From positions 1-64,000 of the forward strand of contig BQIV01000003.1 of the NCBI GenBank assembly GCA_021604005.1: a stretch of DNA of 64,000 bases, written 5' to 3'. Positions 1-64,000 of the stretch are shown here, one piece after another; position 1 is the first letter of the stretch, and every line of letters begins with the position of its first letter. A program made the position numbers and the translations under genes. The notes beneath the pieces are model-generated. The model searched no databases. It worked only from the letters and a program-made list of their open reading frames with translations, and was not told the origin of the DNA. Source of the stretch: Nitrospirales bacterium. Its GTDB lineage: Bacteria; Nitrospirota; Nitrospiria; Nitrospirales; UBA8639.

Positions 1-141
1 CCAGGCTGTGTGAAAACTCGGAATTCTCTGGATTCAGGGGGTACCTCACCCCTTGCTTATACAGAGATCGTGGAATACAGACGATCCTCGAAGGCTGAAT
101 TTTCAGATCCGAATTTTATACGGAGTTTTCACACAGCCTGG
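1..141. repeat. Short element bounded by a perfect 19-bp inverted repeat (MITE-like or solo IS ends)
   Basis: CCAGGCTGTGTGAAAACTC at the first base of the window is repeated in inverted orientation at 123-141. The 100-odd bases between the arms have no convincing gene. The size and GGCTGTGTGAAAACTC-type ends resemble a miniature inverted-repeat element, or a deleted IS with ends of the IS5/IS1182 kind; the family is inferred from memory. A target duplication cannot be checked because the left flank is outside the window. The next 190 bases hold nothing recognisable. Confidence 0.6.
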
Positions 142-330
142 ACCCACAACAGTCACTCAAAGAAGTATTGTCAACGTAAGCCAGATTTGGGTCCGGCAAC
201 GCATGGAAGTCGGATCCTGATCCCTGATAAATCATTTGATGATGTCTAGGCGAATCGTCTCATCTGAGTCGGATTTTCGTTAAATTAACAATACCGAATT
301 GATTTCAAGTGACTCTATCAAAGCTAACGC

Positions 331-888
331 TGAGGGCCACGGGCGTGAGCCCGGGGGTGAAAGCGTTCCCCACGTATAGTGGGGAGACCCTCTTGCGAAA
401 CGCTATGAAACAGACGACACTACCACATGGATGTGAGACTGAGCGCTCATGGCGCGTATCATCATCAATATCATGTGGTGTGGATACCCAAATATCGGAA
501 ACGTATTCTGCGGGGTGGGATCAAACAGCTGGTGGAGACGAGTTTGCCCCAGATTCAACGGTATCACTCCGACGTTGAAGTTCAGCAATGGAGTGTGCAA
601 GTAGATCATATTCATGTGGTCCTGGTGATTCCACCGAAATATGCGGTCTCAAATATGGTGGGAAAGCTGAAGGCGAACCTCAGTCGATAACTTCGGCGAC
701 GGTATCCAGCTCTCAAACAGGTGTATTGGGGAGCGGTCTTGTGGTCCCCAGGCTTCTTCTCTTCGACAGTAGGGATGAACGAGGAAGTCATACGCCGATA
801 CGTGGAACACCAAGAAAAAGTTGACAAGGGGCAAGTGCAGTTAAAGTTTGAATTTTAGAGTGCCACGGGCGTGAGCCCGTGGGTATCT
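331..888 (+). mobile_element. Degenerate IS200/IS605-family insertion sequence
   Basis: The tnpA reading frame is flanked by two related subterminal hairpins. The left one is CCACGGGC-gtga-GCCCGGGG (337-356); the right one is CCACGGGC-gtga-GCCCGTGG (863-882), a perfect 8-bp stem. Such palindromes are the ends recognised by HUH transposases of this family, which have no terminal inverted repeats. A further hairpin, TCCCCAC-gtata-GTGGGGA (about 368-386), lies in the tnpA leader. No tnpB accompanies it. Exact cleavage sites are not determined. The element is probably immobile because tnpA carries a nonsense codon. Confidence 0.8.
427..858 (+). pseudogene. tnpA: IS200/IS605 TnpA transposase interrupted by an in-frame TAA
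   Basis: This is a single-strand DNA transposase of the Y1 HUH family. Residues 1-87 contain the N-terminal YHxVW(I/V)PKYRK signature and the metal-binding HUH pair (H61, H63 in DHIHV). Codon 88 is TAA (688-690). The same frame continues without a shift for 55 more codons (LRRRYPALKQVYWG..., ending at 858) and holds the expected catalytic tyrosine, Tyr125, in the NEEVIRRYVEHQ segment. The family usually has Lys at position 88, so one AAA-to-TAA change explains the break. The full frame of about 143 codons is the normal family length. The nonsense codon separates the HUH site from its nucleophile, so the product should be inactive unless the stop is read through or suppressed. Confidence 0.85.
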
Positions 889-1192
889 ACTCCTTCGGAA
901 ATGTATGCTTCTCTAATTGCGTCCAAGTCAAGAGGAAACGAGTTTCGTTCTCCCTTTTTAGAATCCTAACAGGAACATGCGTCTCTCCGTGGTCATGCTC
1001 CCCATTCGTGGAAGTGCCACAAGATGCTGGCCGTAGCGGGCGAGGCAGAGCCATCTAAGCGACGTGGTCAGGATTCTTGCCACGGCGTACATTCCGCTCT
1101 TGCCTACTGCCCCGGTCCTGCTTGGACTGCCTCAGTCATCCACCATCCTCGCTTACGCTAACGAAATATCATCTTGAGAACTGGGCTTAAGG
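889..1192. other. Gene-free stretch between the IS200 scar and the IS110 transposase; possible IS110 right flank
   Basis: No coding frame is supported here. The segment contains local inverted repeats such as CGTGG-N12-CCACG around 1059-1081 and could be the non-coding flank downstream of the IS110 transposase (read on the minus strand). In some IS110-family (IS1111-type) elements that side encodes the guide (bridge) RNA. The insertion boundary is not visible because these elements lack long terminal inverted repeats. Confidence 0.4.
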
Positions 1193-2236
1193 TTACGTGC
1201 CGGTGCTGAGCGTGCGTGGCTCCTGCCCCCATTGGAAGGTCGTTTCATCCATCCAGATACGATGCATGAGGACCGCAAGTTTGCGAGCGACAGCCACACA
1301 GGCATTTTTCATCGAGCTCCTCTTGGCAAGTTTTACTCCCCAGGCTTTGAGCTTTGACCATTTTGCCACTCGAGTCAGTAACACCTGTGCTGCTTCATAC
1401 AGATGGGGGCGCAGCAGAGCATCGCCACACTTCGTGATATGGCCATTGTAATCAACCTCTCCTGACGCATACTTGCGAGGCGTCAGCCCGAGATGGGCTC
1501 CCACGTCTCGAGATTTCTGAAACCGCCGTGGCTGATCAATCGCGCTCTTGAAGGCCAACGCGGTGAGGACGCCCACACCGGGAATACTCATCAGGCGACG
1601 ACAGACCGGATCGGCTTTGACGCGAGCACGGATGGTTTTGTCCAGCTGGCGTTCCTGCTCCACCAGGACTCGGCGGGCTGTCAGGAGTGGCAGCATGAGG
1701 GCTTCAAGCTCTGTGTCGCCAACAAGTAACGTGCGGATGCGAGTCTCGTAGGCGGCCTTCGAGACGTGTCCCACTTTCAGACCAAACACCTTTAAGGTGC
1801 CGCGGATTTGGTTGCTAATATCTACACGTTTGTCTACAAGACCGCTTCGATTGTTGAGGAGCACCCGCCACTTTTGGCTCGCTTCACTTTTGATATGTAC
1901 GGACTTGAACCATCCGGTTCGCAGGATATGCGCGAGCCCTCGGGCATCGTTCCGATCCGTCTTGACCGTCTGCGCCTGAAGCGCGGCTTTCGCATGGCGG
2001 GTTTCGAGGCAGATCACGGGCAAACCAGCTGCGAAGAGACCATGATATAACCACGGGGCCAACGAGCCGGCTTCCATGCCAACAAGCTCGAAGGTCAGGC
2101 CTGTGTCGACAAGAAACGTCGTGATGGCTTGTGGGTCGGAGCTCACCATCTCTTCCTTGATCACGGTTCCATCATGGTCGACCACACACACCGCAGTGCT
2201 TTTGAGAGAGACATCGAGACCGGCATAGTACTTCAT
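1193..2236 (-). CDS. IS110-family transposase (DEDD N-terminal, transposase_20 C-terminal)
   Basis: This is an RNA-guided DNA recombinase-transposase of the IS110 family, 347 aa and intact. The RuvC-like DEDD domain begins at once (KYYAGLDVS, D8) and continues with VGMEAGS and KTDRNDARGLAHILR. The C-terminal Tnp20 domain has the typical SIPGVGVLTA helix-hairpin and the GAHLGLTPRKYxSGE and HITKCGDALLR blocks. The start at 2236 is chosen because GGAGG lies 7 bases upstream (2244-2248); an open frame continues to 2395 but that extension has no family similarity and is probably the non-coding end of the element. The family needs a structured RNA from one of its non-coding ends, so the element could still be active. 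Confidence 0.9.
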   Translation of the reverse strand: MKYYAGLDVSLKSTAVCVVDHDGTVIKEEMVSSDPQAITTFLVDTGLTFELVGMEAGSLAPWLYHGLFAAGLPVICLETRHAKAALQAQTVKTDRNDARGLAHILRTGWFKSVHIKSEASQKWRVLLNNRSGLVDKRVDISNQIRGTLKVFGLKVGHVSKAAYETRIRTLLVGDTELEALMLPLLTARRVLVEQERQLDKTIRARVKADPVCRRLMSIPGVGVLTALAFKSAIDQPRRFQKSRDVGAHLGLTPRKYASGEVDYNGHITKCGDALLRPHLYEAAQVLLTRVAKWSKLKAWGVKLAKRSSMKNACVAVARKLAVLMHRIWMDETTFQWGQEPRTLSTGT

Positions 2237-2607
2237 GAGCATTCCTCCAAGGTTAGGGTTCCTGAGACCCCATTTGTACCATGGAGAACGAAGTCTTTCT
2301 CGCTCCTCAGTCGTGTACGCAATTACAGTATCTAAGTATGTTCTCACTCGGTTTTCTCTCGTTCTCCTAACTTCCTTTGTTTTGATGGAATTCATGACCT
2401 TTTTGTTCTTCCCCTTGGCCGCATCTCCTGCTTGTTCGTCTAACCCTTAAGTGATAGGATGTTCAATCATTTTTGATGTTCGTGGCCTAGGTTCGGGCCC
2501 GAACTGATGTCTGTTTCAATGCAGGTTGGCCACGTGTTGTTCGGAATATCTGAGATAAGAACGTCATATAGGCAACCGTTGTCTATCCATAGCCAGGGAG
2601 CAAGACG
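2237..2607. other. Non-coding stretch upstream of the IS110 transposase; candidate bridge-RNA region
   Basis: Between the transposase start and the next gene no protein is supported. In the IS110 group the 5' non-coding end of the element gives the bridge RNA that specifies donor and target. The first 200 or so bases (about 2240-2450, minus strand) are the natural place for it. I did not fold it or find the element edge. Confidence 0.35.
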
Positions 2608-3231
2608 ATGAATCAAACACGTAAACATCAACCAAGTCAATTGAAGGTATCTGTCCATGCACGGAATGCTGAAGCTGATGAATTGGATGCACGAGTGTTG
2701 GACGATGAGCATGCGGGTACGGCGAGTTTAGACAAAGTCCGGGATATATTGTTTGGGGCACAAAGCCGGGAATATGAAAAACGGTTTACTCGCTTGGAGG
2801 AACGGCTACTCAAAGAAGCGGCTGAATTGCGCAATGATCTCAAGAGTCGCTTTGATTCCCTTGAGCAGTATGTCAAACATGAAGTCGAGTCTCTCACGAG
2901 CCGGATGAAAAATGAACAGAAAGAAAAAACTGAATCCTTGGGAGCGCTGAGTCGTGAGTTAGGACAATTAGGAAAACTGCTTCAGGAACGGGTAGCCCAA
3001 CTGGATGAACAGACCATTCAAGGGCAGCGTGAGCTCCGTCAACAAGTCTTAGAACAACATAAGAGTCTGTCGCAAGAGATCCAGCAAAAGAGCGCCGACC
3101 TTTCCGTGATGTTTGAACAGGCCATTGAAGAACTTCGTGGAGAAAAGCTCGATCGGGCCTCGCTGGCCGAGATGTTTATGGAGTCAGCATTGCGGCTGAA
3201 TAATGACTTCAAGTTACCCACCAAAGAGTGA
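2608..3231 (+). CDS. Coiled-coil cytoplasmic protein, first gene of the OmpA-like/GTPase operon
   Basis: This 207-aa protein is highly charged, without signal peptide or membrane segment. Residues 41-70 carry a LDKVRDILFG...YEKRFTRLEERLLKE block, followed by about 110 residues of heptad-like coiled coil rich in Glu, Gln, Arg and Leu. A related block (LTQLRNLLF...IEQLQNRL) opens the next protein, so the two probably share a binding or assembly motif. It begins a tight plus-strand series with the OmpA-like protein, the small GTPase, a PAS-like protein and a sigma-54 activator. A GGGAG Shine-Dalgarno precedes the ATG. The molecular function is unknown; a scaffold or GTPase partner is a guess from context. 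Confidence 0.75.
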   Translation: MNQTRKHQPSQLKVSVHARNAEADELDARVLDDEHAGTASLDKVRDILFGAQSREYEKRFTRLEERLLKEAAELRNDLKSRFDSLEQYVKHEVESLTSRMKNEQKEKTESLGALSRELGQLGKLLQERVAQLDEQTIQGQRELRQQVLEQHKSLSQEIQQKSADLSVMFEQAIEELRGEKLDRASLAEMFMESALRLNNDFKLPTKE

Positions 3232-3299
3232 CTCTCTTGATCCGTTCATGAACGATGTGTGCCTGGCGATGTCTTTGTTGTTAGGGGGAAGGCCGTCAG

Positions 3300-5102
3300 G
3301 TGAGTCGTACGTGGTACGGGACGAACGCTGACCGTTTTGTGGGATTTTTGGATATGCCTTCTCCTTCCGATAGTGTTTCGACCGCCCCTGAGGGTAAGGC
3401 CTCGGCTTCAGAGTCGGAGGCCCTGACTCAGTTACGGAATCTTCTCTTTGCTCCAGAGCAAACCAAAATTGAGCAATTACAGAATCGCTTAGACGATCCT
3501 GTTCTTCAAGCGAAAGACGTGAGTCGCGTCTTGCCTGATGCCATCTTGCTCAGATCGAAACAAGACGCACAGCTTGCTTCATCGCTTTCCCCCATTTTAA
3601 CGGAAGTCTTCATTCTCTCCATTAAAAAGTCTCCGCGTCTCATTGTCGATGCGATTTCTCCGATTATGGCCCCCGCGATTCGAAAGGCCATTTTCAGTGC
3701 ATTGCAGGGGATGGTGCAATCGCTCAATCAAACACTGGACCATAGTGTTTCCTGGAAAGGCCTGCAGTGGAGAGTTGAGTCGTTGCGTACGGGAAAACCA
3801 TTCGCCGAAATTGTCCTGCTGCATACCCTCAAGTTTCGGGTAGAACAAGTCTTTCTCATCCATCGTGAGACCGGTCTGCTTCTTCAGCATGTTGCGGCTG
3901 ATGTGGGGGCGATTCAAGATGAAGCGGTCGTTTCGGGCATGCTCACCGCTATCCAAGACTTTGTGCATGATTCATTTGGTGGAACACATGCTGATTCCTT
4001 GGAATCCCTACGTGTTGGGGAACTGACCGTTTGGATTGAACAGGGGGCAAAGGCCGTCTTGGCCGGCGTTGTCCGAGGGACTCCCCCGCATGAATTACGC
4101 GAAGTGTTTCAACAGGTCCTTGAGTCTATTCATGTGACATTTTCAGAGTCCTTCGAGGCATTCACCGGATCCCAAGAGCCCTTTGAGAAGACTCGTCCCC
4201 AACTTGAAGCCTGTCTGCAGGCACAATTTGAAGGCGAGTCATCAAAGCCCTCTCCATTTCTTTGGGGTATGCTGATTTTCATCTGTATGGGCGTATTGTT
4301 TTGGGGAGGATGGTCTTATATTGACCATCAACGGTGGACGACATTCCGTCATCTTATCGAGAAAGAGGCTGGTATACATGTGACAGCTATTGACAAGGAA
4401 CAAGGGACAACGATTGTGAGCGGACTTCGAGATCCGCTTTCAGCCGAGCCGGCAGTCTTGGCTGAGCAAGCAGGGTTAGACCCTGAATCCATCCAATTGG
4501 CATTTGAACCCTATTTTGCTCTTTCTCCTCACTTTCTTGAGGCGAGAGTCCGCGCACAATTGCAACCGCCGGATTCAGTAACCCTTACGGTCGAGGGGAG
4601 CACTCTTCGTATATCAGGAAAGGCGCCACATCAATGGATTCAACAACTGGAAAACCGTCAGCTCCTCGTTCCCGGACTGACCACGGTTGCCACTGAACAT
4701 CTCATTGATACAGATATGGTGCAATTTGAAACACTTCGAGACGAGCTTGAGCAACGTTACTTCGTATTTGCAAAAGGTCGTTCAGCGCTATCTAAGACGC
4801 ATCAGAGCGATCTGGTGGATATTGCCAAAACGCTGCAAGAGCTTGATGTGCTTGCGGAACGTTTAGGGCAAAGGGTGCGAGTTGAGATTCAGGGCCAATC
4901 GAGTCGAGAGGGCTCTCGATTGAGGAATAAACAGTTACGGTTAGCGCGCTCCCAAGCCGTGTGGACAGCACTATCGTTACACGAACTGTCACGTACCGAA
5001 GTGGTCCCAGTAGAAGTTACACGTGTCGGATCTGACGAGGTGTATAACGATCCGGCATTGGCTCGGCGGGTGTCGATTAAAGTATTTCTAGATACAGAAT
5101 AA
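3300..5102 (+). CDS. Membrane-anchored OmpA-like protein with a large cytoplasmic N-terminal domain
   Basis: The protein is 600 aa with an unusual order. About 315 residues precede the single hydrophobic segment (about 319-341, PFLWGMLIFICMGVLFWGG). They start with an LRNLLFAPEQ...RLDDPxLxAKDVSRVLPDA block (45-80) that is recurrent in OmpA-like proteins of this type. After the membrane segment comes a BON-like region, then a C-terminal OmpA/MotB-type peptidoglycan-binding domain (about 489-600: VFAKGRSAL..., VEIQGQSSREGS..N..L..ARS). No signal peptide is present, so the N-terminal part is likely cytoplasmic and the OmpA part periplasmic. The listed start is GTG; ATG at 3354 is an alternative. 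It may link a cytoplasmic GTPase module to the cell wall. Confidence 0.8.
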   Translation: MSRTWYGTNADRFVGFLDMPSPSDSVSTAPEGKASASESEALTQLRNLLFAPEQTKIEQLQNRLDDPVLQAKDVSRVLPDAILLRSKQDAQLASSLSPILTEVFILSIKKSPRLIVDAISPIMAPAIRKAIFSALQGMVQSLNQTLDHSVSWKGLQWRVESLRTGKPFAEIVLLHTLKFRVEQVFLIHRETGLLLQHVAADVGAIQDEAVVSGMLTAIQDFVHDSFGGTHADSLESLRVGELTVWIEQGAKAVLAGVVRGTPPHELREVFQQVLESIHVTFSESFEAFTGSQEPFEKTRPQLEACLQAQFEGESSKPSPFLWGMLIFICMGVLFWGGWSYIDHQRWTTFRHLIEKEAGIHVTAIDKEQGTTIVSGLRDPLSAEPAVLAEQAGLDPESIQLAFEPYFALSPHFLEARVRAQLQPPDSVTLTVEGSTLRISGKAPHQWIQQLENRQLLVPGLTTVATEHLIDTDMVQFETLRDELEQRYFVFAKGRSALSKTHQSDLVDIAKTLQELDVLAERLGQRVRVEIQGQSSREGSRLRNKQLRLARSQAVWTALSLHELSRTEVVPVEVTRVGSDEVYNDPALARRVSIKVFLDTE

Positions 5103-5116
5103 GGGGTTGGGGAGGA

Positions 5117-5614
5117 ATGATTCAAAAGAAAGTCTGTCTGTTAGGAGCATTTGCGGTTGGGAAAACCAGCCTGGTTAAACAATATATTTCAGGAATTTTT
5201 TCTGAAAAATACCAGACAACGGTCGGGGTCAAAATCGATAAAAAAGTCTTGGATATCCAGGGAGAGCCGATGACCTTAATTCTCTGGGATTTGCACGGAG
5301 AAGATGAGTTTCAAAAAATCCGGGCATCATATTTGCGAGGTTCATCAGGATATATGTTGGTGATTGATGGAACTCGCCTTATGACGGTAGGTGTCGTGGA
5401 AGGTCTTCAACAGATGACTCAGGAGATTCTGGGTGGTGTGCCGTTTGTTGTCATGATCAACAAAGCAGACTTATCTGATCAATGGGAAATTGAACATGAG
5501 GCGGTCGAAGGGTTACGGGAGCGTGGGTGGACCGTCATTGAAGGGAGCGCCAAAACCGGGCAAGGGGTGGAGGAAGCCTTCTTCACGCTTGCCAACCGTA
5601 TGGTCGATGTCTAA
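5117..5614 (+). CDS. Ras-like small GTPase (Rab/Rho-type fold)
   Basis: This is a single-domain GTPase of 165 aa with all nucleotide-binding motifs. The P-loop is GAFAVGKTS (10-18), switch I threonines are T34/T35, G3 is WDLHGED (D58-G61), G4 is NKAD (N115-D118) and G5 is GSAK (143-146). The residue matching Ras Gln61 is Glu62, so intrinsic GTP hydrolysis may be weak and depend on a partner. GGGGAGGA precedes the ATG and the next gene starts directly after the stop. The gene sits between an OmpA-like envelope protein and a PAS/sigma-54 pair. That suggests a cytoplasmic switch acting with them, as MglA-type GTPases do in other bacteria; this comparison is inference. Confidence 0.9.
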   Translation: MIQKKVCLLGAFAVGKTSLVKQYISGIFSEKYQTTVGVKIDKKVLDIQGEPMTLILWDLHGEDEFQKIRASYLRGSSGYMLVIDGTRLMTVGVVEGLQQMTQEILGGVPFVVMINKADLSDQWEIEHEAVEGLRERGWTVIEGSAKTGQGVEEAFFTLANRMVDV

Positions 5615-6010
5615 ATGGAGTCGTATCCTCTTCCCGTACAACAATATCTTCTTCAGCATCTTGCCACATGCCAATTTCCAGGTTATTTCTATGTAAATCA
5701 GGATTGCCACGTTCTCGAGGCTGGAGGCGCATTGGCTCACTATGGCCTGCAGTCTTGGAGGAAAGGGCAATCGATTACGGAATGTGCCTGTTTTTTGCAC
5801 GGTCTTCTCCCGTTATATGGTGAGCGTGTGGTTCTCCCATTCGTTCAATATGATGCCCAACATTTCCTCGACCTTCATCTTCTTCCAGGAGAATCGGGAG
5901 ATTGGGTGTTATTCCTCGATGTGACCGAACAGGCCATTCTACAACAACACCGGCAATTAGCCTTTTATACCACCCGGATGTCAACGTCCGGCTCTTCTTC
6001 ATATTCATAG
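5615..6010 (+). CDS. Short PAS-like sensory protein
   Basis: The 131-aa product starts on the base after the GTPase stop codon, so the two are probably translationally coupled. Its middle (GYFYVNQDCHVLEAGG..., ending WVLFLDVTEQA) has the layout of a PAS fold, with the closing DxTE motif seen where PAS domains pass to an output helix. The chain ends about 20 residues after that motif in a low-complexity serine tail. Either it is a stand-alone PAS protein or the C-terminal output has been lost by a frameshift. No clear continuation is seen in the other frames up to the next gene. The ligand is unknown. Confidence 0.65.
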   Translation: MESYPLPVQQYLLQHLATCQFPGYFYVNQDCHVLEAGGALAHYGLQSWRKGQSITECACFLHGLLPLYGERVVLPFVQYDAQHFLDLHLLPGESGDWVLFLDVTEQAILQQHRQLAFYTTRMSTSGSSSYS

Positions 6011-6083
6011 GATTCGGTCATTCCTGCACCTTCGTCTCGCCCTGCTGCGGCATACGGTACGAATGGCCTTCCAGGACACATGA

Positions 6084-7871
6084 ATGATGCATGAACCGTC
6101 CCTGTTTACCGGGCTCAGCGAAGCACTCTCCATTCTCGTGTTGAAGCGTGAGGGAGTTTCTCGCTCGTTTCACACTCTCCATTCGATTCCGGAGTGGTAT
6201 CGAACGTTTTTGGGTAAATCTCTTGAGGATTTTCCGAATCTCCTACCGGACTTAGACTCACCGTTCCTTAAGCATTTTTTACCACAGGTCCATGAGTTTT
6301 TGGATGGGCAAACAACAGGGCAACTCACGTCTGGGATTTGGTGTGAGCAGGGGGCTGATGGGAAAGACTATCAATTTGAAGCGACAGCCGTGGCAAGTGC
6401 AGATACCCAGTTGTTGTTGATTCAACGAATGGACCGTGGTGAGCTTGAGTTGCAGACGGTGCTCCAAACCGCGAGAGAGGGCGGGTTGCAACATCAGCGG
6501 GACATGGCCGAACACAAACAGGTTGAACGGCAATTAGGAGGCAAACTCGAGCGGAGCGAGCAACTCCGTGACGATCTACTAGTCATTCTGGATCGTCTGC
6601 AATTAGGCACAATCATGACCGATGCTCAGGGGCGTATGACTTTTGTCAGTCGTGTCGCGCAAGAGCTCTTGAAGCTAAAAGAGTCGGATGTGATTGGTCG
6701 ATTATGGCATGTCATTCCGGCTTTTTCAGCGGATGATAAGGCTGCCCTTGAAGATATGATCCGGCAACCGATCGGCAAACGAACCAAAGTTCCTGTGGTG
6801 TTTGAGTCCGTGCGGAAACGTCGTGTTTCATTGGAAATCGACGTTCAACAAGATCCTCGTGATCCCCAGAGGACCATTTTTTTTCTGTATGATGTGACGG
6901 AAGTGCATGACCTTCGAGAGGTGCTAACCGGGCAACATCGTTTTTTCGATCTCGTCGGGAAAAGTCCCGCTATCACTGATGTATATGCACGGATTCAGGA
7001 TATTGCCCCAACAGATGCGACAGTGCTAATTGAAGGTGAAACCGGAACAGGGAAGGAACTTGTCGCGAGAGCCATACATCAAGCCAGTCCTCGAAAAGGT
7101 CAGCCCTTTATTGCGGTGAATTGCGCCGGGTTAACGGACTCGCTGCTTGGCAGTCAATTGTTTGGTCATAAACGCGGAGCATTTACCGGTGCGATGCAAG
7201 ATCATCAAGGGTTTTTTGAGGCCGCTCATATGGGAACGTTGTTTCTCGATGAAATTGGCGATATGCCCTTAAGCATTCAAACGACACTGCTCCGGGTGCT
7301 TCAGGAAAAAGAAATCATGCGGGTGGGGGAGTCGCATCCTCGCTCAGTTGATGTCCGAGTGGTCACGGCGACGCATCAAAACCTTCAAGAATTGGTGAAG
7401 ACGGGGAAATTTCGCTCAGACCTCTTATATCGAGTCCGAGTCGCGAGGTTGAATCTTCCAGCCTTGCGCGATCGGCGAGAAGATATTCCTTTATTATGCG
7501 ACGTGTTTTTTCGACAATCCCGGACGGTTACCAAAAAAATGGATATTCAAGAAATTAGTTCAGACACGATGCGGCAGCTCATGAAGTATCACTGGCCTGG
7601 GAATGTCCGTGAACTCAAAAGTGCATTGGACTATGCCTGTATTCACTGTCATGGCGGGGCGATTCTCCCATCCGATCTCCCGCCAGAATGTTGGGAATCA
7701 GTGGATAGGCCCTTGGGGGGGATCAACTCCGAAGTGGATGAGCGCGAACAAATTGTCGCGGCGTTGACGCGTGCAAAAGGCAAACGTGCTGAAGCCGCAC
7801 GGTTGCTAGGTATGAGCCGCTCGACACTCTATCGTCGCTTGGATAGTCTTGGGCTGCCGACTAAAGATTAG
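6084..7871 (+). CDS. Sigma-54-dependent transcriptional activator with PAS-type sensor region
   Basis: A 595-aa bacterial enhancer-binding protein. The N-terminal 280 residues have no phosphoreceiver; they hold a divergent sensor domain, a short coiled coil and a PAS domain (about 165-280, ending FFLYDVTE). The AAA+ domain (about 287-520) is complete: Walker A GETGTGKE (~317), the sigma-54 contact loop GAFTGA (~365), Walker B LFLDEIGD and the arginine-finger region. A Fis-type helix-turn-helix closes the protein (AEAARLLGMSRSTLYRRL). It follows the PAS-like gene by 73 bases with AGGA before the start. Targets are unknown, but two candidate -24/-12 sites occur in this window (see 9549 and 15917). 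Confidence 0.92.
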   Translation: MMHEPSLFTGLSEALSILVLKREGVSRSFHTLHSIPEWYRTFLGKSLEDFPNLLPDLDSPFLKHFLPQVHEFLDGQTTGQLTSGIWCEQGADGKDYQFEATAVASADTQLLLIQRMDRGELELQTVLQTAREGGLQHQRDMAEHKQVERQLGGKLERSEQLRDDLLVILDRLQLGTIMTDAQGRMTFVSRVAQELLKLKESDVIGRLWHVIPAFSADDKAALEDMIRQPIGKRTKVPVVFESVRKRRVSLEIDVQQDPRDPQRTIFFLYDVTEVHDLREVLTGQHRFFDLVGKSPAITDVYARIQDIAPTDATVLIEGETGTGKELVARAIHQASPRKGQPFIAVNCAGLTDSLLGSQLFGHKRGAFTGAMQDHQGFFEAAHMGTLFLDEIGDMPLSIQTTLLRVLQEKEIMRVGESHPRSVDVRVVTATHQNLQELVKTGKFRSDLLYRVRVARLNLPALRDRREDIPLLCDVFFRQSRTVTKKMDIQEISSDTMRQLMKYHWPGNVRELKSALDYACIHCHGGAILPSDLPPECWESVDRPLGGINSEVDEREQIVAALTRAKGKRAEAARLLGMSRSTLYRRLDSLGLPTKD

Positions 7872-8231
7872 GGCAAATGTGGAATACTGGGTGACCCAAA
7901 AAGAACAGAGGGTCAAGTTCGATTGTATGGGGCACGGACTTGTGGGCATGGCGTCAATGACTTGTTCGTGAACCGATGTGTTGGTGTGCAAGGAGTGTGA
8001 TTGGCGTTAGGGTAGCAGGTATATTGTAAGAATGCAGAACGCATGAGCGTGAGATAAAATCGTTAGCCGGCATTTGTGATCCCCCCTCGAACGATCATGC
8101 GGGCATCATCCCGTGTCCATTATGCTCCGATCCTTCGTTTTCCCCTTCCATATAATTTGTCAATAAATCCAATGTTCAGGGAGTTCAAAACCCCCTGAGC
8201 GAAGATGTTTGTGCTAACACAAGGAGGTCCA
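7872..8231. other. Intergenic region upstream of the DUF481 gene
   Basis: No gene is seen. A short inverted repeat CAGGG-N11-CCCTG lies at about 8176-8197 just before the Shine-Dalgarno of the next gene. No convincing promoter was identified. Confidence 0.4.
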
Positions 8232-9290
8232 ATGCACAAAAAAAAGTGGGTGATGGTTGTTGTGTGCGCGTATATGTTGATGGCCGTTGCGGCATATGCC
8301 GGAACAATGGCACAGATAGATCTGACAGATGGAAGCCGGGTATTTGGCGAAATTCTTGAAATGACAGAAGGGAAGCTAAGCGTCAAGACCGCGTTTGGCG
8401 ACGATGAGCCGATTCTTATTTATTGGAGTGAGGTGGTGGGCCTGACGTCTGAAGAGCCCATCACCTTCGAGTTACAGGATGGCATGACGCTCACCGGTAT
8501 ACCGACCATGGATGAGGCCGGGAATGTTCACGTTCAAACCGAGTTATTGAAACGTCCCATTCCCGTGAGTGTGGATTCCATTCGTGCCGTCAATCCACCG
8601 GAAAAGAAGGCGGTGGTCTATACCGGGAACATCAATTTTGGCGGGGCAATCAATTCGGGCAATACCAAACAGAAAAATGCGAGTTTCGTGGGAGAGTTAA
8701 TCGCACGTAGCGAGCGATTACGGTTGACGATACTCGGACGATGGATCTATGGAGAAGATCGCACAGGGGTAAATGCTCGAAATTCGTTTGGAACGATTAA
8801 GCTGGATTTCTTTATCACGAAACGGTTTTACGCCTATTCGAGCGCGATTTTTGAGCAAGACACGTTTCAGGATTTGCAGTTACGTACCTCTATTAATGCG
8901 GGGCCAGGATATCAAATTATTGATCAAGGCGATTTTTCGAGCCCCTATTTTCACGATATGCAACTGAGCGGTGAAATCGGCTTAGGGTTTTTTAATGAAG
9001 ACTTTAAGATTGCACAGGATCAAAATTATGTGACGGGACGCTGGGCGATTGATTTTTTATGGCCGGTATTACCCACGGTCACGTTGTTCCATCAACATCA
9101 GGGTTTTCCTTCATTAGAAGACAGTAGCGACTTTTATGTCACGAGTCAGCAAGGCATTCGACTCAACCTTTGGGAAAACTTTGTGTCAAGCTTACAAGTC
9201 AATTGGCGGTATGATAACACGCCTTCCCCCGGATTTAAGAAAAAAGACGTGCTCTATCTCTTGACCTTGGGTTATGCCTTTGTGTCCTGA
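8232..9290 (+). CDS. DUF481 (YdiY-like) outer-membrane beta-barrel protein
   Basis: This 352-aa secreted protein has a clear signal peptide (MHKKKWVMVVVCAYMLMAVAAYAG). The start at 8232 is set by AAGGAGG directly upstream; an in-frame ATG at 8205 would add nine residues before the signal and is unlikely. Residues 25-120 form a small beta domain (IDLTDGSRVFGEIL...). The rest has the DUF481 pattern: GNINFGGAINSGNTKQKN followed by alternating beta strands and an aromatic C-terminus (LLTLGYAFVS), as expected for an outer-membrane barrel. DUF481 proteins are called salt-induced outer-membrane proteins in some species. The role here is unknown. The gene stands alone. Confidence 0.85.
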   Translation: MHKKKWVMVVVCAYMLMAVAAYAGTMAQIDLTDGSRVFGEILEMTEGKLSVKTAFGDDEPILIYWSEVVGLTSEEPITFELQDGMTLTGIPTMDEAGNVHVQTELLKRPIPVSVDSIRAVNPPEKKAVVYTGNINFGGAINSGNTKQKNASFVGELIARSERLRLTILGRWIYGEDRTGVNARNSFGTIKLDFFITKRFYAYSSAIFEQDTFQDLQLRTSINAGPGYQIIDQGDFSSPYFHDMQLSGEIGLGFFNEDFKIAQDQNYVTGRWAIDFLWPVLPTVTLFHQHQGFPSLEDSSDFYVTSQQGIRLNLWENFVSSLQVNWRYDNTPSPGFKKKDVLYLLTLGYAFVS

Positions 9291-9609
9291 GTCTGTAGGA
9301 CATCCGTTTTGCGTGCCATGGTCGATTGATCCTCCTCTTGATTCGTGTAAGATTTATGAGGACACCAGAATGTTGCCCTGATTCCAAAATGAATCGGTGG
9401 GGTTTTCTCAAGCCGTCTTTTGCGCACCGTCTCGTCGAGGATGTTGGAACATATTCTGACACAGTGTGATGTCTCAAGGTGTGTGTCACGGCATAGGAAT
9501 CAATACGGATTCAACTCATAAATCATTGAAAATATTAATATAAAATTATGGCATTAAAATTGATATTCTACCGTTCTATCTGGAGGACTTCTAAGTTTTG
9601 GAGGCGATG
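9291..9609. other. Intergenic region with a candidate terminator and a sigma-54-like promoter
   Basis: At the 3' end of the DUF481 gene TGTCCT-N8-AGGACA is followed by TCCGTTTT, a weak terminator-like hairpin that overlaps the stop codon. Towards the next gene lies TGGCATTAAAATTGA (9549-9563), described separately. No gene is seen. Confidence 0.35.
9549..9563 (+). promoter_or_regulatory. Candidate sigma-54 (-24/-12) promoter of the response regulator at 9610
   Basis: TGGCA at the -24 box and TTGA at the -12 box have the exact GG-to-G spacing of sigma-54 promoters, but the invariant GC at -12 is GA here. A predicted start would fall about 35 bases before the gene. Confidence 0.3.
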
Positions 9610-10044
9610 ATGGTCACGATGGAACGAGAAGACATAGAGAGTGGAATTCCTTCAACGCATTTGATACACGTGGATGGTCTTATGGGTGAAATTCTCATCG
9701 TTGATGATGATCCGATTGTTCGCCATTTTGTTCATAGAATGCTGCGTATACAAGGGTACACGTGTACTGAGGTTGAGCATGGGCTTGAGGCAATCAATCA
9801 TCTTCGTACACATCGTCCTCGTCTCATTATTACCGATCAACAGATGCCGGTTATGACCGGTATTCAGCTCCTGGAAAATCTCTCGGTTCACTATGAAGGA
9901 ACGGCAATTCCCACAATTCTTTTGGCCAAAGACGGTGAGTCTGGCGTGTCCGATCGAGCCAAGGAATTAGGAGTGCGGGCGGTGTTGAGTAAACCGCTCG
10001 ATTATCGAAAGATCGTTTCGGTTGTTGCGGATGTGCTGTCCTGA
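9610..10044 (+). CDS. Single-domain response regulator
   Basis: A CheY-like receiver of 144 aa without an output domain. It has the acidic pocket (VDDD, about 31-34), the phosphoacceptor D76 in LIITDQQMP and the conserved lysine in SKPL. A 24-residue non-conserved leader precedes the receiver. Several starts are possible (TTG 9598, ATG 9607, ATG 9610); 9610 is preferred because GGAGG lies five bases upstream. It is the first of three stand-alone receiver proteins around the sensor kinase gene at 12.6 kb and could be a phospho-target of that kinase, though no sequence evidence fixes the pairing. Confidence 0.85.
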   Translation: MVTMEREDIESGIPSTHLIHVDGLMGEILIVDDDPIVRHFVHRMLRIQGYTCTEVEHGLEAINHLRTHRPRLIITDQQMPVMTGIQLLENLSVHYEGTAIPTILLAKDGESGVSDRAKELGVRAVLSKPLDYRKIVSVVADVLS

Positions 10045-10426
10045 AATGTTGGAGGTGCATGTTATGCGGCACGTTCGTATGACATAACGTCATTGTCAAC
10101 TGGTGTACGGATGCCGTCATGTTGAGGAACGGTTGTCTTGGTGTTGGTGCTTGTCTTTACGGAGAAGGACAAATAGAGGGGGTACTTTTCCGTAGAGCGG
10201 TAACGACCTGTGATGATCGTTCCTCTTTTTTTGTATCTGAGGCATGTCGAAATTTAGTGTGTCTGGAGTTGGAAGAAAGACGACTTTCTTGAGATGCTTG
10301 ACTAAGGATAAAAATGGAACAGAGTAGATTGAATCACACGACACACCGAATTGGTGCTTTGCGATCTTTATGGTGATCAACGGGATGAATACAATGAAGT
10401 GAGAAGGAGACCCGCATGCAGAACCC

Positions 10427-10546
10427 ATGACGAATGATTGTCCGCTCTGTCACATGACGATACTAAGCACGGCTACACGATGTGGCCATTGTACGTCTGA
10501 AGTACAACGTGTAGCCTACAAGCAAAGCGAGCCGTATTGTGTCTAA
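10427..10546 (+). CDS. Tiny zinc-ribbon protein (39 aa)
   Basis: The frame encodes MTNDCPLCHM..., with two CxxC pairs (CPLC and CGHC, 11 residues between them) and the RCxHCTSEV ending. This closely resembles the small zinc-ribbon tail (CPxCxxxIxxxAxRCxHCTS) found at the C-terminus of some membrane channels and small cytoplasmic proteins. AAGGAG lies 17 bases upstream, too far to be ideal; the better placed ATG at 10416 opens a four-codon frame. It is either a genuine microprotein or the surviving tail of a decayed larger gene. A GGGGC-tgta-GCCCTT hairpin followed by T residues occurs about 60 bases downstream. Confidence 0.5.
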   Translation: MTNDCPLCHMTILSTATRCGHCTSEVQRVAYKQSEPYCV

Positions 10547-10609
10547 ATTAATTGCCTCAGGAGACGATCTTTTTGGTGAGCATGCCGGGCTTCGAGGGCC
10601 GATAACTAG

Positions 10610-10627
10610 GGGCTGTAGCCCTTTTGT
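10610..10627 (+). terminator. Short terminator-like hairpin
   Basis: AGGGGC-TGTA-GCCCTTTT forms a stem of five to six pairs with a four-base loop and a run of four T. It lies downstream of the zinc-ribbon frame. The stem is short, so efficiency is uncertain. Confidence 0.35.
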
Positions 10628-10916
10628 TCGGACTTTCCACGGTCGTGATGCCGCGGGCGTCAGATGGAACATTGGCTCAGTATGTTATGCGAAGAACGAT
10701 ACGATTCCTCCTCTCCCTCTGATTTTAGCTAGAATTTTTGAGGATACGTGTTTTTTGTTGAGTCTGCGTCATCGTTCAGCTTGTTATGCCGGGCTTGGTT
10801 CGCGGTGACATATGACGTTCGTGTCGCGAGATGGTCAAGTGTTCATTTTTTATAAATGATGGCGTATCAGTCATATAGTCTGCAAAGAAACCGTTGAGTT
10901 TGTGTTGCATAAATAA

Positions 10917-10948
10917 TGCATGTATGATGTAATGTCATCATACATGCA
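10917..10948. repeat. Perfect 13-bp inverted repeat
   Basis: TGCATGTATGATG and its exact reverse complement are separated by six bases. No T-run follows, so an ordinary terminator is unlikely; a protein-binding site or RNA hairpin is possible. Confidence 0.6.
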
Positions 10949-11438
10949 CAGCTCTGTTTTGAGTCGTTCTCCTACCGGTCTTTTTTCTTTCATTATCCTT
11001 GATCGTCTTCTATAATCATACGTATATATGGCCTGTTTCTCTCCCTGAATTTCTTCAAACTTTGGTCAACACTACGCTCAATTATTGATAACGTAGGAGT
11101 GGCTGTTTCATGAAGAATACTCCGCTTTGGCTTGATGCATTCACGAGGATTTATCCTTTCTCCCAGAGTCATACATTGCTTCCTGTTCTGGTGCTGGAAT
11201 GTGATGACTTCATGTCTCATGTGTCTCAGGCATTGATCGCTCTGAGTGTTCCCGTTGTCTTAGGCAGTTGTAGTGCAAGGCAATGCGTCATTGTGACACC
11301 CCAAGCCCCATGGAATGTGCGAACGTTGGTGCGGTTCTCACATAAAAATAGACCATGATGATGTGCCAGGCTGTGATACGCGATTCACGTTTTTTAACCC
11401 GTATCTGCTCGATAGGTATTCATTAGGACGATGCCTGG

Positions 11439-11478
11439 GGTAACAGTGGAATGTTACCGGGATTTCCACTCCCGTTTT
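11439..11478 (+). promoter_or_regulatory. Two adjacent hairpins with complementary loops (possible kissing-loop RNA or terminator)
   Basis: Hairpin 1 is GGTAAC-(AGTGGAAT)-GTTACC. Hairpin 2 follows directly: GGGA-(TTTCCAC)-TCCC, then GTTTT. The loops share a perfect six-base complement (GTGGAA with TTCCAC), so they can form a kissing interaction, or either loop strand can pair as an H-type pseudoknot. The second hairpin with its T-run could act as a weak terminator. It lies about 110 bases before the substrate-binding lipoprotein gene. It does not match a riboswitch class I know. Confidence 0.4.
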
Positions 11479-11589
11479 GCGATAAAACGATCTTCACATA
11501 TAAACATTTGTCCTATCGCGCTCGACGTTCTAGGGTTATAAGAAATGGGTTGTCGTCTACTCTAGATGAAACTTATGCGAACAGGATAA

Positions 11590-12594
11590 ATGCTCGTCTG
11601 TGAGGCCTCTAGCGTCGTTATGAAATCACGTACGGTACAACTACTGCTTGGATTACTTCTGCTGTTCACGCTCAGTGGTCTGGGAGCATGCTTTCAGCAA
11701 CCTGCTCCTCCTCTCCGACTCGGAACCAATGTCTGGATTGGATATGAGCCGCTGTATTTGGCGCGAGACCTCAAGTACTTTAAACCGAACTCTGTCAGAT
11801 TAGTAGAGTATCTTTCGGCCAGTGAGGTCATTCGAGCATTTCGCAATCAAGCCTTGGAAGCCGCGGCCTTAACCCTCGACGAAACCTTACTGCTGTTAGA
11901 AAGCCAAGTTCCGGTTCAAGTTTTTTTAGTGGCCAGTATATCGTATGGGGGTGATGTCATTATGGGATCCCCAGACATTGCAGTGTTCCCGTCGTTAGTT
12001 GGAAAACGGGTCGGTGTGGAAGCGAGCGCTCTGGGCGCGTATTTTCTTTCTCGTGCGTTGGAAAAGCATGGATTGTCCCTTACTGATATTACCGTTGTGA
12101 GCTTAGAAGCCGGTGAGCATGTTGCCGCCTATAAAGCTGGCAAAGTCGATGCGCTAGTCACATTTGAACCTGTGCGTTCTCAACTCCTTGCGTTAGGCGC
12201 GCATGAATTATTTACGAGTCGCGATATACCCGGAGAAATTGTCAATGTCTTGGTCGTGAATCAATCCTATTTTGCGGAACATCCTAAAAACGTGCGGAGA
12301 GTCGTGCGTGGATGGTTTCGTGCTATCGACTACTTCACGGCCCATCCTCATGATGCGGCAAGCCGTATGCAGAAACGGCTAAAAATTCTCCCTCAAGATG
12401 CGTTGAAGAGTTATCGAGGATTCCGCTTGCCGAGTTTGGAGGAAAATCAAAAACTTCTCCAAGGGGGAACTCCTGGGTTACGGTTGTTCGCGAAACGCCT
12501 TCGCGACCTCATGTTGGCCAAAGATTTACTACAGACGCCTGTGAACCTTGATTCATTGTTCAGTACCGCGGCATTACGCAAGAGGTCCTCATGA
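11590..12594 (+). CDS. Periplasmic substrate-binding lipoprotein (NMT1/SsuA-like)
   Basis: A 334-aa solute-binding protein of the nitrate/sulfonate/thiamine-precursor type. The N-terminus is a lipoprotein signal (MKSRTVQLLLGLLLLFTLSG then LGAC lipobox); ATG 11620 would give the cleaner signal, but AGGA favours ATG 11590. The mature part begins LRLGTNVWIGYEPLYLARDLKYF, the hallmark of this family, with the usual KVDALVTFEP hinge region. No permease or ATPase gene is nearby. The stop overlaps the start of a histidine kinase gene by four bases. It may therefore serve as a periplasmic sensor subunit for the kinase rather than for transport; this is inference. The ligand is unknown. Confidence 0.85.
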   Translation: MLVCEASSVVMKSRTVQLLLGLLLLFTLSGLGACFQQPAPPLRLGTNVWIGYEPLYLARDLKYFKPNSVRLVEYLSASEVIRAFRNQALEAAALTLDETLLLLESQVPVQVFLVASISYGGDVIMGSPDIAVFPSLVGKRVGVEASALGAYFLSRALEKHGLSLTDITVVSLEAGEHVAAYKAGKVDALVTFEPVRSQLLALGAHELFTSRDIPGEIVNVLVVNQSYFAEHPKNVRRVVRGWFRAIDYFTAHPHDAASRMQKRLKILPQDALKSYRGFRLPSLEENQKLLQGGTPGLRLFAKRLRDLMLAKDLLQTPVNLDSLFSTAALRKRSS

Positions 12595-14510
12595 ATATGA
12601 TGTCGCGATATCCACTTCGATATCTCGTCATTGGTATTCTGGCTGCCTTTTCTCTTCTGATTGGCCTTCTGACATATATGGCGACTCAACCATTGGTCAT
12701 TCAAAATGTCGAAGGGCAGGCCGCCGATCGTCTCCGGGCTGAACTCACCCAGTTGCAAGGGGTGTTGCAAATTCTGCTGAGGGCTGAAAATGTCGAGGGG
12801 GCGAAAAGCGTAGTGGTCTCGCTTGGTTCAGCTCCAGAACACGAGCTCGCACTATTGACCGATGCGACCAGTGCCATCATTGCCTCGACACGATTAGCCG
12901 ATGTCGGGGTTGCCTGGACGACATTGACCCCTCCGTTAGATAGACTCATGATTGACCAAGTGAACATTTCAGGTGGTGCCGTGGTTCGTTTGACGTCTGA
13001 TTCGCAATATCTTGCCGGGTACGTCAATATCTGTGATCCGGCGGTTACCGGAACACTCCGTCCGCCGCAGTGCGGGTTCCTGTATCAACGTATTAATCTC
13101 AGTCAGGCACGAGAAGTGGCTGTGGACGTGCTTCATCGTCAAGCCGTGGCCTATGGGCTCGGTTTAGCGGTTCTGGCAGGGGTGTTAGGGATTATTTTTC
13201 ACCGTGTCGTCACACGACGTGTGGAGCGTCTTATTGCCACGGTGAATCGCTTTACCGCCGGAGACACGGCTGCGCGTGCCGGGTTGGAGGGACAGGATGA
13301 GCTGGCGCGTGTCGGCGAGGCATTTGACTCTATGGCGCAAACGATTGCCAATAACCAGCAAGAGCTGCAGGGCTTAAATACACAATTGGAGCGTCGTGTG
13401 GAGGAACGTACGCGTGCGCTTCAAGAAAGTGAACAGCGATTCCGGGTTATCTTCGAGCAGGCTGCGGTTGGAGTGGCGCAAATGGCTTCTCGGTCCGGAG
13501 AGTTTGTTCGAATCAATCAACGATATTGTGACATTCTTGGTTATTCGCAGGACGAAATGCTGGGGCGAACGTTTCAGGAGGTGACCCAATCCACTGCGTT
13601 GCCGGAAGATGTCTACAACATGAATCGTTTATTGAACGGTGAAATCGAAAATTTTTCGATGGAGCGGCATTACGCCCGAAAGGACGGATCGACGATTTGG
13701 GTGAACCTGTTTGTCTCGCCCATGTGGCAAGCAGGGGAAGAGCCGTCGTATCACATTTCTGTGATGGAGGATATTACTGAGCGAAAGATAATCGAAATGG
13801 AAATTTTGCAACAACGGGCTGAGCTAGCACGATCAAATGCAGATTTACAACAATTTGCTTCGGTGGCTGCTCATGATCTTCAAGAGCCGTTACGGATGGT
13901 GTCCAGTTATACGAAATTGTTGGGAAGGCGCTATCAGGGCAAACTTGATGCGGATGCGGATGAATTTATTGCCTATGCTGTAGATGGTGCGAATCGTATG
14001 CAAACTTTGATCCGCGATCTTTTAGAATATTCGCGTGTGGGAAAAGGGAAATTGCACATGACGATGATCGATACGGAAGATGTGGTCGTTCAAGCTTCGA
14101 GGAATCTCCAGTCGTTGATTACAGAACGCCAGGCGAAGATCCATTGGGAGCATTTGCCGCATGTGAGGGCCGATGTTAGCCGATTGACTCAAGTCTTTCA
14201 AAACCTTTTTGCCAATGCCATGAAGTTTTGCGCTGCCTCGACTATTCCGTGCATTACCATTCGGGCTGAACCACGATCAATGGATTGGCTCTTTTCCGTT
14301 CAGGATAACGGAATCGGAATGAAATCCGAACACACCACGAAAATTTTTGAAGTGTTTCAACGTTTGCATAATCGTTCGCAATATTCTGGGACCGGCATCG
14401 GTCTTGCCCTGTGCAAGCGAATTGTGGAAGACCATGGAGGGCAAATTTGGGTAGAATCCGTACCGAAAAAGGGCTCAACCTTTTTCTTTACCATCGTTAA
14501 GGAGTCATGA
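12591..14510 (+). CDS. Membrane sensor histidine kinase (HAMP-PAS-HisKA-HATPase)
   Basis: The 639-aa kinase overlaps the binding-protein gene by ATGA, implying coupled translation. Order: TM1 (about 9-31), a periplasmic domain of about 150 residues, TM2 (about 187-205), HAMP, coiled coil, PAS (about 280-395, ending MEDITERK), HisKA with phosphoacceptor H428 in AAHDLQEP, and a complete ATPase domain (FQNLFANAMKF N-box, DNGIGM, GTGIGLALCKRIVEDHGG). The HDLQEPLR variant of the H-box is typical of phytochrome-like and Rcp1-partner kinases. That fits the second receiver of the 14.8-kb gene, which is of the Rcp1 type. It is probably signalled by the adjacent lipoprotein. Confidence 0.93.
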   Translation: MNMMSRYPLRYLVIGILAAFSLLIGLLTYMATQPLVIQNVEGQAADRLRAELTQLQGVLQILLRAENVEGAKSVVVSLGSAPEHELALLTDATSAIIASTRLADVGVAWTTLTPPLDRLMIDQVNISGGAVVRLTSDSQYLAGYVNICDPAVTGTLRPPQCGFLYQRINLSQAREVAVDVLHRQAVAYGLGLAVLAGVLGIIFHRVVTRRVERLIATVNRFTAGDTAARAGLEGQDELARVGEAFDSMAQTIANNQQELQGLNTQLERRVEERTRALQESEQRFRVIFEQAAVGVAQMASRSGEFVRINQRYCDILGYSQDEMLGRTFQEVTQSTALPEDVYNMNRLLNGEIENFSMERHYARKDGSTIWVNLFVSPMWQAGEEPSYHISVMEDITERKIIEMEILQQRAELARSNADLQQFASVAAHDLQEPLRMVSSYTKLLGRRYQGKLDADADEFIAYAVDGANRMQTLIRDLLEYSRVGKGKLHMTMIDTEDVVVQASRNLQSLITERQAKIHWEHLPHVRADVSRLTQVFQNLFANAMKFCAASTIPCITIRAEPRSMDWLFSVQDNGIGMKSEHTTKIFEVFQRLHNRSQYSGTGIGLALCKRIVEDHGGQIWVESVPKKGSTFFFTIVKES

Positions 14511-14788
14511 CTATTCTGCGGCGACAAGCGCGCATTGTATTTACTGTGAACAACATGTTGTGACAGAGTGAGCCTCTGGTCTCATGAAGGTAGTTGCTTG
14601 TGTGGGGGTTCTTCTTTTCACGGTCGGGGTTATGAGGAATGTGCTATGACATCCCTCGGGATTAGTGATAGGCGATGTTTGGAATATAATCGATCGTGGG
14701 GGGTATACCATTCATGAATGATGATACGTGTGTTGGTAGGTGTAGCGCCTTGCAATTGCTATTATACATTGGAGAGGGGGACTGCTTT

Positions 14789-15619
14789 ATGAAACGTGTC
14801 CTTATTGTGGATGATCAGGCATCGAATCGGCTTATTCTTCGTGAGCTTCTAGAAACATTAGAATGGGTCTGTACGGAAGCGAGTAATGGAGTGGAAGGGT
14901 TAGAACGTGTGCGTCATGCGAAGCCAGACCTTATCTTAACGGATTATCATATGCCGGAGATGGATGGGCTCAAGCTATTAGAAGAGTTAAAAAATACTCC
15001 AGCACATCGAGATATCCCAGTGATCATGATTACGGCACATTCGACGGCAGATATTCATAGTCAAGCCCTGTCCCTTGGAGTATCGACCGTGCTGCCTAAA
15101 CCCTTTGAATTTGAAGCCTTATTCAGGGCCGTGAGTAACATTGTGACAGCGAAGGCTTCTGAGCAGCATACAGTCGTCTCAACGGCACGGAAATTGGAAA
15201 TTCTTCTTGTAGAAGATAATGAAGGCGATGTGCGCTTGACTCGGGAAGCGCTCAAGGATGTAAAGGTGCCGGCTCGTCTCTCGGTCGTGTATGATGGGGA
15301 AGAAGCTATGGCGTTTTTACGTCGTCAAGACTCATATGCGAATGCTGCACACCCAGACCTTATTTTGTTGGATCTTAACTTACCCAAAAAAAGCGGCCAT
15401 GAGGTATTAGTCGAAATTAAATCTGATGAAAATATTCAGTCGATTCCGGTGGTAGTGCTTTCAAGTTCGGCACAAGACGACGATATTTTGAAAGCACATG
15501 AACGTTTTGCCAATTGTTATGTGACGAAACCCGTAGATTTAAACGAATTTTGGAATCTCATCAAACATATCGTTGAGTTTTGGTTAGTCATTGCGAAGAT
15601 TCCACAAAAAGTGCCTTGA
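14789..15619 (+). CDS. Tandem-receiver response regulator (two CheY-like domains, second Rcp1-like)
   Basis: The 276-aa protein consists of two receivers and no output domain. The first (1-120) has VDDQ, phosphoacceptor D52 in LILTDYHMP and K104 in LPKP. The second (136-270) has VEDNEGD, D195 in LILLDLNLPKKSG and the TKPVDLNEF ending, typical of the Rcp1-type receivers that pair with phytochrome-like kinases. GAGGGGG eight bases before ATG 14789 fixes the start; an upstream in-frame ATG would add 31 residues without similarity. Such tandem receivers usually act as phosphate relays or sinks. It lies 278 bases after the kinase gene and is a good candidate partner. Confidence 0.88.
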   Translation: MKRVLIVDDQASNRLILRELLETLEWVCTEASNGVEGLERVRHAKPDLILTDYHMPEMDGLKLLEELKNTPAHRDIPVIMITAHSTADIHSQALSLGVSTVLPKPFEFEALFRAVSNIVTAKASEQHTVVSTARKLEILLVEDNEGDVRLTREALKDVKVPARLSVVYDGEEAMAFLRRQDSYANAAHPDLILLDLNLPKKSGHEVLVEIKSDENIQSIPVVVLSSSAQDDDILKAHERFANCYVTKPVDLNEFWNLIKHIVEFWLVIAKIPQKVP

Positions 15620-15989
15620 GAGACGGGTTTGTGCAGGAGACATTTGGGTATGGTTGCGATGATGTTAAATCTGTGCCTGTCCATGTTGTTCAGCGCTTTT
15701 TGCCATGAGGCTCCTTTTGGCTTCTGATTGATAAGTCTACGTTCTTTTTTCTTCCCTCATTTCTTATTCGCCCTCTTTCCTCAGAATCTTCCAAAAGAAA
15801 TGCTGAAACAGTTGTGAGACACTTTGTCCCAATGATCTCATTGGCTCATGATGATGTATCCTTGGAGAATATTCACAACTAGTTGATATGTTTGTCGAAA
15901 AAATGAAGTCTATATATGGCACGTTGCTTGAATACTATAGGTGAATATCCAAGTACACTGATCTTTCATTTTAGATGTGAGGTTATCCG
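15620..15989. other. Intergenic region with a sigma-54-like promoter
   Basis: No gene is seen. It is AT-rich and carries TGGCACGTTGCTTGA (15917-15931), described separately. Confidence 0.4.
15917..15931 (+). promoter_or_regulatory. Candidate sigma-54 (-24/-12) promoter of the response regulator at 15990
   Basis: TGGCACG is a perfect -24 element, and TTGA follows at the correct distance in place of TTGC. This is the same deviation as in the site before the first receiver gene (9549). The expected transcription start is about 45 bases before the start codon. Confidence 0.4.
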
Positions 15990-16472
15990 ATGCCATCACA
16001 TAATAATCAGGCAGCGCAACGGGATGTTCCTCGAGACAGAGTCGGCACGCAAGGGCCGTTGAAGGGCATGAATCGAATTTTAATTGTCGATGATGAGCCT
16101 GATCATCGATTGGTATTGAGAACAATGCTCGAAGGATCCGGTTACGCCTGTGAAGAAGCCAGAAATGGGATAGAGGCACTGGAGGTTCTTGAAGGCATTG
16201 ACGTTAATGTGGTGCTGACGGATTTGCAGATGCCTCGAATGGATGGTCTTCAGTTTGCCGAGCGCATGGCGGCTCATGCAACATTCAAATCCATTCCAAT
16301 CATTATCGTGACGAGTCAAACCCTGGACTTGATTCAGCCTGTAGGTGGAAAGAACAATATCTTCATGATGCTCTCTAAACCGTATGAATGGACAAAAGTT
16401 TTCAGGGCAGTAGCGCGTGCGTTTGAAATTATTGAGCATGCACCGCGTGAAGTGTCTCTTGTCGGAACGTGA
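15990..16472 (+). CDS. Single-domain response regulator
   Basis: A 160-aa CheY-like receiver with a 26-residue polar leader. The pocket is VDDE (33-36), the phosphoacceptor is D78 in VVLTDLQMP, the switch threonine is in VTSQ and the lysine is in SKPY. GAGG seven bases before ATG 15990 supports this start, although MNRILIVDD at residue 27 would also be a natural beginning. There is no DNA-binding or enzymatic output. It is the third stand-alone receiver in this 7-kb signalling region. Confidence 0.87.
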   Translation: MPSHNNQAAQRDVPRDRVGTQGPLKGMNRILIVDDEPDHRLVLRTMLEGSGYACEEARNGIEALEVLEGIDVNVVLTDLQMPRMDGLQFAERMAAHATFKSIPIIIVTSQTLDLIQPVGGKNNIFMMLSKPYEWTKVFRAVARAFEIIEHAPREVSLVGT

Positions 16473-16728
16473 ATGCTCACGCGATTGATTGTATGAAGTA
16501 CGAGCAACGTATCATGCCAAAACGAGCCCGACATATTGACGTAGTCCCTCTAGTCTTGGCGTGCCTATTAATTATATTTATCGTGTTGATAGTTCTGGAA
16601 ATGTTATAAAAGGCATAGTGAAAGTGGAAGGATAGATAGAGGTTGCCAGGGTTGCACCGGAACCCCTCATAGGAATAGGGTGTATCCCCGGAACGCCAGC
16701 ACTGGTATTGAGACGGGAGGCATTGTGG

Positions 16729-17163
16729 ATGAAGAGACCCACCGCCAACGTGATCGCGAGCCTATCAATAATCAGTGTATCTATATTCTCTGGATGTTCA
16801 GGTCCTCAGCCTGTTCTTTATCCGAATCACGTTCTACAGGATGGTGGTACTGAACAAGCAGAACAAGACATTGCAGTTTGCGAAGAACTTGCTGAAGAAT
16901 ATGTCAAGAAAGGCAGCGCCGGTGAGCATGTTGCCGGTCAGACGGTTGGAGGCGGGGCGGTTGGTGCGGCATCAGGTGCAGTTGGTGGGGCAATCGCAGG
17001 AAATGTCGGGCTTGGGTCGGCTATTGGGGCGGCTGTCGGTGCGACCCAAGGTTTATTGCGTGGGATTTTTACATCTGGAGGGGCAGAAGCCAATCCCACA
17101 TATCGAAAGTTTGTCAATCGCTGTTTAAGAGAAAAAGGGTACGAACCTATAGGGTGGGAGTAA
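16729..17163 (+). CDS. Glycine-zipper lipoprotein
   Basis: The 144-aa product has a lipoprotein signal (VIASLSIISVSIFSGC, Cys about 23) and a glycine-zipper stretch (about 69-112, GGGAVGAASGAVGGAIAG...) of the kind found in small envelope proteins that insert in or oligomerise at membranes. Two conserved cysteines (VCEEL and NRCLREKGY) flank the zipper. GGAGG nine bases before ATG 16729 sets the start. It is a common hypothetical lipoprotein pattern in Gram-negative genomes; the function is unknown. Confidence 0.8.
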   Translation: MKRPTANVIASLSIISVSIFSGCSGPQPVLYPNHVLQDGGTEQAEQDIAVCEELAEEYVKKGSAGEHVAGQTVGGGAVGAASGAVGGAIAGNVGLGSAIGAAVGATQGLLRGIFTSGGAEANPTYRKFVNRCLREKGYEPIGWE

Positions 17164-17290
17164 TGGACTCTCTATTGAATAGAGCGTCTATCGCAACGCG
17201 ATCAGGAATCACGTTTCATGCTGATAAGTCATGTTAATCAGGATAATTCGATCGACTATGCCATTTAGTCTTACGGAATCTTCTCACTGC

Positions 17291-17325
17291 GAAGCCCCCC
17301 ACGTGTATGCGTAAGAGGCTTCGTC
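17291..17325. terminator. Inverted repeat between converging genes
   Basis: CGAAGCC and GGCTTCG form a perfect 7-bp stem around a loop of about 20 bases. It lies between the plus-strand lipoprotein gene and the minus-strand PEP-CTERM gene, where a bidirectional terminator would be expected, but no long T-run follows. Confidence 0.35.
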
Positions 17326-17374
17326 ATGAAAAAGAGCTATGAGCGTGTGATCAGGATTGTGTGTGAATGCCTTT

Positions 17375-18100
17375 CTATTTGTGTCTCCAGGCGAACATGC
17401 CTGCAAGCCCAGACCCAAGGAGGAGAATCGCCGAAGGTTCTGGCGTCGGTGTTGTTGCCGGTGGAGGTGTGCTGAAATTTAAATTGAAATCACCATGGTT
17501 TGGGGAGTTCTTCAGATAGAGATTGTGTTGTGTCGGTTGTTGTGTCACGTGCCAGGTAAACCACCCCGATCCACCGAGCGTAATGTTTTTGCCGTTGGCT
17601 CCTTCTCCGATTTGAAAAGCCGGCCCGGTACGGCTCAAACTGACTTCTGCGCCATCATACAATCCTGCCCCAGTTAAGATCCCGGAAAAATTGGTGTAAT
17701 AGCTCCATGTGTTGGTATCTACGGGTCCTCCATTCGTGGAGTAGGCCGTTCCGTATAGTTCCTTTTTAGGACTGTTAGGTGGTGCGCTGTTTGTGAATCC
17801 AGAAAAATTTACATCGACGTTCCAGATTCGGTTTGGATCGTCTGCATTCACGACTATTCCTGTTAATGTTGCCGATGTACCTGATTGTGTAAACGAGCCA
17901 GGACTTTGAAAAATAAAATTTGGGCTGAGCGAGCCGTATTCAAGCTCCGGCATCCATAAGCCGTGAGAGTCATTGCCGCTGTGATAGCCGTCGGACGTGG
18001 CATTACTTGTCGAATAGGTTGTGACAGCCCATGCTGTGGGAGAATGTAATAGTATGGCGAATGTTAATACCCCGCACGTCTTGAGTAATCCGTGTTTCAT
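17375..18100 (-). CDS. PEP-CTERM sorted exported protein
   Basis: A 241-aa secreted protein. The N-terminal signal peptide ends at AWA (residue 25). The C-terminus is a textbook PEP-CTERM tripartite tag: PEPSA, a hydrophobic helix (ILLLGSGLAGMFAW) and a basic end (RHK). Proteins with this tag are processed and anchored by an exosortase (EpsH/XrtA) and are usually tied to exopolysaccharide or biofilm matrix. The middle is rich in Ser, Thr, Gly and Asn and has no catalytic motif. No exosortase is encoded in this window. AGGAGG precedes the start. Confidence 0.85.
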   Translation of the reverse strand: MKHGLLKTCGVLTFAILLHSPTAWAVTTYSTSNATSDGYHSGNDSHGLWMPELEYGSLSPNFIFQSPGSFTQSGTSATLTGIVVNADDPNRIWNVDVNFSGFTNSAPPNSPKKELYGTAYSTNGGPVDTNTWSYYTNFSGILTGAGLYDGAEVSLSRTGPAFQIGEGANGKNITLGGSGWFTWHVTQQPTQHNLYLKNSPNHGDFNLNFSTPPPATTPTPEPSAILLLGSGLAGMFAWRHK

Positions 18101-18733
18101 TACTGTTCCTCCTGACCCAACTGGGCTTGGTGAATAATGTATCTGTCGTTGTTGATCGTGTTGTCAGGTTGAGCAAATTTCATGCGAAGTGCTCATAGAA
18201 GAGTCGGGGATATCTTGATCTATGCCGATGGTTTTTGTTGCTGTCGAGTGAGGGCCTTGAAGACTGTTACGAGTGGCGAGGTCATTTCATTCGAGGGAAT
18301 TTATGAAAAGGCGATACAAGGAATGCTGCCAGTTGGGTTTTTCGACCGTATGAATGTAACGTGAAAGTCAAGAATGAAGATGATTGTCGCGTATTCTCTA
18401 TTCAACAACTGTTAAGGCAGGTGACACTTCTGATCTGTCAGCGTATAACTAGAAACGCGTGGATTTGTGTTGAGGATGTATCGGAGTATTTTGGAGAAGA
18501 GTTGCTTTACACGAAAGAAGAATACCGCCAAGAAAGAAAAAAGGAAAAATTTTATAGAGGAAATTTAGGAAATGTTACAAAACAAACATTTCTGGCATTG
18601 CGCGTGTTGGTGGTCAAACGATTTACTCTAGTTGTTGAATCTTTGATTAAAGCCCCCTTTCCCCATCCATGGGGGCGAGGGAAAATTAAGGTGTTCTAAT
18701 TGAAAGTTGAAATGCTATAGGATGTGACAATCG
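18101..18733. other. Intergenic region without a supported gene
   Basis: Two open frames (18182-18364 and 18361-18699, plus strand) overlap by four bases but show no recognisable domain, and the second is very basic and AT-biased. A small palindrome CCCCAT-cc-ATGGGG lies near 18661-18674. I see nothing else. Confidence 0.35.
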
Positions 18734-18982
18734 TTAGCCTTTGATTTTGCGGTAAGCAAATAACAGAAGCAATGCGCCGCCGATGGCAATGCCAAAGCTT
18801 CGAATATCAAACCCTGAGACTTCTCCATAACCCAACGATGTGCTGATGAACCCTCCGACCGTGGCGCCGGCGATTCCGATCAGGATGGTGATGATGAAGC
18901 CTCCAGGATCTTTGCCGGGCATCAAGATCTTTGCCAGGATGCCCGCAATCAATCCAAAGACGATCCAGGAGAGTATTCCCAT
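18734..18982 (-). CDS. GlsB/YeaQ/YmgE-family small membrane protein
   Basis: The 82-aa protein has three hydrophobic helices with the conserved family features: WIVFGLIAGILAK...MPGKDPGGF near the N-terminus, IGIAGATVGGFI in the middle and a C-terminal helix ending in YRKIKG. Members are called transglycosylase-associated or stress-response proteins; their biochemical function is not known. It sits next to DUF2959 and DUF2780 genes, also commonly stress- or envelope-associated. Confidence 0.9.
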   Translation of the reverse strand: MGILSWIVFGLIAGILAKILMPGKDPGGFIITILIGIAGATVGGFISTSLGYGEVSGFDIRSFGIAIGGALLLLFAYRKIKG

Positions 18983-19029
18983 GAGTATTTCCTTTATCTA
19001 GAGGAGTCGCTCTGTACATTCAACATCTC

Positions 19030-19698
19030 TTACTGTTCTTTTGCCATAGTCGAAATGAACGAATCGGCTTCTTGAATCGACGCTTCCATTTCTTTAATCA
19101 AGGACGAAATATCGCTTTCGACGGCGACTAATTCATTCTTGAGTGACGCAATAGCTTTGGCATTCAAATTGTGTTTCAGGAACAGGACTTGATCTTTGAA
19201 CGCCGCCATTACCGGGTCCATTTTCTTTTCTGCGCGTTTCATGGCCTTGATGAGTTGAGCGTACTGCTTCTGCGTGTGATCAAGTTTTTGCTGGCTTGTA
19301 CGGCGGAGATTAGCGTTGGAATATTCTTCCAATTCGGCTTTCCACTCCGTGAACAAGGCTTCCGAGACATCTTCCACCGAGGCCACACGGTCATGAACTG
19401 CCTGAGCTCTTTGTTCGCTTTGTTCGTATTCCGCGCTCAATTTGTCGTATTTGTCTTGAAGGTCTCCGCCTTGAAAGTTTAACACCGATGAAAACCGTTC
19501 AAGCGCCGACTTGAATTGTTCCTTGGCGTCGGCTTGTGCATCGCGAGCTTTTTCAACATCGGAAACGAGGATGTCGCGTTTGTGATAGCCCATTTTTTCC
19601 ATGGCCTCGTAATAGACCGTTTGACAGCCGGTCAACGAGAGGACGACGAGGCTTGCGAGCCACATTTGCAAGATGCGTGAAGCAAAACGTATATTCAT
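19030..19698 (-). CDS. DUF2959-family lipoprotein
   Basis: A 222-aa predicted lipoprotein. The signal sequence (RILQMWLASLVVLSLTGC, Cys about 23) is followed by QTVYYEAMEKMGYHKRDILV, the characteristic opening of DUF2959, and a long helical coiled coil (about 50-215). The start at 19698 is chosen for the signal peptide and the upstream GAGGAGA; a longer frame to 19764 adds residues that spoil the signal. The function of the family is unknown. Confidence 0.85.
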   Translation of the reverse strand: MNIRFASRILQMWLASLVVLSLTGCQTVYYEAMEKMGYHKRDILVSDVEKARDAQADAKEQFKSALERFSSVLNFQGGDLQDKYDKLSAEYEQSEQRAQAVHDRVASVEDVSEALFTEWKAELEEYSNANLRRTSQQKLDHTQKQYAQLIKAMKRAEKKMDPVMAAFKDQVLFLKHNLNAKAIASLKNELVAVESDISSLIKEMEASIQEADSFISTMAKEQ

Positions 19699-19809
19699 GG
19701 ACGAGAGTCTCCTCGGTCTAAAAAACACCTGATGGATGATGGCAATGTCGGCATTGTCGAACATGAGAGTTCCCCAGCTCTTGCTAGCAAGAACCAGAGA
19801 ACGAAACGC

Positions 19810-20229
19810 TTATGTGCTGGGACTTAAGACCTTTTCAAGCAAGTTTTTTACGCCGTCGCCGCCCTGGTTTTGTACATATTGCAAGACTTGGGGAACAAAT
19901 TTTCCGACCATCTCGGCATCCAATCCGAGTTTCGAAAATCCACCAGCTAAGGTTGCAAGCGAACCCAGTCCGCCGGCATTTTCACCGAGACTCGACGCAA
20001 GGCCGCCCAGCATCCCCATCACTCCGCCTCCACTGTCGCCCCCGCCATCGGCTGAGGGAGCGGCGCTTATGAGATTCCCAATGCCAGGCACCGCATCGGC
20101 AATTTGTTGAAATTCACTGGTGCCTAGCTGCTCTTTGGCCATGTTAAAGAGCATGCCGGCACCACCCTTTGCCTGATCTTCGTTGACTCCGAGATTGCTG
20201 GTCAACATCTGAACAAGTTCCATCATCAT
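19810..20229 (-). CDS. DUF2780-like hypothetical protein
   Basis: The 139-aa protein starts with MELVQMLTSNLGVNEDQAKGGAGMLFNMAKEQL, the usual DUF2780 opening, followed by a glycine-rich linker and a C-terminal helical half (KFVPQVLQYVQNQGGDGVKNLLEKVL). No signal peptide is seen in this reading. Three consecutive ATG codons follow GGAGG, and the second or third has the best spacing. The function is unknown. The neighbours suggest an envelope or stress context. Confidence 0.78.
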   Translation of the reverse strand: MMMELVQMLTSNLGVNEDQAKGGAGMLFNMAKEQLGTSEFQQIADAVPGIGNLISAAPSADGGGDSGGGVMGMLGGLASSLGENAGGLGSLATLAGGFSKLGLDAEMVGKFVPQVLQYVQNQGGDGVKNLLEKVLSPST

Positions 20230-20299
20230 GATCCTCCTTCGAATGGGTTTGTCGTGTGAGGTGAAGAGTGTCGTAGAGGGGGGTAAGGGATATTGTAGG

Positions 20300-22759
20300 C
20301 TATTTCCACGCCGGAGTCATGTCTCCGGATAAGTTTTTCCAATACGGTACCCAGGCCAATGTTGTCAGGCGCATAGAAATATTTGTCTTTTTGGGCCTGA
20401 TCGTGATGGACTCAAGCTCCTCGGCCTGTTCATCCCATTGAAGGGCCAGGCGGTCTGTGTCCTCTTGGAATTGAGCATCGAGATCGACGAGCCGTTCCCG
20501 CAGGGCTTCTACCGTGTCGCCGGCTCTTGCAACATCTTTCGCTTCTTTCATGGATCGTCCAACGCCTCGAATCGCGGTGGTGGCTCGACCCATTGATGAT
20601 CGACTCATGGTTTTCCGCCCCAGAAAGGCTGATAACAGCGTTGCGCCAAACGAAATGACTGTTTGCATTTTCTGTTGCTTGGCTTGCTCGGCCTCGCGCT
20701 CAACGGCTTGTTCCGCGCGACGAATGCGTTCTTCGAGCGTGGCAATCTTTGGCGCATATTTTCTGCGGAGACGTTCGGTAGCTTCGTCGCGTTGCTCGTG
20801 TGAACGTTGTTGGACCCGAATGCGAAAGTCACGTTCGGATTCGTCAGGTTCCGAGGTGATCTTGAGAGCCGGACTTTTCCAGAGTTCGAGCGTTTTATTC
20901 CGGTAGACCCAATTTTTAAAGTCTTTTTCCCATTTCTTGTACTGTTTTGCGTTACCTGCGGCCGTTGCAATCGGCGAATAGGTGGCGCTTTCTTCTGGCC
21001 GCTTCTCCAGATCGTCAGGGTCGATCTCGGTCTCTTCGACCTTGTCCCAGTCGACCGGGATAGGATCGTCAGTGATGGGAACGAGTCCTGTGACATCACG
21101 TACCACGTCTACCTTTGTTTTGGTTTGCACATAGTGAACGGAAGCCGAGGCCAGTAATCGTGGCTGGTAGACGAGGATTGTGTCATCGGGTTGAGTGCTT
21201 CGTGTGGGAACGAAAACCTGTGCAATGCCTAAAGGGAGAACCGGCCGTTGTGTGGTCTCCATCTCGCGACCTGGTTGTGTAGCTTTCATTGACTGTGGCG
21301 TAGCTGGAACTGTCGCTGTCTCCTTCTCTGGCGTCGTATGCCGGTTTTTATATGGATCCATCAGAGTCTTGATTTGTGTCCTGGTCAGTGGGCCACGCAG
21401 ATACGAGAGTGCCCAGCGGGTTTCGAATATTTCGGGCGCATCGTCGTGGACATTGTTCATGAGAAAGACACGGCTACCCAATCGAGAGAGCGTTCGCTCC
21501 ATCTGCTTTCGATTCATGGCTTTGCCAGCTTCTGAGGCGGCTCCCTCAAGGCCATCCAGGACTCGTGCCATGTCGCGTTCTGTTTGCAAGCGTCCGATAA
21601 ACCATGTGCCGGCATTGCCGAGACCTTTGTAATCCAGGTCGACGGGGTTTTGGGTAGCCAAGACGGTGCCGACGCCGAAGGCTCGTGCTTGCTTGAGCAG
21701 GGTGAGCAGCGGGGCTTTCGAGGGCGGGTTTTTCACCGGCGGGAAATAGCCAAACACCTCATCCATGTAGACAAGCGCGCGGAGACTGGTCGTGCCGGAT
21801 TGCGTTCGCATCCAACTCACCATTTGACTCAAGAGTAGCGTGACGATGAACATGCGTTCCGTGTCGCGTAAGTGCGCAATCGAGAAAATGGCGATACGGG
21901 GTTTACCATCCGACGTATAGAGGAGTTGATCGATGTCCAGCGGCTGCCCTTCGAGCCAGGTCGAAAACCCCGGTGCGCCTAGAAGATTGTTAAACTTCAT
22001 GGCGAGCGTAAACCGGTCTTTCGACGGATAAAAAGACTCCACATCCAATACCCCGATGGTCTGGACCGGTGGATTCTGTACATGGCCGATGAGTTGAGCC
22101 AGGTCCAAGTCTTGCCCCAGTTTCCAGACATGTCCGAGAATGGTTGAGAGTAAGATATGGTCGCGACTTTGTAGCGGGTCGGCGTCAAGGCCGACGAGGC
22201 TCAACAGGCTGGTGGCGGTGCTGCTGATTCGTTCGCCGAAGAGTTCGGTGTCTTCGAGGATCGATGCGGGAGGCGCCGAAAACGATTTGAGAATGGAGAT
22301 CGGTAATCCCGCCGTACTCCCGGGAGTGTAAATGGCAAAGTCCGCGGCGTTCCGCAAACGTTGAATGCGTTTGCCGCTTTGGTTCCAAGCTTTCAAGCCT
22401 TTCTTCCATTTCTCGGCCTCCTGCTGAGCATATTCCACGGTCGAGAAGCCTTGTTTCTGTGCATCATCCTCATTGATCCACGGTTCAAAGTCCTGTCCTT
22501 TAAGCTTGGGAAATGTGAGTAAAAGATTCGAGAGGTCACCTTTGGGGTCGATGACCAGGGCGGGAATACCGTCAATGGCCGCTTCTTCTAGCAAGCCGAT
22601 ACAGAGCCCCGTTTTTCCGCTGCCAGTCATCCCTACGCACACGGCATGGGTCACGAGGTCTTTGGAGTCATAGAGCAGAACTCCAGGGTTAGGCGTTTTC
22701 GTGTCTAAGTCATACGGGCGTCCAAGATACAACGCGCCAAGTTTTTCGAAGTCTTGCAT
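20300..22759 (-). CDS. HerA/VirB4-like ATPase with C-terminal coiled coil
   Basis: This 819-aa protein is a hexameric-type P-loop ATPase related to the HerA-FtsK superfamily (DUF87/DUF853-like). Walker A is GMTGSGKT (43-50), followed by ALVIDPKGDLSNLL; Walker B is ALVYMDEVFGYFPP, and a VLATQNPVDLDYKGL sensor-like block follows. The C-terminal third has a charged coiled coil (ERIRRAEQAVEREAEQAKQQ) around a short apolar stretch (VISFGATLLSAFLG) that may touch the membrane. ATG 22759 is preferred because the 90-residue extension to 23029 has no similarity and AAAGGA precedes this ATG. Homologues are widespread but poorly characterised; a DNA-translocation role is inferred from the superfamily. 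Confidence 0.82.
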   Translation of the reverse strand: MQDFEKLGALYLGRPYDLDTKTPNPGVLLYDSKDLVTHAVCVGMTGSGKTGLCIGLLEEAAIDGIPALVIDPKGDLSNLLLTFPKLKGQDFEPWINEDDAQKQGFSTVEYAQQEAEKWKKGLKAWNQSGKRIQRLRNAADFAIYTPGSTAGLPISILKSFSAPPASILEDTELFGERISSTATSLLSLVGLDADPLQSRDHILLSTILGHVWKLGQDLDLAQLIGHVQNPPVQTIGVLDVESFYPSKDRFTLAMKFNNLLGAPGFSTWLEGQPLDIDQLLYTSDGKPRIAIFSIAHLRDTERMFIVTLLLSQMVSWMRTQSGTTSLRALVYMDEVFGYFPPVKNPPSKAPLLTLLKQARAFGVGTVLATQNPVDLDYKGLGNAGTWFIGRLQTERDMARVLDGLEGAASEAGKAMNRKQMERTLSRLGSRVFLMNNVHDDAPEIFETRWALSYLRGPLTRTQIKTLMDPYKNRHTTPEKETATVPATPQSMKATQPGREMETTQRPVLPLGIAQVFVPTRSTQPDDTILVYQPRLLASASVHYVQTKTKVDVVRDVTGLVPITDDPIPVDWDKVEETEIDPDDLEKRPEESATYSPIATAAGNAKQYKKWEKDFKNWVYRNKTLELWKSPALKITSEPDESERDFRIRVQQRSHEQRDEATERLRRKYAPKIATLEERIRRAEQAVEREAEQAKQQKMQTVISFGATLLSAFLGRKTMSRSSMGRATTAIRGVGRSMKEAKDVARAGDTVEALRERLVDLDAQFQEDTDRLALQWDEQAEELESITIRPKKTNISMRLTTLAWVPYWKNLSGDMTPAWK

Positions 22760-23275
22760 CGACTCAATCCTTTCAACAACGTTCTGCGAGTCGTGTCGCG
22801 TATGGTCTGGGATACGGGAGTCCTGTGTCCGAACGCATTGCATCATAACGTAGAGGCAATTCTCAAGCTTGGACACCTGTAATGGATATAGCAGAAGGGG
22901 TAAGGCCGCAACAAAAAATATGTGTTGAGTGGGGGGACGGCGAGCAACGACCGTGTCCAAGGGCACCTGTAATGGATGTGAACGAAGGATTAATATGTCA
23001 ACGGAAAAAGGTCTATTGTGCATTCTCAAGGCTGCCAGTGTGATGAAAGATCACGTAAGCAGAAGCAAGAACTCTTTCAGTATTTCCATGTGAATTGCTA
23101 TATAGACACACTGTTTCAGGTGTGTGTCAAAGGATTATATAAAAGTAATGTGAGTAGTACGTGATTCATTTAGCCCTCGTGACATTGAGGTTAATCATCT
23201 TTAGTTGAATTCCTGGCATTTCTGCGTTTGTCCAAAGAGGCTGAATGATGTATAGTTATACACATAAAGAGGTGT
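22760..23275. other. Intergenic region with a 14-bp direct repeat and the TA promoter
   Basis: CACCTGTAATGGAT occurs at 22875-22888 and again at 22965-22978, exactly 90 bases apart; similarity extends weakly on both sides (GAAGG downstream). No gene is supported. The right end carries the promoter-operator of the first toxin-antitoxin pair. Confidence 0.5.
23228..23261 (+). promoter_or_regulatory. Promoter with overlapping palindromic operator, first PIN TA pair
   Basis: A -35 TTGTCC (23228-23233) and a -10 TATAGT (23251-23256) are separated by 17 bases. The -10 lies inside GTATA-gt-TATAC (23250-23261), an inverted repeat suited to autorepression by the antitoxin dimer. Confidence 0.6.
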
Positions 23276-23485
23276 ATGAACATGAGAACGAATGTTGTGT
23301 TGGACGATCAGTTAGTTCAAGAAGCCTTCAAGTATGCCAAGGGGAAAACCAAACGTGAGTTGGTGCACCAAGCCCTTCAAGAATTTGTCGAGCATCATCG
23401 TCGAATGGATGTGAGGGAGATCAGAGGGAAAGTCCGTATTCGTCGGGGGTACGATCATAAAATACTTCGGACGGGAGTGCGCTGA
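23276..23485 (+). CDS. VapB-type antitoxin
   Basis: This 69-aa protein matches the short VapB antitoxins whose N-terminus is M(R)TNVVLDDxLVxEA, a ribbon-helix-helix-like DNA-binding segment, followed by TKRELVHQALQEFV and a basic tail that wraps the toxin. It lies two bases before a PIN toxin gene. Start ATG 23276 or 23282; the latter has better spacing from GAGGT. It should neutralise the RNase and repress the shared promoter through the GTATA/TATAC repeat upstream. Confidence 0.88.
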   Translation: MNMRTNVVLDDQLVQEAFKYAKGKTKRELVHQALQEFVEHHRRMDVREIRGKVRIRRGYDHKILRTGVR

Positions 23486-23487
23486 GA

Positions 23488-23886
23488 ATGTATTTGGTCG
23501 ATACGTCGGTCTGGCTCGATTTTTTTCGGAATCAACCGACCCAAGCCGCCAAAAAGTTTGAAGACATTCTTGATCGAAATCTTTCGTTTGGAATTACGAG
23601 CCATATTTATCAAGAGACTTTGCAAGGGGCGAATTCTCCTAAAGACTTTTTGAATCTCCAAGCGTACTTGTCCACTCAAAAATTTTATCATCCTGAGGAT
23701 CCGATTCTCAGCTATGAAAAAGCTGCAGAATTGTATGTCCATTGTCGTCGGAAGGGAATCACTATTCGAAGTACCATTGATTGCCTGATTGCGCAAATCG
23801 CGATCGAACAGAAGCTGTATGTGCTGCATCGTGATCGAGATTTCACCAAAATGGCTGAAGTGGTTGGTGATTTGCAAATGGCCTAG
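23488..23886 (+). CDS. VapC-type PIN-domain ribonuclease toxin
   Basis: A 132-aa PIN domain. The metal-binding acidic residues are visible: D5 in MYLVDTSVWLDFF, E in YQETLQG, D in RSTIDCLIAQIA, and D in LHRDRDFTKMA. The order and length are normal for VapC toxins, which cleave tRNA or rRNA when freed from the antitoxin. It is co-transcribed with the upstream VapB-like gene. Confidence 0.92.
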   Translation: MYLVDTSVWLDFFRNQPTQAAKKFEDILDRNLSFGITSHIYQETLQGANSPKDFLNLQAYLSTQKFYHPEDPILSYEKAAELYVHCRRKGITIRSTIDCLIAQIAIEQKLYVLHRDRDFTKMAEVVGDLQMA

Positions 23887-24233
23887 ATGAATGCCATGGG
23901 TTCGCGAAGCTCGTCATGCATACGGTGTTTGACCATTGACATGGTGCGAAGGACGCTTCTCTCTCACCAGGAGAGTAAATAGGAGGAGAGAGAGTGTATT
24001 CTTGAACGTGATACGTGCGGCGTACCGGTCGGTCAGGTTAAAGAAGCTGAAGGAGTCAGATGTAGGCATAAGTGGTCTTCCTTGGCGGAGACGTATCTCA
24101 GAGTCTGATCGCATAATCATGAGTTGTTAGCGATGTCTAACGCATAGATACCTTATGAGAATTTTATTGAAAAACTATTATGGTCACAATATAATGACTA
24201 ATATAGTCAAAATAAATTTGCAAGGAGAATACT
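23887..24233. other. Intergenic region between two TA pairs
   Basis: Open frames occur on both strands (23914-24120 minus, 23936-24130 plus) but neither has a recognisable product or a convincing start. The right part holds the promoter of the second TA pair. Confidence 0.4.
24167..24209 (+). promoter_or_regulatory. Promoter and operator of the Phd/PIN pair
   Basis: TTGAAA (24167-24172), 17 bases, then a consensus TATAAT (24190-24195). Overlapping the last base of the -10 is TGACTA-ATA-TAGTCA (24195-24209), a perfect 6-bp inverted repeat at the position expected for antitoxin autoregulation. Confidence 0.72.
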
Positions 24234-24527
24234 ATGAAGACGACGCCGGTTTCTGAGTTAAAAGCCACGTTGAGCGAACAGCTTTCTAGAGTCAAAGCCG
24301 GAGAAGAAGTTATTGTGACGGAGCGAGGAAAGCCGATTGCGAAGATTATTCCTCTTGATGTGGGAAAACTTAGCTTGTCTGCTCATGTATCCGAATTAGC
24401 GAGGAGCGGACTTGTTCGATTGGGAGGAGGAAAGATTCCGAAAGACGTGTGGAAGCTTCCTCGCCCTGTCGATAAGCAGGGCCGTGGGTTGAAAGTGCTT
24501 CTTGATGAGCGAGAGGATGGGCGATGA
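24234..24527 (+). CDS. Phd/YefM-family antitoxin
   Basis: A 97-aa antitoxin. The N-terminal Phd/YefM fold (KTTPVSELKATLSEQLSRVKAGEEVIVTERGKPIAKIIP) dimerises and binds the operator. The C-terminal half (about 55-97) is the toxin-binding tail. AAGGAG precedes the ATG at proper distance. Its stop overlaps the toxin start by four bases (ATGA), so the two are translationally coupled. Confidence 0.93.
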   Translation: MKTTPVSELKATLSEQLSRVKAGEEVIVTERGKPIAKIIPLDVGKLSLSAHVSELARSGLVRLGGGKIPKDVWKLPRPVDKQGRGLKVLLDEREDGR

Positions 24528-24946
24528 AGTTTTGGGATACGTCTGCGTTACTTCCCATATGTCTTCAGGAACCTCAAACCACTCAAGTCAAGAACCTGAT
24601 CAAACAGGATGATAATATCGTGGCTTGGTGGGGTACATTGGTTGAAGGGTATTCAGCGTTCGCCCGCCTTCGCCGTGAAGAAGTCTTGACCGAGAAAGAT
24701 GAGTTTCAGTCACGGCAGATTCTTACTCGTTTAGCTGGTGTTTGGACGGAAGTTCGACCGAGTAATCCTGTTCGTGATCATGCTGGACGAGTGCTGCTTC
24801 TCCACCCTCTGAGGGCAGCAGATGCACTGCAGTTGGCTGCGGCTTTAGTTTGGTCTGGCCGCCAAACCACGTATTCAGGGTTTGTCTGTCTGGATCATCG
24901 ATTGCGTGAGGCTGCACGTCGAGAGGGGTTTCAGGTACTGCCGTAG
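24524..24946 (+). CDS. PIN-domain toxin paired with a Phd-type antitoxin
   Basis: The 140-aa PIN domain has FWDTSALLPI (D5), the conserved glutamate in LVEGYSAFARL, the aspartate in RAADALQLAAAL and the terminal CLDHRLREAA aspartate. All four metal ligands are present. It is a VapC-like endoribonuclease whose partner is of the Phd fold rather than VapB, a common combination. It overlaps the antitoxin gene. Confidence 0.92.
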   Translation: MKFWDTSALLPICLQEPQTTQVKNLIKQDDNIVAWWGTLVEGYSAFARLRREEVLTEKDEFQSRQILTRLAGVWTEVRPSNPVRDHAGRVLLLHPLRAADALQLAAALVWSGRQTTYSGFVCLDHRLREAARREGFQVLP

Positions 24947-24966
24947 TCGGGTTGGGATATTGATCC

Positions 24967-25386
24967 TCACCTTCCATCATCAGCATCGCGAATCAGCGTA
25001 CGCACCACATGTCGTTCAGCACGCGGCCCATCGAATTCACAGAAAAAGATGTTCTGCCAGCGAGATAAACCTAATTGCCCATCAATGATCGGAATCGTTT
25101 TTGATGGACCGACAAGGCCAGCTTTCAGATGGGAATCGCCATTGCCATCCTGTGTATCGTGTAGCCACACGCCTGGAGTAAACCAGTGAGCGGAGAAGAT
25201 TGACGACATCAAAGGGAGGCTGTCGTCCCAGTTTTCTTGGACCATGATAGCGACCGTCGCCCCTTGAACCAATGCATGCATAACTCCATTTTTGATGCCG
25301 CACTGTTCAAGAATTATACAAACAGTTTCAATGATAGTGAGCAGTTGCTCGTGCTGTGTGGTTTGTGGGGTGATCGTCTTGTACAT
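24967..25386 (-). CDS. YjbQ/UPF0047-family protein
   Basis: A 139-aa single-domain protein with the family signature GDSHLKAGLVGPSKTIPIIDGQLGLSRWQNIFFCEFDGPR, which contains the proposed active-site residues. The N-terminal half (GATVAIMVQENWDD) is more divergent than usual. Members are annotated as secondary thiamine-phosphate synthase-like; the in vivo role is not settled. It converges with the PIN toxin gene. Confidence 0.87.
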   Translation of the reverse strand: MYKTITPQTTQHEQLLTIIETVCIILEQCGIKNGVMHALVQGATVAIMVQENWDDSLPLMSSIFSAHWFTPGVWLHDTQDGNGDSHLKAGLVGPSKTIPIIDGQLGLSRWQNIFFCEFDGPRAERHVVRTLIRDADDGR

Positions 25387-26629
25387 AAACCAGACGACGA
25401 AGTAGTCAGACGCTACCCTGTTGCCTTATGGGGATGGTGGGTTGACTGTTAATTTCTCTATCAAGCCGGACTGTGACATGGTATTCATTTACCATGAATA
25501 TTAAAATTTTTGTCCAAAAATTCATGGTACTTGGGGATGCGCTGAATATTGGATTGGGTGAAATGGCGAGATTGTCTTTGTGATACTCATAAAATGGTTG
25601 TGTGGATCGCAATTGACCTATGGCTTCCCTGTTCAGTTTTAAAATCCTCACTTGTTTCTATTGATTCTTTTGACTATTAAGAGTACATATATAGGTAACA
25701 CTTGACATTGTGAACATCGAAGCGGACTGTGCGACAGCCATTTTAGATTCGATGAAGAGGACGTTAGTAATCGCATGGACCTAGTGATGCTAGGTGCCGT
25801 TCATAAGAAATTTCCTATCCATAAATTATTAACAAGGAGACCTTAAGTTATAACACGTATGAAATGTTCGTAAGACGGGCCAACTTGGTGAAGGAGAGAA
25901 GTTGTAGCTTGCAGAGGGCGAAACAGGAAACAATGTGTGAAATACTTTCTGGTTCTTGAATCAAATAGATAGTCTTTTGTCTTAATACGCTTTTCCATTT
26001 GTCTACTGGGTTTATTTTAAAATTCGATTGTGATGACCTGTCGCTCCTGCCGATGAGTTTTTGTGAAGACTACACTTCTCACCCTTTTCTTGATAATCCT
26101 ACAGATCATGATGTAAGCATTCGTCATACTCCTTTCGGATCCGTAGGCGACCCTCCAGGTTCCCCGTTCTGTTTTTGAGAAATTCTCTTGATAATTGAAG
26201 GTCGGGATTGAGTCCGTGTGGGATTTCTGCCTTCGGTACATGGATGTGTATGCTCATATTTCTGACGTATAGAAACGACGGATAGATGTTTTGTCGGATT
26301 CGTAGCTTGAATTTAATGATTACTGCACTTCTATATTTTAATCCTTGCACATTCTACTTTAAGTGAACGTATGTTTTGCGGGAAACTGTCGAGGTAAATT
26401 CAACATGAATTCCTACTCATGTCTTCCTTGCAACAAGGGATACAGTATCCCTAATCTTGCCAATCAAAATTATAGTGCGGAAATTGAGCAGGTCTTTCGT
26501 GCACTGTAAGAACGGCTTGATTAGGTGGTCTTTGAGCGAGCATGGGAAGGTATTGTCGCATGTTACAAGTTTGACTGAATTTGTATGAAAAATAGAAATC
26601 AACTGATCTTCAATACGAAAGTTTGAATT
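25387..26629. other. AT-rich gene-free stretch upstream of the PKS-NRPS cluster
   Basis: About 1.24 kb with only short frames of no recognisable content on both strands. No promoter stands out before the first biosynthetic gene, and its ATG lacks a good Shine-Dalgarno. The stretch and its counterpart after the cluster mark the edges of an AT-rich island. Confidence 0.45.
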
Positions 26630-28918
26630 ATGTTAAAGGTAACAATTTTAGCAACGTTTACGCCTGATCCTATTCGAAAAAGCATGCGGTTTTGGGGAAA
26701 TACATTTGGTCTTGATCTTCAATTAGAGTTTGCTTCCTATAACCAAGTTTTCCAGCAACTTCTTAATCCCAATAAGTGCATTGTTCAAAATGGGCAAGAG
26801 GTCTATCTATTGCTGATATGTCTTGAAGATTGGGTCTATATTCCACATGGACCGGCAGGCCAAGCCGGTAGACCGTCACTGAGACAATTAGATGCTAGGG
26901 CCCCAGAGGTCAGCTGTTCGTTGCGCAAGGTAGTACACGAGTTTATTGCAGTTCTCAAGACAACAATTTCCCCATTGTCCGCTCCACATCTTGTCATGTT
27001 TTGTCCGCCGGCATATGGTGAGATGGAGGAGACCACAGAAGAATCTTCTTTAACACACATGTTTCGAGAAATAGAACAGGAAATCGTGGAGGAAACACAT
27101 GGTACTGAAAATCTCTACTTTGTAACGACAGAAGAACTGCAGCGGATATACCCAGTTCAAGAATATTATGATCCATATGCTGATCGTATTGCGCATATTC
27201 CTTTTACGGATGAATGTTTTACGGCTTTCGGCACAATGGCGATGCGCAAAATTGTTGCTTTGCAGCGACCTCCATACAAGGTCATTGTTTTGGATTGTGA
27301 TCATACCCTTTGGCAAGGAGTATGTGCCGAAGATGGTCATGAGAATATTTCGATTGAGGAGCCATACCTTACTGTACAGATGTTTATGCGTGCCCAATAC
27401 GAGGCAGGAATGCTCCTATGTTTGTGCAGCAAAAATCGAGAAAAGGATGTGTTCGATGTGTTTGTCAACCGATCTGAGATGCTGCTAACGCTCGATCACG
27501 TCGTAGGCTGGCGCATCAACTGGCAACCCAAGTCAGAAAATATCAAATCGTTAGCAAAAGAGTTAAATCTAGGGTTGGATAGTTTTATTTTTGTTGATGA
27601 TAATCCAATTGAATGCGCGGAAGTGCAAGCCAATTGTCCTGAGGTCTTCACAATTCAATTGCCCACAGAGGTCTCGAACATTCCTCATGTTTTGGAGCAT
27701 GTTTGGGCGTTTGATCATATGAAGATTACACAAGAGGATAGGGGACGCACTCTCCAATATCAGCAAAATATAGAACGTGAACAAGCTTGCAAGAATGCTC
27801 TGTCCCTAGAAGATTTCATTGCAACATTACAACTGTCTGTTCACATTTCCGCAATGAGGAAGAGTCAACTTCTACGAGTTTCACAACTTACGCAACGTAC
27901 GAATCAGTTTAATTTGACAACGCGACGCTGTACAGAAGGTGATATTCAGCACTGGATTCAGCAGCCGGATCGACATGTGTTGGTCGTTGAGGTTAGTGAC
28001 CGATTTGGGGACTACGGATTAGTCGGTGTCATTTTGTATAGAATTGAGGCACTTCACTTGGATGTTGATTCATTCTTGCTGAGTTGTCGAGTGCTTGGTC
28101 GTGGAGTGGAACATCGTATGCTTGAAGAAATTGGGAGGATTGCAGGCAAACATGGGTTGAATACGGCTCAAGTTGTTTATAGGCCAACAAGAAAGAGCAA
28201 ACCAGCGTTTGACTTTATCCGTAGTATCGCTGCAAGCGTTGATCAATGTCTTCCTACACATTCAGAGATTCTAAATAATGAAGAAGAAGTACGGGTCACG
28301 TTCCCAACGCAAACTTTACAGACGTTATCATGTTTGACAATGACCAGCGCCACTCAAAGTGATCAACTGAACGACGGTGTCGCTTCTTCTGATCAAGAAA
28401 AAAAGTCAAATAATGATGCGCTCAATCCAATACGAAGTATATCCGATCTTTCTCGTGTCTTCATATGGATTAGCGAGGAAATGGCAAATGCAAAAAAAAT
28501 ACTACAGCATGTTTTGGCTGAAAAACGTCCACGTCCGGTGTCGCAACAGACCTACGTAGGGGCAAGGACTGAGACGGAGCGACTGCTTAGAGCAATCTGG
28601 ATGGACGTATTGGCCCTTGAAGATATAGGCCTGAATGACAGTTTGGAAGAACTTGGCTGCAGCTCGCTTCACGTTGTCCAAATTCACAGCAAATTGGCAA
28701 AACTCTTTTCTTCTACTAATACTTCCGCAAGCATTCCTGTCACCACAATCTTTCAATATCCGACTATAAGGAAATTGGCAAGTTTTATCGATCGAGGGAA
28801 TAATGATCCACAGGCTTTGGCGTACATAGTGAAGTCTCGAGCGGCACTGCAGCAGTCTGCTTTTTTGCGCTTTCGTGAAGGAAGAAAAAACCTACCAGCC
28901 AAAGGGGCTCATTTATAA
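26630..28918 (+). CDS. FkbH-like HAD-family acyl-loading protein fused to an acyl carrier protein
   Basis: The protein has 762 aa. About 215 N-terminal residues form a SGNH-like/FkbH leader domain. The HAD-IIIC core starts at VIVLDCDHTLWQGVCAEDG, with nucleophile and acid D222 and D224 in the DxDxT motif, and continues with LCSKN and SFIFVDDNPIECAEV. A GNAT-like FkbH C-terminal domain follows (about 400-540). After a Ser/Asn-rich linker an ACP is fused (about 640-725), with the phosphopantetheine serine S679 in LGCSSL. FkbH-type enzymes take a glyceryl unit from 1,3-bisphosphoglycerate, dephosphorylate it and load it on an ACP; some load lactate. Here the fused ACP and first position in the cluster suggest it makes the starter unit. 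Confidence 0.88.
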   Translation: MLKVTILATFTPDPIRKSMRFWGNTFGLDLQLEFASYNQVFQQLLNPNKCIVQNGQEVYLLLICLEDWVYIPHGPAGQAGRPSLRQLDARAPEVSCSLRKVVHEFIAVLKTTISPLSAPHLVMFCPPAYGEMEETTEESSLTHMFREIEQEIVEETHGTENLYFVTTEELQRIYPVQEYYDPYADRIAHIPFTDECFTAFGTMAMRKIVALQRPPYKVIVLDCDHTLWQGVCAEDGHENISIEEPYLTVQMFMRAQYEAGMLLCLCSKNREKDVFDVFVNRSEMLLTLDHVVGWRINWQPKSENIKSLAKELNLGLDSFIFVDDNPIECAEVQANCPEVFTIQLPTEVSNIPHVLEHVWAFDHMKITQEDRGRTLQYQQNIEREQACKNALSLEDFIATLQLSVHISAMRKSQLLRVSQLTQRTNQFNLTTRRCTEGDIQHWIQQPDRHVLVVEVSDRFGDYGLVGVILYRIEALHLDVDSFLLSCRVLGRGVEHRMLEEIGRIAGKHGLNTAQVVYRPTRKSKPAFDFIRSIAASVDQCLPTHSEILNNEEEVRVTFPTQTLQTLSCLTMTSATQSDQLNDGVASSDQEKKSNNDALNPIRSISDLSRVFIWISEEMANAKKILQHVLAEKRPRPVSQQTYVGARTETERLLRAIWMDVLALEDIGLNDSLEELGCSSLHVVQIHSKLAKLFSSTNTSASIPVTTIFQYPTIRKLASFIDRGNNDPQALAYIVKSRAALQQSAFLRFREGRKNLPAKGAHL

Positions 28919-28939
28919 TTTTGTTGAAGGCAATACACA

Positions 28940-31921
28940 ATGGATGATGTTCTTCAGCCTAAGAAGCAAGTGAATGGGGTGAATTGTTTGCCGGATTCTA
29001 TTGCCATAGTAGGAATGGCCGGTCGTTTTCCTCAGGCTCGTAACATCAAAGAGTTTTGGCAGAACATACAAAATGGCATTGATTGTGTGAGCACGTTTTC
29101 AGATGACGAACTTGAGTTGTTAGTCTCTGATCGTGCGCTCATACGTAAAAGTCAACATTACGTTAGAAAGGGAGCCATTGTTGATGATGCAGACTGTTTT
29201 GACGCTCAGTTTTTTGGATTACAACCCAAAGATGTGGACTGCATGGATCCTCAGCATCGTCTTTTTCTTGAATGTTCATGGCACGCGATCGAAGATGCTG
29301 GATATGATCCAATTCGATACCAAGGACGAATCGGAGTGTTTGCAAGCTGCTACATGAACACCTATCTTTTGGCTAATCTTGACGCCAATCCAGAATTTGT
29401 CGCGGGGCTAGTAAATTCCTTCCACGGGGGATCATTACAGACGGAGCTAGGCAATGATAAGGATTATTTAGCAACTCGAGTGGCTTACAAATTGAATTTG
29501 CGTGGTCCGGCCATGACGATACAAACGGCTTGCTCATCATCGTTGGTCGCCGTAACCCAAGCTTGTCAAAACCTCATGACTTATCAATGCGATATGGCAT
29601 TAGCTGGTGGAGTGACTCTCCGTTTTCCCCAGAAACGTGGATATGTATATACGCATGAAGGGATGGTTTCTCCTGTAGGACAATGTCGCACATTTGATGC
29701 AAATGCAAAGGGGACCATTTTTGGAAACGGTGTTGGCGTGGTGCTGTTAAAACGACTTGAAGATGCCCTGAACGACGGTGACAGTATTTATGCGCTTATT
29801 AAAGGTTGGGGGCTGAATAACGACGGTGGGGCAAAGTACAGCTATACGGCACCTAGTGTTGATGGACAAGCCGATGTGATTGCCCTTGCTCAATCGTTGG
29901 CCAATGCTTCGGCAGATTCGATTACGTATGTCGAAGCGCACGGTACGGGGACTTCACTTGGCGACCCTATCGAAGTTGAAGCGTTAACCAAAGCCTTTCG
30001 CCTCACGACTAATAACAAGCAATATTGTGCGATTGGATCGGTAAAGACCAATATTGGCCATCTCGACTGTGCGGCTGGCATTGCAGGACTGATCAAAACA
30101 TCTCTGGCACTGCATGATAAGCTTCTTCCGCCTAGTCTTCATTTTGATGCACCAAATACTAAGATTGATTTTCCCAATACACCATTTTATGTCAATACAA
30201 AATTATGCACCTGGCCAGCGGGAGAGACTCCACGGCGGGCAGGCCTCAGCTCTTTTGGCGTCGGCGGTACCAATGCCCACATTGTCTTGGAAGAAGCACC
30301 ACAGTATCAGCAACAGTCTAACACGAAAAAATCCTATTGCCTCTTTCCACTTTCTGCAAAATCTCAGGCGGCCTTGAAAACGATGTCAATCAATTTAGCG
30401 AAGCACCTTCAGGAAAACGAGAATTTGAATGTGAGTCATGTAGCAAGAACGCTGCAGCAGGGACGATCGGAGTTTAATCACCGGCGTGTTGTAATTACGA
30501 AGAGTCTGAAAGAGGCTAATGATTTTCTCTCCGAGGATGGTCCCAATCCTTTATTAGGACGTGTACTGGGGGATAACGCACCGGTTATTTTTATGTTTCC
30601 TGGGCAAGGTTCTCAGCATGTCAATATGGGGCGTGATCTATATGAAACTGAGCCAGTATTTCGTCAATGCATAGATCAGTGTTCGGAAGTACTTCTCCCA
30701 CTTCTTCAGTTTGATATACGTGAACATCTGTATCCAAACCACAGGAACCAAAAAGATGAATGTCAAGAAGGCAATGACCAGAAAGGACTGAATGAAGAAG
30801 CAAACATTAGTCAGACGCTCATAGCACAACCGGGAATTTTTATTACAAGCTATGCGCTTGCCAAACTTTGGATGCATTGGGGAATTCATCCTGAAGTAAT
30901 GATCGGGCATAGTATTGGTGAATTCGTCGCTGGGTGCTTGGGTGGAGTCTTCTCGCTAAAAGATGTGTTGGCTATGGTTGTAGCTCGGGCCAGAGAAATG
31001 CAGGAGCTTCCTACAGGTTCGATGCTATCCATTCGTTTAGGAGAAGCGGACGTTCGGCAATTTTTACATGACTACGGTATGGAAGGGCGAATTGACCTTG
31101 CTGTCATAAATAGCCCAACGCTCTGCGTCGTATCAGGGGCGACGGATGTAATTCATACGCTCCATGCCCAACTGGAGAAACAGCACATCATATCTCGTCT
31201 ATTGCACACCTCACATGCCTTTCATTCACACATGATGGAGCCTGCTGTACAGTCATTTAGGAAGTTGCTGCAGGCTGTATCTCTTAACCCCACGACTATA
31301 CCTATCATGTCTACTGTCGGAGCCGACTGGTTAAGTGAAATCCAGGCTACTGATCCGGAATATTGGGCACGTCACTTACGAAAGCCTGTGAACTTCTCAG
31401 GCGGAATTCGTGAACTTCTGAAAGACGGACAAAGTATCTTCCTAGAAGTAGGACCAGGGCAGACCCTCAGCACACTCGTCAAGCAACATATTAACCGTCC
31501 ATCAGATTCCCTCATCTTGTCCTCCTTGCCGCATGCGCAACAAACTGCTGATCAGTACAAATATCTGCTTTCAACATTGGGGAAGTTATGGATTTCTGGG
31601 AGACAAATCCAATGGACAGCACTCGATGATACATCTATGCCAATACGTGTTCACCTCCCGACGTATCCTTTTGAAAAAAAACGATACTGGGTAGAGCAGA
31701 AATCTCCAACAGTTGCATCCGATTCGTCAAATATTAACTCTCCTTTAACATCTGTCACAGGTGCTGTTTCTAGCCAAATTACAGCGGGATCACACGGCAT
31801 AAGGCCCGATGAACCAGACCGTGCTTCAACACAAGTAAGGCAAGGCCAGATGGATGAAATATTACAACATCAGATTGAAATCATGAAACAACAGCTGGAC
31901 ACATGGAACTGCAAGCAATAG
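28940..31921 (+). CDS. Type I polyketide synthase, KS-AT didomain
   Basis: The protein has 993 aa and no ACP. The ketosynthase (about 17-435) has the full triad: C198 in TACSSS, H334 in EAHGTG and H374 in NIGHLD. The acyltransferase (about 550-860) has GQGSQ, active serine S658 in GHSIGE and HAFH (759-762), the motif that usually signals malonyl-CoA. The C-terminus after FEKKRYWVE is a disordered linker plus a helix (EILQHQIEIMKQQLDTW) that could dock to the next protein, where the missing ACP is found. No KR, DH or ER is present, so the extension product should be a beta-keto thioester. It starts 21 bases after the FkbH gene. Confidence 0.93.
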   Translation: MDDVLQPKKQVNGVNCLPDSIAIVGMAGRFPQARNIKEFWQNIQNGIDCVSTFSDDELELLVSDRALIRKSQHYVRKGAIVDDADCFDAQFFGLQPKDVDCMDPQHRLFLECSWHAIEDAGYDPIRYQGRIGVFASCYMNTYLLANLDANPEFVAGLVNSFHGGSLQTELGNDKDYLATRVAYKLNLRGPAMTIQTACSSSLVAVTQACQNLMTYQCDMALAGGVTLRFPQKRGYVYTHEGMVSPVGQCRTFDANAKGTIFGNGVGVVLLKRLEDALNDGDSIYALIKGWGLNNDGGAKYSYTAPSVDGQADVIALAQSLANASADSITYVEAHGTGTSLGDPIEVEALTKAFRLTTNNKQYCAIGSVKTNIGHLDCAAGIAGLIKTSLALHDKLLPPSLHFDAPNTKIDFPNTPFYVNTKLCTWPAGETPRRAGLSSFGVGGTNAHIVLEEAPQYQQQSNTKKSYCLFPLSAKSQAALKTMSINLAKHLQENENLNVSHVARTLQQGRSEFNHRRVVITKSLKEANDFLSEDGPNPLLGRVLGDNAPVIFMFPGQGSQHVNMGRDLYETEPVFRQCIDQCSEVLLPLLQFDIREHLYPNHRNQKDECQEGNDQKGLNEEANISQTLIAQPGIFITSYALAKLWMHWGIHPEVMIGHSIGEFVAGCLGGVFSLKDVLAMVVARAREMQELPTGSMLSIRLGEADVRQFLHDYGMEGRIDLAVINSPTLCVVSGATDVIHTLHAQLEKQHIISRLLHTSHAFHSHMMEPAVQSFRKLLQAVSLNPTTIPIMSTVGADWLSEIQATDPEYWARHLRKPVNFSGGIRELLKDGQSIFLEVGPGQTLSTLVKQHINRPSDSLILSSLPHAQQTADQYKYLLSTLGKLWISGRQIQWTALDDTSMPIRVHLPTYPFEKKRYWVEQKSPTVASDSSNINSPLTSVTGAVSSQITAGSHGIRPDEPDRASTQVRQGQMDEILQHQIEIMKQQLDTWNCKQ

Positions 31922-32065
31922 ATCTAGATTGGAAGTAAGGTGGACGAATAGGTTCGTCAATGAAACGTGAATACGGTTCAGGGGCAAACACGATAATATA
32001 GATCATTTTTGAATACTCGTTTATGCGGAATAGCTCGCTAATATTTCAAACATGAGGAAGGGATC

Positions 32066-35000
32066 ATGTCTGCCATTGATTTAGTAGGTAACCCACGTCA
32101 TCGGTACCTCTTTTCAGCAATCAAAACGCTTTTATTTGATCTATCAGGAGCGGATCTAGACGAACTTGATCGCTCAAGCACTTTTCTTGAACTTGGATTT
32201 GATTCTTTGTTTCTCATTCAAATGAGTACGGCAATGAACGTTGAATTAGGCATAGATATTTCATTTCGTCAACTCATTGAAGAGATCGATACGTTTGAAC
32301 GTCTGTTGAGTTATCTCGACATCAATGTGTCCAAGGAAGTTGTTTCGATTTCCGATAAAAAAATTCAATTGCAATCAGACAAGCCTATTGCGAATGGAAC
32401 GATCTTCCAGGACCCCGTTTCTCTAGAAGTTTCTCCAGAAGCGCCAATTTTACAATCGTCTACTAGTTTGCAGAGAAACAGTAATGGACTTGAATCACTC
32501 ATTCACCAACAACTGGAGTTAATGGCTCAACAATTGACTGTATTGAAACGAGCAGGGAGTGCGATGGAAAGCACTCCCGATGCCTTGCTAAACAAAACAA
32601 ATCAAGATACTGAAAATATTCAAGAACCTACATATGGATCAAAGGCAATAGTATCAGAGAAAAGGCGTGCAGAAGAGAGCAAGCCATTTGGTGCAATCGC
32701 ACGCATCACACGGGGAACAACTGGAGCATTATCCTCTAGGCAACTGGAATGGTTAGGTGCGTTTATTCAACGTTATAATAAACGAACATATCGCTCGAAA
32801 GACTATGCTGAAGAACATCGCCCGCATATGGCTGATCCCCGTGTGGTTACTGGATTTAAATCGAAAATTAAAGAACTCATTTATCCAATTGTTGTAGATC
32901 GGACGGAAGGATGCCATATCTGGGATATAGACGGTAACGAATACGTAGATGCTCTCAATGGGTTTGGCTCTAATTTTTTTGGCTATAAACATCCGAAAAT
33001 AACGCAGGCTGTCGTTGATCAATTATGGCGAGGAGTAGAAATTGGTCCTCAATCCCCAATTGTAGGCAATTTGGCTAGAACAATCTGTCGGTTAACAGGA
33101 ATGGAACGTGCCGCATTTTGTAACACGGGTTCTGAGGCAGTGATGGGGGCCATGCGCATGGCGCGTACCGTGACAGGTCGTAGTTTAATTGCCATTTTTA
33201 ATGGTGCATATCACGGGATCTTTGATGAGGTCCTAGTCCGTGGTACCAAAAATCTTCGTTCTGTTCCAGCAGCGCCTGGTATATTGCCTTCCAGTGTTGA
33301 AAATGTGGTCGTGTTAGATTACGGCACAGATGAAGCTTTGAAGATCATACGTGAGCGTGCTCATGAACTGGCTGCGGTCATGGTTGAACCGATTCAGAGC
33401 CGTCAACCGAATCTAAGGCCGCGAGAGTTTTTACACGAGATTCGTGAGATTACGAACAAGTCGGGGGCTGCATTTATTTTTGATGAAGTAATTACGGGAT
33501 TCCGTCTGAGCCCAGGAGGAGCTCAGCAGTACTATAATATCCGTGCTGATATCGCGACGTATGGCAAAGTGATTGGAGGAGGGATGCCTATCGGTGTGAT
33601 TGCAGGCAAGACAAGGTTTATGGATGCCTTGGATGGTGGAGCCTGGTCGTATGGAAATGATTCGTTACCTGAAGTCGGTGTCACGTATTTCGCAGGGACG
33701 TTCGTGCGCCACCCAGCCGCTATGGCTGCGTGTCAAGCGGCGATGGAGATTCTTCAAAAAGAGGGTCCGGTAATTTATAGCCGGTTGAATGAGCAGACAA
33801 CTTATTTGTGTGTTGAACTCAATACATTATGTAAAACTACCGGCGTACCACTTAAAGTTGAATCTTTTAGCTCTCTGTTTCGAATAATGTTTACCGAACA
33901 TGTGCCTTACGGCGAATTACTCTTCTACTTAATCCGGGAAAAAGGAGTACATATTTATGATGGGTTTCCCTGCTTCCTGACGATGGCTCACACCGATGCT
34001 GATGTCAATCATATTATCATGGCTTGTAAAGAGAGCATCCTTGAATTACAACACTTTGGGTTTCTCGCCAATTCATCAACCGTCGCTTGTTCTTCAGAAG
34101 AGTCATGTCTTTCTACGTCGTCGGAAAGACAACGAGGATTAGAAAGTAAGAAGTTTTCTGCTGACTTACCACAGGAAATAAACGGAGGTGTGCGGAGAGA
34201 CCAGAACAAGGGGTTCGATACTAGCCTTACATCGGCTGTCCCAGTGAAGGAGAGTTTCCCCTTAACTGAAGCGCAGATGGAAATTTGGTTAGCCTCGCAT
34301 ATGGGTGATATCGCGTCTTGTGCCTATAATGAGCCATTTATACTTACTCTATCCGGTTCGCTCAACTTCGAAGTGCTGGAGAGTTCTATTCAAACAGTTC
34401 TGTTAAGGCATGAGGCTCTTCATGTTCGTTTTGATCTTACTGATGCCTATCAAAAACAAGTTCCCACCGAACCGATACACATTGGGTTTATCGATCATTC
34501 CTCAGATAATTCTCAATTACAATTTGAGAAATTGCAAGAATTGTTGATTAAGGCCGGGAGAACTCCATTTAACCTGGCTGTTGGTCCAATGGTGCGGGTC
34601 CAAATTATCAAACTGTCAAGTGAAAAGCACATTGTGGTGTTTTCGGCACATCACCTTGTCTGCGATGGATGGTCGTGGAATGTCATGCTCCGAGAGATTA
34701 GCGCAGCCTATTCGGCAAAGGTTCAGGGTCGCGATTACGAATTTTCGTCTGCAGCGTCTTATCGAGCCTATGTAGAAAACGAAATCAAAGAGCAAAATAG
34801 TGAGAAGACAGAAAAGGTGTATTCCTATTGGATGAAAGAACTTCTTGATTTACCTATGTCTCTTGACTTACCAACTGATCGTTCCCGTCCACGAACAAAG
34901 ACATACAATGGTGCCACGGTGACATCTTTGTTTGATGCCAATCTCTATAAAAAGATTAAAGAAATGGCCGTAGGAAAGAAGGTGAGTTTGTTCGCGTTGA

Positions 35001-38000
35001 CCTTCGCAGTCTTCAATGTTTTGTTAGCACGATTATCCAATCAGCATGATCTGATTGTCATTGTTCCCACAGCTGGACAGTTGTTCGTATCCACAGATGT
35101 GCTTGTAGGGCATTGTGTGAATTCATTTCCTGTACGTTCGCGCCCCGAGCCCAGTATGCCTTTCACGCAATTTCTTTCATCAACAACGACGAAAATTTTT
35201 GAAATGTACGACAACCAGGGCTGTACGTTAGGGGGTATCATCAAGCGATTACAAATCCCGCGTGATACAAGTCGTTTGCCTTTGGGAGAGGTTACTTTCA
35301 ATCTTGATCGAGATGGGGCTGCCATGCATTTTCACGGCCTGCGAGCTACTGTTCAGCAAGCTCCTAAGCAAGCTGTTTACTTTGATCTCTTTTTCAATCT
35401 CAATGAAGGCAATAGTATGCTGCGTATCGATATCGATTACAACCGAGATCTTTTTGATGAAGAAACTATTCAACATTGGATGACCTGCTATACAACACTT
35501 TTAGAGGGCGTCGTCGATCATCCTGAGACGCCCATAGGACAACTTCCTCTTCTGAATGAAGGCGAGAAGCGGAAACTTGGTGTTGGCGTGAGTCAATCTA
35601 ATGTTGTGGCTTCGCGGGAGAAATTGGTGCACGAATTTTTTGAAACTCAAGTCGTTCGAACCCCCACAGCCATAGCGGTGGTTTGCGGTGATCATAAGTT
35701 GACGTACGAAGAATTGAATACGAAAGCAAATCAAGTCGCTCGGTACCTTCAAAAAATAGGAGTCAATCCTGAGAAGCTGGTTGGTCTTTATATGGAACGT
35801 TCCTTAGAGTTATTGGTTGGGTTGTTGGGTATTCTGAAGGCTGGTGCGACCTATGTTCCACTCGACCCAATCTATCCTCGAGAACGACTGGCTTTTATCC
35901 TAGAAGATACTCGTGCCACGGTTGTTGTAACTCAAGCGATGTTGAGAGAGCAACTTCCTGAGCAAGCGAGTCAAGTGGTGTGTCTTGATAGTGAGTGGAA
36001 TGAAATTGCGCAAGAGTCTGGACAAAACTCTCGTTTGATTCTATCTGATCAGCAGTTAGCGTATGTTATCTATACGTCCGGCTCAACGGGAAAGCCTAAA
36101 GGTGTTATGGTGACTCATGCCAATGTGACCCGGCTCTTTCAAACTACGCATGACTGGTTTCAATTTGATCATCATGATGTGTGGACTCTCTTTCATTCCT
36201 ATGCCTTTGACTTTTCTGTGTGGGAAATGTGGGGAGCATGGCTCTATGGGGGTCGTCTCATCGTCGTTCCGTATGAGGTGAGTCGATCTCCAGATCAATT
36301 CTATGACCTCCTGTTACGTGAGAACGTGACTGTGCTGAATCAAACCCCTGCGGCCTTTATTCAATTGATTCATGTTGATCAATGTCGGGAGAAGTCGCAG
36401 AATCTAGCGCTTCGCTTCGTAATTTTTGGTGGAGAAAAGTTGGAATTTAATCAGTTGAACCCTTGGGTTGATCGGTACGGCGATGAATGCCCAAGACTGA
36501 TTAATATGTACGGGATTACCGAAACGACAGTCTTTGCCACCTATCGTCCGCTTCGAGCTAAAGAGTGTCTTGAATCCTCTTCTCCCAGAAGTGTCATTGG
36601 GCGACCATTACCTGATTTGGAACTGTATATTCTTGATGATCACCAACAGCTTGTGCCAGTTGGAGTGCCAGGAGAAATGTATATTGGTGGCGCAGGAGTT
36701 ACTCGAGGTTACTTAAATCGTTCTGATTTGACACAAGAACGATTTATTCACAATCCGTTCAGTAGCGCTTCTCATTCACTACTGTACAAATCAGGGGATT
36801 TGGCACGGTGGTTGCCTGATGGTGATATTGAGTTTCTCGGGAGGTCGGACCACCAAGTCAAAATTCGAGGATTTCGAATTGAGATGGGAGAAGTTGAGTT
36901 TGTGCTTGCCCAACATCCTGCCGTGTCTGAAGCTGTGGTTATCGCGAAAGGTAATACCTCAAGAGAAAGACGGCTTGTGGCTTATATGACATCAAGGAAT
37001 GGGACAACGGCGAGTGTTGATGACTTACGAACGTTGTTGGAGAAATCACTCCCTTTTTACATGGTTCCGGCTACCTTCGTTTGGATTGATTCTCTCCCGC
37101 TCACTGCGAACGGCAAAGTCGATCGAAAAAAGCTTCAGAGCGGGGAATCATCGCTACCCAAAGTCTCCACAAACGCATATGTGGCACCTCGAAACTCCTT
37201 GGAGCGTCAAATAGCCGCAATTTGGGAAGAGGTATTAAAGAAACGTCCAATAGGAATGACGGATAATTTTTTTGACTTGGGAGGAGAGTCTTTTCTTGCG
37301 GTTCGATTGGCGATGGAATTAGAGCGGGTTTTAAAGGTCAAAATCGAAATTCCTATTATTTTTCAATCTCAAACGATTGAAAAATTGAGCAATATGATAC
37401 ACAAAGACCGAAAAGAAGAAAATGAGTGTTCATGGATAATTCCAATTCAAACACATGGATCAAATCCGCCAATCTTCTGCATATTGTTTGGAAATACATT
37501 CAGACCTTACATGGACGTTTTTCCAGAACAACCGTTATATATGTTCTATGATAAAAAGCACGATGGAAGACCGGTTCCTTATTTTACGGTGAAGGAACTC
37601 GCCGCGCAGTATGTGAAGGAGATGCGAGAGATTCAGCCATTCGGCCCATATTATTTGGCGGGATACTCGTTCGGAGGGCTTGTAGCTTACGAAATGGGGC
37701 GACAGCTTCATGAGCAGGAACAGGTCGTAGCCTTTCTTGCACTGATAGATCCTACGATGCCTCTCCCACAGTCTTTACGGCCAAGTTTATCAAATAAATT
37801 GAAAGATATAGTAATGGGAAGTAGAGATAAGAGCATGCAGGAATATCATCAGAGTGTGGCGATTATCTCTCGACTTACCGAAATTTCTAAAGATGCGCTA
37901 TCGCATGGATCGAGGTTGTTTCCAAAGTTAAGGAATCGATTAAGGCTTCGAGCTTGTCGATCCTACTTTAGATTTGGTCTTCCACTCCCTCTTTCACTGA

Positions 38001-38251
38001 GATCCTTTTATCATAAACATGTTGCCCTCCAAGCTGCGAAGCAATACATTCCCCTACCCTACGCAGGGGAAATTGTACTTTTTCAAACTGAGGAAACTTT
38101 AGAGGAGTATTGGCGGAGTTTATGTGCAAGCGTGAAGAGGGTGCATCACCTTCCTATCGGTCATCGAAAGGTAATGTATGAACCTTATGCAAAAACCTTC
38201 TATATGCAATTCATGTCTGCACTCCAAGAAGTACAAAGGGAGGAGAAATAA
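32066..38251 (+). CDS. Hybrid ACP-aminotransferase-NRPS (C-A-PCP) with terminal thioesterase
   Basis: A 2061-aa megasynthase. Order: ACP (1-90, S47 in LGFDSL); class III PLP aminotransferase like those in iturin-type synthetases (about 235-665, Lys501 in YGKVIGGG); condensation domain (about 729-1165, HHLVCDG at 862-868); adenylation domain (about 1190-1690, YTSGSTGKPKG at ~1336, YKSGDL, NGKVDRK); PCP (about 1705-1775, S1742 in LGGESF); thioesterase (about 1795-2050, S1868 in GYSFGG, His in IGHRKV). The pocket residues read by eye are DFWNIGMVFK; the known threonine code is DFWNIGMVHK. The aminotransferase should turn the beta-keto group on the ACP into a beta-amine before amide formation. 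GAGGAAGGGA precedes the ATG. Confidence 0.93.
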   Translation: MSAIDLVGNPRHRYLFSAIKTLLFDLSGADLDELDRSSTFLELGFDSLFLIQMSTAMNVELGIDISFRQLIEEIDTFERLLSYLDINVSKEVVSISDKKIQLQSDKPIANGTIFQDPVSLEVSPEAPILQSSTSLQRNSNGLESLIHQQLELMAQQLTVLKRAGSAMESTPDALLNKTNQDTENIQEPTYGSKAIVSEKRRAEESKPFGAIARITRGTTGALSSRQLEWLGAFIQRYNKRTYRSKDYAEEHRPHMADPRVVTGFKSKIKELIYPIVVDRTEGCHIWDIDGNEYVDALNGFGSNFFGYKHPKITQAVVDQLWRGVEIGPQSPIVGNLARTICRLTGMERAAFCNTGSEAVMGAMRMARTVTGRSLIAIFNGAYHGIFDEVLVRGTKNLRSVPAAPGILPSSVENVVVLDYGTDEALKIIRERAHELAAVMVEPIQSRQPNLRPREFLHEIREITNKSGAAFIFDEVITGFRLSPGGAQQYYNIRADIATYGKVIGGGMPIGVIAGKTRFMDALDGGAWSYGNDSLPEVGVTYFAGTFVRHPAAMAACQAAMEILQKEGPVIYSRLNEQTTYLCVELNTLCKTTGVPLKVESFSSLFRIMFTEHVPYGELLFYLIREKGVHIYDGFPCFLTMAHTDADVNHIIMACKESILELQHFGFLANSSTVACSSEESCLSTSSERQRGLESKKFSADLPQEINGGVRRDQNKGFDTSLTSAVPVKESFPLTEAQMEIWLASHMGDIASCAYNEPFILTLSGSLNFEVLESSIQTVLLRHEALHVRFDLTDAYQKQVPTEPIHIGFIDHSSDNSQLQFEKLQELLIKAGRTPFNLAVGPMVRVQIIKLSSEKHIVVFSAHHLVCDGWSWNVMLREISAAYSAKVQGRDYEFSSAASYRAYVENEIKEQNSEKTEKVYSYWMKELLDLPMSLDLPTDRSRPRTKTYNGATVTSLFDANLYKKIKEMAVGKKVSLFALTFAVFNVLLARLSNQHDLIVIVPTAGQLFVSTDVLVGHCVNSFPVRSRPEPSMPFTQFLSSTTTKIFEMYDNQGCTLGGIIKRLQIPRDTSRLPLGEVTFNLDRDGAAMHFHGLRATVQQAPKQAVYFDLFFNLNEGNSMLRIDIDYNRDLFDEETIQHWMTCYTTLLEGVVDHPETPIGQLPLLNEGEKRKLGVGVSQSNVVASREKLVHEFFETQVVRTPTAIAVVCGDHKLTYEELNTKANQVARYLQKIGVNPEKLVGLYMERSLELLVGLLGILKAGATYVPLDPIYPRERLAFILEDTRATVVVTQAMLREQLPEQASQVVCLDSEWNEIAQESGQNSRLILSDQQLAYVIYTSGSTGKPKGVMVTHANVTRLFQTTHDWFQFDHHDVWTLFHSYAFDFSVWEMWGAWLYGGRLIVVPYEVSRSPDQFYDLLLRENVTVLNQTPAAFIQLIHVDQCREKSQNLALRFVIFGGEKLEFNQLNPWVDRYGDECPRLINMYGITETTVFATYRPLRAKECLESSSPRSVIGRPLPDLELYILDDHQQLVPVGVPGEMYIGGAGVTRGYLNRSDLTQERFIHNPFSSASHSLLYKSGDLARWLPDGDIEFLGRSDHQVKIRGFRIEMGEVEFVLAQHPAVSEAVVIAKGNTSRERRLVAYMTSRNGTTASVDDLRTLLEKSLPFYMVPATFVWIDSLPLTANGKVDRKKLQSGESSLPKVSTNAYVAPRNSLERQIAAIWEEVLKKRPIGMTDNFFDLGGESFLAVRLAMELERVLKVKIEIPIIFQSQTIEKLSNMIHKDRKEENECSWIIPIQTHGSNPPIFCILFGNTFRPYMDVFPEQPLYMFYDKKHDGRPVPYFTVKELAAQYVKEMREIQPFGPYYLAGYSFGGLVAYEMGRQLHEQEQVVAFLALIDPTMPLPQSLRPSLSNKLKDIVMGSRDKSMQEYHQSVAIISRLTEISKDALSHGSRLFPKLRNRLRLRACRSYFRFGLPLPLSLRSFYHKHVALQAAKQYIPLPYAGEIVLFQTEETLEEYWRSLCASVKRVHHLPIGHRKVMYEPYAKTFYMQFMSALQEVQREEK

Positions 38252-38771
38252 TTAGTTTAGCACACAAGGTTTGTAAAGAAAGACTCGCGAGGAATCTATT
38301 AGTTGTCTATGAGATATTGTGTTTAGATTTTGTTAATGGTGATTTTGGCTTTTTTCTTCTTCCTTTGGTGCTTGGGATTCAAGTAAATGAGGAGGTATAT
38401 TCCTCGGAGATTTTTGCACGAAGTTAATTTGGATCCTACAATGTGAAAGACTGAATTTCGTACGTTTTTCTATGTCCGGATAGGGCCATTCAAAAAGTCA
38501 TGGATGCGCAGTATTATTAGAGACAAAGGTGTGATGGTTATTGTGTGCAGGTCAAAACTTAATCTGACAGATGCGTGAATCACTCATTGAATTCATGGCA
38601 TTATGCCTCTATCCCTAGCAAAGTCCATTTCTTGGTTGACTCATTGTGTTCAAATTTTCAATCTTCTGGGCTATTCTGCTAGAACGCTCTACGAATTACC
38701 TGTGCTGGATTGCGGGAAACTTACCAGAATTCCCTGTTTGCCGGTGGTATTCGGCTAATTGTTGGGTAATG
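38252..38771. other. AT-rich intergenic region after the PKS-NRPS cluster
   Basis: No gene, tRNA or clear terminator is seen. It separates the plus-strand cluster from minus-strand genes. Confidence 0.4.
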
Positions 38772-39113
38772 CTATGAAGCGAGAGTGGTGGCAAATCGTA
38801 AGGCCTCGGCAAACGTCCGGTAGTCTCGAAAGTCTATAGGTGTGTGATCAACCGGGAGAGGTGTTCTCGGGATCATGGATTCGATAAGCCGTTGATACGT
38901 CGTGTGCCATTGATAGACCTTTTTGTAGGCATTTTTGACTTCTGAACGGGTTTGCCACGGAGTGAAGTCAAGGTGTTCATTCACGAGGATTTCCAACCAA
39001 AGAAGGCGAAGGGCTCTTGGACTCTGAAGGACTTTGTCAATTGATGTAAGCCCCGTATATGAGGGTAATAGCTTCATTGGTGGAGCTTGTTTACAAGATT
39101 TTACCATTTTCAT
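38772..39113 (-). CDS. Hypothetical protein (113 aa)
   Basis: Not recognised. The sequence has a believable globular composition (LPSYTGLTSIDKVLQSPRAL, then LLWLEILVNEHLDFTPW and a helical C-terminus) and no signal peptide, membrane segment or cysteine motif beyond the first residues. Starts at ATG 39113 or 39107 are more likely than TTG 39149. It follows the UvrA-like gene by about 90 bases on the same strand and might be co-transcribed. Confidence 0.55.
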   Translation of the reverse strand: MKMVKSCKQAPPMKLLPSYTGLTSIDKVLQSPRALRLLWLEILVNEHLDFTPWQTRSEVKNAYKKVYQWHTTYQRLIESMIPRTPLPVDHTPIDFRDYRTFAEALRFATTLAS

Positions 39114-39202
39114 GTTATGAAGCGTAGGACATTCATAGCAGTCCAGCAAGTTTTCGTGTTGTTTTATTCGTTCGTTTGGTTTGGGTTAAGGATTTAGTGT
39201 TG

Positions 39203-42013
39203 TTAATGACTGATGTGTTCAAACAGCGGCCGCAGGAATCGTCCTGTATGAGATTCTGGAATTTCAAGAATATCTTCCGGTCGTCCTTCGGCAACAATTT
39301 CCCCGCCATGTTCTCCGCCTCCAGGGCCAAGATCAATGATCCAATCTGAACATTTCATGATATCGAGATGATGTTCGACTACGACCACGGTGTTCCCGGC
39401 ATCGACGAGGCGGTTAAGAACCAGTAAGAGTTTTTTGACATCTTCAGTATGAAGTCCTGTCGTGGGCTCGTCGAGAATATAGAGGATGCCTTTGGATTGA
39501 GCAGGTCCACGCTTGCCGGTCGGAAGGCTCGCGAGTTCAGCTGCGATTTTGAGACGTTGTGATTCACCTCCCGACAAGCTGGTGGCAGGTTGACCCAGGC
39601 GAAGATACCCTAGTCCGAGTGAGTCTAAGAGTTTGAGTGGTCGTGCCAGGCTAGGGACTAATTCGCTAAACACGGCCAGTGCATGTTCGATCGTCATGTT
39701 GAGGACATCGTGAATCGAATGACCTCGAACTTGGACGGCTAAGACTTCTGACTTAAATCGGCGCCCTTCGCATTCTTCGCATGTCACATAGAGATCTTCG
39801 AAAAAATACATCTCCAGTTTCTCATGCCCTTGTCCTTCGCAGCGCGGGCATCGTCCCACACCCGTGTTGAACGAGAAATGAGCTGGAGTGAGCCCATGGG
39901 TACGCGCTTCTGGAGTCTGCGCGAACACTTGGCGGATGGCTTGGAAAGCTTTCATGTATGTGACGGGATTCGAGCGGGGCGTTTTGCCGATCGGTTCTTG
40001 GTTGATAAGCCGAACGGTCTGTAGATGTTCCAATCCGGAGATATAGTCGAATTGTCCGACAGGAGGCGTGCCGACTTTAAATGCTCGTGCAGCGGCTGCA
40101 TGGAGGAGGTTTTCGACGAGCGTGCTTTTGCCAGATCCTGAAACTCCAGTAACGCACGTCAACATTGCTAATGGGAGTTGAACGGTCAAATTTTTAAGAT
40201 TATGTTCTCGTGCCCCGGCAATGGTTAAAATTTTCCCATTTCCGGCACGACGATCCCGGGGGATGGAAATTGATTCCTCGCCGCGGAGATATCGAGCAGT
40301 GATGGGATAAGGATCTTTCATGAACAGCGGGTAGGGAGCTGAGCATACAATCTCTCCTCCCTTTTCGCCGGAAGCCGGACCCATTTCCACTACGTGATCT
40401 GCCTGTTCAATCACATGATGATCATGCTCGACGGCGATAACCGTATTGCCATTCTTTGCGAGTTCGTTCAAGAGCATGGCTAAGGCCGCAGTATCACGCG
40501 GATGCAGGCCAATCGTTGGTTCATCCAGCACATACAGTGTGCCGACTAACTTTGATCCCAATTGTGTCGCCAAAGAAATGCGTTGAGCTTCCCCGCCGGA
40601 CAAGGTGCGCATCTCCCGATTCAAGGTGAGATAGTTCAATCCAACTCGGAGAAGGAAAGACAGTTTGGCCTCTAGTGCTTGGACCAAATCGCTTGCGACC
40701 TCACGGTCAAATGGGGTGAGTGTTAAGGTCTGTAGCCAGTCGCGAACCTTTTCTACTGGCCATTGGGAGACTTCATGAATGTTCTGTCCTTGAATGCGGA
40801 CCATCAATGCATGTGGGCGAAGCCGGCTTCCCTGACATGTTGGACAACGAGACGGACTTCGATAACGACTGAGGAAGACACGAACATGCATCTTGTAGCG
40901 TTTGCCCTCCAGATATTTAAAAAACTGATGAATGCCTTCCAGTTTTTTTTCACCTTCCCAGAGAAGTTGTTTTTCCTCACGTGAAAGTTTTTCATAGGGT
41001 GTCGCGATCGCCAGTTTTCGTTTTTTGAAACCTTTGAGCATCTCATCCTGCCACCAGTGATTGGACGGCTTTGTCCATGGTTCTATCGCGCCGTCTTTGA
41101 GCGATTTTGCTGGATCGGGAATAATGAGGTTTTCGTCATAGTGGAGAATATTGCCGAATCCTTTACACTCAGGACATGCGCCTAAGACATGGTTGAATGA
41201 AAAGTGTACGGGCCGAACGGTGTCAAAGGTTTGATGACATTGTGGGCATCGAAGTGATGTGCTGAAGCTAAAGCGTTTATCGCCTACGACTTGCACTTGG
41301 GCAAACCCATGCCCTTCTTGAAAGGCTGTCTCCAAACTCTCAACAAGTCTGGAACGATTATCCTCTCGAAGGACAAGTCGATCGATGACGATGTGTAGCG
41401 TTGGCTGTGTGAACGTTTTTGGTATGGGGTCCGTGTTGAGATTCAGGACTTGATCATGGTGAAGCAGGCGAACGTACCCTTGTTTGAGCAATGATGCAAT
41501 ACAATCGGGAATCTGTTTAGGTTTTGGCGCGTCAATGGAAAACAGAATGAGGACGCGGCTGTGTTCGAACTCTTCTAACAGCTTCTGAGCCACGGATGCC
41601 GGTTGATGGGCTTCGGCTTGTAGGTGGCAGTCAGGACAGATGAGGCGACCGATCTTGGCAAAGAGGAGGCGTAGATAATCAGAGATTTCACTAGCTGTTC
41701 CTACGGTTGAACGAGATGTTCGAACGGGATTCTTTTGTTCAAGGGCAATGGCTGGACGAATGTTGAGGAGTCGATCGACATCAGGTCGACTCACTCGCTC
41801 CAAGAACATTCGGGTGTAGGAAGACAACGATTCGATATATCGCCATTGTCCTTCGGCAAAGATGGTATCGAACGCGAGTGATGACTTTCCGGAGCCCGAC
41901 ACTCCGGTAATCACCGTGAGGGCGTTGTGTGGGATTTGGAGCGAAATATTTTTGAGATTATTTTGTCGTGCGCCTTCAATGATGAGGTCGCGATGTATAC
42001 TTGCGTCTGTCAT
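39203..42013 (-). CDS. uvrA: UvrA-like excinuclease ABC ATPase
   Basis: This 936-aa protein has the complete UvrA architecture. Two ABC modules carry Walker [21 protein letters not shown] (~33) and [15 protein letters not shown], each with an LSGGEAQR or LSGGESQR signature and an [12 protein letters not shown] or [12 protein letters not shown] Walker B. Zinc-binding CxxC pairs are seen in ICPDC, RCPQC/ACPEC, RCPTC and RCPRC/TCEEC. The [28 protein letters not shown] segment differs from the usual SPAISIEQKT form and is more like secondary UvrA paralogues, so this may not be the only uvrA in the genome. The start at MTDASIH is chosen for the GGGGA upstream. It recognises DNA damage with UvrB, which is not in this window. 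Confidence 0.9.
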
Positions 42014-42136
42014 GTGTTGATTCCCCAAAAGGAAACTGTAACAGCTTAGGCATGAGCGTGCCACTGATAAGCGTGAAGCGTGAAATATTGAAGCTGTGTG
42101 TCTTAACTTTGGGGATAGAGCAGAAGATCAGGGACG

Positions 42137-42514
42137 TTAGCCTAGGCGGCCTACGGCATCTCCAGCCCAGACGGCTCCTAAGCCGATGACGACGTGTACC
42201 CCAACGCTGAGGATGGCACGCGGGAATTCGGCGTCACGTAGGAGCGAGAAGGTTTCGTATCCAAACGTGGAATAGGTCGTAAATCCCCCTAGGACCCCCA
42301 CGAAAAGAAACAGGCGTAGTTCAGGTCCCAAGAGCTGTCGTGTGTCGGCCAAACCATTGAGTAGACCGATCAAGAAGCATCCCACGATATTTACGATGAG
42401 TGTTCCAAACGGAAACCCGAGAATGGGGCTAAGGCGTTGGATCAAGCTCGCGAGAAGAAACCGGGTGACCGAGCCGATCATGCCGCCTAGACCAACTAAT
42501 ACAATGTGTGTCAT
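42137..42514 (-). CDS. crcB: Fluoride ion channel CrcB/Fluc
   Basis: The 125-aa protein has four hydrophobic helices and the family motifs GGMIGSVTRFLLA at the N-terminus, FPFGTLIVNIVGCFLIGL (the conserved Asn in helix 2) and GGFTTYSTFGYETFSLL (the TTFST-type motif of helix 3). Fluc channels are dual-topology dimers that export fluoride. I looked for a fluoride riboswitch in the 160 bases upstream and saw none. Confidence 0.92.
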   Translation of the reverse strand: MTHIVLVGLGGMIGSVTRFLLASLIQRLSPILGFPFGTLIVNIVGCFLIGLLNGLADTRQLLGPELRLFLFVGVLGGFTTYSTFGYETFSLLRDAEFPRAILSVGVHVVIGLGAVWAGDAVGRLG

Positions 42515-42677
42515 GAAGAATAGCGAATCGAAAATGGCAGGAATTCAAAAGGGAACGATCAACAGGCAAAAATCAAAAGCCCATTAGCCATATTTTTCAA
42601 TTTTGCCTATTGCCTCTTATATGTTCTGTTACTTGTGGTGCCTTGTTAGAAAACCATACTGTAAGGATCTCCAACAA

Positions 42678-43469
42678 TCAACCTTTTTGAGATTTCTTGT
42701 CTTGTGATTGTGAACGACGTTTGGATGTGCCTGTCTGTATGTGTTTGGCTTGAACCCAACGGTTCATCGGATCATCGGCTCCGAGCTTCCAAAAAGCGAT
42801 TCCACCAAGCAGTCCAGCAGTGTTGGGCACGAGGGTGACTTTTTCTGGCAAAGTCAGGGTAACTTTTTTGTTATTTCCGCCACCAATGTAGAGATGATCG
42901 AAATTTAACACGCGATCTAAGGTCTTGATGGCTTTTGACAACCGTGCATTCCACTTTTTTTTCCCTATTTTTTTAAGGATTTTCCCTCCCAATTGTTCTT
43001 CATACGTTTCATGATCTTGAAAAGGATGATGCCCTAATTCTAGATTAGGGACTAATTTGCCATCGACAAACAGTGCAGACCCAAAGCCCGTTCCCAAGGT
43101 AATAACCAGTTCGATGTTTTTTCCTTGTATGGCTCCGAATCCTTGTACGTCGGCATCATTGGCGGCCCTCACCGGTCTTTTCAATTTTGTGGTAAGTGCG
43201 CTCACGAGATTAAACCCTTTCCACAAAGCCGTGCCCAAGTTAGGAGCCGTGTACACCACGCCATGACGAATCACCCCCGGAAACCCTACGGAAACTCGAT
43301 CGAATTCACCTTGTCCTTTGGCAAGTTCTACGATGGTCTTGGTAACAGCTGTTGGGCTTGCAGGTTTGGGTGTCGGGATGCGTCCGCGTTCTGTCAGTGG
43401 ATGCCCTTTTTCATCGAGGACAATAGCTTTGATCCCAGTTCCCCCGATATCAATCGCAAGGGTTTTCAT
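42678..43469 (-). CDS. ROK-family sugar kinase, polyphosphate-glucokinase-like
   Basis: A 263-aa sugar kinase. The phosphate-binding motif is DIGGTGIKAIVLDEKG at the N-terminus, the catalytic base is in AANDADVQGFGA and the second phosphate loop is ITLGTGFGSALF. The short length, the DIGGTGIK form and the ELGHHPF segment match polyphosphate-dependent glucokinases better than NagC/XylR-type ROK proteins, which also have DNA-binding domains. It should phosphorylate glucose with polyphosphate or ATP. A lysine- and serine-rich tail (KRRSQSQDKKSQKG) is unusual. GAGAGG precedes ATG 43469; the longer frame to 43517 overlaps the upstream deaminase gene. Confidence 0.85.
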   Translation of the reverse strand: MKTLAIDIGGTGIKAIVLDEKGHPLTERGRIPTPKPASPTAVTKTIVELAKGQGEFDRVSVGFPGVIRHGVVYTAPNLGTALWKGFNLVSALTTKLKRPVRAANDADVQGFGAIQGKNIELVITLGTGFGSALFVDGKLVPNLELGHHPFQDHETYEEQLGGKILKKIGKKKWNARLSKAIKTLDRVLNFDHLYIGGGNNKKVTLTLPEKVTLVPNTAGLLGGIAFWKLGADDPMNRWVQAKHIQTGTSKRRSQSQDKKSQKG

Positions 43470-43479
43470 CGTTCGCCTC

Positions 43480-44127
43480 TCATGTTGACGCACCGTCCGT
43501 TTCGTTGCCATGGTCATTCTCCCGTGGTGTTCGTCGTCGACCGTTGTACATGATACCCCCGTCGTTCACGTAGTCTTGTAAGACCTGAGCGGCCTCGCTT
43601 CGATGGATATCTTGCGTGACCAAAATCCCTCGTGTCTTGAGCGTTTCTACCCAGTCTAGCGGTTTGGCGCCTTCGTCAAATCCAAGGCTCCGTGCATCTT
43701 CATCCCGTGCGCCACACACGAGTGTGCGTATGCCTGACCACGGAATTGCTCCCAAGCACATGGCACAGGGTTCAGTGCTTGTGACGAGTTCATGAGTCGA
43801 AAGTCCTTCGGCTCCGAGGTCGTGATGGCCAATAGCCTGTTGTGCCAGTGTCAGGGCAACAATTTCTGCGTGTGCAATCGAGGCTTGAGTTGCTATGACA
43901 AGGTTCACCCCAGGAGCGACCAGTCGGTTTGTGGTGGAGTCAAATACGCCTGCAGCGAAAGGACCTCCTGTCCGATGCTTCACATTAAGACGGGCCATAT
44001 CTGTCATGAGAGTCATTCGCCTGGCCATTGTAGGGAAACGTTGGGGGATGGTCGTGAGATATTCAGTGAGCCAGCCAGGTAACTGGAGAATGAAAGGAGC
44101 GAAAGATAATGGTGTCTCGTGATTCAT
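43480..44127 (-). CDS. CMP/dCMP-type nucleoside deaminase
   Basis: The 215-aa protein belongs to the cytidine/deoxycytidylate deaminase superfamily. Zinc ligands and catalytic glutamate are seen in IAHAEIVAL and STEPCAMCLGAIPWSG. The overall layout (RTGGPFAAGVFD, VNLVIATQASIAHAE) is like guanine deaminase or TadA-like nucleoside deaminases. About 45 residues precede the core. The substrate cannot be told from sequence. It lies 10 bases before the sugar-kinase gene, so the two are probably co-transcribed. Confidence 0.87.
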   Translation of the reverse strand: MNHETPLSFAPFILQLPGWLTEYLTTIPQRFPTMARRMTLMTDMARLNVKHRTGGPFAAGVFDSTTNRLVAPGVNLVIATQASIAHAEIVALTLAQQAIGHHDLGAEGLSTHELVTSTEPCAMCLGAIPWSGIRTLVCGARDEDARSLGFDEGAKPLDWVETLKTRGILVTQDIHRSEAAQVLQDYVNDGGIMYNGRRRTPRENDHGNETDGAST

Positions 44128-44236
44128 CAAGAATTCATGTTGCCACTAGAGGCGACATCGAGTTGCTTCACAATACCGTGATCGTGATAAGGATAGAGAT
44201 GATAAGGTCATCACAATACCGGACGGTCATGAACTC

Positions 44237-44286
44237 AAAAAAAACGGGCCCCCTTAATCTATATAATGGGGAAGCCCGCTTTTTTT
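44237..44286. terminator. Bidirectional Rho-independent terminator
   Basis: CGGGC+CCCC pairs with GGGG-aa-GCCCG (44245-44278), giving nine G-C pairs. The stem is flanked by eight A on the left and seven T on the right, so it can terminate transcription in both directions. Confidence 0.85.
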
Positions 44287-44498
44287 GCACTCACTGTGCT
44301 GACTATGTTTTGCCTTCGATATGTGTCGTCCCACCCGTGGTCGAACAAGGATTTTTCCGTTTATTTCATGACCGGTTGGTTCGCTATCGGACAGAGTATC
44401 TTTCTATGCACCACTCTGTTTCCCTCATCCTCATCACATCCTCTGTTAAGAAGCGTGAACGGGAGATACTGCTTCGTTGTGCTTTAGAGCACCGTCTC

Positions 44499-44609
44499 TT
44501 ATTCAGGATGGGAACAGCAACTCGGTAAAAACGAAAAAGGCCGTTGTGGTTGGAAGGCTGTCGTAACCACAGACGGGGCTAGGTGGCCAGGTGGCGTAGC
44601 GTCATCCAT
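44499..44609 (-). CDS. Possible microprotein (36 aa) with strong Shine-Dalgarno
   Basis: An ATG six bases after AAAAGGAGG opens a 36-codon frame (MDDATPPGHLAPSVV..., ending CCSHPE). No domain is recognisable. An IR (TGTGGTT-N13-AACCACA) lies within it, followed on the minus strand by a GGCCTTTTT stretch. A small hairpin (GTGCT-ctaa-AGCAC) follows the stop codon, and the bidirectional terminator ends the transcript about 210 bases further. It may be a small gene, a leader peptide or the ribosome-site-like part of an RNA. Confidence 0.35.
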   Translation of the reverse strand: MDDATPPGHLAPSVVTTAFQPQRPFSFLPSCCSHPE

Positions 44610-44837
44610 GAGAGACCTCCTTTTCATGTGGGGTCTTGCGGTCTGAATCGCATCGAGTATTTTCTTGTACGATTCATCCACAAGCAGTGAAAACATATAT
44701 AATGCTACGCTTATGTTCCTTCCCTGTCAAGACACAAATTGCTCGAAGAAATATCGTGCAAACTCTCAAGACTCTATAGCCCGAAAGACTCTTGCTTTGT
44801 ATATGCAAACATGCCACAACATTGACTGTCTCTGTGT

Positions 44838-44865
44838 TGAGTTGTCCTGCGTTATGGGTATAAAA
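44838..44865 (+). promoter_or_regulatory. Putative sigma-70 promoter of the SDR gene
   Basis: TTGAGT, 16 bases, then TATAAA, placing the start of transcription about 15-20 bases before ATG 44889. Confidence 0.45.
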
Positions 44866-44888
44866 ACCTTGTGTCTATAGAGGCATCT

Positions 44889-45695
44889 ATGACTAATTTT
44901 TGTCAGCACGTCATCGTCATTACAGGAGCTTCCGAGGGAATTGGACGAGCCTTAGCTCTTGGGTTAGCCCCACAACAGCCCAAGCTTGTTCTTGCGGCAA
45001 GAAATGAGAAACGTTTGCAAGAGGTGGCTTCCGAATGCGAGCGGGCCGGAGCTGCTACGTGTGTCGTACCTACTGATGTCACAGATGAACAGGCATGTTA
45101 TCGGTTGGTGCAACGAACGATGGAGACCTTTGGTGGTCTGGGTGTGTTAGTTAACAATGCCGGTATGGCGATGCGAGCGACGTTGGAGGAGGTCTCAAAT
45201 CTCTCACTGTTTGAGCATCTCATGAAAGTCAATTATTTAAGTAGTGTGTATTGCACAAAATACGCACTCCCGTATCTTAAGCAATCACAAGGGCGGGTGG
45301 TGGCAGTGGCGAGTGTTGCCGGGTTGACTGGTGTTCCCACACGAACTGGGTATTGTGCGAGCAAGTACGCCATGATGGGTTTCTTTGAATCCTTGAGAAT
45401 GGAATTAGATGAGGCAGGGGTTTCGATTACGATCATCGCACCGGATTTTGTGGTATCAAAAGTTCATGAGCGATCGTTTGATGCCCATGGGCAACAGGTA
45501 GGAGAACCCCCTGCAAATCAACATACCTATTTAACGGCAGAAGCCTGTGCTGCCATGATCATACAAGCCATGGAGAAACGTCAGCGTTTGTTGGTCACCT
45601 CATGGCGAGGCTACCTGGGGCGATTCGTGAGGCTCATAATACCGAATGTGATTGATGGGATTGCGAAGAAGGCTGTGAAAGAAGAGGTTCGTTGA
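44889..45695 (+). CDS. Short-chain dehydrogenase/reductase (SDR)
   Basis: A 268-aa classical SDR. The cofactor motif is TGASEGIG (about residues 13-20); then VNNAG, the catalytic serine in ASVAG and YxxxK in YCASK. An arginine after the second beta strand (AARNEKR) suggests NADPH preference. The C-terminal 30 residues (YLGRFVRLIIPNVIDGIAKK) are apolar and basic, as in membrane-associated members of this group. ATG 44889 with AGAGG five bases upstream is preferred to GTG 44871. The substrate is unknown. Confidence 0.9.
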   Translation: MTNFCQHVIVITGASEGIGRALALGLAPQQPKLVLAARNEKRLQEVASECERAGAATCVVPTDVTDEQACYRLVQRTMETFGGLGVLVNNAGMAMRATLEEVSNLSLFEHLMKVNYLSSVYCTKYALPYLKQSQGRVVAVASVAGLTGVPTRTGYCASKYAMMGFFESLRMELDEAGVSITIIAPDFVVSKVHERSFDAHGQQVGEPPANQHTYLTAEACAAMIIQAMEKRQRLLVTSWRGYLGRFVRLIIPNVIDGIAKKAVKEEVR

Positions 45696-45724
45696 ACGTT
45701 TGACTGAGGTTTCATCAAATGCCT

Positions 45725-46147
45725 CTAAGGGGCTGGCGTTTGAGGCGGGGTTTCCTGCTGAATAACAAAAAAGTCTTTTTTGGTGATGAATTGGCCATTG
45801 GCATGGAGTTGGAACTCATAGCGGCCGGGTCCTGGGAACACAAGAGCCGAAATGTTGAGACCAAAGTCATGGGTTTCGAGGCGATTTTGAATCGTAATGG
45901 GTGAAAGGGCTCCCTTCCCCACTGTTTGGTTTTTGTCGAGATAGATGAGCGCAATCTCAAATTGATACTCCCCCTCCGCGTCATTGAGACAAAAGTAGAC
46001 GCCCATTTGCGGATGTTGACAGGGAAAGGTCTTTGCCCACAGGTGTGTGAAGGCACCGATAATACTCTTCTTTCCGGTCAAACTGTCAATAATGATGGTG
46101 TCGCAGACTAAAAAGGCCTGTACGCTTGGTTTCACGATGTCGGTCAT
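45725..46147 (-). CDS. Conserved hypothetical protein, DUF6941-like
   Basis: A 140-aa beta-rich protein without signal peptide. It opens VKPSVQAFLVCDTIIIDSLTGKKSIIGAF and contains YFCLNDAEGEYQFEIALIYLD and PGRYEFQLHANGQFI, a pattern found in small conserved proteins now grouped as DUF6941 (assigned from memory). The C-terminal tail is proline-rich (QETPPQTPAP). The function is unknown. It stands alone between the SDR and the CPBP-like gene. Confidence 0.7.
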   Translation of the reverse strand: MTDIVKPSVQAFLVCDTIIIDSLTGKKSIIGAFTHLWAKTFPCQHPQMGVYFCLNDAEGEYQFEIALIYLDKNQTVGKGALSPITIQNRLETHDFGLNISALVFPGPGRYEFQLHANGQFITKKDFFVIQQETPPQTPAP

Positions 46148-46264
46148 AGATTGGGAATCCTTGTACTCTTAAAACACACCTTTAACGGAAGCAGATTACC
46201 ATACAATGTTCCGTTTCTCTGCGCTAGTTTTTATACGATACGTTTGGATTCGAATCGCCTCGTG

Positions 46265-46975
46265 TTATGTGAGTGCACATTTCATCCAGACATACAAGAC
46301 CATCACTTCTATCGCGTGAGCCGCGATGACGGCATACAAGTTGTTGAATCGTACCCACATCCACCCCCATATCACGCCATCCCAGACGGCGATCCAATGC
46401 AGGTGTCGAAATGTTCCCACCATAAATGGATCAAAAGCAAAGAGCAGTGCAGAGAGAAGAATAGCGATCGTAGAGTTGAGAAGTCGAGTGTGTGGGAGAC
46501 GAATCGTTATGAGTGTCATGAGTCGGCCGAGCAGGAAGCCTCTGAAATTGCATTCGACGGCAATGGCGATAGCTGCGATGACCCATGGAAGCATCAAGAC
46601 TGTTGGAGCAAGAGCATGGGGTGTTTGCGTGAGAAAGGTGATGTCTTGCCCTAAAGCTGGAACGATATTGAGGATGATGAGTGAATTTCCAATGCCTAAG
46701 AGAAGGCCAACCATGCAGCCCCATCGTAATCCAATCCATAGCTGGGTCGCTTGTAGACCTAACCGGACGCTGAGTTTGTCGTTTGCGCAAGCCCAGATGC
46801 CTAATCCGATATAGGCCAGTATTTGCGACAGAAACTGTACAATGGTGTGTTTTTGAATGGAAGATGGAAAAAGATAAATGAGGATAGTGCCGGCAATAGG
46901 CAGGAGGGCAAGGCTTGACCATTTTTCTGTTTCCATGTGCATGCGGGTGGGAAGGTCGTTAGGAGATACACGCAT
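46265..46975 (-). CDS. CPBP-like (CAAX-protease-related) membrane protein
   Basis: The 236-aa protein has about seven hydrophobic segments. The AIAVECNFRGFLLGRL segment resembles the EExxxR motif of CPBP intramembrane metalloproteases but has only one glutamate, and the later IAAHAIEVMVLYVW carries a candidate histidine motif. The family also contains catalytically dead members linked to bacteriocin immunity or membrane sorting. The assignment is moderate and activity is uncertain. It is downstream of the exporter genes, 28 bases after the permease stop, but reads as the end of that minus-strand series. Confidence 0.6.
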   Translation of the reverse strand: MRVSPNDLPTRMHMETEKWSSLALLPIAGTILIYLFPSSIQKHTIVQFLSQILAYIGLGIWACANDKLSVRLGLQATQLWIGLRWGCMVGLLLGIGNSLIILNIVPALGQDITFLTQTPHALAPTVLMLPWVIAAIAIAVECNFRGFLLGRLMTLITIRLPHTRLLNSTIAILLSALLFAFDPFMVGTFRHLHWIAVWDGVIWGWMWVRFNNLYAVIAAHAIEVMVLYVWMKCALT

Positions 46976-47002
46976 TCGTCGAGAAACCGTGGGTCTTCTC
47001 CC

Positions 47003-48226
47003 CTATTGGTAGCGGAGTGCTTCAGCCGGGTCGAGTTTTGAGGCTTTGATTGCGGGGTAGAGGCCAAAGAAGACACCCACAATGACGGCAAAGGAAAAGG
47101 CAATAACAATCGCGGGTGGTCGAATCACCGCTCCCCAATCTCCTCCGCCAGGCATAGCTTGTGCCACAACATCCCCAAATCCGTAAGCCAGGACAATTCC
47201 CGTAAATACGCCAATGAGCCCTCCCACGACGCTAATCGTCACCGACTCAATGAGAAATTGCAGGAGGATATCTTGCCGTCTCGCCCCAATGGCTTTTCGG
47301 AGGCCGATCTCTCGTGTCCGTTCCGTCACTGTAACCAGCATAATGTTCATGATGCCGATGCCGCCCACAACCAGCGCCACGACAGCGATGCCGCCGAGGA
47401 CCATGCGAAATGTCCAGATGGTGCGGTCCACCGCGTTCAGAAAGTCTCCTTGATTGCGGACGCGGATATCGTCGACTCCATCATGCCGTTGAATCAGAAA
47501 CGCATGGAGTTGCTTCATTGTAGGGTCCATCATCTCTCGTTTCGGTACGTGAATGACCATTGACTGTAACGTGTCGGTTCCTTGGAAACGCCGGATGGCC
47601 GTGGTCACGGGAATAAAGATCATGTCATCGTAATTTGATCCATATACGATGCCTTTAGGCTGCATGACTCCGACTACGGTCAATCGTTGAGTCCCGATGT
47701 TGACTTCTTTGCCGACCGCCGATTCACTCCCAAACAAGCGTTCGGCGACATCCTTTCCTAACACCACGATCCGTTTCCATTCGTCAATGTCTTCTTTGAA
47801 AAGGAAGCGCCCTTGAGCGGCTCGAAAGTTTCTGGCTTCGGCGTATTCAGGCGTGGTTCCCGTAATCTCTCCGCTGAAATGCCGGTTGCCCGCTTTGATT
47901 TGTTGTTCAAACTCGACGCGAGGGACGACATGAAGGTGAGGGAATTTCTGACGAATAGCCAACGAATCATCATAGTCCAACCCAGTTGATCGCCCTTTAA
48001 ATAATCGTTGTTCTTCGGCGGTTAAGGATTTTTTCCAGACAAACAGCAGATTGGTTCCAAGTCGTTCAATGGAACTCACGAGCCAGAGTTGACCGCCTTC
48101 CACGATAGCAATCATCGTGATGACCGAGGCGACGCCAATAATTACTCCAAGCATCGTGAGTGCTGACCGAAGCAGATTGGCCGATAAATTTCGAAAGGCG
48201 TCAAGGATAATGGCATGGAACAGCAT
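47003..48226 (-). CDS. MacB-type ABC transporter permease (FtsX-like)
   Basis: A 407-aa permease with one N-terminal membrane helix (LLRSALTMLGVIIGVASVITMIAI), a large periplasmic MacB_PCD domain (about 60-260) and three C-terminal helices with the FtsX motif (GGIGIMNIMLVTVTERTREIGLRKAIGA). The start is ATG 48226, because the upstream frame lies in the ATPase gene. It pairs with the ATPase just before it. The separate ATPase and permease differ from the fused E. coli MacB. This is a mechanotransmission-type exporter for peptides, lipoproteins or small molecules. Confidence 0.92.
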   Translation of the reverse strand: MLFHAIILDAFRNLSANLLRSALTMLGVIIGVASVITMIAIVEGGQLWLVSSIERLGTNLLFVWKKSLTAEEQRLFKGRSTGLDYDDSLAIRQKFPHLHVVPRVEFEQQIKAGNRHFSGEITGTTPEYAEARNFRAAQGRFLFKEDIDEWKRIVVLGKDVAERLFGSESAVGKEVNIGTQRLTVVGVMQPKGIVYGSNYDDMIFIPVTTAIRRFQGTDTLQSMVIHVPKREMMDPTMKQLHAFLIQRHDGVDDIRVRNQGDFLNAVDRTIWTFRMVLGGIAVVALVVGGIGIMNIMLVTVTERTREIGLRKAIGARRQDILLQFLIESVTISVVGGLIGVFTGIVLAYGFGDVVAQAMPGGGDWGAVIRPPAIVIAFSFAVIVGVFFGLYPAIKASKLDPAEALRYQ

Positions 48227-48236
48227 AGTTGGTATG

Positions 48237-48956
48237 TTACGGCACGATGGCAGGCCCCAGAGAGGAGGCGCGATCATCGGTGACGATTTTCCCATCGGCT
48301 AAACCAAGGCGACGTTCGGCTTGAGTGGCGATATCCCGGTCGTGGGTGATCATGACGATTGTTTGCCCGTGTTGATGGAGTTGATGAAACATCGTGAGAA
48401 TATCGTGTCCGGATTGACTGTCTAAATTGCCGGTTGGTTCGTCGGCAAGGACAATGTCCGGTTGATTGACTAGGGCTCGTGCAATGGCGACCCGCTGTTG
48501 TTGTCCTCCTGATAATTGATTCGTGTAATGATGCGTCCGGTTTTCCAGGCCGACTTGCTTGAGAAGTTCGAGGGCGCGATGCCGTTGTTCGTCTCGCGAA
48601 AATCCTGCATAGAGCAACGGTAATTGCACATTTTCCAAGGCGGTTTTTCGAGGCAGAAGGTGGAAAGTTTGAAAGATAAATCCAATTTTTCGATTTCTAA
48701 TCTTTGTCAATTCATGATTGGATAAGGTATGAATCACATCTCCGTCGAGCCGATATTCACCATTGGTTGGACGATTTAAGCATCCTAAGATGTCGAGTAA
48801 CGTGGTTTTTCCGCTTCCAGATTGACCGACAATCGCAACAAATTCCCCGCGGTTAATAGTAAAGCTGACGAGATCCAGCGCCTGCACGTCGATTTCTCCG
48901 GCTCGATACACTTTACTCACCTGTTCCAATTCAATGAGGGGCGCGGGTTGCCGCAT
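48237..48956 (-). CDS. MacB/LolD-type ABC transporter ATPase
   Basis: The 239-aa protein has Walker A GQSGSGKTTLLD, signature LSGGQQQRVAIARAL, Walker B VLADEPTGNLD and the H-loop MITHD. It belongs to the MacB/LolD/FtsE group. It begins four bases after the MacA-like gene and ends 10 before the permease gene, giving a three-gene MacA-ATPase-permease unit. Confidence 0.94.
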   Translation of the reverse strand: MRQPAPLIELEQVSKVYRAGEIDVQALDLVSFTINRGEFVAIVGQSGSGKTTLLDILGCLNRPTNGEYRLDGDVIHTLSNHELTKIRNRKIGFIFQTFHLLPRKTALENVQLPLLYAGFSRDEQRHRALELLKQVGLENRTHHYTNQLSGGQQQRVAIARALVNQPDIVLADEPTGNLDSQSGHDILTMFHQLHQHGQTIVMITHDRDIATQAERRLGLADGKIVTDDRASSLGPAIVP

Positions 48957-48960
48957 GCCC

Positions 48961-50103
48961 TTACCGTTGAGAGGATTGAGGGTTGTCGATGGTTGGCATG
49001 ACGACGTTGTCTCCCTCTACAAGTCCGTCTGTAATGACCGCGTGCGATTCCGTTCGAAACGCCACTTGGACTTTGCGCGGCGCGGGTGTGCCGTTGACCA
49101 TGACCTCGACGATATCATCGCCTCGCTCGGCTTGAAGGGCTTCGAGAGGAACGGTTAAGACGTCATCAAGCGACTCCGTAACAATATCCACATTGGCGGT
49201 CAGCATCGGGCGGAGGTCTGGCGTGGGATTTTCAATGGCAATCGTGACTTCATAGGTGACAATATTCTCTTCTTGAAGCCCTTGCGTTGAGATATTCGTC
49301 ACCGTTCCGTGAAACGATTCGCGTAACAATGCATCAAGTCGGATATCAACGGGTTGTCCAACCTTGACGCGGGCAATGCTCACTTCGTTGATTTTTGATT
49401 TAACCACCATTTGACTCAAGTCGGACACGCGCATGAGAACGGTGCCGCCGCCGAATGTGGCTGTCCCGGATGTGATGATTTCTCCAGGTTGCACCAGGAC
49501 TTCGAGGATTGTTCCAGATGATGGAGACTTGAGTTGAAATTCTTCCGGACGGGTGGGGGACAGTTGTTTGGTCAGATAGCGTTGGTACAACACTTGATTG
49601 CTACCAAGTGCCAGAAGCAGTTGCCGTTCGGCTAGTTCTAATCGAACCAGGGTTCGACGATGCTCTTGTTCAGCTGCCTCCAACTCTTTTCGTGCGATAA
49701 AGCCTTTCTCAAAGAGTGCGTGCATCCGTACACGTTCGCGTCTGGCTTTGTCGACATTGATACGTTCTTCTTGAATCGCCGCACGAAGTTGTGCAACCTG
49801 TCGAGCTTCACGTGGCTCTTGGATAATGATCGCAAGTAGTTGTCCGACTTCAACACGTTGTCCTGGCGTAACCAGTAGTTGTGCGACTTCTCCTGAAAAC
49901 TGGGATTTAATCTCAACAGTCTTTGAGGGTTGCAGAGTCCCGGTTTCGGAGACTCGTGTCGTGATGGATCCTTTGGTGACCGTCACCAGGTGAGGAGCTG
50001 TGGGGGATGTGTCGGCGGTTCCAGATAGCGGAGAAAGCACCCAGGTCAGCGCCCCGGCACCTAGAGCCAACAATAGTAAAAGGACAAGAGCCCAGCGCGT
50101 CAT
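48961..50103 (-). CDS. MacA-like periplasmic membrane-fusion protein
   Basis: A 380-aa RND/ABC adaptor. It has an N-terminal membrane anchor (WALVLLLLLALGAGALTWVL), the lipoyl half-motifs (VEIKSQFSGEVAQLLVTPGQRV ... LKSPSSGTILEVLVQPGEII), a coiled-coil hairpin (about 105-175) and a beta-barrel domain. It should join the inner-membrane ABC pair to a TolC-type outer-membrane channel, which is encoded 220 bases upstream on the same strand. Confidence 0.93.
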   Translation of the reverse strand: MTRWALVLLLLLALGAGALTWVLSPLSGTADTSPTAPHLVTVTKGSITTRVSETGTLQPSKTVEIKSQFSGEVAQLLVTPGQRVEVGQLLAIIIQEPREARQVAQLRAAIQEERINVDKARRERVRMHALFEKGFIARKELEAAEQEHRRTLVRLELAERQLLLALGSNQVLYQRYLTKQLSPTRPEEFQLKSPSSGTILEVLVQPGEIITSGTATFGGGTVLMRVSDLSQMVVKSKINEVSIARVKVGQPVDIRLDALLRESFHGTVTNISTQGLQEENIVTYEVTIAIENPTPDLRPMLTANVDIVTESLDDVLTVPLEALQAERGDDIVEVMVNGTPAPRKVQVAFRTESHAVITDGLVEGDNVVMPTIDNPQSSQR

Positions 50104-50325
50104 GATGTTAACAATTCACATTTCTGCATGGAAAAGGAGAAAGTTCATGGAACCCTTTTGATGACCGGTACTGTATAGTACCAAGCCGGGAGGACTTGAG
50201 GGAATGGAGGGTTAGCGTAAAGAGACGAAGAACTGACTCAATATGCTACGTGCACAATGAATAATTCGAAATAATACGTGTCTATCCGGAATATCTGTTC
50301 ATGTTGCATTCGGCCTTTTCGGCTT

Positions 50326-51909
50326 CTATTGCAACACGATGTGATATTCATCCAATGCGGTAGCGGTTACACGGCGAAGGTTGGCTAGAGATTGATTGTA
50401 GTCTACAATTGCACGTTGTTCATTGCCACGTGCGACGGCTACGTCGCCTTGGAATTCAAGGACGACACGGGTCGTACTCAAGCCTAGTTGAAATCGTTCT
50501 TGTTCGGCTTGGAGTTGCTTTTCGGCGAGTTTTCGAGCAGTTTGCGTCGTGCGGATACGCTTGAAATCGGTTTTGACTCGACGAACGGCCTCTTTGGTAT
50601 CGATGATGACTTGGTGGCGAGTCCGTTGTAGCAACGCTTTGGCCTGATTTGCCTCAAGCACTCTTCGATTATATTGGCTCTGGGCTGAACGATTGCCGAG
50701 GGGGTAGCTCAAGATGAGTCCTCCCCCAATATTGTAAAAATCTGAACTGGAAGTCCGGTCAAGCGTATCGTGTGGCCTTTTCCCCAGCCCGCTCAGCCCG
50801 ACGCCTCCTTCGAAAGACAGACTGGGCAAGAGTTGATTTTTGGCTAAGGTGGTGTTGAGGGTCCCCGTTTCAATATTTTTTTGGGCTTGTAAGACTTCCG
50901 GCCGTTGTTTAAGTGCCAAGTCAATCTCTTGACGCAGGGTTCTTGTGTTTGCCTCTTGTATCGGGGTGTCCGTTGCTAGGACGACTATGTTTTGGCGCAA
51001 GGCTTCTTCGGAAGGACTAAATAGTCGACGAAGTTGATCTTCTTGATCGCGTACGGCTTTTTGTGCCACTAATACTTGTTCGACTCGGCTGGCCACGCCA
51101 GCTTGCGCTTGTAAAACTTCCACTTCAGCCATCACGCCGGCTCGAACTTTGGCGCGATTGGTGGCGAATAACTCCTGGGCGGCCTTGAGGGTGGCTTTGG
51201 CCACTTTTTCATTTTCTCGGGTAAAGACCAATTCCCAGTATGTGTGCTCGACTTCCTTAATCACCGTTAAGACCTGGTCGACAAACACATGATGTTCCGT
51301 AGTCGCGGCATTGCGGGCAATGCGGATTTGCGTCTTGTTAATGTCGACTCCGAAGTTGCGAAGTAATGGTTGGGTAAGGTTGAGCGACAGGGTATTGGTA
51401 TACGACGGATTGAACAAAAACCCCGTTTGTCCTGCGACGGAGTTTCTGTTCGTATCGAAGGCTAGATCGAGTATGCCACCCGAGTACAGTTTTTGATTCA
51501 ATCCGAGCCGGACACGCATGTCATTTTGATCGATAATATCCGGTTCAGAACCGGCGGAGACGCCCCCGAAGCCGAAGATGGGGCGATTGAGCGGAGTCAC
51601 ATTTCGATCATACTGTCCGGAGAGTTCGACTGTGGGGTCAAACTGAGCTTGTTGTAGCACAATATCGGTCAATCGAACATCGCGTGCTTGACGGCCAACC
51701 GTAATATCCAGATTACTGTCCAAGGCTCGTAAGACGGCTTCTTGGAGTGAGAGGGTTTCGACCGGTTCGGGGTCGATGAGTGCGGTAAGAGGCGTTTGAG
51801 CCAGCGTTATCTGGCTGAAGCCCATCGTTGCGGTAAAAAGAATAGTAAGGCTAATGTGTGTTGTCCGGATTATGAAGGCAAGGCTCCATCCCTGAAGGTG
51901 TGACGGCAT
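50326..51909 (-). CDS. TolC-family outer-membrane efflux protein
   Basis: A protein of about 527 aa with two OEP repeats: LSLQEAVLRALDSNLDITVGRQ near the N-terminus and EIDLALKQRPEVLQAQKNIETG in the middle. It has the long coiled-coil helices of a TolC trimer and ends with a short LRRVTATALDEYHI helix. The chosen start MPSHLQGW... gives a signal peptide ending in LAQ; an open frame continues to 52218 but runs into the divergent gene, and no strong Shine-Dalgarno supports any start. It completes a tripartite exporter with the next three genes. A GTTGC...GCAAC nested hairpin overlaps its end (about 50303-50333). Confidence 0.88.
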   Translation of the reverse strand: MPSHLQGWSLAFIIRTTHISLTILFTATMGFSQITLAQTPLTALIDPEPVETLSLQEAVLRALDSNLDITVGRQARDVRLTDIVLQQAQFDPTVELSGQYDRNVTPLNRPIFGFGGVSAGSEPDIIDQNDMRVRLGLNQKLYSGGILDLAFDTNRNSVAGQTGFLFNPSYTNTLSLNLTQPLLRNFGVDINKTQIRIARNAATTEHHVFVDQVLTVIKEVEHTYWELVFTRENEKVAKATLKAAQELFATNRAKVRAGVMAEVEVLQAQAGVASRVEQVLVAQKAVRDQEDQLRRLFSPSEEALRQNIVVLATDTPIQEANTRTLRQEIDLALKQRPEVLQAQKNIETGTLNTTLAKNQLLPSLSFEGGVGLSGLGKRPHDTLDRTSSSDFYNIGGGLILSYPLGNRSAQSQYNRRVLEANQAKALLQRTRHQVIIDTKEAVRRVKTDFKRIRTTQTARKLAEKQLQAEQERFQLGLSTTRVVLEFQGDVAVARGNEQRAIVDYNQSLANLRRVTATALDEYHIVLQ

Positions 51910-52194
51910 ATTGTTTGGCAAATACGAAGCAGCTGCTGGCTGTATAAACCGAAATGATGGCCTCACGGTATTAATGGTGTGGGATAACCTATCAAACCAA
52001 TCGGGTGGCATGCAAACTACTGAGGGCGGAAAGAATAGCAAGACTATTACGTGATTGTGCGGTGTCTTCGCATTGATTCCTAAATTTTCCATGCTCTTGT
52101 GAATCGGACTCGTAAATTCGTAAAATCTTTCTACATTTTCCATCATCCTGTTTGATTTGATGATCTCATTGTTTTGTGAGAGGTAAGGAGTCGT

Positions 52195-53028
52195 ATGAAC
52201 GTGTTGACCATTATGCATTCAGCAATTTCGCCAAAGTTCCGTTGTCGCGATGCCCACCGGAAATTTCGAGTCGGCAAACGGCAGCTCGTGATTGGGTTTG
52301 TAGCGGTATTGTATAGTTTGTCAGGATTTCCATCGGTCTGGGCGAACCAAGACGATGGTCCTCGTGAGCTACCCAAACCAAAAATTAAAACGACGGAGCC
52401 GTTGTTTAAAGACTGGAATTTTGACAAAGAACCGACGGGCTCCCCCCCCGGAGGATTTGTCAGTGGTTCGGCCAATGGTGTGAAAGACGGCCAATGGGTC
52501 GTGGCCGATGAGCCATCCGCGCCATCTCAGGCGCGAGCGGTTCTGCAGCACTCCGATTGTGCCGATGCATCGTGTTATCAGGTGCTGCTTGACGATAACA
52601 CGGAGGTCACCTATGTCGACGTCTCGGTTCAGATGAAACCGATGGCGGGGCAATCGTCCGGGAAGGCCGGGGTTGTGTTAGCGGCCAAGGACCATAAGAA
52701 TTTTTATGCGGCGGTGATTACTCCGGAGGCCAATACCGTGGAGGCGTTGCTTGTACGCGATGGAAAAGCAACGGTGTTTGGCCAGCAGCCTATCACATTG
52801 GAAGAGGGTGGTTGGGCGTCGCTTCGCGTTCAACGAAGTCCGATGATGAGCCATGATCTCTTTAATGTCTTTGTGAACCAACGGATGTTGCTTTCGCTTT
52901 CAGATTCTACGTTGAAAGAAGGTAAGGTGGGCTTGATCACGTGGGGGCGTGGGGCGTTTGCCTTTGATAATTTTCGTGCGCAGGAGGCCTTGACGAATCT
53001 CCCGATTTCTCGACCTCCGGCATATTAA
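52195..53028 (+). CDS. Secreted LamG/DUF1080-like protein
   Basis: The 277-aa exported protein has a long N-terminal leader with a hydrophobic segment (QLVIGFVAVLYSLSGFPSVWA, cleavage about residue 51). The mature domain (about 70-270: DWNFDKEPTGSPPGGF..., ending GKVGLITWGRGAFAFDNFRA) has the jelly-roll pattern of 3-keto-disaccharide hydrolase/LamG-type domains that bind or act on glycans. AAGGAG precedes the ATG. It is divergent from the TolC gene. A catalytic role is not proven. Confidence 0.75.
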   Translation: MNVLTIMHSAISPKFRCRDAHRKFRVGKRQLVIGFVAVLYSLSGFPSVWANQDDGPRELPKPKIKTTEPLFKDWNFDKEPTGSPPGGFVSGSANGVKDGQWVVADEPSAPSQARAVLQHSDCADASCYQVLLDDNTEVTYVDVSVQMKPMAGQSSGKAGVVLAAKDHKNFYAAVITPEANTVEALLVRDGKATVFGQQPITLEEGGWASLRVQRSPMMSHDLFNVFVNQRMLLSLSDSTLKEGKVGLITWGRGAFAFDNFRAQEALTNLPISRPPAY

Positions 53029-53173
53029 ATGTGAAAAGAGCCAATACGGCCGGCCTTGTTTGTGGGAAGAGTTGCGAAGATGATGTTCGCAAGCATCATA
53101 TGTGAGCAATAAGACGTTTACCCGATTGATGTCACATTCTGCGAGCACAACGTGGCGAGTGATGTGACGCGTG

Positions 53174-53842
53174 CTAGCTACGTTTTTTGACTAATTTGTA
53201 GACATAGCCTATCTTTTTTTGTCCTCCCGTGGCTTTACGCAGGGCGTAGTCAAGAGGAATCTCCTCCACGGAAAAGGTGAAATGTTCTTGGAAATGAAAC
53301 TTGATTGTTCCCAATCCCAGGCGGTTGGGATCGCAAAATATTCCCCGTCCTCCTGGCTTCAGTGCAGACTGTAAAACATGAGAAATTTCCGGTAAGTTCT
53401 TTTCGTCATAAAACACTTCACTGCCTAATACGATATCGTAACGATTCCCCAGATTGATCGGGTCAAACCAATCCAAGGTGCATGTGTCGAAGTCTGTAAT
53501 GTTGTTTAATTGACATGTTTCCTTAATCCCTTCAAGGGTTACGGGAACCATGTCTGAAAATGTCATTGACGCGCCGAGCTGAGCTGCGACGATTCCGGCT
53601 AATCCCACGCCGCATCCAATTTCCAGAATCCTGTGTCCTTGTAATGTGTGTGGGAAAAATTTCGTGATCAGGAATTCCGATAAGCCCACTTCCGACGGCC
53701 AGATTCGATCCCAGTAGCCCCATCCAAGCGACTCGTCGTCTCGTTTATCTAACGGCGTTTCATCTGAAATGTCCCGTTTCGTTTTAATGACGACAGGAAT
53801 GTCTCCGAGCTGAGAAAGCGGAATGGTTTTTGTATGACTCAA
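53174..53842 (-). CDS. Class I SAM-dependent methyltransferase
   Basis: The 222-aa enzyme has motif I ILEIGCGVGLAGIVAAQLGA (about 70-89), an acidic motif II (MTFSDMVP) and VLGSEVFYDEKNL in the position of motif IV. The opening ETPLDKRDDESLGWGYWDRIWPSEVGLSEFL is like the METTL20/FAM86-type protein lysine methyltransferase group. The substrate is unknown, but a protein lysine is possible by similarity. Confidence 0.82.
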   Translation of the reverse strand: MSHTKTIPLSQLGDIPVVIKTKRDISDETPLDKRDDESLGWGYWDRIWPSEVGLSEFLITKFFPHTLQGHRILEIGCGVGLAGIVAAQLGASMTFSDMVPVTLEGIKETCQLNNITDFDTCTLDWFDPINLGNRYDIVLGSEVFYDEKNLPEISHVLQSALKPGGRGIFCDPNRLGLGTIKFHFQEHFTFSVEEIPLDYALRKATGGQKKIGYVYKLVKKRS

Positions 53843-53908
53843 GGAGCAATCCTCATAACTACTGACGTTATCGAATCACTATGTACAATGAACTGAGCGC
53901 AACGTAAT

Positions 53909-54232
53909 CTATGGTTGCTTACCCTCCGCAAGTTGGGTGTCGACAAATGCCAGGATTTTTTCGGCGTCCTCAAGCAGACCATCAGTGATATTCATCCCAA
54001 GGGCCAGTTCCTCATCGTCCAAGGTGTCAGCTAATCCCTGATTTTGGAGGAAATTGACATCCCAAAAGACAAGCCCGATGTTTTCTTGTTGCCCATCAAT
54101 CGTCGCAATGGCATTGATATTATCGCCGTGCTCCGTAGGAGTACTGACAAACGAGGGCGTCACACCTTTTTCTTTCGTACGTTGAAGGAACTCCATAAAC
54201 GTCTTTATTCGTTTTAAACTTGTCATATCCAT
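53909..54232 (-). CDS. Small acidic hypothetical protein
   Basis: A 107-aa acidic soluble protein. The first half is basic helical (SLKRIKTFMEFLQRTKEKG) and the second has NIGLVFWDVNFLQNQGLADTLDDEELALGMNI. No domain is recognised. CAGGAGG seven bases before ATG 54232 supports the start. It lies upstream of the methyltransferase gene on the same strand with 66 bases between them, so co-transcription is possible. Confidence 0.65.
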   Translation of the reverse strand: MDMTSLKRIKTFMEFLQRTKEKGVTPSFVSTPTEHGDNINAIATIDGQQENIGLVFWDVNFLQNQGLADTLDDEELALGMNITDGLLEDAEKILAFVDTQLAEGKQP

Positions 54233-54653
54233 TACTCGTCCTCCTGAAGCAGACTGTATTTAAAATGTTTGTAGTATTCAATCATGGACATCTCAAACAA
54301 GGTGTCGCACTTTAGCGCCCGGGACAGGCTTCTCCGTTTCGGCATCGATAATATGAGTTTTCAAGGCATCACAACTCTCAGAGGGAAACAATGTGACCAC
54401 TATTCAGTAACATGAATGCGATCCGTGGAATAGTCATTGTCTTGTTCATTCTTTCTACATTGTCAATAAAAGATGGACTGGCTAACTTGAAATTCCTCAT
54501 GTGGGGTAATGAGTAAATGTAACAGAACGCCACGTGGGCTGCATGTACTATTACTGCAAAGATGATGATCTATCGTTGTCAAATTTTGACAAAGACCATA
54601 TAGGGTAGTATGATTTTTTCATACTATGAAGGTTTGCTAAGGAGTCACTGATT
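54233..54653. other. Intergenic region holding the third TA promoter
   Basis: No gene is seen. Its right end contains the promoter and two palindromic operators of the RHH/PIN pair. Confidence 0.45.
54576..54625 (+). promoter_or_regulatory. Strong promoter with two palindromic operators, RHH/PIN pair
   Basis: TTGACA (54586-54591), 17 bases, then TATGAT (54609-54614). The -35 lies in TTGTCAA-att-TTGACAA (54576-54592), and the -10 lies in AGTATGA-ttttt-TCATACT (54607-54625). Both are perfect 7-bp inverted repeats. Two operators over the two promoter boxes suit repression by an antitoxin dimer. Confidence 0.75.
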
Positions 54654-54890
54654 ATGGGTGTAACGGTTAAAAAAACTATTTCGTTACCACGTCAACTTGC
54701 CAAGGAAGCTGAGGACATTGCTCGAACTGAAGGAAAGACCGTCAGTGCGGTGATGCAAGATCTGTTACGCACGACACGAGCTGTGCGTCTTAAAAAGGGG
54801 CTACGTGATCTTCAGGGGTATTGGAGCCAAAAGGCAAAAGCGAAAGGTATTTTAACTGAGAAAGATCTTGAGCGATTGCTTAAACGGTGA
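54654..54890 (+). CDS. Ribbon-helix-helix (CopG-like) antitoxin
   Basis: The 78-aa protein has an RHH N-terminus (VTVKKTISLPRQLAKEAEDIARTEGKTVSAVMQDLL), the dimeric DNA-binding fold of CopG/MetJ-type repressors, and a basic C-terminal arm for the toxin. AAGGAG precedes the ATG. The stop overlaps the GTG start of the PIN gene. Confidence 0.88.
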   Translation: MGVTVKKTISLPRQLAKEAEDIARTEGKTVSAVMQDLLRTTRAVRLKKGLRDLQGYWSQKAKAKGILTEKDLERLLKR

Positions 54891-55288
54891 ACGTTGTCTT
54901 TGATAGTAACATCTTTATCTCTGCGACTCTTACACCTGGAGGAAAAGCAGAGCAGGCGATCCAACATATCATTGAAGGAAGAGATCATCTACTTCTTTCA
55001 AAGGACATGATTGTAGAGATATTAGATGTTCTCGCTCAGAAGTTTAGTCGAGATCAAGAAGAGCTTGCTCGTGTTGCTGTCTACCTGTCTGAACTTGGCG
55101 AATTGGTCAAGCCTGTGCGTCGGCTCAAAGTTTTGAATGATAACCCCGACAATCGTATCTTGGAATGTGCGGTTGAGGGTCATGCCGGGCGTATTGTGAC
55201 CGGTGATCAAGTCATGCTTGAATTAGGACAGTACAAAGGGATACAGATCGTCAGTTTGAGGGAGTATCTTGAGAATAGAGAATCGTAG
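54887..55288 (+). CDS. PIN-family toxin (COG1569/TIGR00305-like)
   Basis: The 133-aa product starts with GTG inside the antitoxin stop (GTGA). It opens VVFDSNIFISATLTPGGKAEQ, the hallmark of the putative TA toxin family TIGR00305. The PIN acidic residues are D6, the glutamate in MIVEILDVL, the aspartate in NPDNRILECA and D in IVTGDQVML. It is a likely endoribonuclease neutralised by the upstream RHH protein. Confidence 0.9.
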   Translation: MNVVFDSNIFISATLTPGGKAEQAIQHIIEGRDHLLLSKDMIVEILDVLAQKFSRDQEELARVAVYLSELGELVKPVRRLKVLNDNPDNRILECAVEGHAGRIVTGDQVMLELGQYKGIQIVSLREYLENRES

Positions 55289-55296
55289 TTCCCAGC

Positions 55297-56523
55297 CTAT
55301 ACATTTTCCCCAATAACGCTAGCTAATTGTTTTCCACATTGGATGAGTTCATTATCCGTCGTAAGAATGTCCAGACAAATTCGAAGGATGCCTTCTCGGG
55401 CATCGATGATGATGTTGTCTTTTTTCAATTGTAACGCAATTGCATTCGCCGATTGATGGCGCATGCTCAAAAATGCCCCTCGTGTTTCCGGTTCTCCTGG
55501 TACGTGTATGCCGTGTTCGTGGAGCAGGTTGGTCAATCGTGCATGTTGTGTCAGTGAATAGGTTCGCAGACGTTCAACGCCTAGGCCAAGCGTGAGTTCA
55601 AGGCCGGCTCTGGCTTGGTAGTACGGAAGAACGGGTGGTGTAGATTCGAGAAATGCATTACCACCTTGTGCCAGTTTTACTTCATTTTGCCGTTGGAATT
55701 CAAATGGTTTTGGTTGTGCAAACCAGCCGGTATCGAGTGTGGTCAGTGAGCCGGTGAGGTGTCGTGGATGGATATACAACCAACAGGCGCCAGGCCCACC
55801 GCGTAAATATTTGTAGCACCCGCCAATTGCGAAATCAGCGTTTAATATTCCAATATCGATAGGGATAACTCCTGCTGCGTGATACAGGTCGATGAGGACC
55901 ATGGCTCCTCGTGCCTGCGCTTCGCGAATCAGTTGATGTAAATTGCGGAAATATTGCCCAGTCGTAAACACGACCATTGAAATCACAAGCAATGAATGGG
56001 AATGTTTGATTGCAGCAAGAAGGTTTTCTTCGTGATAGATTCCCTGCTCATCTGCGGCAACACTCTGTAATACAACCCGGTCACGTTTCGCGTAGACTTT
56101 GAGGATATGATCAATGGAACTGAATTCGCCTGTCGTGGTGATAATGTTGAATGTCTCATCGTAACAGTTCAGGATTGCCCGTAATCCTTGCCCCGCACTG
56201 GTTTTGGGCACAATACAATCTGCTGATGGAGCGTTGATGAGTTGTGCAATGCTATGACGAAAGGTTTGGATTTCGGCAAGCCAGTGGTCCCAGGCCTCAT
56301 CCATGTCTTCATACCAATAGGCTAAGGCTTGCTGAATATCAGAGAGGGTTTGATCTAACGGGCGGCCCAAGGAGTGATTGGCGAGATACGTCTCCTTTCG
56401 ACGTAATACGTGTGAAAACAAGGGGTGGATATGTGTACGAAGAGCGTACTCCTCTAATGGCCCAGATCCAAGGGCCGTCAGAGCATGTTGAATGCTATTC
56501 ATTTCCAATTTCCGTTCGGACAT
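55297..56523 (-). CDS. kynU: Kynureninase
   Basis: A 408-aa class V PLP enzyme that splits kynurenine into anthranilate and alanine. The expected blocks are present: [29 protein letters not shown], [14 protein letters not shown] and the PLP lysine in [13 protein letters not shown]. The gene overlaps the end of the tryptophan dioxygenase gene by 29 bases in another frame; ATG 56502 would remove most of this overlap. A kynurenine formamidase and genes for later steps of the NAD or quinoline routes are not in the window. Confidence 0.9.
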
Positions 56524-57355
56524 CGATGAGCTCTGGGAAAAAAGTGATGTCGAGAGCTTGCTTGAGAAATTTCACACCTGATGACCCTCCGGTTCCACGC
56601 TTGAACCCAATAATACGCTCCACTGTTTTGAGGTGACGAAACCGCCAAAGCTGAAAATTTTCCTCGACATCTACGAGTTTTTCACACATCTCATACGCAT
56701 CCCATTGTGATTCAGGGTGCTCATAGATCTGCTTGAAGACCTGAGTGAGTTCTGTGTTACGCGAATGTGGTTGAGACCAGTCTCGCTTTAGACAGGTCTG
56801 AGGAATGGGGTGTCCCTGCCGGGCTAAAGAACCGAGAAATTCGTCGTACAGACTGGGGGCATGGAGTGTATGCATCAATTCTTGGTAGACCTGGTCGTCA
56901 TGCCGAAACACCTCGACAATCTGGGCATCTTTATTACCGAGAATAAATTCAATGGCTCGATATTGACTGGATTGAAAGCCCGAGGCATTACCTAACATCT
57001 GCCGAAATTGTCCATATTCGTTTGGAGTGAGCGTTTCGAGCACAGCCCACTGTTCAAAGAGTTGCCGTTGGATTTGCTTGACTCGTGCCAAAATCTTAAA
57101 GCACGGATTAAACCGGTCCTGTTGAATATGGAGCATCGCTGCCCGAAGTTCATGAAGAATCAGTTTCATCCAGAGTTCGGATGTTTGATGCTGAATAATA
57201 AAGAGCATCTCATCGTGATGCGGTGGTTGGCTTAACGGATTTTGTGCGGTCAGCAGTTGCTCGAGGTGTAGATATCCTGCATAGGTCATCCGATCACTGA
57301 AGTCGAGTCGAATGCCTGTTTCCAACGTTCGTGTATGTGGCGTGTGTTCGTCCAT
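56495..57355 (-). CDS. kynA: Tryptophan 2,3-dioxygenase
   Basis: The 286-aa heme enzyme converts tryptophan to N-formylkynurenine. It has the family opening [18 protein letters not shown], the substrate-site [37 protein letters not shown] and the heme-proximal histidine in [25 protein letters not shown]. With kynureninase it forms a two-gene kynurenine operon giving anthranilate. Confidence 0.95.
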
Positions 57356-57392
57356 CGGTGCCTGTGTCTGGACTGATTGTAGGCTGATAGCG

Positions 57393-58001
57393 TTAGTTTG
57401 TGAAGAGGGGCGATGTGTTTGTGGACGATTGCGAGTGTTCTTGTGGGGAGTGTGGAGCGTTGACCTGTTGTTGCATCTGGTCTAACAGTAGCCGAGGATC
57501 ATCAGCATTTATGATCAGCGTACGATTGCTCGAGGTCAAGAAGCCCTGGTGGACTTGATGGTCCATGAAGGCAAGCAATGAGTCGTAAAATCCTTCTACA
57601 TTGAGCAATCCACAGGGTTTGTGATGGATGTGTAGCTGTGCCCAGGTGACCATCTCGCAAATTTCCTCTAATGTTCCATAGCCTCCGGGGAGTGCAATAA
57701 ACCCATCGGAAAGTTGTTCCATCAGCGCTTTTCGCTCGTGCATGGTGTGCACGATGCGTAGGTCGGTGATGTTCTGAAAGGCCAGTTCTTTCTCTGCAAG
57801 CGCTGTCGGAATAATCCCTGTGACTTCTCCTCCCTGCTCAAGCACTGTTTCTGCGATGACGCCCATCAATCCGATATTGCCGCCACCATAGACTAAGCCG
57901 ATTCCACGTTGCACGAGTAATTGGCCAAGGTGACGCGTCATGTGTTCATAGGCGGTGTGATGGCCTTTCGTCGAACCACAGAAGACGCAAATACGTTTCA
58001 T
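57393..58001 (-). CDS. LOG-family protein (TIGR00730; cytokinin-type phosphoribohydrolase)
   Basis: A 202-aa Rossmann-like protein with CVFCGST at the start, [28 protein letters not shown] and the diagnostic [22 protein letters not shown] proteins hydrolyse AMP or cytokinin nucleotides to ribose 5-phosphate and base. The last 30 residues are polar and non-conserved. Confidence 0.9.
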
Positions 58002-58070
58002 TGTTCTCCTTTCACGACATTGTCACGTACGTTCTCCGGATACTGTGAGGGTTGAGAGAAGAACGTGCAG

Positions 58071-58994
58071 TTAGGAATCCATGGGAAGATTGATGAGCGA
58101 GTAGGGGTTAACGCGCGATCCGTTGAGACGGACGCCCCAATGCAGGTGTGGGCCGGTGGCTCGTCCTGTCGAACCAACTTGACCGATGATCTGTCCTTTT
58201 TTTACCACCTCACCCTCTTTGACGGAGATGGTGGAAAGGTGAAAATACATGGAATATAACCCGACTCCATGGTTAAGAATGACCCCTTTCCCTGTAAAGA
58301 AATGGTTGTGTGTGAGGCTGACCGTTCCGGTATTCATTGCGGCAACGTTGGTCCCTTTGGGGGCGGCAATGTCTTCACCGCTATGCGGACTTTTAGGCTG
58401 TCCGTTAATGATGCGTTGACTGCCAAACCGGCCTGAGATGCGGCCTTTGATCGGAGCGATGAACGAGCCTTCCCAAAAAGGATGCGGGCTGATGGATGCA
58501 AACGCATCCATCATTTCCTTGCGTTCGGCTTTCACGCGACGGAGTGTCTTGTGGTCCAGGTCCACTTTTTGTTTAGGGAGTTTCAGGTGTTGAACGGCAT
58601 AATTTTCTTTCATGACCAGGACCGTATAGCTTCGATGTGCTGTTCCAGCTGTTGTCGTGATGGTAATGTCGAGTTCATGGAGACTGGGTTTGTCCTGCAT
58701 ATCAATGCCGAGGAGGCCGGTGTAGGTCGTTGATGATTTTCGAATAAATGGAATGTTTCGATCCAGAAATGTCCCTGTGACCGTTGTTGGCTGGAGATCG
58801 CCGACTGGAACATTGACCCGGAGTACTTCTCCTTGCTTGGCACTCAATTGCCCGTCCACACCCGGTCGTTGTTCCTTCGCACTCGGAACCAACTTGAGGG
58901 GAAAAATGCTAGCAATGAGCAAGGTGATGATGAGAAGAATTTTCCCTGGAAGCCGGGATTTTGAGAATGGTTCATCAATGCGATAGATGCTCAT
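58071..58994 (-). CDS. M23-family (LytM) peptidase, last gene of the proteasome operon
   Basis: The 307-aa protein has an N-terminal membrane anchor or signal (LPGKILLIITLLIASIFPL), a beta-sandwich domain (about 45-160) and a C-terminal M23 domain. The metal and active-site motifs are visible: SPHSGEDIAAPKG (HxxxD) and GPHLHWGV (HxH). It should cut peptidoglycan cross-bridges or regulate amidases in the periplasm. ATG 58994 sits in the ATGA overlapping the pafA stop, so its translation is coupled to pafA. The upstream frame to 59090 lies inside pafA. Envelope hydrolases are not a usual member of Pup-proteasome operons. Confidence 0.9.
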   Translation of the reverse strand: MSIYRIDEPFSKSRLPGKILLIITLLIASIFPLKLVPSAKEQRPGVDGQLSAKQGEVLRVNVPVGDLQPTTVTGTFLDRNIPFIRKSSTTYTGLLGIDMQDKPSLHELDITITTTAGTAHRSYTVLVMKENYAVQHLKLPKQKVDLDHKTLRRVKAERKEMMDAFASISPHPFWEGSFIAPIKGRISGRFGSQRIINGQPKSPHSGEDIAAPKGTNVAAMNTGTVSLTHNHFFTGKGVILNHGVGLYSMYFHLSTISVKEGEVVKKGQIIGQVGSTGRATGPHLHWGVRLNGSRVNPYSLINLPMDS

Positions 58995-60364
58995 GTGTGT
59001 AGTCTCGTATGTGGGACTTGGGTGAGGAGTTCTTCCACGCGTCGATTGGATGCGCAAAAGGGGTCCATACAGAGAATGGTTTCCTCCCAATAGCCGTTAA
59101 GCTTCAGGTACGTCCAATCCACTGTATACGACCGGTTTTTGGCTCTGGCGAAGCGAATGAAATCTCCCCGTACTTTGGCCCTGGTGGTTTGAGGTGGAAT
59201 GTGTTTCGCGCGTTCAATGGCTTCTTCCGACACCACCTTTCGGATATGATCTCGACCAACTAACAGGTAATACAGGCCTCGTTGTTGATTGACGTCATGA
59301 TATTGGAGATCCATCATGGTGAGGCGAGGATCGTCCCAGCTGCACCCTTTTTTTTCAATATACGATTCCATGATCCATTTTTTCGTCACCCAGTCGAGTT
59401 CTCGAACGAGGAGCATGGGAGAGTCTTCTAGACGATCAAGGACCCGTTCCCATTCTCTGAGTACATCATGCATGATCTTATCATGAGGCTGGGTTTCGAG
59501 GTATTCGCTGGCCCGTTCCCAATACATTCGCTGAATTTCCAGGGCCGTGAGTTCTCGTCCATCCTCAAGTTTGATTCGTCTTTTCAATGTGGTGTCTTTT
59601 GAAATGTCACGGATAGCTTTCACGGGTTCGTCAAGCTCGATGCTTGGAACAGTGAATTTATCTTCAATCATGGAGAGCACCAGGTCTGTGGTTCCCACTT
59701 TGAGATAGGTCGCAAACTCGGACATGTTCGAGTCGCCAAGAATGATGTGGAGGCGTCGATACTTTTCTGCATCGGCATGCGGTTCATCTCGAGTGTTGAT
59801 GATGCTTCGTGAGGATGTCGTCGATGAGGAGGTTTTTTCATGAATATGTTGGGCGCGTTGAGAGATAAAGTAGTGAGGTTTTCCTGAGACCTTGAGAATC
59901 TTTCCCGCTCCTGAAAAAATTTGTCGGGTCACAAAGAACGGAATCAATTGTTCCGCGACTTTCCAAAAGTCGACGTCTCGACGCATGAGGAAATTTTCAT
60001 GGCACCCATAGGTATTGCCAAGCGAATCGGTGTTATTTTTGAAAATGAAAATGTTTCCAGAGAGACCTTCTTCCCGTAGTCGATCTTCTGCTATGGGTAG
60101 ACATGATTCCAGCACGCGCTCTCCAGCTTTATCATGCATGACGAGGTCGAATAGATCGTCACACTCCGGCGTCGAGTATTCGGGGTGACATCCGGTGTCC
60201 TGATAAAAACGTGCTCCATTGATTAAGAAGGCATTCGATGGCCAGCTATTGGGAATTAACCCTTCGAAAATATATCCAAGGATTTTTTCAATAGGCAAAT
60301 ACACACGGCCATTCGGTGAAAACGTCAGACCATATTCGCACTCAAGCCCGAAAATGCGTTTCAT
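58991..60364 (-). CDS. pafA: Pup--protein ligase PafA
   Basis: A 457-aa carboxylate-amine ligase of the glutamine-synthetase-like fold that attaches Pup to substrate lysines. It begins MKRIFGLECEYGL, the ATP/Mg-binding glutamates being in GLECEYG. The catalytic aspartate is D56 in NGARFYQDTGCHPEYSTPEC. It lacks the roughly 35-residue loop that marks Dop, so it is the ligase rather than the deamidase. ATG 60364 is preferred: GAGG lies eight bases upstream, and the frame to 60400 adds twelve non-homologous residues. A TATAAT about 70 bases upstream could give it an extra promoter, though without a clear -35. Confidence 0.93.
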   Translation of the reverse strand: MKRIFGLECEYGLTFSPNGRVYLPIEKILGYIFEGLIPNSWPSNAFLINGARFYQDTGCHPEYSTPECDDLFDLVMHDKAGERVLESCLPIAEDRLREEGLSGNIFIFKNNTDSLGNTYGCHENFLMRRDVDFWKVAEQLIPFFVTRQIFSGAGKILKVSGKPHYFISQRAQHIHEKTSSSTTSSRSIINTRDEPHADAEKYRRLHIILGDSNMSEFATYLKVGTTDLVLSMIEDKFTVPSIELDEPVKAIRDISKDTTLKRRIKLEDGRELTALEIQRMYWERASEYLETQPHDKIMHDVLREWERVLDRLEDSPMLLVRELDWVTKKWIMESYIEKKGCSWDDPRLTMMDLQYHDVNQQRGLYYLLVGRDHIRKVVSEEAIERAKHIPPQTTRAKVRGDFIRFARAKNRSYTVDWTYLKLNGYWEETILCMDPFCASNRRVEELLTQVPHTRLHT

Positions 60365-60580
60365 GGCAATATCCTCATGACTCCTAATGCTGCAATCCAC
60401 TCAGCATACACCCCGGCTCTTTCATCTTCAATATTATAACAAATTTGAGTAATTGCTAGCCGGTCTCATATAGCGATGAGGTGTGTGAGGTCGACAGCCT
60501 TCCTCCAGTATACTTGGGTTTACTGGCTGGGATGGTGTTCATGTTTGCCTGAACGGATTCGGCTTTGGTCTGCAGAACCG

Positions 60581-61264
60581 TCAGGAAAGCAATGTGTGTG
60601 TCTCAGACGAAGGAATACGACGAAATTTTCGGCCAGACCGGTCTCGATCGAGAACGGCAGCTTCCAGGCCCTCAATGGTTATGTGTTGTTCCGTGACCCG
60701 TTCAAAGGCGTTTTTGCAGAGGGTCACGGCCTGTTGTAAGGTGGGAAGCGCTTCAGGACTTTCGTCACGGAGGTAGGTGAGGAGAGCTTCGGCGCGTCCT
60801 CCGATCGCGGTCATCCGTTGTTCGTCAACGATGCTCCCGTCAAAGGCAATACGATACAGTTCATTGTATCCTGGTTTTTCACCGACTTGAGCTAAGAGGA
60901 GTTCAACTTCGAAGGGTTTGAGTTCTTGACTGAAAATGGTTCCGAGCGTTTGTGAGTAGCTGTTAGCGAGTGAGCGTGCCGTGACGTCTTCTCGGCTGTA
61001 CATCAATCCTTTGAGGTCGGCATGTTGGATGCCCGCTTTTCGAAGGTTTTCAAATTCGCTATATTTCCCCGCCCCGGAAAATGCAATGGTGTCGTACACT
61101 TCCGAGATTTTAAATAAAGACGCACTGGGGTTATCGGCGATGAGAAGGAGGCCACGTTCATATTCAATGGCAATAATGGAGCGTCCTTTGGCAATACCCT
61201 TTTTGGCATACTCCGCCTTGTCTTGCATCATTTGTTCTGGTGAAACGTAATAGGGGAGTGCCAC
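60581..61264 (-). CDS. prcA: 20S proteasome alpha subunit
   Basis: The 227-aa subunit opens MALPYYVSPEQMMQDKAEYAKKGIAKGRS, the N-terminal gate helix and RSII-AIEY fold start of bacterial alpha subunits. It lacks a propeptide and catalytic threonine, as expected. The C-terminus is basic (RDRSGRKFRR). It follows prcB by three bases. Seven copies should form each outer ring that binds the ATPase. Confidence 0.93.
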   Translation of the reverse strand: MALPYYVSPEQMMQDKAEYAKKGIAKGRSIIAIEYERGLLLIADNPSASLFKISEVYDTIAFSGAGKYSEFENLRKAGIQHADLKGLMYSREDVTARSLANSYSQTLGTIFSQELKPFEVELLLAQVGEKPGYNELYRIAFDGSIVDEQRMTAIGGRAEALLTYLRDESPEALPTLQQAVTLCKNAFERVTEQHITIEGLEAAVLDRDRSGRKFRRIPSSETHTLLS

Positions 61265-61267
61265 GTA

Positions 61268-62101
61268 TTAGTGCTCCTTCGATCGAGCGTGAATAAGTTC
61301 CTCCCATACGGTCGAGAGGGTGTCGTCTTCAACGTCTTGGACGCCTTGGGTATTGACGAGTTTCATGGTGGGATAGATGCGTCGGATTGGGTCTGGTCCA
61401 CCTGTGCCAACATCTTCCTCGGCGGCATTGGCTAGTGCAAGGAGCGCAACTCGAATGGCGGCTTGGTGATCGAGATTTTTTTTGAACCGTTCTTTGAGCA
61501 GGAGTCGTGCGTCTTTTCCGCCAGATCCCACTGAATGAAATTCCGTTTCTTCGTATCGCCCGCCGGTAATATCGTATTTGAAAATTCTTCCTACGCTCCG
61601 TTTGGTATCGTATCCGACAAACAGCGGGATAACGACAAGTCCTTGCATGACTAATGGAAGATTCGCTTTCACCATCTGTCCGAGACGATTGGCCTTGCCC
61701 TCGCAGGATAGTTGAACGCCATCGAGTTTTTCGTAATGTTCCAGTTCAATGCTGAACAGCTTGGCCATTTCAACACAAGGCCCTGCAGCACCCGCGATGG
61801 CCATGGCTGAATAATCATCTGTTTTAAACACTTTTTCCATTCGATTCTCGGCGATTTGAAACCCTTCCGTTGCCCGCCTGTCACCAGCAATGATGACGCC
61901 CTGTTCATATTTGAATGCGAGGACCGTTGTGCCATGAGTGAAGGGAGACGGTCGGGGGGCACTCAGCTCGTAGTGACTCTGTTGTTGCAGAATCGGTTGT
62001 CCCCAGCGTGATACCGGTGTGAGGTCTGGTTGATGGGTGGAAAGAAAGTGAAAAAAGCTAGAATAGGAATCATGTGAAAATTGAGGGCCTGGTGTTTTCA
62101 T
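61268..62101 (-). CDS. prcB: 20S proteasome beta subunit
   Basis: A 277-aa precursor with a 57-residue propeptide. Autocleavage should occur at HG|TTVLAFKYEQGVIIAGDRRAT, making Thr58 the N-terminal nucleophile; Asp and Lys of the active site are in GDRRAT and the following strands, and the SGGKD loop is near the C-terminal half. It lies 24 bases after dop, in the slot where actinobacteria carry pup, which is absent here. Confidence 0.94.
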   Translation of the reverse strand: MKTPGPQFSHDSYSSFFHFLSTHQPDLTPVSRWGQPILQQQSHYELSAPRPSPFTHGTTVLAFKYEQGVIIAGDRRATEGFQIAENRMEKVFKTDDYSAMAIAGAAGPCVEMAKLFSIELEHYEKLDGVQLSCEGKANRLGQMVKANLPLVMQGLVVIPLFVGYDTKRSVGRIFKYDITGGRYEETEFHSVGSGGKDARLLLKERFKKNLDHQAAIRVALLALANAAEEDVGTGGPDPIRRIYPTMKLVNTQGVQDVEDDTLSTVWEELIHARSKEH

Positions 62102-62125
62102 GAAGATCCTTTGGGCGTCAGATAC

Positions 62126-63601
62126 TTATTCTGAAAGTTTTGCAAGCAGTTGATCGACTGTTGAGACGCCTTCCAGCAGGTCATTGGTTAAGGCGCGTGT
62201 TCCGCGGTGAGGATCCATGAGGGGAATTCGTTTTATGGTGTCATCGCCTTGGTCCAAGAGAACCGACGTCCAGCTGACGCCATAGACTTTTTCTGCAAAT
62301 TGCTTGAGGCAGGTGCCTCGGAAGAAGGCGCGCGTATTGCTCGGTGGCTCGGTCAGGGCGCGTTCAATATCGGAGTCTTGCAGCAGGCGGTCAATGCGTT
62401 TTCCTCGTTCAAGCGTATAGTACAAGCCTTTATCGGGGCGCATATCATGATATTGCAAGTCGAGGAGGGCAATGCGGGGATCGTTCCATCCACAGGCTTT
62501 CCGGTCCATGAATGATTGAATCATTTGTTGCTTGGCAACCCAGTCAAGTTCACGTCCCAGTTGCGTGGGGTCGTGTTCAAGCTTATCGAGGATACGTTCC
62601 CAAGACACCAGGACATCTTTTGTCGCCGGTGACAGGTCTCGTGTATTGTAAAACTCGTAGGCGGTTTTAAGATACGTGCGTTGTATGTCCAGGGAAGACG
62701 TTGAGCGGCCATTGGCTAATCGCAAGCTGGCGTTGATGGCTAAGTCGCGTGAGACGGTCTTGATATCCCGAATCGGGTCTTGCAGGACGATTTGAGGAAA
62801 TTCCCAGCCGGCATCCAGCATGTCCATAATAATGGCGGTTGTGCCGATTTTGAGGTAGGTCGGGATTTCCGCCATGTTGGCGTCACCGACAATCACATGT
62901 AATCGTCGATATTTGTCTTGCTCTGTATGTGGTTCATCACGTGTGTTGATGATGGGACGTTTCACCATGGTGTTTAAGTCCATCACACATTCGAAGAAAT
63001 CGGATCGTTGAGAAATTTGATACTCAACGGCATCGGTCGTATTTTCAGCTCCGACTTTTCCGGCACCGGTATAAATTTGACGTGTGACAAAAAATGGAAT
63101 CAGTGTTTGCGCGATGGTTGCGAACGGGACTGACCGTGACAGCAGGTAGTTTTCGTGATAGCCGTAGCTATTGCCTTTCCCGTCGGAATTATTTTTATAG
63201 ACAAAGAACGTATCCGAGCCCTGCGTGGCATTGAGAGCGTGGAGGCAGGTATTGATGATTCGTTCACCGGCTCGTTCGTACGCCAGAAGTTCAAGTGGTT
63301 GACTGCATTCCGGTGTGGAATATTCCGGATGAGCCCCGTCGACGTAGAGGCGTCCCCCATTCAAGAGGAGCTTATTGAGTTGACGATTATGCCGGATGCT
63401 CGGGCGTTCTGGCTCTCCTTCTACGACAAATCCACGAGCATCAAAAAATGGATTTTCATTCTCATAATCCCAGATGCCCTGGGGTGAGGGAAGCATGGGA
63501 CAGTGGCTGATGAGTCGCATGGAGTCCGTGACGGGGTCTGACTGTCCAGAGCCTTTCGCCAACAGGCCAAACTCAGTTTCCGTGCCTAGAATTCGGTGCA
63601 A
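62126..63601 (-). CDS. dop: Pup deamidase/depupylase Dop
   Basis: The 491-aa paralogue of PafA. It starts HRILGTETEFGLLA and contains the Dop-specific insertion (about 28-62, including IWDYENENPFFDARGF) that PafA lacks. The catalytic aspartate is D88 in NGGRLYVDGAHPEYSTPEC. The start is TTG: the start codon at 63601 is preceded by GGAGG four bases upstream and no better ATG is in frame. It removes Pup from conjugates and, where Pup ends in Gln, deamidates it. Confidence 0.93.
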   Translation of the reverse strand: MHRILGTETEFGLLAKGSGQSDPVTDSMRLISHCPMLPSPQGIWDYENENPFFDARGFVVEGEPERPSIRHNRQLNKLLLNGGRLYVDGAHPEYSTPECSQPLELLAYERAGERIINTCLHALNATQGSDTFFVYKNNSDGKGNSYGYHENYLLSRSVPFATIAQTLIPFFVTRQIYTGAGKVGAENTTDAVEYQISQRSDFFECVMDLNTMVKRPIINTRDEPHTEQDKYRRLHVIVGDANMAEIPTYLKIGTTAIIMDMLDAGWEFPQIVLQDPIRDIKTVSRDLAINASLRLANGRSTSSLDIQRTYLKTAYEFYNTRDLSPATKDVLVSWERILDKLEHDPTQLGRELDWVAKQQMIQSFMDRKACGWNDPRIALLDLQYHDMRPDKGLYYTLERGKRIDRLLQDSDIERALTEPPSNTRAFFRGTCLKQFAEKVYGVSWTSVLLDQGDDTIKRIPLMDPHRGTRALTNDLLEGVSTVDQLLAKLSE

Positions 63602-63649
63602 TGGCCCTCCGTGTCAGCTGTATAGTGATGGGTAGAAGCGAGATGTTCA

Positions 63650-64000
63650 CTAGAAATAGTGTCCGACGCTGACTGTTTCTATTTCTCGTGATTCGGATGG
63701 TTCTTCCGTTAATGTTCGCACATGAATGATCTTTTCCCCTTTTTTCCCGGCTATTCTGGCCCAATCGTCGGGGTTTGTGGTATTGGGAAGATCTTCTTGC
63801 TCTTTAAATTCTTCTCGAATCGCTTTGAGAAGGTCGTCGGCCAGTAGGCCTTTTTCCCCCGCAGAAATTGCCCGTTTGATCGCCATTTTTTTTGCTCGTG
63901 ATACGACACCTTCTATGAGTGCCCCGCTAGCAAAATCTTTAAAGTAAAAGGTTTCCTTTTCTCCATTGGCATAGGTGACTTCCAAAAAACGATTTTCCTC
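63650..64000 (-). CDS. arc: Proteasomal AAA+ ATPase ARC/Mpa, C-terminal part (cut by window edge)
   Basis: Only the last 116 residues are in the window; the frame runs open to the edge. They contain the ARC/Mpa C-terminal helical region ([24 protein letters not shown]) and end in G-H-Y-F. That tail is the counterpart of the GQYL motif with which actinobacterial Mpa docks on the alpha ring and opens the gate. The penultimate tyrosine is kept, which supports a functional link to PrcAB downstream. It is the first visible gene of the operon. Confidence 0.9.

Follow-up and report, generated by a model that had tools for sequence, protein, structure and literature searches.

A probable glyceryl-primed FkbH-PKS-AMT-NRPS line in the chromosomal slot of an amino-acid-loaded line in Nitrospirales

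Introduction

What is made by an assembly line that opens with an FkbH module, extends through a ketosynthase, carries an aminotransferase (AMT) domain and ends in an NRPS module, and from what was such a line built? NRPS and NRPS-PKS clusters have been reported in Nitrospira of activated sludge (PMC9765116). The line considered here lies on contig BQIV01000003.1 of a Nitrospirales bacterium, in a stretch of 64,000 nt that was analysed as a whole (the window; all coordinates below refer to it).

Genes, domains and catalytic residues

The preliminary description had placed FkbH-ACP, KS-AT and ACP-AMT-C-A-PCP-TE in colinear order at 26630-38251, and the open reading frames, profile searches and every catalytic motif bear this out.

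26630..28918, plus strand: fkbH (gene 1), putative FkbH-ACP starter module of 762 aa (TIGR01686, PF00550, motifs, match to 3slr plus a GNAT fold)
27293-27604, plus strand: FkbH HAD motifs; the ACP serine lies within 28652-28669
28940..31921, plus strand: gene 2, KS-AT extension module with a malonyl-type AT, 993 aa (PF00109, PF02801, PF00698, motifs, KS tree)
31214-31225, plus strand: HAFH motif of the AT in gene 2
32066..38251, plus strand: gene 3, ACP-AMT-C-A-PCP-TE, 2061 aa (Pfam, match to 6kfm, motifs), with a putative role in amination, Thr condensation and release

The FkbH domain (aa 216-535 of gene 1) scored 312.6 bits against NCBIfam TIGR01686, for which the cut-off is 146.65, and a PP-binding domain follows at aa 652-720. 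Its motif residues D222, D224, K301, D323 and C486 are all invariant in an alignment across nine homologues, C486 being the putative acyl-carrying cysteine. An AlphaFold model of moderate quality (mean pLDDT 73.5) has the HAD structure 3slr as a match, along with partial matches to GNAT folds. Profile searches matched KS and Acyl_transf_1 in gene 2 and, in this order, PP-binding, Aminotran_3, Condensation, AMP-binding, PP-binding and Thioesterase in gene 3. Catalytic residues were located in the KS (C198/H334/H374), the AT (S658), the AMT (K501), the C domain (HHxxxDG, 862-868) and the TE (S1868/D1895/H2033), and carrier serines in the ACPs of gene 1 (S679) and gene 3 (S47) and in the PCP (S1742). 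The motif comparison with other genomes excludes the rows for G471, G056 and G054.

Two specificity calls made earlier also held. HAFH, the malonyl signature, is found at 759-762 of gene 2, and the code of the A domain, DFWNIGMVFK, agrees with the Thr code DFWNIGMVHK at nine of ten positions, with F rather than H at position 9. The best solved match of the AMT domain (PF00202) is the MycA AMT, 6kfm (E 5e-131), and the domain has the class-III PLP fold, the catalytic Lys and the position between ACP and C of the MycA type. The mycosubtilin AMT aminates an ACP-bound beta-ketothioester (PMC3870968); in the mycosubtilin/iturin systems, however, this domain acts on fatty acyl chains in a line without FkbH.

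The absence of an adjacent phosphopantetheinyl transferase, which had been pointed out, is real but uninformative, since three genes of the ACPS family lie elsewhere in the genome, one of them on the same contig (C3:150239-150559), so that carrier activation would be available. No Rfam family was found in the 24-40 kb part of the window.

A widespread family of A-loaded AMT lines

The domain logic of the preliminary interpretation stands; what it missed is the family to which the line belongs, the slot that it occupies in congeners, the remnant of a loader gene and the exchange of an A-core, which are described in this and the next two sections. An AMT query against 84,980 species, each represented by one genome, found at least 576 related stretches, of which the best 80 were retrieved. 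In these 80, an A-PCP loader comes first and is followed by KS-AT, ACP and AMT wherever the contig reaches far enough upstream (the loader is not visible on a few short contigs), the lines usually end in C-A-PCP-TE, and none has an FkbH within 10 kb. Most loader codes read as Pro-like (DVQFxAxVVK), Val-like or Thr, and most second codes as Gly-like. Within the host's class, 6 of 270 genomes, its own included, have an AMT line; the other five lines come after C-A-PCP or, in one (L123), C-PCP, and in none of them does FkbH stand before the line. The query behind this count differed from the true sequence at some residues of its N-terminal end, and its matches cover the AMT itself.

KS-AT-ACP-AMT-C-A-PCP(-TE) lines are thus widespread, and the line of the window belongs, as a variant, to an A-loaded AMT family that is very common. 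It shares the order KS-AT, ACP, AMT, C, A, PCP, TE with the A-loaded lines of its congeners G003 and G004, of G246 and of Bacteroidota, Xanthomonadales and cyanobacteria, and their AMT domains are 51-61% identical to its own. Those lines, however, begin with an adenylation loader (Thr, Pro-like or Val-like) where the window has FkbH-ACP, and their second A domain usually has a Gly-type code, whereas that of the window is of the Thr type. In the published papers considered, no characterised product was found for A-loaded AMT lines. In quick tree searches, with SH-aLRT support only, the KS fell inside the clade of Nitrospirales AMT lines, while the AMT lay apart from the congener AMTs and was placed with proteobacterial/myxobacterial lines.

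The same chromosomal slot in congeners

24973..25377, minus strand: left slot border, in a conserved flanking ORF at 24967-25386, with 72-76% DNA identity to G003/G004
39203..42064, minus strand: uvrA, right slot border (PF17760/PF17755), with 77% DNA identity to G003/G004

In the same slot, G003 and G004, which are of the same genus, carry a two-gene line: the first gene encodes C-A(Thr)-PCP, of 1098 aa, and the second KS-AT-ACP-AMT-C-A-PCP-TE, which in G004 has 2989 aa. Both borders are on one contig in G003, with a block of DUF2959 and a 909-aa ORF on the left and uvrA-ROK-deaminase on the right; the contig of G004 begins inside the left block. On both sides the slot flanks have 71-77% DNA identity to these two genomes. 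G001 has other genes in the slot and no AMT line, and G002, in which the slot is spread over two contigs, has no AMT line either.

Apart from the A-core, the domains of the line are 39-65% identical to those of the congeners (KS, AT, AMT, C and TE, 43-57%; PCP, 65%), compared with 76-81% for the UvrA protein. Because the identity of the line is far below that of UvrA and its AMT groups apart from those of the congeners, exchange of the whole line or further piecewise exchange is possible. Third-position GC is 0.38-0.41 in the line and 0.44-0.58 in its neighbours, but the congener lines are also low, at 0.40-0.43.

A loader fossil and an exchanged A-core

26400..26566, plus strand: fossil, the 5' end (about 55 codons) of a C-A-PCP loader gene, with 68% DNA and 38-44% protein identity to G003/G004
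36068..36880, plus strand: transplanted Thr A-core within gene 3 (aa ~1335-1605), delimited by sliding identity, with 71-72% DNA identity

The fossil ends about 64 bp before fkbH. Its ATG is aligned to a Met codon of the loader, and it contains two in-frame stops. The protein match reached an E value of 5e-7 against the whole window, and the score of 104 was attained in none of 1000 dinucleotide shuffles, the maximum of which was 56. The match to the start of the congener loader indicates that a gene of that type once began here. The ACP of gene 1 has 26-36% identity to all candidate sources, the PCP of the old loader and an FkbH donor alike.

When identity was calculated in 50-residue windows along the A domain, the core was 64-86% identical to the loader A domain of the congeners and 13-58% to their module-2 A domain over most of its length, a contrast that fades toward aa 1600, where both comparisons are high. 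In the A-domain tree the loader A domains of the congeners are the sister group of the line (SH-aLRT 99). By contrast, module 2 of the congeners is the closer match for the C domain, Asub, PCP and TE. The gene thus has a core of another module's type together with a retained C-A linker and Asub-T, and natural A-core exchange that keeps the C-A linker and the Asub-T interface is a documented mode (PMC8097286).

FkbH modules in other lines

FkbH modules that replace A domains and load glycerate are known from vioprolide and cystomanamide (PMC8949500), corramycin (PMC10099666) and suomilide (PMC13122637) biosynthesis. The suomilide/banyaside loading module and those of vioprolide and corramycin resemble the window in that FkbH and a carrier protein take the position of an A domain, with a glycerate-derived unit, but they work in NRPS contexts, whereas the FkbH of the window stands ahead of a KS and then an AMT. 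A scan of 396 genomes of the phylum, with two candidates scored per genome, found DH-FkbM-FkbH-ACP followed by KS-AT-KR-ACP in G471 and FkbH-ACP followed by the NRPS module C-A-PCP in G454, their FkbH regions being 39-52% identical to that of the window. In G323 and G340, of the same phylum, a stand-alone FkbH immediately precedes a KS-AT-ACP-AMT ORF. Next to that of G323 lie genes for a 3-hydroxyacyl-CoA and an acyl-CoA dehydrogenase (FkbK- and FkbI-like), which make up an extender-unit set with it. In a plasmid collection no record covered 80% of the colinear FkbH-KS-AT-AMT query, and no AMT was present near the plasmid FkbH matches examined (Aquisphaera, Niallia).

Within the searches made, this genome was the only one to have FkbH-ACP directly before KS-AT / ACP-AMT. 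The earlier remark that the pairing of FkbH with AMT could not be recognised in any characterised cluster therefore stands to that extent, and is qualified by G323/G340 and by the cystomanamide synthetase (ctm), in which an FkbH module belongs to a line whose product bears a beta-amino fatty acid (PMC9581180). In ctm, FkbH is internal (C-FkbH-PCP) and the beta-amine is on a long fatty acyl unit, whereas the FkbH of the window would be the starter. The amine of cystomanamide reportedly arises by a reductive amination step.

Discussion

Taken together, these data make it probable that the line is a hybrid that is loaded with glyceryl and derives from a C-A(Thr)-PCP-loaded line in a fixed slot, this judgement covering chemistry and origin jointly. 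FkbH would take a three-carbon unit, which is most likely the D-glyceryl of 1,3-bisphosphoglycerate, remove the phosphate and load its own ACP. KS-AT would then extend this unit by malonyl, with no reduction, so that the next ACP carries a beta-ketothioester, and the AMT domain would convert the beta-ketone to an amine. The C domain would couple the 3-amino-4,5-dihydroxypentanoyl unit to the Thr selected by the A domain, and the TE would release C9H18N2O6, for which an [M+H]+ of 251.124 is calculated, or a cyclised form, at 233.113. Judged from the sequence, then, the predicted product is 3-amino-4,5-dihydroxypentanoyl-Thr or its cyclised form, with the stereochemistry and mode of release likewise predicted.

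A starter role for FkbH is supported by the fusion of FkbH to ACP, by its colinearity with KS-AT and by the FkbH-ACP modules that stand ahead of a KS-AT-KR-ACP module in G471 and of an NRPS module in G454. The module might instead make a hydroxymalonyl-type extender for the AT and KS, as FkbH does together with FkbI/FkbK-like genes in the FK520 and tetromadurin pathways (PMC7489565), and in G323 an AMT line has a set of this kind next to it. This is very improbable here: FkbGHIK sets for hydroxymalonyl/methoxymalonyl-ACP, of which that in G323 resembles the window in placing FkbH beside a KS-AT-ACP-AMT line, comprise a stand-alone FkbH and two dehydrogenases, and no FkbI or FkbK homologue was present among the window ORFs scanned, unlike L135, where the two dehydrogenases are adjacent. 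Moreover, the ACP is fused to FkbH, the AT is of the HAFH malonyl type, and no other loader lies ahead of the KS. Somewhat less improbable, but still a poor prospect, is an idle FkbH with the line primed in another way, for example by malonyl or acetyl. The first module of the oocydin synthase, DH-MT-FkbH-ACP, is thought to be non-functional (PMC4552970), but the catalytic residues of the FkbH described here are intact and invariant and the line has no KSQ or other loading domain. If FkbH does load the starter, this could be lactyl or some other C3 unit; the product would then be 3-amino-4-hydroxypentanoyl-Thr, with a calculated [M+H]+ of 235.129, or of 217.118 when cyclised. Some FkbH loaders, reportedly that of bryostatin, supply D-lactyl; we nevertheless consider such a starter unlikely. 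Most of the published FkbH modules considered load glycerate (PMC8949500, PMC10099666, PMC13122637, PMC7489565).

As to origin, the fossil and the identity of the A-core suggest that the line was rebuilt by loss of the loader and transplantation of an A-core. FkbH-ACP would now stand in place of the old C-A-PCP loader, which would be gone save for its 5' fossil, and a Thr A-core of the old loader's type would now serve in the condensing module. We give an even chance to the full proposal that an amino-acid-loaded line became a glycolysis-primed one by these two steps, with a new product class, 3-amino-4,5-dihydroxypentanoyl-threonine. A smaller, though substantial, likelihood attaches to replacement of the whole line, in which a divergent FkbH-loaded AMT line from another lineage would have displaced the old one and left the 5' end of its loader behind. 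Such a replacement would fit the low identity of KS, AT, AMT, C and TE to the congeners beside far closer flanks, as well as the proteobacterial/myxobacterial placement of the AMT. On the other hand, the KS clusters with Nitrospirales AMT lines, the A-core groups with the congeners' loader, the PCP keeps its closeness to those of the congeners, and no donor line with FkbH-ACP and AMT was found among the relatives, plasmids and phylum genomes searched.

Replacement of a starter module and of an A-core are goals of enzyme engineers, and both appear to have been made naturally at this one locus. Its seams, namely the fossil and the breakpoints at the A3 motif and close to A8, can still be seen, and so show where presumably functional junctions lie. 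The calculated mass offers a predicted product for a little-studied order of nitrifiers, and the finding draws attention to the large AMT-line family for which no known product was found.

Genome context

Positions 47003-52218 of the window are taken up by a MacAB/HlyD/OEP export operon. We rejected it as a dedicated exporter, since it is syntenic in G001 and G002, both of which are without the AMT line. Elsewhere in the window there are genes for Pup ligases, for a subunit of the proteasome and for a PEP-CTERM protein. In the host's own genome, the gene matching PF06778 was considered as a chlorite dismutase of the Nitrospira type and rejected, being closer to coproheme decarboxylases. A search of this genome for 16S found none, and its placement in Nitrospirales was taken instead from G054, which is of the same order as the host but of another family. 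Over 190 aa, the chlorite dismutase of G054 has 100% identity to PDB 3nn1, the enzyme of Ca. Nitrospira defluvii.

FkbH and AMT modules in other genomes

A-loaded AMT lines form a very large family: the best 80 of at least 576 loci retrieved with the AMT query come from Mucilaginibacter, Pedobacter, Spirosoma, Lysobacteraceae and others, and in these 80 the loader code is often Pro-like and the second code Gly-like. No characterised product was found for the family of these 80 loci.

In two genomes of the same phylum, a KS-AT-ACP-AMT-C-A-PCP-C ORF lies immediately 3′ of a stand-alone FkbH (L135, G323:C15; L136, G340:C1:2094001-2114000), which probably supplies a hydroxymalonyl-type extender to the AMT line. 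3-Hydroxyacyl-CoA and acyl-CoA dehydrogenases accompany the FkbH of L135. A third genome of this phylum encodes a DH-FkbM methyltransferase-FkbH-ACP loader ahead of KS-AT-KR-ACP (L131:2936-11640, G471:C73); the loader is similar to the opening module of oocydin OocJ. The nearest plasmid relative of the window FkbH is an FkbH-ACP-TE protein of Aquisphaera giovannonii, encoded within an exopolysaccharide/exosortase gene cluster (L107:13950-16961); its putative role is perhaps polysaccharide acylation.

Genomic surroundings

The window's own genome has more large synthase ORFs, carrier-protein- or KS-bearing, on contigs C13, C40 (one of 4429 aa) and C60, the last with a phosphopantetheinyl-transferase-family gene near one of them.

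Other features of the window
20300-23029: HerA-like ATPase, 909 aa; hit weakly by the models for defence-system HerA and mads_8
24234-24946: candidate toxin-antitoxin pair; a weak PIN-domain match, under the Pfam cut-off, overlaps a small ORF
38772-39149 (-): small ORF
58991-63601: proteasome subunit gene flanked by two Pup-ligase-family genes

The content of the chromosomal site that holds the assembly line has been shuffled, since the homologue (54%) of the 38772-39149 ORF sits at its left side in the congener G001. The candidate toxin-antitoxin pair is kept in G001, and the ATPase is kept in the congeners.
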